Assembly: GCA_013141255.1 (NCBI GenBank)
Contig: JABFRJ010000215.1
Location: 1 to 41,006, forward strand
Length of the DNA stretch: 41,006 nucleotides
Direction: 5' to 3'
Source: Hyphomicrobiaceae bacterium
GTDB taxonomy: Bacteria > Pseudomonadota > Alphaproteobacteria > Rhizobiales > Hyphomicrobiaceae
Within the stretch, counting starts at the first letter, position 1, and each line of letters begins with the position of its first letter. A model generated the notes under the pieces. The model did no database searches, was not told the DNA's origin, and saw only the letters and a list, made by a program, of their open reading frames with translations. Below, piece by piece: positions 1 through 41,006 of this stretch. The position numbers were made by a program, and so were the translations under genes.

Positions 1-2
1 CC

Positions 3-821
3 GATGCTAAGAACCACGCGTCGATGATTGCGGGCATCCGCAATGGCGGCAATGAAAAGCACATCTTTAAGCACAACGACATAGCCGATCTTGAGCGACT
101 ATTAAAAACGGTCGACATCAAGCGCCCGAAGATCATCGCCTTTGAAAGCGTCTATTCAATGGATGGCGCTATCGCACCCATTGGCAAGATTTGCGATCTA
201 GCAAAAAAGTACAATGCACTGACCTATCTAGACGAAGTGCATGCAGTCGGCATGTATGGACCGCGTGGCGGTGGTATCGCAGAGCGCGATGGCGTCATGG
301 ACCGCGTGGACATCATCAACGGTACATTGGCCAAAGGCTTTGGCGTTATGGGCGGTTATATTGCCGCCAGTCGCGACATCTGTGACGCGATCCGTTCGTT
401 TGCACCAGGCTTCATTTTTACAACTTCAGTTGCACCAGCCATTGCTGCCGGTGCGCTGGCCTCAATCCGTCATCTAAAAGCGTCGACTGTAGAACGCGAA
501 CGCCATCAAGAGCGGGCGCGCACTTTGAAGCGCAAGTTCAAGAGCGCGGGCTTCCCTGTCGTCGATAATCCAAGCCACATCGTACCACTTCTGATCGGCA
601 ATCCAGTACATTGCAAACAGGTATCAGATATGCTGCTCGAACGGTTTGGCGTCTACGTGCAGCCGATCAATTATCCGACCGTGCCACGTGGCACGGAGCG
701 TTTACGTTTCACGCCTACCCCTGTGCACAGCGATGCAGATATGGATCGTCTGGTTGATGCGCTGAACACACTGTTTGCGGAATGCCCGATGTCTCTGGCA
801 GCAACGACCGCGGCTGAGTGA
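3..821 (+). CDS. hemA: 5-aminolevulinate synthase, 5'-truncated by window edge
   Basis: Condenses glycine and succinyl-CoA to 5-aminolevulinate, the first step of the Shemin (C4) haem pathway; a cytoplasmic PLP enzyme. The open frame runs in from the left edge and shows 272 codons of an enzyme that is usually about 400 residues. Visible family motifs are [13 protein letters not shown] at the left edge, the LDEVHAVG aspartate/histidine block that contacts PLP, and [15 protein letters not shown], whose lysine (codon 333-335) is the expected Schiff-base residue. The C-terminal domain ends normally, so only the N-terminus is missing. The C4 enzyme points to an alphaproteobacterium. It could be confused with other alpha-oxoamine synthases (KBL, BioF), but the motif wording fits ALAS. 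Confidence 0.95.
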
Positions 822-1244
822 TCAGCATCGGCAATATCAACGTGACCAATGTCCGGGTCTTGCCCAAGCCGACGCGATGATATGCGTAGCTAGCACAGGC
901 ATAGTTAGACACGCTCCCGCGTCAATCTGCACGCGCTGCGTGTGATACGTCTTTGCTGCGCAATCGACACCGGCGCCCAATCGACGGGTTAGGACGCCGC
1001 CTACCCTCATCACACGGACCTCACCACACTCGCGACGGCTTTGACCGTCGCTTTGACATATGAGCCTCGCTTGCGCGGCAACGTCGGAGACACTGTGCGC
1101 CCCTTTCCAGGCCTTCGACCTTCGGCTAACGTCGTCGAGCTGCATCGCGACCGCCTTACGGGTCGCCATCGGCCAAAACAGCACATCCAAGCGGGCCATC
1201 TGGTCTTAATGCTGGATACGACCAACAAGGGAATGGAACGCACA
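822..1244. other. Intergenic region between hemA and the TAXI genes
   Basis: About 420 bases without a convincing gene. An in-frame extension of the downstream gene reaches back to 1041, but its translation is unlike a signal peptide and is rejected. The only clear structure is the hairpin at 1032-1051. A promoter for the TAXI gene should lie between that hairpin and 1244, but I see no confident -35/-10 pair. Confidence 0.5.
1032..1051 (+). terminator. Hairpin, possible hemA terminator
   Basis: A perfect 7-bp stem, GCGACGG/CCGTCGC, with a 6-base loop is followed by only TTTGA. It lies about 210 bases after the hemA stop. The short T run makes it a weak intrinsic terminator at best; it could instead be a regulatory hairpin. 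Confidence 0.35.
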
Positions 1245-2213
1245 ATGAATTTTCGGACTTTCGGAGCCGTGATCGGGCTCATTGGAACAGTCGGGCTTGG
1301 CGCACATGCGGCACTGGCTCAGCAGCAGCAGTTCTCGATCTCAACCGGCGGCACGGGTGGAGTTTATTATCCGCTCGCCGGTGGGTTCGCCAACATAATC
1401 TCGAAGGCCATTCCAGGAGCGTCAGCGACAGCGGAAGTGACCGGCGGATCAGTCGACAATCTCAATATCGTTGGCTCAGGCAAGGGTGAGCTCGGTATGG
1501 CACAAGTCGATGCCACGATTGACGCAATCAAAGGCCAAGACAAGTTCAAGTCTCCATTGCCGATCCGAGCACTGGCTGTGATGTATCCGAATGTGATGCA
1601 CGTCGTCACCGTCGACGGTACGGGTATTACTAAGCTTGAAGACCTTAAAGGCAAGCGGGTCTCCACGGGTTCGCCGGGCAGCGCGACTGAGGTCTATGCG
1701 TTTCGTGTTATCGAAGCCGCTGGTCTCGATAAAGACAAGGACATGAAGCGCGAACGTCTTGGTGCCGCTGAATCTGCCAATGCTGTGAAAGATCGCAAAA
1801 TTGACGCGTTCTTCTTCGTTGTCGGCGTCCCCACTTCCGCAATCACGGATTTGGCAAACACGCCAGGCATGAAACTCAAAATGATCGATCACAGCCATGT
1901 ACTGGAAGCGATGAACAAAAAGTACGGCAACATCTACGCAGCCTATGACATTCCAACGACGGGTTACAAAGGAATGGAAGCTGCGAATAAGGCAACATCA
2001 GTGTGGAACATCCTAATGGCGAACGCCAGCATGAAGGATGATACCGCTTATCAAATCACCAAATTGTTCTTCGATAAACAGGCGGATCTGATTGCGGTAC
2101 ATAAGGAAGCCGCAAACATAAAGCCCGAAAATCAAAAATCTTCCAAGTCGGGAGCGCCGTTCCATCCCGGTGCTCTTAAATACTTCGCCGAAAAAGGCTG
2201 GAAGGTCGATTAA
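1245..2213 (+). CDS. TRAP transporter TAXI-family substrate-binding protein, copy 1
   Basis: Periplasmic solute receptor that delivers a ligand, often a dicarboxylate or amino acid, to a TRAP-TAXI permease. From the ATG at 1245 the product is 322 aa, exactly the length of the next gene. The signal peptide ends at ALA|QQQ, and the mature protein opens with FSISTGGTGGVYYPLAGG, the family hallmark. The in-frame ATG at 1233 is only 12 bases upstream and sits directly on the AAGGGA sequence, so 1245 is preferred. The protein is highly similar to copy 2, roughly three quarters identical by eye, indicating tandem duplication. A strong intrinsic terminator separates the two copies. The ligand cannot be read from the sequence. 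Confidence 0.93.
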   Translation: MNFRTFGAVIGLIGTVGLGAHAALAQQQQFSISTGGTGGVYYPLAGGFANIISKAIPGASATAEVTGGSVDNLNIVGSGKGELGMAQVDATIDAIKGQDKFKSPLPIRALAVMYPNVMHVVTVDGTGITKLEDLKGKRVSTGSPGSATEVYAFRVIEAAGLDKDKDMKRERLGAAESANAVKDRKIDAFFFVVGVPTSAITDLANTPGMKLKMIDHSHVLEAMNKKYGNIYAAYDIPTTGYKGMEAANKATSVWNILMANASMKDDTAYQITKLFFDKQADLIAVHKEAANIKPENQKSSKSGAPFHPGALKYFAEKGWKVD

Positions 2214-2225
2214 TTGGATCAAGCA

Positions 2226-2259
2226 AGTGGGTCGCTCAGGAGCGACCCACTCTGTTTTT
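2226..2259 (+). terminator. Strong intrinsic terminator after TAXI copy 1
   Basis: AGTGGGTCGCTC and its exact reverse complement meet around an AG centre (2226-2251), followed directly by CTGTTTTT. The perfect 12-bp arms and T tract make this one of the clearest terminators in the window. Its position, 13 bases after the stop of the first binding-protein gene and about 55 before the second, suggests that copy 1 is mostly expressed apart from copy 2 and the permease. Confidence 0.85.
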
Positions 2260-2312
2260 CAACAGTTCGCTTCGACAAACTTTCCATCAACGAACCTTGG
2301 ATGTGAATAAAT

Positions 2313-3281
2313 ATGTTCGGTCGATCCAGTACGGCGGTCTCGATGATCGCAGCGGTGTTTGCATTGTGTTTCCCTCAAAACGCGAGTGCACAACAACAGT
2401 TCTCTATCTCGACCGGCGGTACTGGCGGGGTCTATTACCCGCTGGGTGGCGGCATTGCCAATGTGATTTCCAAGGCTATTCCGGGCGCTTCAGCAACCGC
2501 AGAAGTGACGGGTGGATCAGTCGACAACCTCAACATCGTCGGCTCGGGCAAGGGGGAACTGGCGTTGGCGCAAGTCGATGCCGTCATCGAGGCCGTAAAA
2601 GGTCAGGGCAAGTTCAAATCGCCGTTACCAATTCGAACGCTCGCCGTTCTGTATCCAAACGTGCAACAAGTAGTTACGCTTGAAAGCACAGGCATAAAAA
2701 CGCTGGCGGATTTGAAGGGCAAGCGCATTTCCACGGGCTCGCCAGGCAGCGCAACGGAAGTCTTGGCCTTGCGGATTATCGAAGCTGCCGGCCTCGATAA
2801 GGACGTTGATGTCAAACGCGAACGGCTCGGCGCGGCGGAGAGCGGCAATGCACTTAAGGACGGCAAGATCGATGCCTTCTTTTTTCCATCAGGATTGCCG
2901 ACATCCGCCATTACAGACGTGGCAAATACGCCTGGCATCAAGATCAAACTGATTGACCACGACTCGACGGTCGAGGCTATGAACAAAAAATTCGGCACAA
3001 TCTACACCAGCTATGAAATTCCCATGTCGATCTACAAGGGCATGGACAAGCCGAGCAAGGCCGTCTCGGTGTGGAACATCTTTATCGCCAACGCGAGCAT
3101 GAAAGACGAGACGGCGTACCAGATCACCAAACTCATCTTCGAAAAGCATGCTGATCTGGTGGCGGTCCATCGGGAAGCGACAAATATCAAACCCGAAAGC
3201 CAAAAGACTGGCTATGCGGGAGCACCATTTCATCCCGGTGCCCTTAAGTATTTCGCCGAACGCGGCTGGAAAGTTGATTGA
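2313..3281 (+). CDS. TRAP transporter TAXI-family substrate-binding protein, copy 2
   Basis: Second periplasmic TAXI receptor, 322 aa. The signal peptide starts MFGRSSTAVSMIAAVFALCF and ends near SAQQQ; the mature part repeats the STGGTGGVYYPLGGG opening of copy 1. The two proteins match almost throughout (ISKAIPGASATAEVTGGSVDN is shared), differing mainly at scattered positions and in the signal peptide. It lies 113 bases before the fused permease in the same direction and is the likelier cognate receptor. The Shine-Dalgarno region before 2313 is weak. Whether the copies bind the same ligand is unknown: several positions differ in the central region, for example VVGVPTSA in copy 1 against PSGLPTSA here. 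Confidence 0.93.
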   Translation: MFGRSSTAVSMIAAVFALCFPQNASAQQQFSISTGGTGGVYYPLGGGIANVISKAIPGASATAEVTGGSVDNLNIVGSGKGELALAQVDAVIEAVKGQGKFKSPLPIRTLAVLYPNVQQVVTLESTGIKTLADLKGKRISTGSPGSATEVLALRIIEAAGLDKDVDVKRERLGAAESGNALKDGKIDAFFFPSGLPTSAITDVANTPGIKIKLIDHDSTVEAMNKKFGTIYTSYEIPMSIYKGMDKPSKAVSVWNIFIANASMKDETAYQITKLIFEKHADLVAVHREATNIKPESQKTGYAGAPFHPGALKYFAERGWKVD

Positions 3282-3394
3282 AGATTCACCTCACTCCAAC
3301 CGCCTGATCCCTTTATCCTGCGGTGTTGCTGTTGCTTCGATGATTGTAGATCGCGCTTTTACGTCGAGCGCCCTGCCCACGTGAAAGCGCCGTC

Positions 3395-5446
3395 ATGACC
3401 ATGCCTGCCAAAGACCTGCCCAAAATTGCCGAAGTCGAACTCGATGAAGACGCTCGCAAAAAGATCGAAGCGTACATCGAGGAGGACGAAGGCGCGACCA
3501 ACAAGGTCGGCGGCACACTCGGAAAAATACTGATGGCACTCGCTATCGGTGTCACGCTGTTCCACCTCTATGCGGCCGTTGCCGGATCCTATCCCTTCAC
3601 CGCGTTTCCAATTGTGCCGACTTATCTGCTGCGTCCGCTGCACGTTGGTATGATCCTGATGTTGTCGTTCCTGCTTTTCCCAATGCTGAAGAGCTTACGG
3701 CATCGCGTAACACTGCTTGATTGGGCCTTTGCTTTGGCGTCCGTCGCCATCATCGCCTACATCATTAGTCAGGGTGACGAATTCGGCGACCGCGCCGTCA
3801 GTCCTGATAAATTTGACGTCTGGATCGGCATTGCGTTTATTGCGCTGCTGCTGGAGGCGACACGCCGCACGACAGGCATGGTGATGCCTGTAATTTGTGC
3901 GATGTTTTTATCCTATGCGCTAGCTGGCCCTTATTTGCCACAACCTTGGACACATCGAGGCTACGGTATAGACCGGCTCGTCGGCCAACTATACATGACA
4001 CTTGAGGGCATATTCGGCACCGCCGTCGACGTGTCGTCGAGCTTGATTATTCTATTCACGATCTTTGGCGCGATCTTGCAGTACTCAGGAGCGGGCAAGT
4101 TCTTCATCGACTTTTCGCTCGGGATGATGGGAGGAAAGCGCAACGCCGCTGGACGCACTGTGGTGCTGGCGTCGTTTCTCATGGGCGGCCCATCAGGGTC
4201 AGGTGTGGCCACGACCGTCACAATCGGCACTGTCGCCTATCCCATGCTGCAGAAGGCAGGCTACGAAAAGAACGCAGCCGGTGGGCTTTTGGCCGCTGGC
4301 GGGTTGGGAGCTATCATCTCGCCACCAGTGCTTGGTGCAGCAGCTTTTCTGATCGCCGAGTTTCTCAAGATCTCATATTTTGATGTGATCTTGATGGCGA
4401 CGATCCCGACAGTGCTCTACTACTTCGGCATTCTCGTGATGGTCGAATTAGATGCGCGCAAATACGGCGGCGGCGGCGAACGTATCGTCGCACCAATCGA
4501 TCTGTGGGCGCTGACCAAGAAGTATTGGTTCCATTTCGGCTCATTGATTTCGATCATTGTCTTCATGATGTTTGGATTTTCGCCGACGGTTGCGGTTTTC
4601 TGGGCCACGGTATTGGCTATTGCGTCGAGCTTTCTCAGTCGCGACTCGGCTCTGGTGCCGTCCAAACTAACTCGTGCTTTGGCCGAAGGTACGACAGGCG
4701 TACTCAATGCGGCGACGACGTGCGCATCTGCTGGCATTATCGTCGGAGTGGTGACGCTGACGGGGCTCGGCCTCAAGTTCTCGTCCATCGCTATCGACTA
4801 TGCGGGCGGCAGCTTGTTGCTGACTGCGATCTACACCGCGTTGATCGTGTGGATCGTTGGGCTCGCAGTTCCGGTTACAGCCTCATACATCATCTGCGCT
4901 GTGATCGCGGCGCCAGCACTCACAAAACTCGGCGTACCGGATTACGCGGCCCACATGTTCATCTTCTACTACGCTGTGTTGTCCGAAGTATCGCCGCCGA
5001 CCGCATTATCACCATTCGCGGCAGCAGCCATAACAGGCGGTAGTCCCTACAAAACCACGCTGCAATCCTGGAAGTACACGATGCCGGCATTTCTCGTGCC
5101 GTTTGTCTTCATTCTTGATCCTGTCGGCACAGGGCTGCTGCTCAAGCCCGCCAAAGGCGTGACCTGGTTCGATGTGACATACGTGACGATGGTAACCGCT
5201 TTCGGCATTGTTGCGCTCGGAATTGCGGCTCAGCATTGGTTGATCAAACGAAACTCGATCATTGAGACAGCGTTGTTTGCCGTCGCCGGACTGATGTTCA
5301 TGTTCCCGAAGTTAATTGATGGGATCGTGAAGTCGCTTACGGGATTTACACCAGCGTATCATGCACCCATTGCACTAGCGTTATTTGTGGCGACATATGC
5401 CATGCATCGGACGCGCGCAGCCATAGGAAAGCCGCAGACGGCTTGA
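3395..5446 (+). CDS. TRAP-TAXI transporter fused permease (DctQ-DctM type)
   Basis: Integral membrane permease of a secondary, ion-coupled TRAP uptake system, 683 aa. This is the length expected for the fused small (4-TM, DctQ-like) and large (12-TM, DctM-like) subunits typical of TAXI systems. A charged cytoplasmic N-terminus of about 45 residues precedes many hydrophobic segments. The DctM-like part carries glycine-rich stretches (MGGPSGSGVATTVTIGT; AGGLGAIISPPVLGAAAF) typical of the family. The start at 3395 is followed by another ATG at 3401, and the ribosome site (GTGAAAG) is weak, so either may be used. It follows two TAXI receptor genes and meets the ferredoxin-NADP reductase gene tail to tail. 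Substrate unknown. Confidence 0.93.
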   Translation: MTMPAKDLPKIAEVELDEDARKKIEAYIEEDEGATNKVGGTLGKILMALAIGVTLFHLYAAVAGSYPFTAFPIVPTYLLRPLHVGMILMLSFLLFPMLKSLRHRVTLLDWAFALASVAIIAYIISQGDEFGDRAVSPDKFDVWIGIAFIALLLEATRRTTGMVMPVICAMFLSYALAGPYLPQPWTHRGYGIDRLVGQLYMTLEGIFGTAVDVSSSLIILFTIFGAILQYSGAGKFFIDFSLGMMGGKRNAAGRTVVLASFLMGGPSGSGVATTVTIGTVAYPMLQKAGYEKNAAGGLLAAGGLGAIISPPVLGAAAFLIAEFLKISYFDVILMATIPTVLYYFGILVMVELDARKYGGGGERIVAPIDLWALTKKYWFHFGSLISIIVFMMFGFSPTVAVFWATVLAIASSFLSRDSALVPSKLTRALAEGTTGVLNAATTCASAGIIVGVVTLTGLGLKFSSIAIDYAGGSLLLTAIYTALIVWIVGLAVPVTASYIICAVIAAPALTKLGVPDYAAHMFIFYYAVLSEVSPPTALSPFAAAAITGGSPYKTTLQSWKYTMPAFLVPFVFILDPVGTGLLLKPAKGVTWFDVTYVTMVTAFGIVALGIAAQHWLIKRNSIIETALFAVAGLMFMFPKLIDGIVKSLTGFTPAYHAPIALALFVATYAMHRTRAAIGKPQTA

Positions 5447-5458
5447 CCGCTGCGGCTT
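5429..5458. terminator. Hairpin between convergent genes
   Basis: AAGCCGCAG (5429-5437) pairs with CTGCGGCTT (5450-5458) around a 12-base loop. It overlaps the permease stop codon and sits in the 35-base gap between convergent genes, so it may stop transcription from either side. No long T run follows, so strength is uncertain. Confidence 0.5.
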
Positions 5459-5481
5459 CGCAATACGGATCACGAACGACA

Positions 5482-6555
<1,074 letters not shown>

Positions 6556-6681
6556 TCAAGTCGGAGTGTTCACATCGCCAGCGGCATACGCTCTGTGGCG
6601 TTTGTGCGCAATGGTTGAGCGCTCGCGGATCTAAGCGGGGGCACAATTTCGGGATGGTTGGCGACTTAATGGCCGACCGGC

Positions 6682-6710
6682 TTGACATGCTGCACCCGCG
6701 TTCCTTATAT
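6682..6710 (+). promoter_or_regulatory. Sigma-70 promoter of the tRNA gene
   Basis: TTGACA at 6682-6687 and TTATAT at 6705-6710 are separated by exactly 17 bases. The predicted start site near 6717 is about 11 bases before the mature tRNA 5' end. The consensus -35 and ideal spacing fit a strong housekeeping promoter. Confidence 0.8.
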
Positions 6711-6727
6711 GCCCCGACGCATGGTAA

Positions 6728-6804
6728 GGCGGGATAGCTCAGCTGGTTAGAGCGGCGGAATCATAATCCGTAGGTCCCCAGTTCAAGTCTGGGTCTCGCT
6801 ACCA
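6728..6804 (+). tRNA. tRNA-Met (CAT anticodon, elongator type)
   Basis: A full 77-base cloverleaf can be drawn. The acceptor GGCGGGA pairs with TCTCGCT (two G-U pairs), the D stem is GCTC/GAGC, and the anticodon stem GCGGA/TCCGT closes loop ATCATAA with anticodon CAT at 6762-6764. The T stem is CCCAG/CTGGG with TTCAAGT in the loop. The 3' CCA is encoded. The GCGGA-ATCATAA-TCCG anticodon arm resembles elongator tRNA-Met of alphaproteobacteria and lacks the three G-C pairs of initiators. A tRNA-Ile2 (lysidine-modified CAT) is the main alternative. Confidence 0.93.
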
Positions 6805-7243
6805 TTTCGTTTCAACGGGTTAATTCAGCTGACTGCCGACATTCGCCGTTGGTCTACGGCCTCATTGCTTGAGCCGATGACCTTAAGCCAGACAGTTCCC
6901 TAATATGGGCCCAGTAGGGCAGCAACTGAACTGACGCCTTGCGTCCTTTTCAGACTGTTTCGCAACTGCACGACGCCGTACGCCTACCTTCCGTTGCTCA
7001 GCGCAATGCTCCCCCCAAGGGCAGAGCAAGTGCCAAACACCGCTTCAATTATACCACCCCCGAATTTTGCTTAACCAAAAATACTTCCCGTGCCTCCGTT
7101 CGAGCAGCCACGACATGTTTTGTTCCAGATGGACTGCTGAACCTTTGGGCCTATCAATGCGTCAAATCTGTCGTATGCTTTGACACTCGATAACGCCAAT
7201 CGCCTGTCGAAACAGATCATTTCCCCCGAGCGGAGTCCGCGCC
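6805..7243. other. Intergenic region between tRNA and the SHxxxx-repeat gene
   Basis: About 440 bases with only short, unconvincing open frames on either strand and no recognisable RNA. No integrase or repeated tRNA 3' end was seen, so the tRNA does not look like a used attachment site here. The promoter for the secreted-protein gene presumably lies in the right half, but no confident -35/-10 pair stands out. GGAG at 7231-7234 is the likely ribosome site for the GTG start at 7244. Confidence 0.4.
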
Positions 7244-10200
7244 GTGACCACTCCTTCATGCAACAGCACTTCGGCCAAACCCAATGCGCCACCCCGTCAA
7301 AAGGCCTCCATCTGCTCCGTAAGTCTTTCCATTGGCTTGAGCGCATTCGTGCTCGCCTTCATAAATCACCTCCCCGCAATCGCTCAGGAAACCGGCATGA
7401 GACCAGGTGAAGCGTTTCTCACCCGTTTTTCTGGCATCAAGCCGGCTGAGGGCGCCGGTGAGACTGGTCCTTTCGTGATCGCGTCAGAAGGTATTGTTGG
7501 CAGCATTATCGATTTGCGCGCACCCGGTCGGCCACCACAGGGATCACACTGGATTGACGAGCCACAACGAGCATTTGTGACCGCAGCCGATGTCGGCCAA
7601 GTCTTCGGTGTTGTCCTCGACGAGCAATCGCCGCCGAATATCTACATAACCGCGACAGCAGCGTTCGGCCTGCATACTGCAACAGGTAGTCGGCGCTGGA
7701 TGGACGGTATGTGGGGCCGTCGTGGCGGGCCTGGTACGATCTATAAGCTGGACCGTAGTAACGGCTACAAACCGACACTGTTCACCGACGTAAAACTCTC
7801 AGGTCGAGCCAACACCGGCGCCGCGCTCGGTAACATAGCGTTCGACAAGGTAAATCGTCAGTTCTTTGTCTCAGACCTTGAGACCGGCATGATCCATCGC
7901 ATCGCCGCGGTCGATGGTGCCGACCGCGGACACTACGATCACGGTGTGCAAGGCCGCGCGCGCTTCCTTGATGTGCCTACCAAACAGCAACAGTCGCTCA
8001 CTCCCATAGCATTCGATCCTGCCTCGCGTGCACGACTTGAAGACTGCCCAACGGGCCGCTTCGACCAGACACCCGAATGCTGGAACCTCGCCGCCGCGGG
8101 CCGTCGTGTCTGGGGCGTCGGTGTCTGGCATGAGCCTGGACGCGGTGAGAGCCGCTTATTCTATGCAATTTGGAGCGGACCTGGCCAAAGCGGTGGCGAT
8201 TGGGCCAACCGGTCAGAAGAGGACAAACGCAGCTCCGTCTGGTCCGTTGGCATCCGTCAGGACGGCGCGCTCGATCCCAACGACATCCGCCGCGAGCTGA
8301 TTCTGCCCGATTTTTTTGTATCCGACTCTGACATAAAGCGCGCAGGCTACAGCCAGCCCGTCAGCGACATTTCTTTCACAGGTTGCGGTGAACGTCCCGT
8401 CATGCTGCTGGCCGAACGCGGCGGTTTGCGTAACTTGGGCCTCGGCGAGGAGGCCGCGTTCTCCAAGCCCCATGAAGCGCGGGCGCTACGTTATGAGCTC
8501 GATCGGTCCGGCGCATGGCGTCCCGTTGGTCGTTACGACGTCGGCTATTATGACCGGAGCGAGGAAGGCCAACCGCATGTCCGTGCTAACTGCTCCGGCG
8601 GCGTCGCATTTGGCCCGGGTTATGATGAGAAAACTTGGACCGCCGACACAACCAAGCGTGATCAATACGTCTGGATCAGCGGCCACGCACTTTGCGCGCC
8701 CAAGGCGCCTTGCAATTTGCCGGGCTTCGGCCAGGAGTTAGCGGAATCAGTGCCAACTTCTGGCGACACAAAATCGGCATCAGGAACACCACCTGCTACT
8801 CCGGCAGCAGTTGAAGGTGATCCTGGCGGCCCTGACGACAGCGAGGTGCATGGCATTGCCGGCATGGCCGAAACAGCATTCGAGGAAGTCGCTCCAACTG
8901 CCGCGTACCGCCCCTATCCGACCGACACGCAGGCCGCCTATCCTGCCACCGGGCCTGACCGTGCCTACCTGGTAGACGCCGATATCAACGTCGACGCTCG
9001 CGGCGCGCTGATCGAGACCGAAATCACACGAAACGATGCCACCCGAATCGGCGACATCGTCATTTATCAACCCTGCCCGCCGCCGCGCACCGCCGGCATT
9101 GCAATTCCCACGGGCTTGTTACTCACGCCCCCGCTTGCGGAAGACCCACCCATGACATGGGTCGATCACCCATCCGACATCAGTCACGCTCGCGTGGCCA
9201 GTCACGGGCGTTTCTCCAGTCACAGCCGATACGGTTCGCACAGCCCCTACTGGAGCCACAGCCGCTTCAATTCTCACAGCACGTTCTGGAGCCATAGCAG
9301 AACAGCGTCACACAATCCGATCTGGAGTCATAACCGCTTGGCTTCACATAGCCGCGAACGCAGCCACAGCCTAACCTCGTCACACACACGTGTCAGCAGT
9401 CACTTCCGCATCGGTTCGCATTCCCAGGAGGGCAGCCACAACCGTCTGCGCTCCCACAACCCGTCCATCAGTCACGCGGCGACAGCGTCGCACAATCGCA
9501 CACTCAGCCACACACGCCTATTTTCGCATAGCGTCGCACTGAGCCACGTCAGGCTCTCAAGCCACGCCACGGCATTGAGTCACAGCCTTAAAGGATCACA
9601 TTCCACAGTCGTCAGCCACAAGGGGAGTTCGTCACACAATCTTTCGCTCAGCCATGGCCGTACCCAGTCGCACAGCCGCTCCATCAGCCACACAATCACA
9701 GGATCCCACGCGGCTGCCGTCAGCCATGGCCCGAAGACAAGCCACGCCACCCTCATCAGCAAGGGCGGACAACATACCCTTGTGAAGAGCCACAGCGTAG
9801 AGGGGAGTGGTGGTCATGGTGTCGTGTTGAGCAAAGGACCTCAGCATGCGGTTGTGCTCAGTAAAGGCCAGACCCACAGTATCTTGCACTCGAAGGGTAC
9901 GGTGCATCAGGCGTCGATCAGTACAGCAGTCGCAGTCGGCGGTGCCGTCGCGATCATTGGCGCGACCAAGGGCGCTGGAGGCCACGTTAGGGCAATTTCT
10001 GCACTGCAGTCGCTGCCACAGGGATTGCCAAAGACGCAGACCGGCAATCCATTGACGAACGGAGGTGCCCCCGTCGTGGTGCCGAAGACCGGCCAGCCGA
10101 TTGTAGTCAAACCGAAGATCGATTTGCCGAAAGTGATCACGCCGAAGATCGATCCACCAAAAGTCATCAGACCGAAAGTCGATACGCCAAAGGTGACCAC

Positions 10201-10366
10201 AACCAAGGTCGATCCGACGAAAGTGATCAGACCAAAAGTCGATACGCCAAAGGTGATAAGACCGAAAGTCGACACACAAAAGAGGCCGGTGCAAAAGGTA
10301 CAACAGAAGGCCACGGTCAAGCCTGTCGTCAAAAAGAAGGACGGACCACAGGACAGGAAGAACTGA
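7244..10366 (+). CDS. Secreted 1040-aa protein: propeller-like N-terminus, 32 SHxxxx repeats, Lys-Pro tail
   Basis: No known family is recognised for the whole protein. It starts with GTG at 7244 (GGAG nine bases upstream). A signal peptide with a long n-region and a hydrophobic core at about 22-40 probably cleaves after AIA at residue 47. Residues ~50-520 contain blade-like segments (LGNIAFDKVNRQFFVSD; PVSDISFTGCGERPVM) suggesting an NHL/SMP-30-like beta-propeller. A low-complexity Pro/Ala/Thr linker (~530-580) follows. Residues 647-838 are 32 uninterrupted hexapeptides S-H-x-x-x-x, then Ser-Lys-Gly/His decapeptides (839-891), a hydrophobic glycine-rich stretch (~893-910), and a Lys-Pro-Val-Asp decapeptide tail (957-1016). 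A secreted gene lies 4 bases downstream, so the two are probably co-expressed. An envelope or surface role is inferred; function unknown. Confidence 0.85.
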   Translation: MTTPSCNSTSAKPNAPPRQKASICSVSLSIGLSAFVLAFINHLPAIAQETGMRPGEAFLTRFSGIKPAEGAGETGPFVIASEGIVGSIIDLRAPGRPPQGSHWIDEPQRAFVTAADVGQVFGVVLDEQSPPNIYITATAAFGLHTATGSRRWMDGMWGRRGGPGTIYKLDRSNGYKPTLFTDVKLSGRANTGAALGNIAFDKVNRQFFVSDLETGMIHRIAAVDGADRGHYDHGVQGRARFLDVPTKQQQSLTPIAFDPASRARLEDCPTGRFDQTPECWNLAAAGRRVWGVGVWHEPGRGESRLFYAIWSGPGQSGGDWANRSEEDKRSSVWSVGIRQDGALDPNDIRRELILPDFFVSDSDIKRAGYSQPVSDISFTGCGERPVMLLAERGGLRNLGLGEEAAFSKPHEARALRYELDRSGAWRPVGRYDVGYYDRSEEGQPHVRANCSGGVAFGPGYDEKTWTADTTKRDQYVWISGHALCAPKAPCNLPGFGQELAESVPTSGDTKSASGTPPATPAAVEGDPGGPDDSEVHGIAGMAETAFEEVAPTAAYRPYPTDTQAAYPATGPDRAYLVDADINVDARGALIETEITRNDATRIGDIVIYQPCPPPRTAGIAIPTGLLLTPPLAEDPPMTWVDHPSDISHARVASHGRFSSHSRYGSHSPYWSHSRFNSHSTFWSHSRTASHNPIWSHNRLASHSRERSHSLTSSHTRVSSHFRIGSHSQEGSHNRLRSHNPSISHAATASHNRTLSHTRLFSHSVALSHVRLSSHATALSHSLKGSHSTVVSHKGSSSHNLSLSHGRTQSHSRSISHTITGSHAAAVSHGPKTSHATLISKGGQHTLVKSHSVEGSGGHGVVLSKGPQHAVVLSKGQTHSILHSKGTVHQASISTAVAVGGAVAIIGATKGAGGHVRAISALQSLPQGLPKTQTGNPLTNGGAPVVVPKTGQPIVVKPKIDLPKVITPKIDPPKVIRPKVDTPKVTTTKVDPTKVIRPKVDTPKVIRPKVDTQKRPVQKVQQKATVKPVVKKKDGPQDRKN
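9182..9757 (+). repeat. In-frame 18-bp repeat x32 (SHxxxx), with a 36-bp superunit
   Basis: Thirty-two contiguous hexapeptides, each starting Ser-His, fill 576 bases with no indel. Position 3 is mostly S/N/T/A, position 4 often Arg, and position 5 often hydrophobic. The repeats pair into 12-residue units. Odd-numbered repeats all use AGY for Ser; 13 of 16 even-numbered ones use TCN (exceptions 2, 22, 32). Even repeats usually end in W, L, I or V, whereas odd repeats usually end in a small or polar residue. The unit is therefore 36 bp, multiplied about 16 times and then diverged under selection to keep Ser-His. Confidence 0.95.
9758..9916 (+). repeat. Ser-Lys-Gly/His decapeptide repeats
   Basis: Immediately after the SHxxxx array the pattern changes to about four units of roughly ten residues, with Ser-Lys-Gly followed three residues later by His: SKGGQHTLVK, then after a 13-residue insertion LSKGPQHAVV, LSKGQTHSIL and HSKGTVHQAS. 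The His content continues but the phase changes, as if capping or extending the hexapeptide structure. Confidence 0.75.
10112..10291 (+). repeat. Lys-Pro decapeptide repeat tail (PK[IV]DxPKV)
   Basis: Six 30-bp units encode PKIDLPKVIT-like decapeptides; the last is degenerate. The units are close at DNA level (PKVDTPKVIR occurs in near-identical form), so the tail expanded more recently than the SHxxxx array. Basic, proline-rich tails of this kind are extended and are often found where proteins cross or bind the cell wall; that role is inference here. Confidence 0.85.
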
Positions 10367-10370
10367 TCCG

Positions 10371-11549
10371 ATGAGCATCGACGTTCGACCACCGACCGGG
10401 AGACGGGGGCTGGTATCGCGCCAGCCCTGGCGCACCGCCCAGAGGATCAACTTTGCGGTGGCGGCACTTGCCATCATTGTTTTTGTGACCGGCGCATCGG
10501 TGGCCGAGCCTCTGAAACTGTACACCAACCAAGCCTATCTCGAGGAAGCGCAGGACGCGCGCGTTCTGCCGTTGGATGATAAGAAGGCAATGTTCAAGCT
10601 TGTGCTCGACAGTCTGCCACCGCGCGTGAAGGTCTATCCGACGGAGAACTATTTCTACTTTAAGTTCTTGCACAACAATGTGCCTTGGGCTGGCAACATC
10701 CGACTAGACGTACTCGAGCGCGACAAAGGCAAAGTCAACTTTGCCTATTTCGAAGACCTTGCGGAATGGAAGAGCGAGGACCAGGTGCGCCATAAACTGT
10801 TCGATTCCACTGACGGTGTCGTCGTCGAGAAGGTCGCTGCACTATTGTATCGAGTGTCGATTGCGGGCAGTACTGTGGAGTTCGAGTTGAACAATCTAAG
10901 TGCCGTTAAGCCGCCGCCTGGATTGATGGTCGACGACGAACGCTATATTGGCCCGGTGCATGATGAGTCCGGAATGCGCTTCTTCCTACTTTACAACAGC
11001 CGACTAAAGATTTTCCATTATATCCTCGACGAGACAGCGCAGCGCACAGACCAACTGCTTCCCTTGCCCTCGACCGATCGCATCGTCATCGGCAAACGCA
11101 CCGGATTTGCCTACTATCGCGATCAGAAGCATGGGGTAGGGAAACCAGAGCGCAAGATTCTGATCGGGGTTTTCGAGGGCAACGCGCGCGTCAACAACTA
11201 CTTCGATGGCCCCTTCGATCAGTTACCCGACAACTTCATCGAAGGCGAACAACTGCGCAGCGCGATCCTCGAGGTCGAGCCGCAACTAAAAGGGCGCATT
11301 GACCGGTTTGGCATTTCGCCGGGCGGTGCCGACCGCTACATGATCGCACCATATCGTTTTTATCGCACCGAGGAAGACCTGCTTGTGTTCCATGAGTGCG
11401 CCGAGAGCAAGGAAGTTCCGGTCAAAAATTTCGGCGCTTGTTTCGTGTTTCAGGAAACGCCGCCGCCAGATACCGTGACCGAAGCGCCGCCTGCAGCCGC
11501 CCGCCAAAATCGTGCCAATATCAAAGCTGCTCGACCAGCCGCGCGATAG
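10371..11549 (+). CDS. Secreted protein of unknown function, partner of the SHxxxx-repeat protein
   Basis: Not recognised. 392 aa with a basic N-terminal region (several Arg before residue 25), a hydrophobic core at about 28-41 and a probable signal-peptidase site after ASVA at residue 45, so it is exported or anchored. The mature part is mixed alpha/beta with many aromatic residues (ENYFYFKFLHNN; YMIAPYRFYRTEEDL) and only two cysteines, both near the C-terminus (HECAES; GACFVF), possibly a disulfide. The C-terminal ~35 residues are Pro/Ala-rich and look disordered. It begins 4 bases after the repeat-protein stop, implying translational coupling and a joint envelope function. Start alternatives are not better supported. 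Confidence 0.8.
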   Translation: MSIDVRPPTGRRGLVSRQPWRTAQRINFAVAALAIIVFVTGASVAEPLKLYTNQAYLEEAQDARVLPLDDKKAMFKLVLDSLPPRVKVYPTENYFYFKFLHNNVPWAGNIRLDVLERDKGKVNFAYFEDLAEWKSEDQVRHKLFDSTDGVVVEKVAALLYRVSIAGSTVEFELNNLSAVKPPPGLMVDDERYIGPVHDESGMRFFLLYNSRLKIFHYILDETAQRTDQLLPLPSTDRIVIGKRTGFAYYRDQKHGVGKPERKILIGVFEGNARVNNYFDGPFDQLPDNFIEGEQLRSAILEVEPQLKGRIDRFGISPGGADRYMIAPYRFYRTEEDLLVFHECAESKEVPVKNFGACFVFQETPPPDTVTEAPPAAARQNRANIKAARPAAR

Positions 11550-11604
11550 CGGCATTGATTGCAACCCATCGCCTCCGATTGCATTTCCATACATTGGATT
11601 GAGC

Positions 11605-12237
11605 TCAACCCGCCGATTTTCGCCTTGACCACACCCTCATGTCAACGATGACTTTCATGGTCGCCGCGACGACCAGTGCGCAAAGCACCGCCTTCGACAA
11701 GGTTTCCATCGTGCCCTCGACTAGAATGCAATGAACCACGCTCCCCACGACGATCACAATCGCAAGGAACGTATGACCAATGCGCCAAAGCCGAGGACTA
11801 AGCCGCAACCAGCGGCGGGCTGCAGCCCAAAGCGCCGCTGAAAAGATTGCCCACATAGCAATAACGCCCCAGGCGGAAAACGGTGTCGGTGACGCGAACA
11901 GAAGTGCGTCAACCACATCTGGCGGACTAGTAAACCAAAGTCCGCTGACATGGATCACGACTGCTACGACGAGCAGTCCCCCTATCCATCGATGTACACG
12001 CCGCCTGTGATATGCTGACAGCCCCGGCAAGTAACCACCAATAAGCAAGGGCTGAATGAGCAAAACCCCCAGCGCACCAACTCCAGCAAAACCGGCGGAT
12101 ACATAGATCGGATCACGCCATGCAAGCAGCGGGCTCGACGCAGCGGCGACAATTGGACCGGCTACGGCACCAACGAGGACGGACCAGATCAAGATCGCCC
12201 GACCTAATCTCACTACATTTGCATCCAACACACTCAC
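11605..12237 (-). CDS. Ferric-reductase-like transmembrane cytochrome b protein
   Basis: Inner-membrane protein of 210 aa with about six hydrophobic segments. Two histidine pairs lie in opposed helices: H82 and H96 (VHRWIGG...VIHVSG) and H155 and H169 (RIGHTF...VVHCIL), the 13-14-residue spacing expected for a bis-histidyl, two-haem ferric-reductase/YedZ-like transmembrane domain. No cytoplasmic flavin/NADPH domain is attached, so electrons must come from quinol or another partner. Its start overlaps the stop of the upstream Tat protein by four bases (ATGA), so the two form a small operon, convergent with the secreted 392-aa gene. Likely role: transmembrane electron transfer to a periplasmic acceptor; substrate unknown. 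Confidence 0.8.
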   Translation of the reverse strand: MSVLDANVVRLGRAILIWSVLVGAVAGPIVAAASSPLLAWRDPIYVSAGFAGVGALGVLLIQPLLIGGYLPGLSAYHRRRVHRWIGGLLVVAVVIHVSGLWFTSPPDVVDALLFASPTPFSAWGVIAMWAIFSAALWAAARRWLRLSPRLWRIGHTFLAIVIVVGSVVHCILVEGTMETLSKAVLCALVVAATMKVIVDMRVWSRRKSAG

Positions 12238-12722
12238 ACCGGCTGAAGGATGAAATGTGCTTCAAGGCTATTCGCTTTCGCGCTCGGCATCACAGGCCGC
12301 AGGAAAACGGTCTTAAATGCTTTGCTATCATAAGCGAGATGCCCATGCGGTTGGCCGAAGGCGGGGACGATCTGTGGCATCTCAAGACGGAACACTCCGT
12401 TCGCGTCGGTCATCGTGGCCCCGTGACTCCGCTGGTCATTCTCGTATCCTTCAGTCGTGTGCGCCCAGATTTGGATGCGCTGCCCCGCAAGTGGCGCTCC
12501 ATCGTCCGCGCGACGTACGCTTCCCGTCATCCAGAAGCCGCCACCACCGATTCGATCCACGATTGGCGCACCCGGAAGGTAGTTATTGGCCCCACCCCGC
12601 ATCGATTGAGTCGGTGCCAAGCCTGTCGCGCGAACGGGCCCCAGCAGGCCCGCAACCCCGGTTGCCAGGACAGAGCCACCAACAGCGAGAAGGCTACGGC
12701 GATTTAGCAAGTCTTTGGTCAT
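12234..12722 (-). CDS. Tat-exported intradiol-dioxygenase-like protein
   Basis: 162-aa protein with a twin-arginine leader (NRRSLLAVGGSVLATGVAGLLG), so it is probably folded and loaded with cofactor before export. The rest resembles the beta-sandwich of intradiol ring-cleavage dioxygenases: IWAHTTEGYEN corresponds to the first ligand tyrosine region, TDANGVFRLEMP to the conserved turn, and QPHGHLAY to the histidine pair. The second usual ligand tyrosine is not evident (IVPAFG at that point), so catalysis as a catechol dioxygenase is doubtful. The partner membrane cytochrome overlaps it by four bases, suggesting a redox function in the periplasm. It could simply be a transthyretin-like fold with a new role. 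Confidence 0.75.
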   Translation of the reverse strand: MTKDLLNRRSLLAVGGSVLATGVAGLLGPVRATGLAPTQSMRGGANNYLPGAPIVDRIGGGGFWMTGSVRRADDGAPLAGQRIQIWAHTTEGYENDQRSHGATMTDANGVFRLEMPQIVPAFGQPHGHLAYDSKAFKTVFLRPVMPSAKANSLEAHFILQPV

Positions 12723-13003
12723 GTAAATTCATCCCAGTGATTGCGCGATTGCTCGGCCAATTCAAAGGCAACCAACCAAGTTTTTAAATAGGCTCAATTG
12801 TGATCAATTCCAACCACATGAGGCAAAACGGGCGATCAACTGCAACCACAGTTTCGTGATGCCCTGCTGTCCCCAACGACACGAACACCGTTGAGCGATT
12901 CTGAGTAACGTCTCCAAATTCAGCCTTGTAGAGCGATGGCCAACAGAACCTAACTCCGAGCGCAGCGCGGAAAGCCGCAACCAGCGTGCCGTCGTCGCGC
13001 CAC
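12723..13003. other. Intergenic region with a doubtful small ORF
   Basis: 281 bases between two minus-strand genes. An 88-codon minus-strand frame (12784-13050) overlaps the end of the peptidase gene by 47 bases; its product resembles nothing I know and has no clear ribosome site. I see no terminator or RNA. A promoter for the Tat/cytochrome operon should lie here. Confidence 0.35.
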
Positions 13004-14026
13004 TTACTTTCGGCTATGGATGGCTCTATGAACAAAAGCCAATTTTTCATACACAGCCGCAGTGATTACAAACGGATAGAAATCCGCATGTCCCATGCTG
13101 CGGGACATACTGTTCATCGCGATTGTCAGCGGAATCCAACGATCCATTAATGATCCGAATGACTGATCGCGATAAACATCATACTTCTTAAACGGCCAGA
13201 TCGACCCGAGCGAAAGACCAGCGGCGCGCGGCTCCATACCCTCCGCTTCCGCCGTATCGACAGCGTCAGTCATATGGAGATAGTGGGCCCATGTTTCCGC
13301 CCAGTCTTCCCACGGGTGCGCACTCGAATAGGGAGATACAAAGTGCGCTTGCCAATCAGGTCTCGGTTGGCTGGAATGATAGCTGGAGAGAGCGGTCTGA
13401 TAATCTTGCTGCTCATCTCCGAACAGCTTGCGAAACGGCAACAGCAGGGACGATTGTTCTACAAGAGACATCCAATAGAAATGACCGCATTCGTGACGAA
13501 GATGGCCGAGTAGATTGCGATAGGGTTCGCCGAAATGTTGGCGCAATCGCTCACGCTCAACAGCGTCCGCTTCGATCACATCAATAGTGATAACCCCGTT
13601 GATGTGACCTGTAATGGTGTTGCGGGCAAAATCAAAAGTCAGCGGATTCATGTCGTCAGGACCGTTGCCCAGGGGCAGTCCCAATCGCAACAGCGAATAG
13701 ATGAGCCGTTTTTTGGCGCGCTCCAGATCGCGCCAAGCAGCAAGCCCTCCAGCCTCCGATAGATTCGGAATGGTGCGGTTAAGGTCGCAGGCTAGGCAGA
13801 GTCGGTTTGCATCGTCGACGCGCGTGACCCAGTTGCAAACCTGATGCACGGCATTGGCGCACAATTCGTGCCGCTGCGCAGGTGGCTTTGAACCGACGGC
13901 GACGGCCCCGACAGTCGTCATTGCCATAGTCGTTGCACTAAATCCGAACGATTGACGACACCGTACGCAAGAGACGCTCTCGAAATACACTTTATTCTGG
14001 CAATGCGGGCAGAGGAATGTCTTCAT
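13004..14026 (-). CDS. Zinc-ribbon zinc-binding metallopeptidase (COG4307 type)
   Basis: 340-aa predicted metallopeptidase. An N-terminal zinc ribbon is formed by C6, C9, C20 and C23 (LCPHC ... CVRC). The catalytic motif HECGH at 178-182 fits HExxH, and a downstream WEDWAETWAHYLHMTD block provides a candidate third metal ligand. The family is known to occur beside transglutaminase/ATP-grasp/alpha-E clusters, and here it is divergent from one, 290 bases away. It has no signal peptide, so it is probably cytoplasmic. Possible job: processing or removing the peptide made or attached by the neighbouring ligase. The ATG at 14026 starts directly at the ribbon and fits the family. Confidence 0.88.
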   Translation of the reverse strand: MKTFLCPHCQNKVYFESVSCVRCRQSFGFSATTMAMTTVGAVAVGSKPPAQRHELCANAVHQVCNWVTRVDDANRLCLACDLNRTIPNLSEAGGLAAWRDLERAKKRLIYSLLRLGLPLGNGPDDMNPLTFDFARNTITGHINGVITIDVIEADAVERERLRQHFGEPYRNLLGHLRHECGHFYWMSLVEQSSLLLPFRKLFGDEQQDYQTALSSYHSSQPRPDWQAHFVSPYSSAHPWEDWAETWAHYLHMTDAVDTAEAEGMEPRAAGLSLGSIWPFKKYDVYRDQSFGSLMDRWIPLTIAMNSMSRSMGHADFYPFVITAAVYEKLAFVHRAIHSRK

Positions 14027-14145
14027 GTTCGGGACAACGGCGCTCCAAGGCTGAATTGCCGACAGATCCTATCGGCAGCGGTACAATAGTTTAGGCATCG
14101 ACATTTTGCTCGCTTTTAAGGCAGATTGCATAGGAAAGATTGTGT

Positions 14146-14162
14146 CCTGCCTTTAAGGCAGG
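14146..14162. promoter_or_regulatory. Palindrome in the divergent peptidase/transglutaminase promoter region
   Basis: CCTGCCTT-T-AAGGCAGG is a perfect 8+1+8 inverted repeat. Its right part, TTTAAGGCAG, occurs again as a direct copy at 14115-14124. The placement between divergent genes of one cluster suggests an operator for a dimeric regulator; no regulator gene is adjacent. A hairpin in the leader RNA is an alternative. Confidence 0.45.
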
Positions 14163-14316
14163 CACCTCTGCGCCACCGAAACGCGCAACTTATGCCAAGC
14201 TCACTGAAGCATCGCAAGTGAAACGACGTTACCGACCAAGTCTTGACCTCAATTCTGGGACGCATCTGCCAAGACGGTCTCAAGAGCAGAAACACAAGCA
14301 AGGCATATAACTGTCC

Positions 14317-17300
14317 ATGGTTCTTCATGTCGGCCTGACCCACACCACGATATACAAATATGATCGGAGGATCGGCATGGGTCCACAGGTAATCCGGCTT
14401 CGGCCAGCACCCCATTGCCGGACGCCGATCCTGAGCTACTCACTCACCCTGCAGCCAGAAACACACTTCATCAATTGGCAACAAGATCCGTTCGGCAATT
14501 TCCAAGCCCGCGTGGTTCTGCCAGAAGAAACCGATACCTTCTCGGTCACCGTCGATCTTATCGCCGATATGGCAGTCATCGACCCGTTCAATTTTTTCGT
14601 GGAAGAGCAGTCGTTAAATTGGCCTTTCCCCTACGAGCCGGTCCTTGAAAAGGAGCTGCACCCATATCTGGAGCCCGAACTCGTCGGCCCGCGCCTAGGG
14701 CAGTATATTGCTGGTATCGATCGCCGCCAGCGCTCCACGATTGATTTTTTATGCGATTTGAACAGGAAACTGCAGCACGACATAAGCTATTTGATCCGTT
14801 TAGAACCTGGCATCCAGACGCCAGAGGAAACGCTGGAAAAAGCAGCAGGTTCATGCCGGGACAGCGCCTGGCTGATGGTTCAAATCTTGCGCAACCTCGG
14901 ACTCGCAGCTCGCTTTGTATCGGGCTACCTGATCCAACTCAAACCCGACGTCAAAGCCTTAGATGGCCCAGTCGGTAGCGACACGGATTTTACGGATCTG
15001 CATGCGTGGACCGAAGTCTACATCCCAGGCGCAGGCTGGATTGGGTTGGACCCGACCTCTGGCCTTATGGCCGGCGAGGGTCATATTCCTTTAGCGGCGA
15101 CACCACATCACGTCTCGGCTGCGCCGATCTCTGGCAGTCACGGCATGGCCGAAGTCAGCTTCGATTTCAAGATGTCGGTCACCCGCTTCCGTGAGACGCC
15201 GCGCGTCACCAAGCCATACAGCGAGGAAACCTGGACAAAAATCGTCAACACCGGCGTGGCAATCGACGCGCGGTTGATGAAAAATGACATCCGCCTCAGT
15301 ATGGGCGGTGAACCAACCTTCGTCGCGGTAGACCATAAGGACGGCGCCGAATGGAGCATCGCGGCCGTTGGCCCGACAAAACGTAGGTATGCCGAGTCAT
15401 TGGTCCGCCGCCTGCGCGAGCGCTTCGCACCCGGTGGATTACTCCACTACGGTCAAGGTAAATGGTATCCCGGCGAACCACTTCCGCGATGGTCGTTTGC
15501 GGTCTACTGGCGCACCGACCGTCAGCCACTCTGGAACGATATCAATCGGATTACCCGTGAGACGGACAAGTCGCCGGTTACCGAGACCGACGCCCAAGTC
15601 TTTGTCGCCAAGCTTTGCGATAAACTCGGCCTGCCGCCCAACAGTGCCACAGCGGCCTATGAAGATTTCGCTCACGTCGTCCTCGCCGAGCAGGGCCTTC
15701 CCGTCAACGCAACTGCCGCCACCGCTGACTTCGACGATCCAGGTAGCCGCGAACGATTGGTCCGCCAATTGGACGGCGGCCTCATGCGGCCAGCCTGCTA
15801 TGTGCTGCCAATACAGGCTTGGCAATCGCGCGAACTCGGGCGTCGATGGATGTCAGACAGATGGAAAGTACGCCGCGAACGACTGTTTCTGCTGCCAGGC
15901 GACTCGCCCGCCGGTTTTCGTTTGCCGTTGGCATCGTTAGAAGCGCTAGCCCCTCTTGACCGCCCGCAGATCTTACCTCGCGATCCCTTTGCACCCACCC
16001 CATCACTACCAAGCAGCGCCGTACTCATGCAGCAACGCCGCGCTGCGACACGCGAAGCCGCTTCGTTCGATGGCTCCCCCTTGACCGACGAAAATATCCC
16101 CGTTCGCACAGCGCTCGTGGTTGAGCCGCGTGATGGCAAGATTAGTGTTTTCATGCCACCGCTCGCAGACGCAGAAGACTATTCGGCGCTGATCGCTGCA
16201 ATCGAGGCATCAGCCCACGAAGTCGATCTACCGGTACTCATTGAGGGTTATGCACCTCCCAATGACCCTCGCCTCAATGTCATCAAGGTCACTCCGGATC
16301 CAGGCGTCATCGAAGTCAACGTGCAACCCGCAACGAACTGGGACGAGCTAGTTGCAATCACAACAGGGCTATATGAGGACGCCCATCTTGAGCGGCTCAC
16401 CACCGAAAAATTCATGCTTGATGGTCGCCACACAGGTACCGGCGGCGGCAACCATATCGTTCTCGGCGGCCTGACACCTGCTGACAGCCCATTCCTTCGC
16501 AGGCCGGATCTTCTCGCCTCCATCGTCACCTATTGGCAGAACCATCCCGCACTATCGTACCTGTTTTCAGGACTTTTTATCGGTCCGACCAGTCAGGCAC
16601 CGCGCAGTGATGAAGCCCGCCACGAGGCACTCTATGAACTCGAAATCGCAATGGCACATATCCCCGATGCGGCAGCCGATAGTTTGCCGCCATGGATCGT
16701 CGACCGCATTTTCCGCCACTTCCTAGTCGATGTGACGGGCAACACCCATCGGGCCGAAATCTGTATCGACAAACTTTATTCACCCGATAGTTCGACCGGG
16801 CGTTTGGGCCTCGTCGAGTTCCGGTCATTTGAAATGCCACCGCACGCCCGCATGAGTCTGGCCCAGCAACTGCTACTTAGGGCATTGATCGTCATGTTCT
16901 GGGAGAAGCCGTACCGTCAGAAGTTCGTTCGTTGGGGCACCACCCTGCATGATCGATTCATGCTCCCTCATTTCCTTTGGTCGGACCTCGTCAGTGTCGT
17001 CGACGATGTCAACCGAGCCGGGCTGAACATTGATGCAGCGTGGTTCAGACCTCACTATCAGTTCCGTTGCCCTGTATTGGGACGCATCGAGGCTGCCAAC
17101 GTCGAACTAGAAGTCCGGCAGGCGCTTGAGCCCTGGCATGTGCTAGGTGAAGAAGCAGCCGCAGGCAGCACAGCCCGCTACGTCGATAGCTCGCTCGAGC
17201 GCGTTCAAGTCAAAGTGCGTGGCATGACAGGCGATCGATATGCAGTCACGTGCAACGGCCATGCGGTGCCACTTGCTCCGACCGGGACCTTTGGCGAGGC

Positions 17301-17610
17301 CGTTGCAGGCATTCGCTTTCGCGCTTGGGATCCGCCTTCGGCATTGCACCCTATGATCACACCTCATGTCCCGCTCACATTCGACGTGGTCGATACCTGG
17401 TCAGGACGTTCTATCTCCGGGTGCCGTTATCATGTCGCCCATCCCGGAGGTCGCAATCCGGAGACCTTCCCCGTTAATGCCTACGAAGCCGAAGGCCGCC
17501 GATTGGCCCGCTTCGAAGCCCATGGGCACACGCCCGGGTCACGGATTGTGCCCCCCATTATTGTCAATCCGGATTATCCCCTGACTCTTGATCTAAGGCG
17601 TGCGAATTGA
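14317..17610 (+). CDS. Transglutaminase-like/DUF2126 protein
   Basis: 1097-aa protein, the usual length for this family. It has a bacterial transglutaminase N-terminal region (residues 1-~130, with RLRPAPHCRTPILSYSL), a transglutaminase core with catalytic triad C180 (AGSCRDSAW), H229 (DLHAW) and D245 (LDPTSG), and a large C-terminal DUF2126 region (~300-1097) with blocks such as LSMGGEPTFV and HTGTGGGNHIVLGG. It probably acts as a cysteine peptidase or amidotransferase on peptide substrates. It leads a same-strand cluster with an ATP-grasp/alpha-E fusion and a second transglutaminase. This set has been proposed by comparative genomics to synthesise or attach peptides; no product is established to my knowledge. 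No signal peptide. The ribosome site is weak, but the N-terminus fits the family. Confidence 0.92.
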   Translation: MVLHVGLTHTTIYKYDRRIGMGPQVIRLRPAPHCRTPILSYSLTLQPETHFINWQQDPFGNFQARVVLPEETDTFSVTVDLIADMAVIDPFNFFVEEQSLNWPFPYEPVLEKELHPYLEPELVGPRLGQYIAGIDRRQRSTIDFLCDLNRKLQHDISYLIRLEPGIQTPEETLEKAAGSCRDSAWLMVQILRNLGLAARFVSGYLIQLKPDVKALDGPVGSDTDFTDLHAWTEVYIPGAGWIGLDPTSGLMAGEGHIPLAATPHHVSAAPISGSHGMAEVSFDFKMSVTRFRETPRVTKPYSEETWTKIVNTGVAIDARLMKNDIRLSMGGEPTFVAVDHKDGAEWSIAAVGPTKRRYAESLVRRLRERFAPGGLLHYGQGKWYPGEPLPRWSFAVYWRTDRQPLWNDINRITRETDKSPVTETDAQVFVAKLCDKLGLPPNSATAAYEDFAHVVLAEQGLPVNATAATADFDDPGSRERLVRQLDGGLMRPACYVLPIQAWQSRELGRRWMSDRWKVRRERLFLLPGDSPAGFRLPLASLEALAPLDRPQILPRDPFAPTPSLPSSAVLMQQRRAATREAASFDGSPLTDENIPVRTALVVEPRDGKISVFMPPLADAEDYSALIAAIEASAHEVDLPVLIEGYAPPNDPRLNVIKVTPDPGVIEVNVQPATNWDELVAITTGLYEDAHLERLTTEKFMLDGRHTGTGGGNHIVLGGLTPADSPFLRRPDLLASIVTYWQNHPALSYLFSGLFIGPTSQAPRSDEARHEALYELEIAMAHIPDAAADSLPPWIVDRIFRHFLVDVTGNTHRAEICIDKLYSPDSSTGRLGLVEFRSFEMPPHARMSLAQQLLLRALIVMFWEKPYRQKFVRWGTTLHDRFMLPHFLWSDLVSVVDDVNRAGLNIDAAWFRPHYQFRCPVLGRIEAANVELEVRQALEPWHVLGEEAAAGSTARYVDSSLERVQVKVRGMTGDRYAVTCNGHAVPLAPTGTFGEAVAGIRFRAWDPPSALHPMITPHVPLTFDVVDTWSGRSISGCRYHVAHPGGRNPETFPVNAYEAEGRRLARFEAHGHTPGSRIVPPIIVNPDYPLTLDLRRAN

Positions 17611-17771
17611 AGTCGAAACAATAAACTAAGGGGCAATGAGTACGCTACATTGGGTACGGATTGCTCTCCAAACGCATCGTGCTACTTTCCATTAGCCCTT
17701 GGAATCGTTGATTCTGGTGCAAGCTTGCCTGAACAACGACAAGAAATGGCGCGGGGAAAAGGCCTACCTTT

Positions 17772-20339
17772 ATGATGCGAGCCGCAGTGACCGATGCCCA
17801 GCAGCAGTCAGATCTGCTTGAAGCCTATCGAAACGCCACTTCGTCGGGCTACGACGAGTTATTGGATGCAACGAGCAAGGTGCGCCCGCACTGGCAACCA
17901 CTGCTCGCAAACATTCAAGCACTAACTCCGGAAGAACGGGCAAAGCGTGCGCAGCACCTCGATCGGCGTGTGCAGGATACCGGCATCGCCTACGATATTT
18001 TCGCTGACCCCAGCAAGCCGTCGCGGGGCTGGCGGCTCGACCTCATGCCCTTCGCTATATCTGCCGGCGAATGGCGCTTTCTGCAGACCTCATTGATCCA
18101 ACGGGCACAATTGTTCGACGCCATTTTGGCTGATCTTTACGGCAAGCAGTCTCTGATGAAGCAGGGGCTAATTCCGCCAGAGTTGGTTTTTGCCGACCCC
18201 TCCTTCCTGCGCCCGTGCCTCGGAATAGTGCCCGAAGCTGGACATCTGCAATTCTACGCGGCCGACCTTGCCCGCGACGCGGCGGGGCAATGGCGCGTCA
18301 TCGACAACCATACCGAGACACTCGCCGGCATTGGCTTTGCACTCGCCAATCGAGTAGTTCATACTCACGTCGCAGGCGACATCTTCAAACAAGCCAACGC
18401 GCTGCGGCTCGCTTCATATTTTCAGAACCTTCAAAGCGCATTGACGCTCCATTGCGGACGTGAAAATGCGCGCATCGCACTTCTGACACCCGGTGCGCAT
18501 CATCCCGACTACTTTTCCCATGCCTACCTCGCGCGCTATCTCGGGTATCTCCTCGTCGAAGGCCCTGACCTCAGGACCAAAGGCAACAAGATATGCCTAA
18601 AGACACTTGAAGGTTTGAAGGAAATTGATCTCATCGTGCGCTGTGTTGACGGCCATTCCAGCGATCCGCTGGAACTTGATCCATCTGGCTTCCAAGGCCC
18701 GGCGGGCCTCGTGCGTGTCTGCCGTAAGTCGCCAAAACTGGTGGTCAATGCAGTGGGAACGGCCATCACGCAGAACCGTGCGCTTGGCATTTACTTGCCG
18801 CAGTTAGCCAAGCATATCTTGGGCGAGGATCTCGCAATCTACGATGCGCCACGATGGTGGCTTGGTGACCCAGCGTCGCAAAATCGAGTCTTTAATAACA
18901 TTGACGACGTCGTCATTCGCTCGGCGCAAGAGGGCACCGGACGCCCAGGTCAAGCGGCAGCAGGCAGCCCACCCCGAAAGAATTCCAACGCCGACTGGCA
19001 AGCGCTGCGGCGTGACATTGCGCTCCATGGTGCGGGACTCGTGGCGGAGGAGAAGGTGGGCTTCAGCGTCGCCCCGACGTATTCCGCAGTTGGCCTAGTG
19101 CCAAGACCGTTTGCTGTACGCATTTACGTGGCGAAGACGGCAAACGGATACGAGGTGATGCCCGGCGGACTAGCTATGACAGTTGATCCGGATCGGGCAG
19201 TGGCACTCAGCGCGCCAGACGGGCATGCTCGCGACGTCTGGATCGTCTCCGACACTGAGGTGCCGCCGCATGTGAGCTTATGGCGGCCAACTGTCGAGGG
19301 TGCGCGCGTCGAGCGATCGCAGCGCGTGATCCAGAGCCGTGTCGCCGACGATCTGTTCTGGCTTGGACGCTATTGCGAGCGGGCCGATTGGACGATGCGC
19401 GTGCTGCGCAGCGCGTTGCGTCGCGTAGAGGAAGACGGCGGCCCCGCCAATGGGCGACGCGCGGCGCGCACGTGTCTCGAAGTTCTGTTATCCGATCCGA
19501 CATCCACCGTGGGCGCACGAGGGACGCGCCCCACTTCGATAGAGATCGAGAGCCTATGTACGAAGCTCATATCGAGCGGCAAGGGCTATCGTACACTTCA
19601 ACGAACCCTTGCCGGTCTCTATCGCGTCGCCAGCCTTGCACGCGATAGGCTCTCGCATGAGGGTTGGCAAACATTGAGCAAGTTCCGCCCCGATGCCGCC
19701 TGGTCGGCAGCGCTTTCCGCCTCATCCCCTCTCATGCTGCTTGATCAACTCGACGAAGGCTTGGCATCCCTCGCCGCCTTCAACGGATTGATGCACGAGA
19801 ATATGACACGGAATTTTGGCTGGTCATTTCAGGACATGGGGCGACGCCTGGAGCGAGCCTACAACATCTCCGAGGCCATTCACGCCCTCTTTATTCCCGG
19901 CACCGACTCCGAAATCGAAGCCAATGAACTTTTGCTGCTTCTTGAACTCGCCGACAGCTTTATCACGTATCGTTCGCGATACCGCCTCGATCCAATGCTC
20001 GTGTTGGTTCTGGATCTTCTTCTTCTCGATGAGACCAACCCGCGCAGCCTGGCATTTCAGCTCGCCGCGATCTCTTCCCACATGGAAACGCTGCCCGACC
20101 CGACGCAGAAAGCCAACCTTTCTGAGCCCCGCCGCTTGATCCTGGATCTACTCACGTCAATACGACTGGCAGACTTGGAGGCAATGGGCAGGGACGGCAA
20201 TAGGAAATCCCTCGACGAACTCCTCCAAAAGCAACTTCAATTGTTGCCACATTTCTCGAATGCGATTGCGTCACACTATTTCAATATGACCGACGAGGCC
20301 CCCCATCGCGTCCACCTCCGGAGCGATTTCAAATCATGA
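17772..20339 (+). CDS. Circularly permuted ATP-grasp / alpha-E domain fusion protein
   Basis: 855 aa, a fusion of two proteins that are often separate. Residues ~1-480 are a circularly permuted type-2 ATP-grasp (DUF404/DUF407), with PSFLRPCLGI, VIDNHTETLAGIGFALANR, the LTPGAHHPDYFSHAYLARYLG segment and YVAKTANGYEVMPGGLAM. From residue ~523 (RVADDLFWLGRYCERADW) it becomes the helical alpha-E (DUF403) domain. ATP-grasp enzymes of this class are predicted amide-bond-forming ligases. Two ATG codons begin the gene (17772 and 17775), after GGGGAAAAGG. Its end overlaps the next transglutaminase start by four bases, implying tight coupling and probably a complex. Cytoplasmic; substrate unknown. Confidence 0.92.
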   Translation: MMRAAVTDAQQQSDLLEAYRNATSSGYDELLDATSKVRPHWQPLLANIQALTPEERAKRAQHLDRRVQDTGIAYDIFADPSKPSRGWRLDLMPFAISAGEWRFLQTSLIQRAQLFDAILADLYGKQSLMKQGLIPPELVFADPSFLRPCLGIVPEAGHLQFYAADLARDAAGQWRVIDNHTETLAGIGFALANRVVHTHVAGDIFKQANALRLASYFQNLQSALTLHCGRENARIALLTPGAHHPDYFSHAYLARYLGYLLVEGPDLRTKGNKICLKTLEGLKEIDLIVRCVDGHSSDPLELDPSGFQGPAGLVRVCRKSPKLVVNAVGTAITQNRALGIYLPQLAKHILGEDLAIYDAPRWWLGDPASQNRVFNNIDDVVIRSAQEGTGRPGQAAAGSPPRKNSNADWQALRRDIALHGAGLVAEEKVGFSVAPTYSAVGLVPRPFAVRIYVAKTANGYEVMPGGLAMTVDPDRAVALSAPDGHARDVWIVSDTEVPPHVSLWRPTVEGARVERSQRVIQSRVADDLFWLGRYCERADWTMRVLRSALRRVEEDGGPANGRRAARTCLEVLLSDPTSTVGARGTRPTSIEIESLCTKLISSGKGYRTLQRTLAGLYRVASLARDRLSHEGWQTLSKFRPDAAWSAALSASSPLMLLDQLDEGLASLAAFNGLMHENMTRNFGWSFQDMGRRLERAYNISEAIHALFIPGTDSEIEANELLLLLELADSFITYRSRYRLDPMLVLVLDLLLLDETNPRSLAFQLAAISSHMETLPDPTQKANLSEPRRLILDLLTSIRLADLEAMGRDGNRKSLDELLQKQLQLLPHFSNAIASHYFNMTDEAPHRVHLRSDFKS

Positions 20340-21220
20340 TTCTGGAGATCAGCCACAAGACGTTCTACCGCTATGGGACGTCCGTCATTCAATCGCAGCA
20401 TCTGGTGCACAAGACACCGAGATCGATGCCGCATCAGGACGTCCGGTACCATAACCTGATCGTCGAACCGGCCCCAGCAACGCGGTATTCAGGTGTCGAT
20501 GCGTTTGGCAATACAATCGTCATTCTGGATATTGAAGCCGTGCACAAGGAGTTTGTGCTTCATGCACGCAGCGAGATCGCGACGCGTGCAATAGCACCAA
20601 TTGACCTCGCCGCATCCACACCATGGGATGCATTGAAGGCCAGTCGTACGGGATCAGGATCCGCCATGGATCTCGATGTCATTCAATTCCGGTGCGCCTC
20701 GCGACTGACTGTGCCAACCCTCGAAATCGCCGATTTCGCCAGCACGTTCTTCAAACCCGGCCGGCCGGTACTGGAAGCAACGATGGACATGGTCACGCTC
20801 ATGTATCGTGACTTCAAATTTGATCCGACCGCAACAGACATATCCACCCCAATAACCCGGGTTCTCAAGCATCGACGCGGCGTCTGCCAGGACTTCTCGC
20901 ACTTAGCCATAGCGGCTGCGCGCGCAATGAAAGTACCGGCGCGCTACGTCAGCGGCTATGTATTGACTAAGCCACCACCTGGCCAAGCCAAGCTCCAAGG
21001 CGCCGATGCCTCACATGCATGGATTTCCGTGTGGGCTCCCGAACATGGTTGGGTCGACTTCGATCCAACCAACGGCTTACTAGTGTCCGATGAACACGCA
21101 ACTGTTGCATACGGTCGTGACTATGATGACGTGAGCCCAATCAGCGGCGTCCTGATCGGAGGTGGTGAGCATACAGTGTCTGTCGCCGTCGACGTGAGGC
21201 AGGCAGAGGCGGCACCCTGA
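20336..21220 (+). CDS. Transglutaminase family protein (small)
   Basis: 294-aa cytoplasmic transglutaminase/cysteine-peptidase homologue. The N-terminal beta domain opens MILEISHKTFYRYG, as in COG1305 proteins. The catalytic triad is C184 (GVCQDFSHL), H227 (ADASHAW) and D243 (DFDPTNG). It overlaps the ATP-grasp/alpha-E gene by ATGA and ends the cluster. Compared with the 1097-aa protein it lacks DUF2126, so the cluster holds two different transglutaminases. A proteasome-like Ntn hydrolase, often found in such clusters, is not present in the window. Probable role: cleavage or transfer on the peptide made by the ligase. Function inferred from family and context only. Confidence 0.92.
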   Translation: MILEISHKTFYRYGTSVIQSQHLVHKTPRSMPHQDVRYHNLIVEPAPATRYSGVDAFGNTIVILDIEAVHKEFVLHARSEIATRAIAPIDLAASTPWDALKASRTGSGSAMDLDVIQFRCASRLTVPTLEIADFASTFFKPGRPVLEATMDMVTLMYRDFKFDPTATDISTPITRVLKHRRGVCQDFSHLAIAAARAMKVPARYVSGYVLTKPPPGQAKLQGADASHAWISVWAPEHGWVDFDPTNGLLVSDEHATVAYGRDYDDVSPISGVLIGGGEHTVSVAVDVRQAEAAP

Positions 21221-21301
21221 AACAAATTTCTAGCTGACTACTATGAAGTATTTTAGCGCCAAAGCGGTATCTGCCTGTTTTTTATGCTCGCGCAGACCGA
21301 A

Positions 21302-21318
21302 TGCTGAATTTGGGTGCA
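21302..21318 (+). promoter_or_regulatory. Probable NtrC binding site upstream of nirB
   Basis: TGCTGAATTTGGGTGCA is 17 bases with TGC-N11-GCA ends. It fits the NtrC enhancer pattern TGCACC-N5-GGTGCA, strongest in the right half. It lies about 100 bases before the sigma-54 -24 element, the normal enhancer distance. Only one good site is seen. Confidence 0.55.
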
Positions 21319-21415
21319 TCGCAACATTTCAACCGCCGCTTCCAACTTACTGCAAGCAGAGATTTATTATTTCAAATCAGACTGTTGATCGTCAACTCAA
21401 GTCGTTTCATGCGGC

Positions 21416-21430
21416 TGGCACGGCTCTTGC
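21416..21430 (+). promoter_or_regulatory. Sigma-54 (-24/-12) promoter of the nitrate assimilation operon
   Basis: TGGCACG-GCTC-TTGC matches the RpoN consensus at every core position, and the invariant GG (21417-21418) and GC (21429-21430) have the required 12-base offset. The predicted start near 21442 leaves a leader of about 60 bases to nirB. Nitrogen-control expression is the natural reading. Confidence 0.85.
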
Positions 21431-21498
21431 GAAGTTAACCCTGTGCACCATCGAAAGAGCGGTGACTGGATTAATTTAACAAGGGCGGCGCTGCCGCA

Positions 21499-23952
21499 GT
21501 GGCAATGAAGAAGAAGCTTGTCGTCATAGGCAACGGGATGGCGCCCGGTCGTGCGCTTGAAAAGTTGTTTGAGATCGCTCCTGACACTTACGAGGTAACG
21601 ATCTTCAACGCTGAGCCTCGCGTCAACTATGACCGCATCATGCTGTCGCCCGTCTTGTCGGGCGAAAAGTCATTCGACGAAATCGTCATTCACGGCGATG
21701 GTTGGTACGTGAAGCACAATGTCACGCTCTATAAAGGGGCAACAGTTACGGCTATCGACCGTGACGCCAAGACGATCACGTCCGCCCGTGGCATCACTGT
21801 TCCTTACGATAAACTGATCATCGCAACGGGATCGTTACCAATTATCATCCCGGTGCCAGGTCATACACTCGCGGGCGTGCTTAGCTATCGCGATCTGGAT
21901 GACGTTCAAGCGATGCTATTGGCGTCGAAATCGCGCGGCAATGCGGTCGTTATCGGCGGCGGCTTGCTCGGACTTGAAGCAGCGGTTGGTCTTAAAGAGC
22001 AGGGCATGGACGTAACCGTCCTGCATCTGATGCCGACACTGATGGAACGGCAGTTGGATACGACAGCGGGGCTATTACTCCAAAAGGCAATCGAAGCACG
22101 CGGCATTCGCGTGATTACAAAGGCCAATACCAAAGCCATTCTCGGCGAAAAACGTGTCGAAGCGGTGCTACTTGAAGATGGCACGCGCCTTCAAGCTGAC
22201 ATGGTGGTAATGGCCGTCGGGATCAAACCGAACGCAGGCATCGCCAAGACGGCAGGCATCGACGTGGCTCGTGGCATCAAGGTCGACGCCGGGATGCGCA
22301 CAAGTGATGCTAACGTATTCGCAATCGGCGAGTGCGCCGAAGTGAATGGTCAAACCTATGGCTTGGTCGCACCGCTTTATGAGATGGCCAACATTCTCGC
22401 CCAGCAATTGGCAGGCGATGCGTCAGCCCAGTTCAAGCCCAGTGCACTCGCAACCAAGCTCAAAGTTACCGGGCTCAACCTGTTCTCGGCTGGTGATTTT
22501 AGTGATGGCAAAGATCGCGAAGAAATCGTTTTGCGAGACGCCGCGCGCGGCATTTACAAACGCCTAGTGCTGCAAGACAACAAGTTGATTGGTGCGGTAT
22601 TCTACGGCGACACCGCTGACGGCGCGTGGTTTTTTGACTTGATCAAACGCGGCGCCGATATTGCGTCATTGCGAGAGACGCTGATCTTCGGCCCCAACTA
22701 CGCGGGAGGTGCCCCGCTGGACCCTACGGCGGCCGTTGCAGCCTTGCCGGATGAGGCAGAAATTTGTGGCTGTAACGGCGTCTGCAAGAGTACAATCATT
22801 GGAAAAATCGGCACACTCGGCTTAACGACGCTTGACGACGTTCGCGCGCATACCAAGGCCTCAGCGTCGTGCGGGTCGTGCACGGGACTGGTTGAGCAGC
22901 TTTTGAAAGTCACCCTTGGTGACTCGTATAATCCAGCCGCTGTGCTGCCTATGTGTGCATGCACGACGCTCGGCCATGACGATGTGCGACGACTCATCGT
23001 TGCGAAGTCACTCAAGACCATTCCGGAGATGATGCAGGCGTTGGAGTGGAAGACGTCATGCGGATGCGCCAAGTGTCGTCCGGCGCTCAATTACTACATG
23101 ATCGCCACGTGGCCGGGCGACTATGTCGACGACGGTCAGTCGCGCTTCATCAATGAGCGCGTGCACGCCAACATTCAAAAAGATGGTACGTACTCAGTGG
23201 TTCCGCGCATGTGGGGCGGAATGACAACTTCGAAAGAACTTCGAGCCATTGCCGACGTGGTAGACAAATTCAAAATCCCCTCGGTCAAAGTTACCGGTGG
23301 ACAACGCGTCGATATGCTCGGCGTCAAGAAGGAAGATCTCCCGGCAGTCTGGGCCGATCTCAACAAGGCTGGAATGATCTCCGGCGCGGCATATGCCAAG
23401 GGGCTGCGCACAGTTAAGACCTGTGTCGGCACGGATTGGTGCCGGTTTGGCACCCAAGATTCGACGGGCCTTGGCATCAAGCTTGAAAAGTTTCTCTGGG
23501 GCTCATGGACGCCAGCAAAAGTCAAAATGGCGGTCTCAGGCTGTCCGCGCAACTGTTCGGAGGCAACCTGCAAGGACGTAGGCGTAATCTGCGTCGACAG
23601 CGGCTATGACATTCACTTCGCTGGCGCCGCTGGCCTCGATATTCACGGCACCGATGTGCTTGGTCACGTTGAAACCGAGGCCGAGGCAATCGAAGCCATC
23701 GCCGCCCTAGTTCAACTCTATCGCGAACAGGGCCGTTACCTTGAGCGCATTTACAAGTGGGCGAAACGCGTCGGCCACGACACCGTGCGCAAGGCCATCA
23801 TGGATGATCACGAGCGGCGACGTGCACTTTACGACCGCTTTGTGATCTCGCAGAAATTCGCGCAGATCGACCCTTGGGCCGAACGTGTACAAGGCAAAGA
23901 CGCCCACGAGTTCGGGATGCTTGCCGATCTTACCAAAGAGGCTGCCGAATGA
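21499..23952 (+). CDS. nirB: Assimilatory nitrite reductase [NAD(P)H], large subunit
   Basis: Reduces nitrite to ammonium in the cytoplasm using NAD(P)H, FAD, Fe-S clusters and sirohaem; 817 aa. Domain order: FAD/NAD(P) disulfide-reductase-like part from VVIGNGMAPG (1-~400), BFD-like [2Fe-2S] domain with CGCNGVC and CGSC near 423-465, a second cysteine-rich segment (MCACTT; CGCAKC) at ~495-530, then sirohaem/4Fe-4S domains with TCVGTDWC near 641 and GCPRNC near 681 supplying the four cluster cysteines. The start may be GTG 21499 or ATG 21505. It is first in the operon nirB-nirD-nasA-cysG, behind a sigma-54 promoter, and its stop overlaps the nirD start. The symbol nasD is also used. Confidence 0.95.
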   Translation: MAMKKKLVVIGNGMAPGRALEKLFEIAPDTYEVTIFNAEPRVNYDRIMLSPVLSGEKSFDEIVIHGDGWYVKHNVTLYKGATVTAIDRDAKTITSARGITVPYDKLIIATGSLPIIIPVPGHTLAGVLSYRDLDDVQAMLLASKSRGNAVVIGGGLLGLEAAVGLKEQGMDVTVLHLMPTLMERQLDTTAGLLLQKAIEARGIRVITKANTKAILGEKRVEAVLLEDGTRLQADMVVMAVGIKPNAGIAKTAGIDVARGIKVDAGMRTSDANVFAIGECAEVNGQTYGLVAPLYEMANILAQQLAGDASAQFKPSALATKLKVTGLNLFSAGDFSDGKDREEIVLRDAARGIYKRLVLQDNKLIGAVFYGDTADGAWFFDLIKRGADIASLRETLIFGPNYAGGAPLDPTAAVAALPDEAEICGCNGVCKSTIIGKIGTLGLTTLDDVRAHTKASASCGSCTGLVEQLLKVTLGDSYNPAAVLPMCACTTLGHDDVRRLIVAKSLKTIPEMMQALEWKTSCGCAKCRPALNYYMIATWPGDYVDDGQSRFINERVHANIQKDGTYSVVPRMWGGMTTSKELRAIADVVDKFKIPSVKVTGGQRVDMLGVKKEDLPAVWADLNKAGMISGAAYAKGLRTVKTCVGTDWCRFGTQDSTGLGIKLEKFLWGSWTPAKVKMAVSGCPRNCSEATCKDVGVICVDSGYDIHFAGAAGLDIHGTDVLGHVETEAEAIEAIAALVQLYREQGRYLERIYKWAKRVGHDTVRKAIMDDHERRRALYDRFVISQKFAQIDPWAERVQGKDAHEFGMLADLTKEAAE

Positions 23953-24302
23953 AAAAATCAACGGCCATACAATGGGTCAATGTGGGCCGCCTGAGCGATA
24001 TCCCAATCCGTGGCGCGCGTGTCGTAAAAACCGCACGCGGCTGCATTGCGATCTTTCGAACCTCCGAGGACCATGCCTTCGCCCTTGACGACCGTTGTCC
24101 GCATAAGGCTGGACAGTTGTCACAAGGCATCGTGCATGGCACGTCGGTGACGTGCCCGTTGCATAATTGGGTCATCAGCCTTGAAAGCGGCATGGCGCAA
24201 GGTGCCGATCATGGTCAAGTAAGAACCCATCCTCTGAAAATAGAAAACGGTAAACTCCTCCTCGACGTAACAGCGCTCACCACGCGCAGCGCAGCAGCGT
24301 AG
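23949..24302 (+). CDS. nirD: Nitrite reductase small subunit, Rieske-type
   Basis: 117-aa small subunit of the NAD(P)H nitrite reductase. The Rieske fold carries DDRCPHKAG and VTCPLHNWVISL, giving the two Cys-x-His pairs for a [2Fe-2S] cluster, although the function of the cluster varies in this family. The start at 23949 overlaps the nirB stop as ATGA; longer frames reaching back into nirB are ignored. It lies 4 bases before the nitrate reductase gene. It is expected to bind NirB and be needed for full activity. Confidence 0.93.
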   Translation: MKKSTAIQWVNVGRLSDIPIRGARVVKTARGCIAIFRTSEDHAFALDDRCPHKAGQLSQGIVHGTSVTCPLHNWVISLESGMAQGADHGQVRTHPLKIENGKLLLDVTALTTRSAAA

Positions 24303-24306
24303 CCGT

Positions 24307-26985
24307 ATGACCACGCCTGAAGCCATTGAGAGCGTGCGAACGACGTGCCCCTACTGCGGCGTCGGCTGTGGAATTGTGGCTTCGCGCCTCAGCAATGGAC
24401 AACTTGAGGTCAAAGGTGACGCTGAGCATCCGGCAAATTTTGGGCGTCTGTGCTCAAAGGGCTCTGCGCTCGCCCAAACGCTGTCACTTGATGATCGGCT
24501 TTTGCATCCGCGCATTGGTGGCGAACGCGTATCCTGGGATATTGCGCTAAACCGCGTTGCCGATGAGTTTCAATCCGCAATCGCACGACACGGCCCCGAT
24601 TCCGTAGCCTTTTATGTCTCAGGCCAATTGCTGACGGAGGACTACTACGTTGCGAACAAGCTGATGAAGGGATTCATCGGCTCGGCCAACATCGACACGA
24701 ATTCCCGACTATGCATGGCGTCATCGGTAGCGGGTCATCGTCGCGCGTTTGGCTCGGACACAGTGCCCGGCTGCTATGAAGACATTGAGCTTGCCGATGT
24801 GGTCGTGCTGGTTGGATCGAACTTGGCCTGGTGTCATCCGGTGCTCTATCAACGCTTAGAGGCAGCGCGCGCTGAACGCGATATTCGCGTCATAGTGATT
24901 GATCCGCGCTCAACGGCAACGTGTGAAATTGCAGATCAGCATCTGGCGCTGGCTCCAGGTTCAGATGTGGCGCTGTTCAATGGCTTGCTGCAGCACATCG
25001 CCAACAGTCAACATTTAGACGCACGCTATGTTGGCGAACATACCCAAGGTTTTGACGCAGCACTCGTTGCGACAACGAGTTTAAAGCGCAAAGATATTGC
25101 TCGGGCGACCGGGCTCAGCGAAGTAAGCATCGCTGAGTTTTACGACCTGTTCATTGCCACTGAAAAAGTCGTCACAATCTACAGTCAGGGTGTCAATCAA
25201 TCGACGCAAGGCACCGACAAGGTCAACGCAATTATCAATTGCCACCTCGCCACGGGACGCATCGGGCGTCCGGGCATGGGACCGTTCTCAGTCACAGGCC
25301 AACCCAATGCCATGGGCGGACGCGAAGTGGGCGGGCTAGCCAACATGCTCGCGGCCCATATGTCACTCGAAAGCGCCGCTGATCGCGATACCGTGCAACG
25401 TTTTTGGCAATCACCGCGCATTGCGCAGATGGCAGGACTAAAAGCTGTAGACCTCTTCCGCGCAGTTGCTGCCGGGCAAATCAAAGCGCTCTGGATCATG
25501 GCAACTAATCCAGTCGATAGCATGCCCGAAGCGGACGTAGTGCGCGATGCCTTGGCGCGGTGCCCGTTTGTTGTAGTGTCCGATGTTACTGATAAAACGG
25601 ACACGGCCGCGTACGCCCACGTGCTGCTGCCAGCCTTAGCTTGGGGCGAAAAGAGCGGGACGGTGACGAACTCGGAGCGCCGCATCTCCCGGCAGCGGAC
25701 GTTCCTGACGCCTCCTGGCGACGCGAAGCCTGATTGGTGGCACATGGCCGAGGTCGGCAATCGGATGGGCTTCGCAGACGCATTTGACTACGCGGGCCCA
25801 CACGCAATCTTCGATGAGTATGCACGCATGACCGCGTTTGAGAATGGCGGACGCCGCGATCTTGATATCGGCGCTTATGCGTCAATGACTGCATACGACT
25901 ACGACGCACTTACACCTTTCCAATGGCCCGCGCGCAAAACGGCGAAGCAATCGCAACGATTCTTCGCCGATGGCGGTTACTTCACGCCTGATCGACGCGC
26001 GCGCTTTATTGCCACACCTTTTGCCGCGCCGCGCACGAGTACTGCACGGTATCCTTTGTTGATGAACACCGGGCGCGTACGTGATCAGTGGCACACGATG
26101 ACTCGGACTGCGAAATCACCCCGATTGATGAGCCATATCGGCGAGCCCTATCTTGAGATCCATCCCGATGACGCAGCGCTGCACGGTCTTGAAGCCGCAG
26201 GCCTAGCAAGCGTTGAGAGCGCTCATGGGCGCATCGTGCTTCGCGTCCAAGTGACATCGCGACAACGGCGTGGCTCGGTTTTCGTGCCTATGCACTGGAC
26301 CGATCAATTTGCCAACAATGCTCGCGTCAACGCATTGATCCCGGCGGCCACCGATCCCGTTTCAGGGCAGCCTGGCCTCAAGCAAGCGCATGTGAACGTG
26401 TCGCCATTCAGTGCGCAATGGTACGGATTAACCGTCACGCGCAACAAGCCGAGCATTCCTGCTGATGCTGATTACTGGGCGCTCTCACCGGCTACCTCCG
26501 GTTGGCGATTGGAAATGGCAGGCTTGCAACCACTTCCCGATGCCGCCGCAGTACTACGGCAGATCTCGACCCATGTCGACCAACACTCTGGCGATGAACT
26601 TGGCTATCACGACCACGCGGGCCAGCGACACCGCGTCGCCGTTTTTGACAACTGTGGATTAGTCGGCGCCTTCTTTTCCGCGCGCGAACCTGTGCGTGTC
26701 TCGCGCTCGTGGGCTGCAGAACAGCTTGCGAAACCACCTATCGATCGTTTGTCAATTCTTGCTGGCCGCAGCGGCGCAACCCAACGCGATCGCGGCGCAA
26801 CCGTGTGCGCGTGCTTTGAAATCGGCGTCAATCAAATCGTCGATGCGATCAAGGATGGTTGTCGAACAGTCGCAACGATCGGAGTTGAACTCAAGGCAGG
26901 AACCAACTGTGGATCGTGCCGCGCAGAAATCGGGAGGCTTGTGCATGAGCACGCAATTGCAAATACAGCTGCGAAAGCCCGCTGA
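24307..26985 (+). CDS. nasA: Assimilatory nitrate reductase catalytic subunit with C-terminal BFD [2Fe-2S] domain
   Basis: Reduces nitrate to nitrite in the cytoplasm; 892 aa, molybdenum bis-MGD enzyme. The N-terminal [4Fe-4S] ligands are C14, C17, C21 (CPYCGVGC) and C49 (GRLCSKGS). The MGD-binding body includes VYSQGVNQSTQGTDKVNAIINC and ATNPVDSMPEADVV. The C-terminal ~60 residues form a BFD-like [2Fe-2S] domain (VCACFEIGVNQI ... GTNCGSCRAEIG), seen in NasA proteins that receive electrons through an extra cluster. No Tat signal, consistent with an assimilatory enzyme. It sits between nirD and cysG; its last 41 bases overlap cysG. A separate NasC-type electron-donor subunit is not in the window. 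Confidence 0.94.
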   Translation: MTTPEAIESVRTTCPYCGVGCGIVASRLSNGQLEVKGDAEHPANFGRLCSKGSALAQTLSLDDRLLHPRIGGERVSWDIALNRVADEFQSAIARHGPDSVAFYVSGQLLTEDYYVANKLMKGFIGSANIDTNSRLCMASSVAGHRRAFGSDTVPGCYEDIELADVVVLVGSNLAWCHPVLYQRLEAARAERDIRVIVIDPRSTATCEIADQHLALAPGSDVALFNGLLQHIANSQHLDARYVGEHTQGFDAALVATTSLKRKDIARATGLSEVSIAEFYDLFIATEKVVTIYSQGVNQSTQGTDKVNAIINCHLATGRIGRPGMGPFSVTGQPNAMGGREVGGLANMLAAHMSLESAADRDTVQRFWQSPRIAQMAGLKAVDLFRAVAAGQIKALWIMATNPVDSMPEADVVRDALARCPFVVVSDVTDKTDTAAYAHVLLPALAWGEKSGTVTNSERRISRQRTFLTPPGDAKPDWWHMAEVGNRMGFADAFDYAGPHAIFDEYARMTAFENGGRRDLDIGAYASMTAYDYDALTPFQWPARKTAKQSQRFFADGGYFTPDRRARFIATPFAAPRTSTARYPLLMNTGRVRDQWHTMTRTAKSPRLMSHIGEPYLEIHPDDAALHGLEAAGLASVESAHGRIVLRVQVTSRQRRGSVFVPMHWTDQFANNARVNALIPAATDPVSGQPGLKQAHVNVSPFSAQWYGLTVTRNKPSIPADADYWALSPATSGWRLEMAGLQPLPDAAAVLRQISTHVDQHSGDELGYHDHAGQRHRVAVFDNCGLVGAFFSAREPVRVSRSWAAEQLAKPPIDRLSILAGRSGATQRDRGATVCACFEIGVNQIVDAIKDGCRTVATIGVELKAGTNCGSCRAEIGRLVHEHAIANTAAKAR

Positions 26986-28447
26986 GGTCGCACCAGCCCG
27001 AATGGGACCACTATCAAAATTGCCGGTGTTTTATGAACTCACCAGCAGACGCGTGATTGTCGCGGGCGGAACCTCCGCAGCGGCGTGGAAAGCCGAGCTT
27101 CTGTTGGCTGCAGGTGCATCTGTGCAAGTCTATGCACAAGAAATTGGGGATGACATGGCGTCGCTACTTGCACGCGGCGCTGATCAAGGGGAGATAACGC
27201 ATCATGATAAACCATGGTCACTTGACGTCTTTGTCGGCGCGAGCCTTGCACTCGCGGATGCGGAAAGCGATGCCGAAGCTCAAGCCTTCTATTGCGCTGC
27301 ACGGGAAGTCGGCGTGCCTGTCAACGTCATTGACAAACCAGCCTTCTGCCAATTCCAATTCGGCGCCATCATCAATCGTTCGCCCGTTGTTGTTGCGGTC
27401 TCGACTGATGGGGCAGCACCGATCCTCGCCCAAGCCATCCGCCGTCGCATCGAAACTCTCCTCCCCCCTCAGCTCGCCCAATGGGCCGCGCTCGCCAAGT
27501 CATTGCGTGAACCTGTCATGGCGCGCTTACCCAAAGGGTCGGCGCGTCGTACATTCTGGGAAGCATTCACCGAACGCGCATTTGGCGCCGCCCCAACAAA
27601 TCTTGATCGCAGAACGCTCGACGACCTAATCCGTGACATTGCGACACAAGGCCCAGCAGCAGGCCGCGTGACTTTGGTCGGAGCAGGCCCAGGCGATGCG
27701 GAACTACTGACTCTCAAGGCCGTCCGCGCCCTGCAGTCAGCAGACATTGTATTGTACGACGATCTGGTTTCGGACGAAGTTCTGGAACTGGCGCGACGGG
27801 AAGCACACCGCATGATGGTTGGCAAACGCGGTGGACGAGAGAGCTGCAATCAAGACGACATAAACGCCCTGATGCTGAAACTCGCGCGTCAGGGCAAACA
27901 TGTTGTGCGTTTAAAAGCCGGTGACCCGATGATTTTCGGACGCGCGGGCGAAGAAATCCGGGAACTTCAGTCTGCGGGCATCGTTGTTGAGATCGTGCCT
28001 GGCATTACGGCTGCATCTGCGATGGCATCACGCCTCGGTGTTTCCCTCACGCATCGCGATTGCGCACAATCCGTGCGTTTTGTGACCGGCCATGCGCGTG
28101 ACGGTGGCTTCCCAGCCGACCTCGATTGGCGCGGATTGGCTGATAGCAAATCAACGCTGATCTTTTACATGGGCTCGCGAATGGCGTCAGCAATTTCGGA
28201 GCGCCTCGTGGCAGAAGGTCTATCGCCGGACACGGCCGTGGTCGTGGTTTCTGGTGTGTCACGTATCGATGAAGAACGCTGGATCGGAACGCTGCACGAT
28301 CTCGCGCACGGCGTGCAAACGATCAAAGGGGCACACCCAATCTTGATCGGAATCGGCGGAGTATTTACAGAGTTATCGAGCGCCAGTACCTGCTTAGCAG
28401 CATCCGCCCCATCCGGTTTCCGAAGCTCAGCGGCGCAGCAGCACTAA
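26945..28447 (+). CDS. cysG: Sirohaem synthase (uroporphyrin-III methyltransferase / precorrin-2 dehydrogenase / ferrochelatase)
   Basis: Makes sirohaem from uroporphyrinogen III for the nitrite reductase encoded upstream; 500 aa, close to the usual ~460-480. The N-terminal Rossmann dehydrogenase/chelatase module runs from VIVAGG (~residues 37-42) through VNVIDKPAFCQF. The C-terminal SAM methyltransferase starts at VTLVGAGPGDAELLTLKA and includes VRLKAGDPMIFGRAGEE and VPGITAASA. The start at 26945 is chosen for its strong GGGAGG seven bases upstream, although it overlaps nasA by 41 bases; ATG 27002 is the alternative. The NAD motif reads GGTSAAAWK instead of the more usual GGGxVAxRK, a mild oddity. 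Co-location with nirB explains its supply role. Confidence 0.93.
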   Translation: MSTQLQIQLRKPAEVAPARMGPLSKLPVFYELTSRRVIVAGGTSAAAWKAELLLAAGASVQVYAQEIGDDMASLLARGADQGEITHHDKPWSLDVFVGASLALADAESDAEAQAFYCAAREVGVPVNVIDKPAFCQFQFGAIINRSPVVVAVSTDGAAPILAQAIRRRIETLLPPQLAQWAALAKSLREPVMARLPKGSARRTFWEAFTERAFGAAPTNLDRRTLDDLIRDIATQGPAAGRVTLVGAGPGDAELLTLKAVRALQSADIVLYDDLVSDEVLELARREAHRMMVGKRGGRESCNQDDINALMLKLARQGKHVVRLKAGDPMIFGRAGEEIRELQSAGIVVEIVPGITAASAMASRLGVSLTHRDCAQSVRFVTGHARDGGFPADLDWRGLADSKSTLIFYMGSRMASAISERLVAEGLSPDTAVVVVSGVSRIDEERWIGTLHDLAHGVQTIKGAHPILIGIGGVFTELSSASTCLAASAPSGFRSSAAQQH

Positions 28448-28488
28448 GCCTGACCGCATTTGTGTTCATGCCCAGCATCACAGGGACA

Positions 28489-29028
28489 CTAAGACTTGTG
28501 CTGCTTGAGCGACAATCTTGCATTAAAAGCGACGAGAGCGGGAAAGACGACAAGCCACACTATACTCAAAGCTGCATACGCTTTCCAAGATGCGCCGATA
28601 ATCGAGAGCGCACCGAATTTTTCTCCCGTCGCATAGGCAAGCGGCCCGAGTATGACACCAAGCACACCTGCTTTACAGACGGCATGAGAACCCAGACGCT
28701 CCGCCGTCTGTGACACGGTTGCACCGAATGCAAGCCAGAGGGCAACGATCCACGGTGGCGCCATCGTACTCCCTTCAGGTGTAGCGCTGAAGTGAACAAA
28801 CCCGATCGCAGCGAGCGAGCTCTCGATGCAAGCGCCCGCAACACCTGCTGCCAAGATAAGTTTGACCTCTCCACTTGGCCAGTCCTTGGCCCAAAGGCTG
28901 GTGAAAATAAATAGGACCGCAGCGGCAACGCCTACTGAATTGTTGCCCCGCGCGGCACCGTAAGCGCACACAAACCAAACACCATTAAAGGCTAAGTACG
29001 TCAGGAGGCTCAGATAGGGCACGCACAC
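28489..29028 (-). CDS. DUF2878 membrane protein
   Basis: 179-aa integral membrane protein with about five or six hydrophobic segments and few charged residues; it matches the DUF2878 pattern (early FNGVWFVCAYGAARG, late WLVVFPALVAFNARL). It starts with GTG at 29028 (a second in-frame GTG is at 29022), 3 bases after the DUF2177 stop, so the two are co-transcribed. Function unknown. DUF2878 and DUF2177 often accompany the CFA-synthase/DUF1365/FAD-oxidase set found in this island, suggesting a part in membrane lipid change under light or oxidative stress. It converges with cysG, leaving about 40 bases between them. Confidence 0.75.
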   Translation of the reverse strand: MCVPYLSLLTYLAFNGVWFVCAYGAARGNNSVGVAAAVLFIFTSLWAKDWPSGEVKLILAAGVAGACIESSLAAIGFVHFSATPEGSTMAPPWIVALWLAFGATVSQTAERLGSHAVCKAGVLGVILGPLAYATGEKFGALSIIGASWKAYAALSIVWLVVFPALVAFNARLSLKQHKS

Positions 29029-29031
29029 GGG

Positions 29032-29427
29032 TTACGCCTGACGCCGCGTTGCGACCCAATAACCGACCAGCGCCGATATGGCCGACACTGCAGTCCCCCA
29101 AGCCATATCGATGGCAGCGAGTGTTGGTGTCCAGCCCTCGATGATCGCCAAGTTGGTGAGGTCAAAAGTCGCGTACGCAACCAATCCAAGTAAAGCGCCA
29201 TTGATCACTGCACGTTTGCTGGAGCGCTCAAGCAATGCAGGCCGGATCGCGAGCATGATGAGGCCAAAGCAAAATACGAAATAAAACAGCGCCACGGGAA
29301 CCAACTTCGGCACTCCCCGCATTACCCCACCGACGGTCGTTTGAAAAAGCTTAAGCGCCACAAGCACAATCCACACGGCATCCAATATGACAAACACAGC
29401 GAGCGTCGCGAAGAAAACAATGATCAT
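29032..29427 (-). CDS. DUF2177 membrane protein
   Basis: 131-aa membrane protein with four hydrophobic segments, matching DUF2177: FVILDAVWIVLVA near the start, GLVAYATFDLTNLAIIEGW centrally and the AWGTAVSAISALVGYWV ending. The start at 29427 (MIIVFF) is preferred over ATG 29454 and the further upstream 29487, because GGAG lies nine bases before it and the family begins at the first helix. It is the first gene of a two-gene operon with DUF2878, divergent from the RpoE-like sigma gene. The same divergent arrangement with ECF sigma factors supports control by that sigma. Its molecular job is unknown. Confidence 0.8.
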   Translation of the reverse strand: MIIVFFATLAVFVILDAVWIVLVALKLFQTTVGGVMRGVPKLVPVALFYFVFCFGLIMLAIRPALLERSSKRAVINGALLGLVAYATFDLTNLAIIEGWTPTLAAIDMAWGTAVSAISALVGYWVATRRQA

Positions 29428-29518
29428 CACAGCATTCTCCGTCGCAGGTTGCATGACCTCTGAATTACAAACGCTATCAGCCAACATTCAGATCACCTCA
29501 CCTGCGTTCATACGCCAG

Positions 29519-29547
29519 TGATCCAAGGCCCATCAAGACACGTACTT
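29519..29547 (+). promoter_or_regulatory. Putative RpoE-type ECF promoter of the sigma/anti-sigma operon
   Basis: TGATCC (29519-29524), an 18-base spacer and TACTT (29543-29547) resemble the alphaproteobacterial RpoE/ChrR promoter, whose -35 is TGATCC. The predicted start near 29555 lies just before GGAGG at 29561-29565 and the ATG at 29570, consistent with autoregulation. An identically spaced copy precedes the lipid operon at 35547-35572. Confidence 0.6.
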
Positions 29548-29569
29548 CTCACAGCTCGATGGAGGACCT

Positions 29570-30172
29570 ATGTTGCATTCTACGATCGCGCACCGGCCCG
29601 TTGGCTGGAAGTTGCGCAGGCCGTCTAGGGAAACCATGTCCGAGATACTCGTGCGGATAGCAACCGATCGCAGCGACGCTGCGTTTCGCATCCTATTTGA
29701 TGAATTTGGCCCGAAAGTGCGCACATATATGCTCAGACAAGGCGCCGATCCATCACTGGCAGATGAATTGGCCCAGGAGACGCTGCTGATGGTGTGGCGC
29801 AAGGCTGCGCTGTACTCCGCGGAAAAAGGCAGCCCCACGGCGTGGATTTATACAATTGCGCGCAATCTCCGCACAGATTTCATCCGTCGACAACGATCTT
29901 GGCATGAGTTGACCGACGAGCATGCGCAGTCGCTACCGTCGAACGAACCACCGACAGATGAGGTCGTCAGTGAACGTCAACGCGAAATGCGTGTACGCCG
30001 TGTGCTCAAGGATTTGCCGCCCGATCAACTCGACGTGGTCAACCTAGCGTTTATCGAGGGGCTATCACATGCAGAAATTGCGCAACAACTTTCCCTGCCA
30101 CTCGGCACCGTCAAATCGCGTATCCGCCTAGCCTATCAGAAACTGCGCACCTCTTTAGAGGATCTCAAATGA
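29570..30172 (+). CDS. rpoE: ECF sigma factor, RpoE/ECF11-like
   Basis: 200-aa sigma factor of the group held by ChrR-type anti-sigmas. Region 2 is visible as DAAFRILFDEFGPKVRTYMLRQGADPSLADELAQETLLMVWRKA (given here in summary at ~residues 37-80), and region 4 as the helix-turn-helix around HAEIAQQLSLPLGTVKSRI near the C-terminus. The start at 29570 has GGAGG four bases upstream; ATG 29636 (AGGG before it) would give 178 aa and is closer to the usual length, so the start is uncertain. Its stop overlaps the anti-sigma ATG (ATGA). In Rhodobacter the homologue answers singlet oxygen; the neighbouring lipid genes fit such a regulon. Confidence 0.88.
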   Translation: MLHSTIAHRPVGWKLRRPSRETMSEILVRIATDRSDAAFRILFDEFGPKVRTYMLRQGADPSLADELAQETLLMVWRKAALYSAEKGSPTAWIYTIARNLRTDFIRRQRSWHELTDEHAQSLPSNEPPTDEVVSERQREMRVRRVLKDLPPDQLDVVNLAFIEGLSHAEIAQQLSLPLGTVKSRIRLAYQKLRTSLEDLK

Positions 30173-30810
30173 GGCACGCGATCAAACATCACCCCGACGA
30201 TGCAACAATTGTCAGTTATGCGGCTGGTACACTCACAGAAGCATTGTCAGCCATTGTAGCAGCGCACATTTCGATGTGCCCGAGATGCCGCGATGAGGTC
30301 AAAGACCTCGAACTGCTTGGCGCGACGTTAATGTTGTCGACGAATGACATCGGCTCTCCACTCGCCGTTCCAACGGCTCCAGAAACGGTCGTTGTGGCCC
30401 AACCGAAACTGGAAACAGCGAACTCGGGCCTACCCATCCCAATAGCGAGAGCATATGGACTTTCCGCTGCGGCCATTCCGTGGAAGCGATTGGGCCCCGG
30501 AATTTGGCATCATCGATTGGCACTCAATCCCGGCGAGACGGGCGATCTACGCTTACTGCGCATCGGTCCGGGACGCCGGATGCCGGATCATGGGCACGGC
30601 GGCGCAGAACTGACGCTTGTCATCGACGGCGCCTATAGTGATGTAACCGGAATATACCGTCGCGGTGATATTCAGGATCTAGATGAAAGCATCGAACATC
30701 AGCCGATTGTCGATCAGGCCGCACCTTGCGTCTGCCTCATTGCGAGCGAACATCCAGCCCGCTTTAAAGGTCTATTCAGCCGACTATTTCAACCATGGAC
30801 CGGCATGTGA
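30169..30810 (+). CDS. chrR: ChrR-type zinc anti-sigma factor with cupin domain
   Basis: 213-aa cytoplasmic anti-sigma that binds and silences the adjacent sigma factor until a signal such as singlet oxygen. The N-terminal ZAS domain has H8, H33, C37 and C40 (HISMCPRC is the H-x3-C-x2-C motif), and the spacing back to H8 equals that of the zinc ligands reported for Rhodobacter ChrR. The C-terminal cupin (from ~residue 110) contains HGHGGAELTLVIDG, which supplies histidine/glutamate metal ligands. It overlaps rpoE by four bases and the following SDR gene by 16, so all three are one transcript. ChrR proteins lacking the cupin exist; this one is full length. Confidence 0.9.
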   Translation: MRHAIKHHPDDATIVSYAAGTLTEALSAIVAAHISMCPRCRDEVKDLELLGATLMLSTNDIGSPLAVPTAPETVVVAQPKLETANSGLPIPIARAYGLSAAAIPWKRLGPGIWHHRLALNPGETGDLRLLRIGPGRRMPDHGHGGAELTLVIDGAYSDVTGIYRRGDIQDLDESIEHQPIVDQAAPCVCLIASEHPARFKGLFSRLFQPWTGM

Positions 30811-31565
30811 TCAAAAACAGTACAGCTCTGCCCTGGAAGAGCGCATGGGTTACAGGCGCAAGCAGCGGAATTGGGCGAGATATTGCGATCAAGTTGGCGC
30901 AACGGGGCGTAAAAGTTGCGGCTTCCGCACGATCAATAGAAAGGCTCGAAGACCTTGCTCGAGCGCACGCCAACATCCACGCCTTCCCCGTCGATGTAAC
31001 GTCGCGTGACCAGATGGGCGAGACAGCTGCGCGCATTCTTACCGCGTTTGGAATACTCGACTTGGCAATTTTGAATGCTGGCACTTGGGAGCCACGTCGA
31101 GCGCGCGATTACGACGCAACAGCCGCAGCTAGATCGATGGCCGTCAACTATCTCGGCATGGCCAATGCACTTGAACCATTGATCCCGCACATGATCGAAC
31201 GACGTGACGGGCAACTAGCTTTGGTCGGTTCTGTCGCAGGCTATCGAGGTTTACCCATGGCCTCCGCCTATGCGCCGAGCAAAGCTGCCGTGATTAGCCT
31301 CGCTGAAGTCCTGCGGTTAGAACTCGCGCCACTTGGAGTAACCGTAAGTCTCGTCAATCCGGGCTTCGTCAATACGCCGATGACATCTGTAAATGCGTTT
31401 CCTATGCCATTTCTAATCGAATCTGATGATGCTGCCGAGCGCATAATAAGCGGCCTGATACGCGGAAAATTCGAGATCGCGTTCCCGCTACAGCTTGTCG
31501 TATTGTTGAAAATTCTGCGTCTTTTGCCGAACAGTCTTTATCTCCGTATAGCGAGCCGTCTATGA
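30795..31565 (+). CDS. Short-chain dehydrogenase/reductase (SDR)
   Basis: 256-aa NAD(P)-dependent oxidoreductase of the classical SDR family. Motifs: VTGASSGIGRDIA (cofactor glycine motif near the N-terminus), ILNAG, and the catalytic Ser with YAPSK (Tyr-x3-Lys). The C-terminus is hydrophobic (FEIAFPLQLVVLLKILRLLP), hinting at membrane attachment and a lipid-like substrate. It starts within the end of chrR (16-base overlap), so it is directly under the RpoE promoter. SDRs of this sort recur beside the DUF1365/CFA-synthase set. The substrate is not predictable from sequence. Confidence 0.88.
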   Translation: MDRHVIKNSTALPWKSAWVTGASSGIGRDIAIKLAQRGVKVAASARSIERLEDLARAHANIHAFPVDVTSRDQMGETAARILTAFGILDLAILNAGTWEPRRARDYDATAAARSMAVNYLGMANALEPLIPHMIERRDGQLALVGSVAGYRGLPMASAYAPSKAAVISLAEVLRLELAPLGVTVSLVNPGFVNTPMTSVNAFPMPFLIESDDAAERIISGLIRGKFEIAFPLQLVVLLKILRLLPNSLYLRIASRL

Positions 31566-31569
31566 ACGT

Positions 31570-32082
31570 CTAGGCCTGGACAACCGTCCCGCTCTCCTGG
31601 TCCTGTTCCGCAACACGATGGAAGAACAAGGATAGCTCGCCAAGCTTCACCCCCCATTTGCTCATCGTTGCACGATTGATCGCGATCCCATCACCCGTGC
31701 GGTATATCCGGTCGTCAAATCTAACGACGATCACGCGCGTACTCAGAGCCAATCGAAACTGATACGACATTACAATGCTGTCAGAATCACAACGCCCAAG
31801 CGCCACGCCAACACAATCAGGACAGGTCGCTTTAAATCGCCCTGTGCCCAACGGCTCGACCAGCCACGTCCGCTTCTCCGTCGCTCCAGTGTCATAGGCA
31901 AAGAGCTCTTCAAGTACAAAAATCTGCTCGCGCCACGAACCGTGCATCTCAACACTGATACGCCGACGCAAACGTCCGAACCGGTCTTCAAAAATACCCC
32001 ACGCACGCGTACGACCCAAAAAAAATTCTGTAAACTCAAAAATAGTTTGGTGATCGGTCGACTGCGTCGAGTTATTTGGCAT
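31570..32082 (-). CDS. DUF3833 (lipocalin-like) family protein
   Basis: 170-aa protein matching DUF3833: FEFTEFFLGRTRAWGIFEDRFG at the start, then beta-strand-rich sequence with RRISVEMHG and a WLVEPLGTGRFKATC block. The start at 32082 (MPNNST) is preferred to the 5'-extended frame, since the extension lies inside the methyltransferase gene in another frame and is not family-like. It overlaps the end of the methyltransferase gene by 11 bases and ends the four-gene operon; its stop is 4 bases from the convergent SDR stop. No clear lipoprotein signal is present in this copy, unlike some relatives. It may bind a lipid; function unknown. Confidence 0.78.
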   Translation of the reverse strand: MPNNSTQSTDHQTIFEFTEFFLGRTRAWGIFEDRFGRLRRRISVEMHGSWREQIFVLEELFAYDTGATEKRTWLVEPLGTGRFKATCPDCVGVALGRCDSDSIVMSYQFRLALSTRVIVVRFDDRIYRTGDGIAINRATMSKWGVKLGELSLFFHRVAEQDQESGTVVQA

Positions 32083-33376
32083 CGAATATTGCCCCTTCTG
32101 CGCAACTGCGGTGGGCAGACCTTTGCGGCTTGCGCATGCGGTAGATCCCGACATCAACCCACCCGCTTTCAAAGCCAACCTCGCAGTAATCGAGATAGTA
32201 CAGCCACATCCGCCGGAAACGCTCGTTAAAGCCAAGGTCAGAGATGTGTGGCCAAGCCGCCAGAAAACGCATGCGCCATTCAGCGAGGGTTAATGCATAG
32301 GATTGCCCGAACTGCTCAACGCGCTCAAACGTCAGCCCAGATTGCTCGGCAAACTGTTGCATGATCTCGATAGTTGGCAACATGCCGCCAGGAAAGATGT
32401 AGCGCTGAATAAAATCGGGGTTATTGCGATAGTGCTCAAATGCGTCACTGCGGATCGTTATCGCCTGGATCACGGCCACTCCGCCAGGTGCAAGTCGATC
32501 TGATAACGTCTCGAAATATGTCGACCAATTCTCTTCGCCGACAGCCTCGATCATTTCAATCGATACAATGCGGTCAAAAGTCCCTGTCGTGCGCCGATAG
32601 TCTTCGAAGCAGACCTCGGAACACTCAGAAACACCCGCCAATGACAGACGATGTCGGGTCGCTCTAAGCTGCTGCTCCGAGATCGTAATTGCGCGCACAT
32701 GTGCACCGGCGTTGGCCGCAGCCTCTGCCATTGCGCCCCATCCACACCCAATTTCAAGTAGGGCATGCTTCGGGGCCAGTTCTAACGCGGCGAGGACGGC
32801 ATCAAGCTTTGTCAGTTGTGCATCCTCAAGCGACTGTGTCGCCTCCCGAAAAATGCCGCTAGAGTAAAGCAAGCTAGGATCAAGCCAAAGGCCGTAAAAG
32901 TCATTCCCCAAATCATAATGGTCAGCAATATTGCGACGGCTGCCAGCAATACTATTTCTTCTACGATTATGAAACCTGCGATCCTGGCCGCGTGTATCAT
33001 TGAAACGCGGTCGTGCACGCACCAGAGCTTGCTCGTTGGCAAGATAGAAGGCAAACACGGCGCGAAGATCCGCCGTATCAATATGACCGTCCATGTAGGC
33101 CTCGGCAAACCCAAGCGCGCCACGCCGAGCAATCGCCCATAAAGCTCGGTACGAGTACAATGTCAGCTTGGGCGCCAGCAACTTCGATTGATCCCCCACG
33201 ACCGCAGACGCCATCGACGGCAAAATCAATTGAAGCGCCCCAATGCCGTATTGCCGCATCACGCGGTCAATGGCTTTTAGAATAGCGCGATCCAAACATC
33301 GCAATGCTTTTGTGCTTAGACCGTGAACTTGATCAGAACCACCGGTCGTTTTCGTTGCAACACCCTCGTTACGCAT
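32072..33376 (-). CDS. Cyclopropane-fatty-acyl-phospholipid synthase-like SAM methyltransferase
   Basis: 434-aa enzyme that adds a methyl or methylene carbon to unsaturated fatty-acyl chains of membrane phospholipids. It has the CFA-synthase N-terminal lipid-binding region (~1-120), NIADHYDLGNDFYGLWLDPSLLYSSG, the SAM-binding LEIGCGWGAMAEAAANAG, then FDRIVSIEMIEAVGEENW and YIFPGGMLPT, all typical. The start at 33376 (MRNEGV) overlaps the DUF1365 stop by 8 bases; a longer frame to 33433 is unlikely. In this operon, with a FAD oxidase and DUF1365, it may make a methylated acyl chain that is oxidised further, rather than plain cyclopropane. Expression is expected to follow the RpoE/ChrR pair. 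Confidence 0.88.
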   Translation of the reverse strand: MRNEGVATKTTGGSDQVHGLSTKALRCLDRAILKAIDRVMRQYGIGALQLILPSMASAVVGDQSKLLAPKLTLYSYRALWAIARRGALGFAEAYMDGHIDTADLRAVFAFYLANEQALVRARPRFNDTRGQDRRFHNRRRNSIAGSRRNIADHYDLGNDFYGLWLDPSLLYSSGIFREATQSLEDAQLTKLDAVLAALELAPKHALLEIGCGWGAMAEAAANAGAHVRAITISEQQLRATRHRLSLAGVSECSEVCFEDYRRTTGTFDRIVSIEMIEAVGEENWSTYFETLSDRLAPGGVAVIQAITIRSDAFEHYRNNPDFIQRYIFPGGMLPTIEIMQQFAEQSGLTFERVEQFGQSYALTLAEWRMRFLAAWPHISDLGFNERFRRMWLYYLDYCEVGFESGWVDVGIYRMRKPQRSAHRSCAEGAIFDAK

Positions 33377-34166
33377 GTCGCGGTGCCCCACCTGCTGGAT
33401 CGACAAGAACATAGGAATAAGCCGGCGACACACGACGCTCTTTGATCGGCACCCCCTTCAGCCAAAGTTTGAGGGCTTCGAGGTGAATTGCAGTCATCAC
33501 CTTCATCGTCATCAAAGGATAGCGCAGCACGAGGTCGGCAATCGCCATGTCGGTTATTGGTCGACGCCGCCCACGGAAGTGGGTTTTAAGAATTGGCAGC
33601 CCGTTCTCACGGAAGTTAACGCCAATGACGACACGCTCACCCGGCGGAAGAGCATGAAAACCATATTGACCGGCCGACGCAGTGAACGGCGAGACGTAAA
33701 GCTCCTTTTGGCACGATTGTGAAATAGCATCTCCCGACGTCAAAACCGGTATGACGTAACTCTTGCGCTCACCCATCGTATTCGAGACTTCGTAGATCAC
33801 GGCGCCGATCTGATCCGTAGAATCTTTGCAAAAGTAGACACTCAACGGGTTGAAGACATATCCGAACAACCGTGGATAGCAGACCAGATCTATGCGCGAC
33901 GCAAACCGATCCAGTCCAATTTCACGCAACATTAGACGTACCTTGTCGCCAATGCTGCCTACGCCTGGCGCCCCAAGATCGCGGTCGTAGACACTGACCA
34001 CATTTCTCCGATTGCGCGAGAATACGCGCAAGTACTTATCCAATCGTTCGATTTCATCGACATCCAAACACAATGTAAAGACGCGATAGGAAAATCCGTT
34101 CACCACCGGTGACAGCCGTCTGTGAACGACGATGCCCTCATAGATACTGGAACGGAATTGGTTCAT
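33369..34166 (-). CDS. DUF1365 family protein
   Basis: 265-aa protein of the DUF1365 (COG3496) family. It opens SSIYEGIVVHRRLSPVVNGFSYRVFTLCLDVDEI and contains YPRLFGYVFNPLSVYFC and YEVSNTMGERKSYV, all highly typical. No signal peptide or membrane segment is obvious. Its start overlaps the FAD-oxidase stop by four bases and its end overlaps the methyltransferase start by 8, so it is translationally coupled on both sides. The biochemical activity is not established to my knowledge; its constant company with a CFA-like methyltransferase and a FAD oxidase indicates a step in fatty-acyl modification. Confidence 0.88.
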   Translation of the reverse strand: MNQFRSSIYEGIVVHRRLSPVVNGFSYRVFTLCLDVDEIERLDKYLRVFSRNRRNVVSVYDRDLGAPGVGSIGDKVRLMLREIGLDRFASRIDLVCYPRLFGYVFNPLSVYFCKDSTDQIGAVIYEVSNTMGERKSYVIPVLTSGDAISQSCQKELYVSPFTASAGQYGFHALPPGERVVIGVNFRENGLPILKTHFRGRRRPITDMAIADLVLRYPLMTMKVMTAIHLEALKLWLKGVPIKERRVSPAYSYVLVDPAGGAPRHA

Positions 34167-35515
34167 TCCGCAGCCTCTCGATCACGGCTTTCATCGGACT
34201 GCATGTGTGGGCGCGCATGGATGCGACACGATTCATTATTGATCGTCCAAGGCCGTCGCACACCACCTATAGCTTCAGCCGCCGCTAGTCCCGCCTGCAG
34301 ACCATCTTCGTGGAACCCGTATCCGAAGTAGCTACCGCAATACCAAGTCTGGCGCTGCCCCTGCAGACGCCATAACTCTCGTTGAGCTCTCATGGCTGAC
34401 TGATCGAACATTGGGTGCGCGTAGTCAAAAGTCGCAATGACTTTTTCAGGCAACAGCGCTTGATCAGGATTTAGGCTTACAAATAAATCCGAAGCGCCTG
34501 CTCCCAACGGTTGAAGCTTATTCATCCAATATGTCACTGCCAGTGCACTGTCGATACCAGTGCCGTGGCTGATATAATTCCAACTCGACCAGATCCGTCG
34601 TATCCGAGGCATCAAACCCACGTCGGAATGCAGCACCGCACGGTTTTTTATGTACCGGAATGCACCCAACGTCGTGGCCTCGTCCGGGCTCGGGTCGACC
34701 AACAGCGCCAATGCGTCGTCTGCGTGTGTAGCGATCACACACGCATCAAACAGCCGATCCCCATTTAATGTCGAGACGACGACGCCATTTGGGCTGCGCG
34801 CCACGCGTTGCACCGGTTCACCAAGTCTCACGGTGCCGTTGAAGTCTGCAAGTAACCGACGGACGTACTCGCGACTGCCACCAACAACCGTGCGCCATTG
34901 CGGCCGGTCCTTGACTTGCAATAGGCCATGATTTGCAAAGAACCGCACAAATGCGGAGATAGGAAAATCGAGCACACCGCATGAGGGCGTCGACCAAATC
35001 GCAGCCGCCATAGGCAGAATATGCCGCGTCACGAACGCATCTGAATACCCTTCGGCGGCCAGGTATTGCCCTAGCGTTCGCTGATCATCGTGCCTGCTGG
35101 CCGCCAAGGCCACCGCTTCACGAAAGAACCTAAAAATATCGCAGATCATGCGCCAATGTGATGGTCGAAAAAAATTCGTCGGCTGCCCAAACAGCGTCGC
35201 AAGACCAGTTCCAGCATACTCGTATGCCCCGTCATCCAGCGAAACAGCAAAACTCATCTCAGCCTCCGTGGTCGGAACCTTAAGATGATCAAACAGAGCA
35301 ATCAGATTGGGGTAGCTGGCCACATTATAGACTATAAAGCCGGTATCGACCGGCACAGTTCGCGCGCCGCCGGGCACGTCACAAGTGTTACTGTGCCCTC
35401 CAGCCCTGCCTTCGGCTTCGAACAAAGTAACATCGTAATGCTTTGCCAACAACCACGCGGCCGACAAACCCGATATGCCACTGCCAACAACGGCAATTGA
35501 TTTTCGCGACCGCAT
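34163..35515 (-). CDS. FAD/NAD(P)-binding amine-oxidase-like protein (COG2907 type)
   Basis: 450-aa flavoprotein. The dinucleotide-binding motif is at the very N-terminus (AVVGSGISGLSAAWLLAKHYDVTLFEAEGR), followed by GGHSNTC and VDTGFIVYN, typical of the amine oxidase/desaturase fold. The C-terminal flavin-contact area includes WYCGSYFGYGFHEDGLQAGLAAAEAI. It leads a minus-strand operon (FAD oxidase, DUF1365, methyltransferase, DUF3833) with four-base overlaps. A TGATCC-N18-TA promoter lies just upstream. It probably oxidises or desaturates the acyl chain altered by the methyltransferase; polyamine or amino-acid oxidation is unlikely in this context. Confidence 0.86.
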   Translation of the reverse strand: MRSRKSIAVVGSGISGLSAAWLLAKHYDVTLFEAEGRAGGHSNTCDVPGGARTVPVDTGFIVYNVASYPNLIALFDHLKVPTTEAEMSFAVSLDDGAYEYAGTGLATLFGQPTNFFRPSHWRMICDIFRFFREAVALAASRHDDQRTLGQYLAAEGYSDAFVTRHILPMAAAIWSTPSCGVLDFPISAFVRFFANHGLLQVKDRPQWRTVVGGSREYVRRLLADFNGTVRLGEPVQRVARSPNGVVVSTLNGDRLFDACVIATHADDALALLVDPSPDEATTLGAFRYIKNRAVLHSDVGLMPRIRRIWSSWNYISHGTGIDSALAVTYWMNKLQPLGAGASDLFVSLNPDQALLPEKVIATFDYAHPMFDQSAMRAQRELWRLQGQRQTWYCGSYFGYGFHEDGLQAGLAAAEAIGGVRRPWTINNESCRIHARPHMQSDESRDREAAE

Positions 35516-35789
35516 GAAGGTTCCAAATAACGCTCTTTCAACTACCTACGCGGGCAGATCAAAGCTGGATCACCTAAACGCCCTAAAAAAATACAACTAT
35601 GCCAGAACGACCAAAGCCTTCGGAGACGCACACCACATGCAAGGGCTCAGTATCAATGCGGCAGAAATCTTCTGCCAGCCAGATCAGGCACGAGAGCGAA
35701 CCTGACACTTGCGCCGGCAGCACCTTCATATGGCCCCGACCGAGCTTCAAGAATGCGATACCGCAACCTCGTCAATCCACCCCCTGCAA
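35516..35789. other. Intergenic region between FAD oxidase and GntR regulator
   Basis: 274 bases. It holds the promoter of the lipid operon near the left side. The rest shows only short overlapping frames in plus orientation without family resemblance. No hairpin terminator for the GntR gene is obvious. Confidence 0.4.
35547..35572 (-). promoter_or_regulatory. Putative RpoE-type ECF promoter of the lipid-modification operon
   Basis: Reading the minus strand, TGATCC (35572-35567) is followed by exactly 18 bases and TAGGTAG (35548 leftwards). This is the same layout as the promoter before the sigma gene. The predicted start near 35540 lies about 25 bases before the ATG at 35515, so a short leader is expected. 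Confidence 0.6.
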
Positions 35790-36482
35790 TCATGTCGCAT
35801 CACGCACCCGATCGACGGTCTCATCGAGATGACGCCCCAAAACTTCAGCCAACTTTGCCGCCTTTCTAGCAACAAGCGCCACGATCATGTCCTCATGTTC
35901 AGCGACAGCCGCTGCCCATCGGTCAGCGCCGCGATTACCAACATAGCGGATACGACGGATGCGCGCCTGCAAAGCTTCATGGGTTTGCGCCAGCACCGTA
36001 TTACCAGACGCTTGCACAATCGCGGTATGAATCCCCTGATTGAGCTTGAAGTAGGCAAGTCGATTTTTTGCCTTGTAGTGCGTGAGCATTTGCCTGTGCA
36101 TCTGTACAATTAGCTTGATTTCGGCATCGGTGGCGTGGGCGCAAGCCAGACGACCAGCAGCTTGCTCTAAAAATTTTAAAACCTGCAAAGTATCGCGAAT
36201 GTCTTGCTCGGAAAAACGCCGTACGACAGCCCCTTTCGCTGGTACGATTTCCACCAACCCCTCGCTTGCGAGCGTCTTGATAGCTTCTCGGAGCGGCGTC
36301 CGAGACACGCCAAGCGACGCCCCAACCTGGCCTTCATTGATCCGCGTGCCAGGCAGCAATTGCCCTTCAACAATCATGTCGCGCAACTGATTGACGACTG
36401 CGTCATGCAAAGTAACGCGCGCGATACGCGTCACACCGCCAATACCGATGCCAGTGCTTTTATCGCCAATTCGCACAGCCAT
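35790..36482 (-). CDS. GntR-family transcriptional regulator, FCD subfamily
   Basis: 230-aa DNA-binding regulator. The N-terminal winged helix-turn-helix (~25-95) has LRDMIVEGQLLPGTRINEGQVG and LGVSRTPLREAIKTLASEGLVE. The C-terminal all-helical FCD domain (~100-225) has LNQGIHTAIVQASGN, EHEDMIVAL and LGRHL, histidines that usually bind a metal and a carboxylate effector. It is divergent from tctCBA, and an imperfect dyad in the shared promoter region, repeated upstream of the pdxA-like gene, is its likely operator. Members of this family usually repress transport and catabolic genes until the substrate is present. The start at 36482 is uncontested. Confidence 0.9.
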   Translation of the reverse strand: MAVRIGDKSTGIGIGGVTRIARVTLHDAVVNQLRDMIVEGQLLPGTRINEGQVGASLGVSRTPLREAIKTLASEGLVEIVPAKGAVVRRFSEQDIRDTLQVLKFLEQAAGRLACAHATDAEIKLIVQMHRQMLTHYKAKNRLAYFKLNQGIHTAIVQASGNTVLAQTHEALQARIRRIRYVGNRGADRWAAAVAEHEDMIVALVARKAAKLAEVLGRHLDETVDRVRDAT

Positions 36483-36608
36483 TTTCGCCTATTCCAAAGT
36501 TGACACCCGAAGCAGACCACAGGCCTCGCAAACAAACATAGCCAACTCTTGCACGCCGGACGCATCACTCGTCCCGCAACGTAGCGGCTTGCCGAGTTCG
36601 TGTACTAC

Positions 36609-36626
36609 ATGTTGCATACAGCATAC
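36609..36626. promoter_or_regulatory. Candidate GntR operator in the gntR/tctC divergent region
   Basis: ATGTTGCATACAGCAT (36609-36624) is an imperfect dyad whose only mismatches are transitions. Its minus-strand core GTATGCTGTATGCA (36626-36613) matches 13 of 14 bases at 40900-40913, upstream of the pdxA-like gene. It lies about 90 bases before the tctC start. Confidence 0.6.
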
Positions 36627-36713
36627 GTTCGTGGCAACGTCGCAGATTGAAAGGCAAGGCGCACAAGACGCCAGCCAGGTTCAGATGCAAAAAAGGTGCA
36701 GGAGGAGATTTCA

Positions 36714-37706
36714 ATGAAAATGCTGCATAAGGCTGTGGGAGCGTTGATCGGTTTAACAATGTTGGCAATGCCAGCGCTCGCTTGGCAACCGACGAAGCCA
36801 GTCGAATTCGTCGTCACATCCAGCCCAGGCGGCGGAACCGATAATTTCACACGTATGATCCAATCGATCATCGTCAAATACAAACTGATTGAGCAGCCCA
36901 TCGTTGTTGTGAACAAAGGCGGCGGCAGTGGCGCTGAAGGTTATCTCGTTGCCAAGACCTCACCGGGCGACGCTCACAAAGTTCTTTTTGGCACCAACAA
37001 CGCCTACCTGCTGCCGCACGTTGCAAAGATGGGTTACAAGTTTGCCGACGTAACGCCAGTTGCCGCGCTTGCGCTCGATGAATTTCTGCTTTGGGTCAAA
37101 AGCGATTCCCCCTACAAAACCGTCAAGGCTTACATCGATGCTGTGAAGGCCAAACCCGAAACCTTCAAAATGGGCGGCAGTCAATCCAAGGATGCCGACC
37201 AAACATTGACAAGTATGCTATCGAACGTGAGTGGTGCCAAATTCATTTACGTTCCATTCCAAGGCGGTGGCTTAGTCGACACCCAACTCGTCGGCGGTCA
37301 CATCGATAGCCACACCAACAATCCAAATGAGAGCATCGGTCAGTGGAAAGCTGGTGCCGTTCGTCCATTGTGCGTATTCAGCCCCGCGCGCTTGCCAAAG
37401 GGCGTCAATGTCAGCGCGACGCAAGGCTGGCAAGACATTCCAACTTGCAAAGATGAAGGCATTGCCATTGACCAATTCCAGATGCCACGAACCGTATGGT
37501 TGCCTGCTGGAGCACCAGCCGACGTCGTCAAGTTTTATGCCGACATCTTGAAAAAAGTCAGTGAGACCGACGAGTGGAAGGACTACATCACGCGCACGGT
37601 GCAGACCGGACGCTATCTCGCTGGCGACGATTTCAAAGCCTTCATTACCAAGGACGAGAAGAACTCGAAGGACGTTTTCGATCGCGAAGGTTGGACTGTG
37701 AAATAA
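36714..37706 (+). CDS. tctC: Tripartite tricarboxylate transporter substrate-binding protein (TctC/Bug family)
   Basis: 330-aa periplasmic receptor for a carboxylate. The signal peptide (MKMLHKAVGALIGLTMLAMP, cleavage near ALA|WQ) is followed by KPVEFVVTSSPGGGTDNFTR, the usual Bug-family opening, VVVNKGGGSGAEGYLV, and FVPFQGGGLVDTQLVGGHID-like sequence (here FIYVPFQGGG). The start at 36714 is fixed by GGAGGAG six bases upstream; the longer frame from 36696 is rejected. It is the first gene of tctCBA and is divergent from a GntR regulator. Bug receptors bind very varied ligands (citrate, terephthalate, nicotinate, amino acids), so the substrate is open. Confidence 0.92.
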   Translation: MKMLHKAVGALIGLTMLAMPALAWQPTKPVEFVVTSSPGGGTDNFTRMIQSIIVKYKLIEQPIVVVNKGGGSGAEGYLVAKTSPGDAHKVLFGTNNAYLLPHVAKMGYKFADVTPVAALALDEFLLWVKSDSPYKTVKAYIDAVKAKPETFKMGGSQSKDADQTLTSMLSNVSGAKFIYVPFQGGGLVDTQLVGGHIDSHTNNPNESIGQWKAGAVRPLCVFSPARLPKGVNVSATQGWQDIPTCKDEGIAIDQFQMPRTVWLPAGAPADVVKFYADILKKVSETDEWKDYITRTVQTGRYLAGDDFKAFITKDEKNSKDVFDREGWTVK

Positions 37707-37745
37707 CCGGTCGCCGTCAATCATCAGTCCCAGGTAGAGGCGTGT

Positions 37746-38231
37746 ATGATCTCGCGAAGAACGGCTGAACTATGCGTTGCAATACTGACGTTGGTATTCG
37801 GCGTGGTGATTGCGTTTGGCTCAAGAGAGTTCGGCGTAGGCTGGAGCAAAAGTGGGCCCCAGCCTGGAACATTCCCATATTTCATCGGCTGGATTATCGC
37901 AGCAGCAAGCCTTGGCAACATTGCCTTGGCGCTGCGTAAGAGCGGATCGACAAGTCGCCATTCGATTCCATTCGTGACGGCTGACCAGCTGCGTCGCCTC
38001 TTCGGATTTGCTTGGCCAATCGTAGCATTGGTCAGTGTCAGCCTATGGCTCGGACTTTACGTCGGAACCGCGCTCTACATGTTTGGAACCCTCGTCTTCC
38101 AAAACAAATATCATTGGGCCAAAGCGACCGTCATCGCCCTTGCTCTGCCGGTTTTCATTTACCTTTTAATCGAGCGGACGTTCCAAGTCGGTATGTTGAA
38201 AGGACCGCTTGAAGCGGCATTGGGCATTTGA
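37746..38231 (+). CDS. tctB: Tripartite tricarboxylate transporter TctB family protein
   Basis: 161-aa small membrane subunit with four hydrophobic segments. It opens with SRRTAELCVAILTLVFGVVIAFGSREF, a first helix, then GPQPGTFPYFIGWIIAAAS, the conserved TctB turn and second helix, and ends with two more helices (LALPVFIYLLIERTF). It lies 39 bases after tctC and 18 before tctA, so it belongs to the same operon. Together with TctA it forms the inner-membrane permease, driven by an ion gradient. Confidence 0.9.
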   Translation: MISRRTAELCVAILTLVFGVVIAFGSREFGVGWSKSGPQPGTFPYFIGWIIAAASLGNIALALRKSGSTSRHSIPFVTADQLRRLFGFAWPIVALVSVSLWLGLYVGTALYMFGTLVFQNKYHWAKATVIALALPVFIYLLIERTFQVGMLKGPLEAALGI

Positions 38232-38249
38232 AGTGATTGGGGCTTTACA

Positions 38250-39770
38250 ATGATCGACAGCCTCAACGCACTCATGCAGGGCTTCGGCGTGGCGTTCACC
38301 GGTTACCACTTAGTGCTGATGGTTATTGGTGTACTGCTCGGAATTCTCGTCGGCGTTTTGCCGGGCCTCGGCGCACCCAACGGCGTATCGCTACTGCTGC
38401 CGCTGACCTTCACGATGAACCCTGTCGCAGCAATCATCTTGCTAACTTCGATGTACTGGGGCGCGCTTTTTGGCGGCTCAACCACGTCCATCCTTTTTAA
38501 TATTCCCGGCGAACCATCCTCCGTCGCCACAACCTTTGACGGCTATCCGATGGCACAACAAGGTCGTGCCGCTGAAGCCTTGAGCCTCGCTTTTCTATCT
38601 GCGGGCTTCGGCGCACTCGTCGGCGTCATCTTGATTACGTTGCTCTCAAGTTGGGTCACAAAGTTCGCATTGAAGTTCAGCTCACCTGAATTTTTTGGTG
38701 TCTACTTCCTCGCCTTCGCAAGTTTCATCGGGCTGTCAGGTGCACCACCGCTCAAGACCGCTGTGTCTATTGGCATCGGCTTTGCGCTCGCAGCCATCGG
38801 TATGGACTCTGTGTCTGGCGGTCTGCGATTGACGTTCGACTACGACGTACTGTTGCCAGGCGTCAGCTTCCTCGTCGCGGTCATCGGCCTGTTCGGTATC
38901 GGTGAGTTATTGCTGACAATTGAGGACGGACTAAAGCTGCAAGGCATACGCGCACACGTCCGCCCGCGCGATGTCATTCGCACCGCCATGACACTGCCGC
39001 GCTATTGGGTAACACTGCTACGAAGCGCAGCCGTCGGCTGTTGGATGGGCATTACACCTGGAGGCCCAACAGCCGCGTCTTTTATGAGCTATGGTCTTGC
39101 CAAACGCTTTTCCCGCAACAGCACAAACTTCGGTCGCGGCGAACCCAATGGCGTTGTAGCACCAGAAACTGCAGATCACGCAGCCGGCACCAGTGCGATG
39201 CTACCGATGTTAGCGCTCGGCTTACCAGGTTCGGCGACATCGGCCGTCATGCTTGGTGGCTTGATGATTTGGGGCTTAAATCCAGGCCCGATGTTGTTCG
39301 TTGAACGGCCAGATTTCGTCTGGGGCTTGATCGCAAGCATGTATCTGGGCAACGTCGTGGCCGTCGTGCTGGTGCTTGCTACGATACCGCTCTTCGCTTC
39401 AATACTGCGCATTCCATTTGCAGTCATCGGACCGGCGATTGTCGTCGTCTGCTTTATCGGAGCCTACACAATTGCCGGTCGACCGTTCGACCTTTGGTTG
39501 GCGCTTCTCTTCGGCTTTCTCGGCTACGCGTTCAAAAAACTAGATTACCCCATCGCGCCACTGGTTCTCGCTATGGTCATCGGTGACAAGGCCGAGGATG
39601 CTTTTCGCCAAGCCATGATCATGTCGAAGGGTTCGCTCTCGATCTTCTGGTCCAATGGCTTGGTCGGCACGCTGATGCTGATTGGACTTACATTCCTTCT
39701 CTGGCCAGTAATTGGCGCAATCGTGACACGCCTCAGCACGACTTCGATGCGTCCAACGAATAGCGGTTAG
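38250..39770 (+). CDS. tctA: Tripartite tricarboxylate transporter permease TctA
   Basis: 506-aa large permease with about twelve hydrophobic segments, the normal size. Family motifs: LVGVLPGLGAPNGVSLLLPLTF near residue 35, WGALFGGSTTSILFNIPGEPSS, GITPGGPTAASFMSYGLAKR and LALGLPGSATSAVMLGGLMIWGL. These glycine/proline-rich hairpins probably form the transport site. It ends the tctCBA operon and converges with the pdxA-like gene, with about 30 bases between the two stops. No clear terminator was found in that gap. Confidence 0.94.
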   Translation: MIDSLNALMQGFGVAFTGYHLVLMVIGVLLGILVGVLPGLGAPNGVSLLLPLTFTMNPVAAIILLTSMYWGALFGGSTTSILFNIPGEPSSVATTFDGYPMAQQGRAAEALSLAFLSAGFGALVGVILITLLSSWVTKFALKFSSPEFFGVYFLAFASFIGLSGAPPLKTAVSIGIGFALAAIGMDSVSGGLRLTFDYDVLLPGVSFLVAVIGLFGIGELLLTIEDGLKLQGIRAHVRPRDVIRTAMTLPRYWVTLLRSAAVGCWMGITPGGPTAASFMSYGLAKRFSRNSTNFGRGEPNGVVAPETADHAAGTSAMLPMLALGLPGSATSAVMLGGLMIWGLNPGPMLFVERPDFVWGLIASMYLGNVVAVVLVLATIPLFASILRIPFAVIGPAIVVVCFIGAYTIAGRPFDLWLALLFGFLGYAFKKLDYPIAPLVLAMVIGDKAEDAFRQAMIMSKGSLSIFWSNGLVGTLMLIGLTFLLWPVIGAIVTRLSTTSMRPTNSG

Positions 39771-39802
39771 ACTGAGAAAGCAGCAAGTGTCATTAAGAAG
39801 AC

Positions 39803-40837
39803 TCACCCAATTGCAGCTTTATCAGACAGGCGTTTTTCGCGGCGTGCAGCACCCATGCGAGCTGCGATGAGCATAGCATTGCGCATCGCCGTGACCTTCG
39901 CGATACCTTTGCCAGCAATGTCGTAGGCACTGCCGTGAGCAGCGGTTGCCACCGCAAACGGGTAACCGCCCAGCACCGTCACACCCTGCTCGAATCCGAT
40001 CAACTTCATCGCGATCTGGCCTTGATCGTGATACATCGTAAGCACGGCATCGAACTCACCCTTTTGGCAACGAACAAACACCGTATCAGATGGGAACGGA
40101 CCATCGCAGACGATGCCTGCTGCAAGCCCTGCTTCCACTGCGGGACGAATCTCGTCGATCTCCTCGCGACCAAAATTCCCACCATCTCCTGCGTGTGGAT
40201 TGAGACCTGCGACCGCGATCCGCGGTGGCGCGAAACCCGCGGCCTTCATAGCATCGTTGGTGAGCTTCAGACTGCGCAAAATAGTGTCGCGCTTGATGAG
40301 CGCTGCAACGCCGGAAATCGGCACGTGCGACGTGACGCGCGCATTCCACAATCCCGGCAAAATATTGAATTCGCTCGCCGTACCTTTGAAATCAAGGAAC
40401 TCATTCATGAAGACGACTTCGTCGTCGTAAGCTGCGTGCGAGAGACGCATGGACGCTTTGTTGAAGGGTGAGAACGTCACCGCATCAACAACATTGGAAC
40501 TTGCAAACGCCAGCGCCTTGCGGAAGTTAGTCATCGCAAAATCGCCAGCCGGTTTCGACAACGCGCCAACAGGAATACTCGCGGGATCAAGATGTCCAAG
40601 ATCAATCAAAATGGGTTTATCAGTCAGCGGCAAAGGCGCGCCGTCAGCGACGGTCACAACATCGAGATCAACACCCGTAATTTCGGCGCCGCGGCGCAAC
40701 ACGCGAGCGTCACCGATGACGATGATCTGAGCCGCCTCAGTGATCTCGCGGTCAGCAAGAATGCGCGCCGATAATTCCGGCGCAACACCCGCAGGGCATC
40801 CGATGGCATGGGCGAGGCGAGGCTTGTTCGGTGTCAT
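39803..40837 (-). CDS. PdxA-family dehydrogenase (4-hydroxythreonine-4-phosphate dehydrogenase-like)
   Basis: 344-aa NAD-dependent metal dehydrogenase of the PdxA fold. The three metal-binding histidines appear in SHVPISG, LNPHAGDGG and TMYHDQG. The start at 40837 is chosen for GAGGG eight bases upstream; the frame could extend to 40858. The N-terminal motif reads GCPAGVAPE where biosynthetic PdxA normally has GDPAGIGPE. Together with its partners, a Tct transporter and GntR regulator that share an operator-like motif, this suggests a catabolic PdxA2-type role, such as oxidation of a phosphorylated or dihydrodiol carboxylate, rather than vitamin B6 synthesis. D-threonate (DenD-like) and terephthalate (TphB-like) dehydrogenases are precedents. 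No kinase or dioxygenase is in the window. Confidence 0.85.
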   Translation of the reverse strand: MTPNKPRLAHAIGCPAGVAPELSARILADREITEAAQIIVIGDARVLRRGAEITGVDLDVVTVADGAPLPLTDKPILIDLGHLDPASIPVGALSKPAGDFAMTNFRKALAFASSNVVDAVTFSPFNKASMRLSHAAYDDEVVFMNEFLDFKGTASEFNILPGLWNARVTSHVPISGVAALIKRDTILRSLKLTNDAMKAAGFAPPRIAVAGLNPHAGDGGNFGREEIDEIRPAVEAGLAAGIVCDGPFPSDTVFVRCQKGEFDAVLTMYHDQGQIAMKLIGFEQGVTVLGGYPFAVATAAHGSAYDIAGKGIAKVTAMRNAMLIAARMGAARREKRLSDKAAIG

Positions 40838-40899
40838 GTGCATTGCCCTCATAGCCATTAGTGTGCCGCACCGTAAGCTTCATCATCCAACACCGTCAA

Positions 40900-40914
40900 G
40901 TATGCTGTATACAG
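40900..40914 (-). promoter_or_regulatory. Candidate GntR operator upstream of the pdxA-like gene
   Basis: GTATGCTGTATACAG contains the perfect 10-bp palindrome CTGTATACAG (40905-40914). It matches 13 of 14 bases of the motif in the gntR/tctC intergenic region. It lies about 65 bases upstream of the pdxA-like start, where an operator would be expected. Confidence 0.6.
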
Positions 40915-40920
40915 GAGCAA

Positions 40921-40981
40921 GCACCCACACCGAAACCCACACCGAGCAAGCTCGTGTGGATTTAAGTGTGCTTGTGGGTGC
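40921..40981. repeat. Nested inverted and direct repeats at the right edge
   Basis: An outer 9-bp perfect inverted repeat, GCACCCACA/TGTGGGTGC (40921-40929 and 40973-40981), encloses an inner stem, CCACACCGAGC (40937-40947) with GCTCGTGTGG (40950-40959), which has one bulged C. The left arm also contains two direct copies of ACCCACACCGA 12 bases apart (40923 and 40935). It may be a terminator for a gene beyond the edge, or a binding site. Confidence 0.55.
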
Positions 40982-41006
40982 GCGATGTGTCGCCGCCACA
41001 GCCTTT

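Follow-up and report, generated by a model that had tools for sequence, protein, structure and literature searches.

What is a bacterial chain made of 32 uninterrupted SHxxxx hexapeptides for, and which of its features has been kept? The DNA analysed here, referred to below as the window, is a whole contig of 41,006 nucleotides (41 kb) from a Hyphomicrobiaceae genome of 3.9 Mb that lies in 562 contigs and is 86% complete. The hexapeptides belong to the product of one gene, P0001, which is directly followed by a second gene, P392 (Table 1). The evidence set out below suggests that the array protein and P392 make up a pair not described before, with P392 acting on the array.

Table 1 Features of the array gene and its partner in the window
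Feature	Position	Strand	Details
Array protein P0001	7244..10366	+	1040 aa, GTG start; from ORF and translation
β-Propeller domain, residues 47–615	7382..9088	+	AlphaFold2 model and VIA-align
Full H-x4-S array of P0001	9167..9922	+	Ser/Thr at His+5; modelled as disordered
Zero-gap SHxxxx run	9182..9757	+	32 units = 16 units of 36 bp; alternating AGY/TCN Ser codons
Array continuation	9758..9922	+	Gaps of 2 or 4 residues (SKGGQH, SKGPQH, SKGQTH)
Lys/Pro/Val/Asp-rich tandem tail	10107..10272	+	30-bp unit, 5.5 copies; C-terminal end of P0001
P392, partner gene	10371..11549	+	392 aa; N-terminus signal-like by eye; 4 bases separate it from the array gene

P0001 consists of a signal-like N-terminus (by eye, residues 1 to ~48), a β-propeller, the H-x4-S array and a basic tail, in that order; the tail shows periods of 30, 45 and 60 bp. 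No Pfam family matched the protein. The NCBIfam model NF033849 (ser_rich_anae_1) gave E 4e-7 and 27.8 bits, under its curated cut-off of 650, and its likeness to P0001 is one of Ser-rich composition only. Using VIA-align, the modelled propeller (residues 47–615) matches nidogen best (1npe_A, Z 21.9, rmsd 2.9 over 256 residues), and NHL and DFPase propellers rank just after (Z about 19–22); the fold is thus shared with YWTD/NHL/DFPase-type propellers, in the absence of a Pfam match, and the templates matched presumably have six blades. Beyond residue ~620 the AlphaFold2 model has a pLDDT of about 25–44, that is, disorder, with 25–35 in the array part. A β-solenoid of the hexapeptide kind was ruled out for the array because the gaps between units vary and because of this low pLDDT.

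The sequence-only reading had placed the hexapeptides at 9182–9757 and had proposed that they descend from a 36-bp unit whose order is still recorded in the Ser codons. They lie in frame within the ORF at 7244–10366 (+), and their position and codon classes are as it described: odd units use AGY in 16/16 cases and even units TCN in 13/16, the exceptions being repeats 2, 22 and 32 (Fisher p = 3.2e-6), and adjacent units alternate in 26 of 31 steps. The last residue of the unit alternates in the same way, being hydrophobic in 1/16 odd and 12/16 even units (p = 1.7e-4). The alternation of codons exceeds both chance (permutation p = 3e-5) and what Ser codon context would give. A null built from the 663 Ser codons of the 25 CDS in the window outside the array, taking account of the codon before each Ser (its third base and the class of its residue), expects AGY at 0.36 in odd and 0.33 in even units, and the observed difference was reached in 0 of 200,000 simulations, which rules out a codon-context artefact as the cause of the parity. 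At the DNA level, identity within the array is 0.49–0.56 at lags of 36, 72, 108, 144 and 180 and 0.37–0.40 at lags of 18, 54, 90, 126 and 162. The contrast becomes weak when only the four free codons are compared (0.36–0.42 versus 0.30–0.34 for lags to 180, and 0.30 for a lag of 216); the Ser codon itself thus makes up much of the 36-bp periodicity of the DNA. The ancestral unit of 36 bp (12 residues) is upheld by the parity of codon and position 6.

The parity was also looked for in homologues, where the expectation held for some and failed for others. In a set of 15 zero-gap SH runs, one from the window and 14 from homologues, nine including that of the window show it at p < 0.01; the eight from homologues partly reflect shared descent. 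Alternation is also perfect in L059 (n = 5) and L127 (n = 6), two runs too short for significance, and there is no parity in the zero-gap runs of L062 (all AGY), L107 and L109 (all TCN) or L088 (n = 6). The closest homologue of the window array, L051, which sits in a Hyphomicrobiaceae MAG, has AGY in 13/13 odd and TCN in 11/13 even units, and the Ser codon class is kept in 24 of the 26 repeats compared between it and the window, as a fossil of repeat order would be. Compared repeat by repeat with the window, identity at the free positions peaks at shift 0 in L051 (0.44) and L053 (0.42), with 0.10–0.33 at other shifts; the comparison with L057 and L058 gives no resolved shift. Judging from these sequences the parity-bearing arrays have a common ancestry, and they are therefore not independent replicates but a measure of the lifetime of a codon class. 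Repetition by pairs of units is also seen at the protein level, similarity at lag 2 being well above that at lag 1 in L101, L107, L122, L125 and L130. The Ser codons are thus a clean natural example of a fossil, in which the AGY and TCN classes record repeat order after the protein has drifted.

The signature itself had to be revised. S-H-x4 does not hold across homologues, where Ser and His need not touch; what is constant is a His, four free residues and a Ser. In 30 array loci, chosen by the motif itself (10 or more units, with more than 45% of His), Ser or Thr stands at His+5 for 1110 of 1227 His (90%), and the gap from Ser to the next His is variable (0–4 residues in 936 of the 1077 cases listed). 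By this pattern the zero-gap SHxxxx run is one sub-case of H-x4-S. In the window, 38 of the 39 His of residues 646–906 have Ser/Thr at +5 and HPSDIS precedes them from 9167, so that the run at 9182–9757 stands as first described but the array is longer, spanning 9167–9922. With arrays weighted equally, His+2 is Pro (0.31), Arg (0.25) or Lys (0.18) and His+4 is often Gly (0.34); no further position is near fixed. Arrays differ greatly in length and composition between loci. The earlier proposal that Ser and His were kept by selection agrees with the comparison of the window and L051: each is retained in 26/26 repeats despite 15 and 10 codon differences, respectively, and the other four positions are alike in 9–14 of 26. 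On this comparison, purifying selection acts on the Ser and His of the array. As had also been supposed, no described repeat family matches within the libraries searched, Pfam and NCBIfam among them. The open-access literature yielded no description of an H-x4-S repeat or of P392, a weak absence, as subscription papers and preprints lay outside its scope. Opposite the arrays of L090 and L084 there are long open mirror frames on the minus strand, as expected of repetitive GC-rich DNA.

The motif is found next to P392 well beyond the window. Of the best 80 of 161 P392 relatives in GTDB contigs, 38 have, no more than 1.5 kb away, an ORF in which Ser is in excess at His+5 (p < 1e-3); of the 73 control stretches beyond 3 kb, none has one. 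At p < 1e-4, 34 of these 80 loci have the excess at +5 and none at +2 to +4 or +6 to +10; any other distance from −12 to +12 is reached in at most 13/80, most of them fitting the repeat period, and the far stretches give 0/73 at every distance. Because the repeats of an array depend on one another, the binomial p values are too strong, and it is the far stretches that serve as the real control. In the 54 loci without a propeller gene, His+5→Ser ranks first of 77 residue/distance pairs versus Ser, with 8 near and 0 far; the next best pair has 3. A further sample from the order gave 22 matches in 29 near stretches and 0 in 28 lying more than 2 kb away. Probably 11 of the 29 duplicate loci of the first set; 13 of the remaining 18 match. 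At 12 places in relatives that are not among the extended propeller loci, 4 match at p < 1e-3.

The propeller loci give the same association from the other side. Of 20 that could be extended, 11 carry an array (p 6e-16 to 9e-48) and P392 adjoins it in 11/11; seven have other tails (p 0.5 or more) and P392 in 0/7, L034 and L050 among these running off the contig; L033 ends inside its array and L049 is truncated. MAG contigs are short, and the downstream gene lies beyond the contig end for L033, L034 and L050; L019 and L049, with a truncated propeller gene, were left out of the propeller comparison. By genome, P392 is present in 13/13 that have an array on the propeller (p ≤ 1e-5) and in 0/6 with other-tail propellers, or 0/16 on adding 10 seen in a view of 1.5 kb only (Fisher 3.7e-5 and 1.5e-8, respectively, not corrected for relatedness). 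In the propeller paralogues without P392 (L032, L034–L037 and L039), H-x4-S is replaced, by eye, by DUF11-like and peptidoglycan-binding-like domains and Cys-rich CPxGTxxxxGxC tails.

The propeller is just one carrier of the array. Beside P392 the motif is found on propeller tails, in stand-alone arrays (L109, L128 and L130) and in small proteins, and no propeller was found in L109, L128 and other array loci. In Legionella gresilensis (L109, 7986–9671), P392 is directly followed by a 216-residue protein that is mostly a SHDKDESHYKTG-type repeat, and stand-alone HIGKPSRHxPEGS proteins lie near P392 in L128 and L130. The small proteins near P392 have signal-like starts and are of the HWRWGS type (L070, L076, L092, L094, L143, L144, L199 and L200) or of the HSRRRS or HYYRRS type (L115 and L205). 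Some of these H-x4-S neighbours are on the strand opposite P392, so an accident of operon structure is not enough to explain the linkage. Taken together, the sequences show that P392 goes with the motif and not with any single protein family. In genome G113, P392 is near a contig start and directly behind an array of the type that ends another contig of the same genome, and in L138 (493–3167) two tandem P392 copies follow one array.

A single case suggests that the distance can change together with the partner. In L148, P392 is 29% identical to that of the window and lies behind a protein with a signal-like start (2871–3797), in which Ser is at His+4 for 10 of 14 His (p = 2.7e-8) and at +5 for 1 of 14. 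This H-x3-S genome has 8% contamination, and P392 was found in 1 of 190 of its relatives, that one being itself.

The main evidence against the pairing is that many P392 loci have no H-x4-S neighbour. At p < 1e-3 there is none in 42 of the 80 loci (best 80 of 161), 7 of the 29 in the second sample and 8 of the 12 in the further set; several of these loci have small proteins at p 1e-3 to 1e-2, and others nothing. In five MAGs a linked copy is accompanied by an unlinked one (L127/L078, L059/L079, L062/L080, L058/L087 and L130/L099), and therefore some P392 may have its partner at another place in the genome, or a different target altogether. The copies without a clear array neighbour in L068, L079 and L080 adjoin era- and recO-like genes (by eye).

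P392 is nearly confined to one order. Counting the window's own genome each time, it is present in 23 of 199 relatives; wider samples gave 44 of 397 genomes for the order, 2 of 385 for the class and 1 of 398 for the phylum. The array protein is matched in 72 of the 199 relatives, again with the window's own genome counted. The GTDB contig search added the outlier Legionella gresilensis; when the first scan of these contigs was started from the propeller it gave no match. Plasmids and phages had no match to P392, and viral contigs had one relative, L178. In a tree of 71 sequences (that of the window and 70 of 81 P392 places), the array label needs 8 changes, compared with a mean of 23 for shuffled labels.

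What kind of protein is P392? It had no match in Pfam (0 families at E ≤ 0.1), NCBIfam, PHROG or the PDB. CotH, the spore-coat kinase considered below, presumably has a Pfam family of its own; P392 matches none, and no CotH-type kinase domain was found in it among Pfam families at E ≤ 0.1. Its structure is modelled with confidence (pLDDT 87.1, pTM 0.81), and the fold searches are weak: the best Foldseek row has E 8.7e-3 and probability 0.11, and in VIA-align 137 of 978 chains have Z of 2 or more, none reaches 5, and the best is 3.5. Kinases among the Foldseek rows (ASK1, AKT1 and PKC) were given no weight because their TM is about 0.1 and their rmsd 12 or more. Such weak matches to a predicted structure do not prove a new fold. 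In the alignment of the same 71 sequences 29 columns are invariant, or 28 if the start Met is not counted; among them are E92, R111, D198, R243, R261, N275, D279, D283, Q284, R322 and two Cys, and the stretch DGPFDQLPDNF is invariant or nearly so. The near-invariant Asp, Arg, Asn, Gln and Glu and this stretch are as expected of a working site. No catalytic residue set was recognised in the protein, and in this alignment no His is invariant and only two Cys are.

Other conserved genes were also sought around the arrays. No third one was found: apart from the propeller/array, P392 and mirror frames, the ORF clusters within 7 kb of 37 loci form only groups of at most 7 loci, and one such small group includes a sequence resembling an ABC transporter (by eye). 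In the window itself, 13004–21220 holds a Peptidase_Mx/zinc-ribbon gene (−), a fusion of transglutaminase and DUF2126 amidoligase, a CP_ATPgrasp-Alpha-E protein and a second transglutaminase, possibly a cluster of peptide-tagging enzymes near the P0001/P392 pair. Further on are genes for a nitrite/sulphite reductase, a Rieske protein, a molybdopterin oxidoreductase and sirohaem synthase (21499–28447) and for an ECF sigma factor and a ChrR-like cupin/zinc-finger protein (29570–30810).

The chain is disordered, its site consists of two residues at a fixed distance, the sites themselves are freely spaced, and the partner accompanies the site across different proteins; together these features argue for P392 being a reader of the site. 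We would give an even chance to the array gene and P392 forming a two-gene exported system in which the partner recognises H-x4-S and covalently modifies each site. An exported β-propeller would bear a disordered tail with about 40 copies of the motif; P392, also exported, would recognise the site and, after export, modify it covalently at Ser, at His or by a link between both; and the chain would become a multiply modified surface or matrix polymer. We infer export from the N-termini, which are signal-like by eye, and in the same manner the binding of the motif by P392 and the chemical nature of its act. A bolder reading, which we hold tentatively, is that P392, with a fold unrecognised in the PDB, is the first example of a novel class of exported enzymes that tie or tag a His and a Ser at a set distance, placing dozens of modifications outside the cytoplasm on any exported chain bearing the site; the H-x3-S case would suggest that the ruler varies with the enzyme.

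Covalent modification is the likeliest act of P392, with about as much for it as against it, and binding without chemistry is next, possible but clearly less probable. P392 would then be a binding, chaperone or assembly protein that keeps hold of the chain while it is exported or fixes it to the surface. Such a role fits the observed linkage equally well, the invariant acidic, Arg, Asn and Gln positions could bind a basic, His-bearing peptide, and P392 has no invariant nucleophile or metal-binding His. More than two residues are usually kept in binding motifs, however, and the exact spacing of two invariant residues with free residues between them suggests joint handling of both side chains. 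That P392 loads or senses metal, and the arrays bind ions such as Zn, Cu and Ni through their His, we regard as unlikely. His-rich exported chains often bind metals, and one array protein (L101) has up to 80 His, but a Ser at exactly +5 is not needed for metal binding, and the lack of an invariant His and the mere two invariant Cys count against a metal role for P392. Low-complexity drift, in which regular spacing is simply a by-product of repeat duplication, is very improbable: the great variation in array length and composition and the modelled disorder are in its favour, but it is largely refuted by the codon comparison of the window and L051, where Ser and His are kept through silent change and their neighbours have diverged, and the same spacing recurs in unlike proteins beside P392 on either strand.

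Proteins that library searches left unnamed can now be described by a motif, assigned a dedicated partner and placed on a family tree. If P392 does modify the site, this would be motif-programmed protein modification outside the bacterial cytoplasm, presumably with the help of a cofactor, and it would offer a system in which to study the reading of a ruler of two residues.

Among known systems, that of His-Xaa-Ser (Hxs), a radical-SAM target, is the least probable identity for the array, and we give it hardly any credence. The NCBIfam model HxsA4 weakly matches the L109 array (E 1.4e-6, 29 bits, cut-off 55), but the distance +2 is never enriched (0/80 loci among the best 80 of 161, versus 34/80 at +5), P0001 has no match to Hxs models at E ≤ 1, and TIGR03978, which we take to be the HxsB-type model, has no match over cut-off and two below it in the window's genome, where, at 86% completeness, a gene could be missing. 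On the spacing and on TIGR03978 the Hxs system is rejected as far as tested. The likeness that remains is that the known Hxs motif also pairs one His with one Ser, which define its repeats, and has a putative maturase; the passages of PMC9062424 on these repeats give a distance of +2 rather than +5 and radical-SAM enzymes in the place of P392.

The NDR/LATS kinases come closer in spacing. Their consensus is HXRXXS/T, and in PMC4320110 neither of the two sites tested in vitro could do without the His at −5; as in the arrays, the His is exactly five residues before the Ser, and Arg or Lys takes the third place in many arrays. The same account describes eukaryotic cytosolic kinases, whereas P392 is not recognised as a kinase. 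Unlike NDR/LATS sites, many arrays have Pro in the place of the Arg, and the fraction of units with Arg/Lys at −3 is 0.39 in the window and 0.00 in L101, L122, L125 and L126.

The nearest working model is the CotB/CotG repeats and CotH kinase of the Bacillus subtilis spore coat (PMC7821199). As described in the sections of that paper on these proteins, CotG repeats are of 5–7 residues, rich in Ser, Lys and Arg and without a fixed His–Ser distance, and CotH has a kinase-like fold, whereas no PDB fold is recognised in P392. By the Pfam and motif tests, P392 and its arrays belong neither to the CotG/CotH nor to the NDR/LATS class. What the array and CotB/CotG–CotH have in common, on the same account (PMC7821199), are short, disordered Ser-rich repeats, a clustered gene for a modifying protein (a putative role in the case of P392), many sites per chain and a surface layer (likewise putative for the array).
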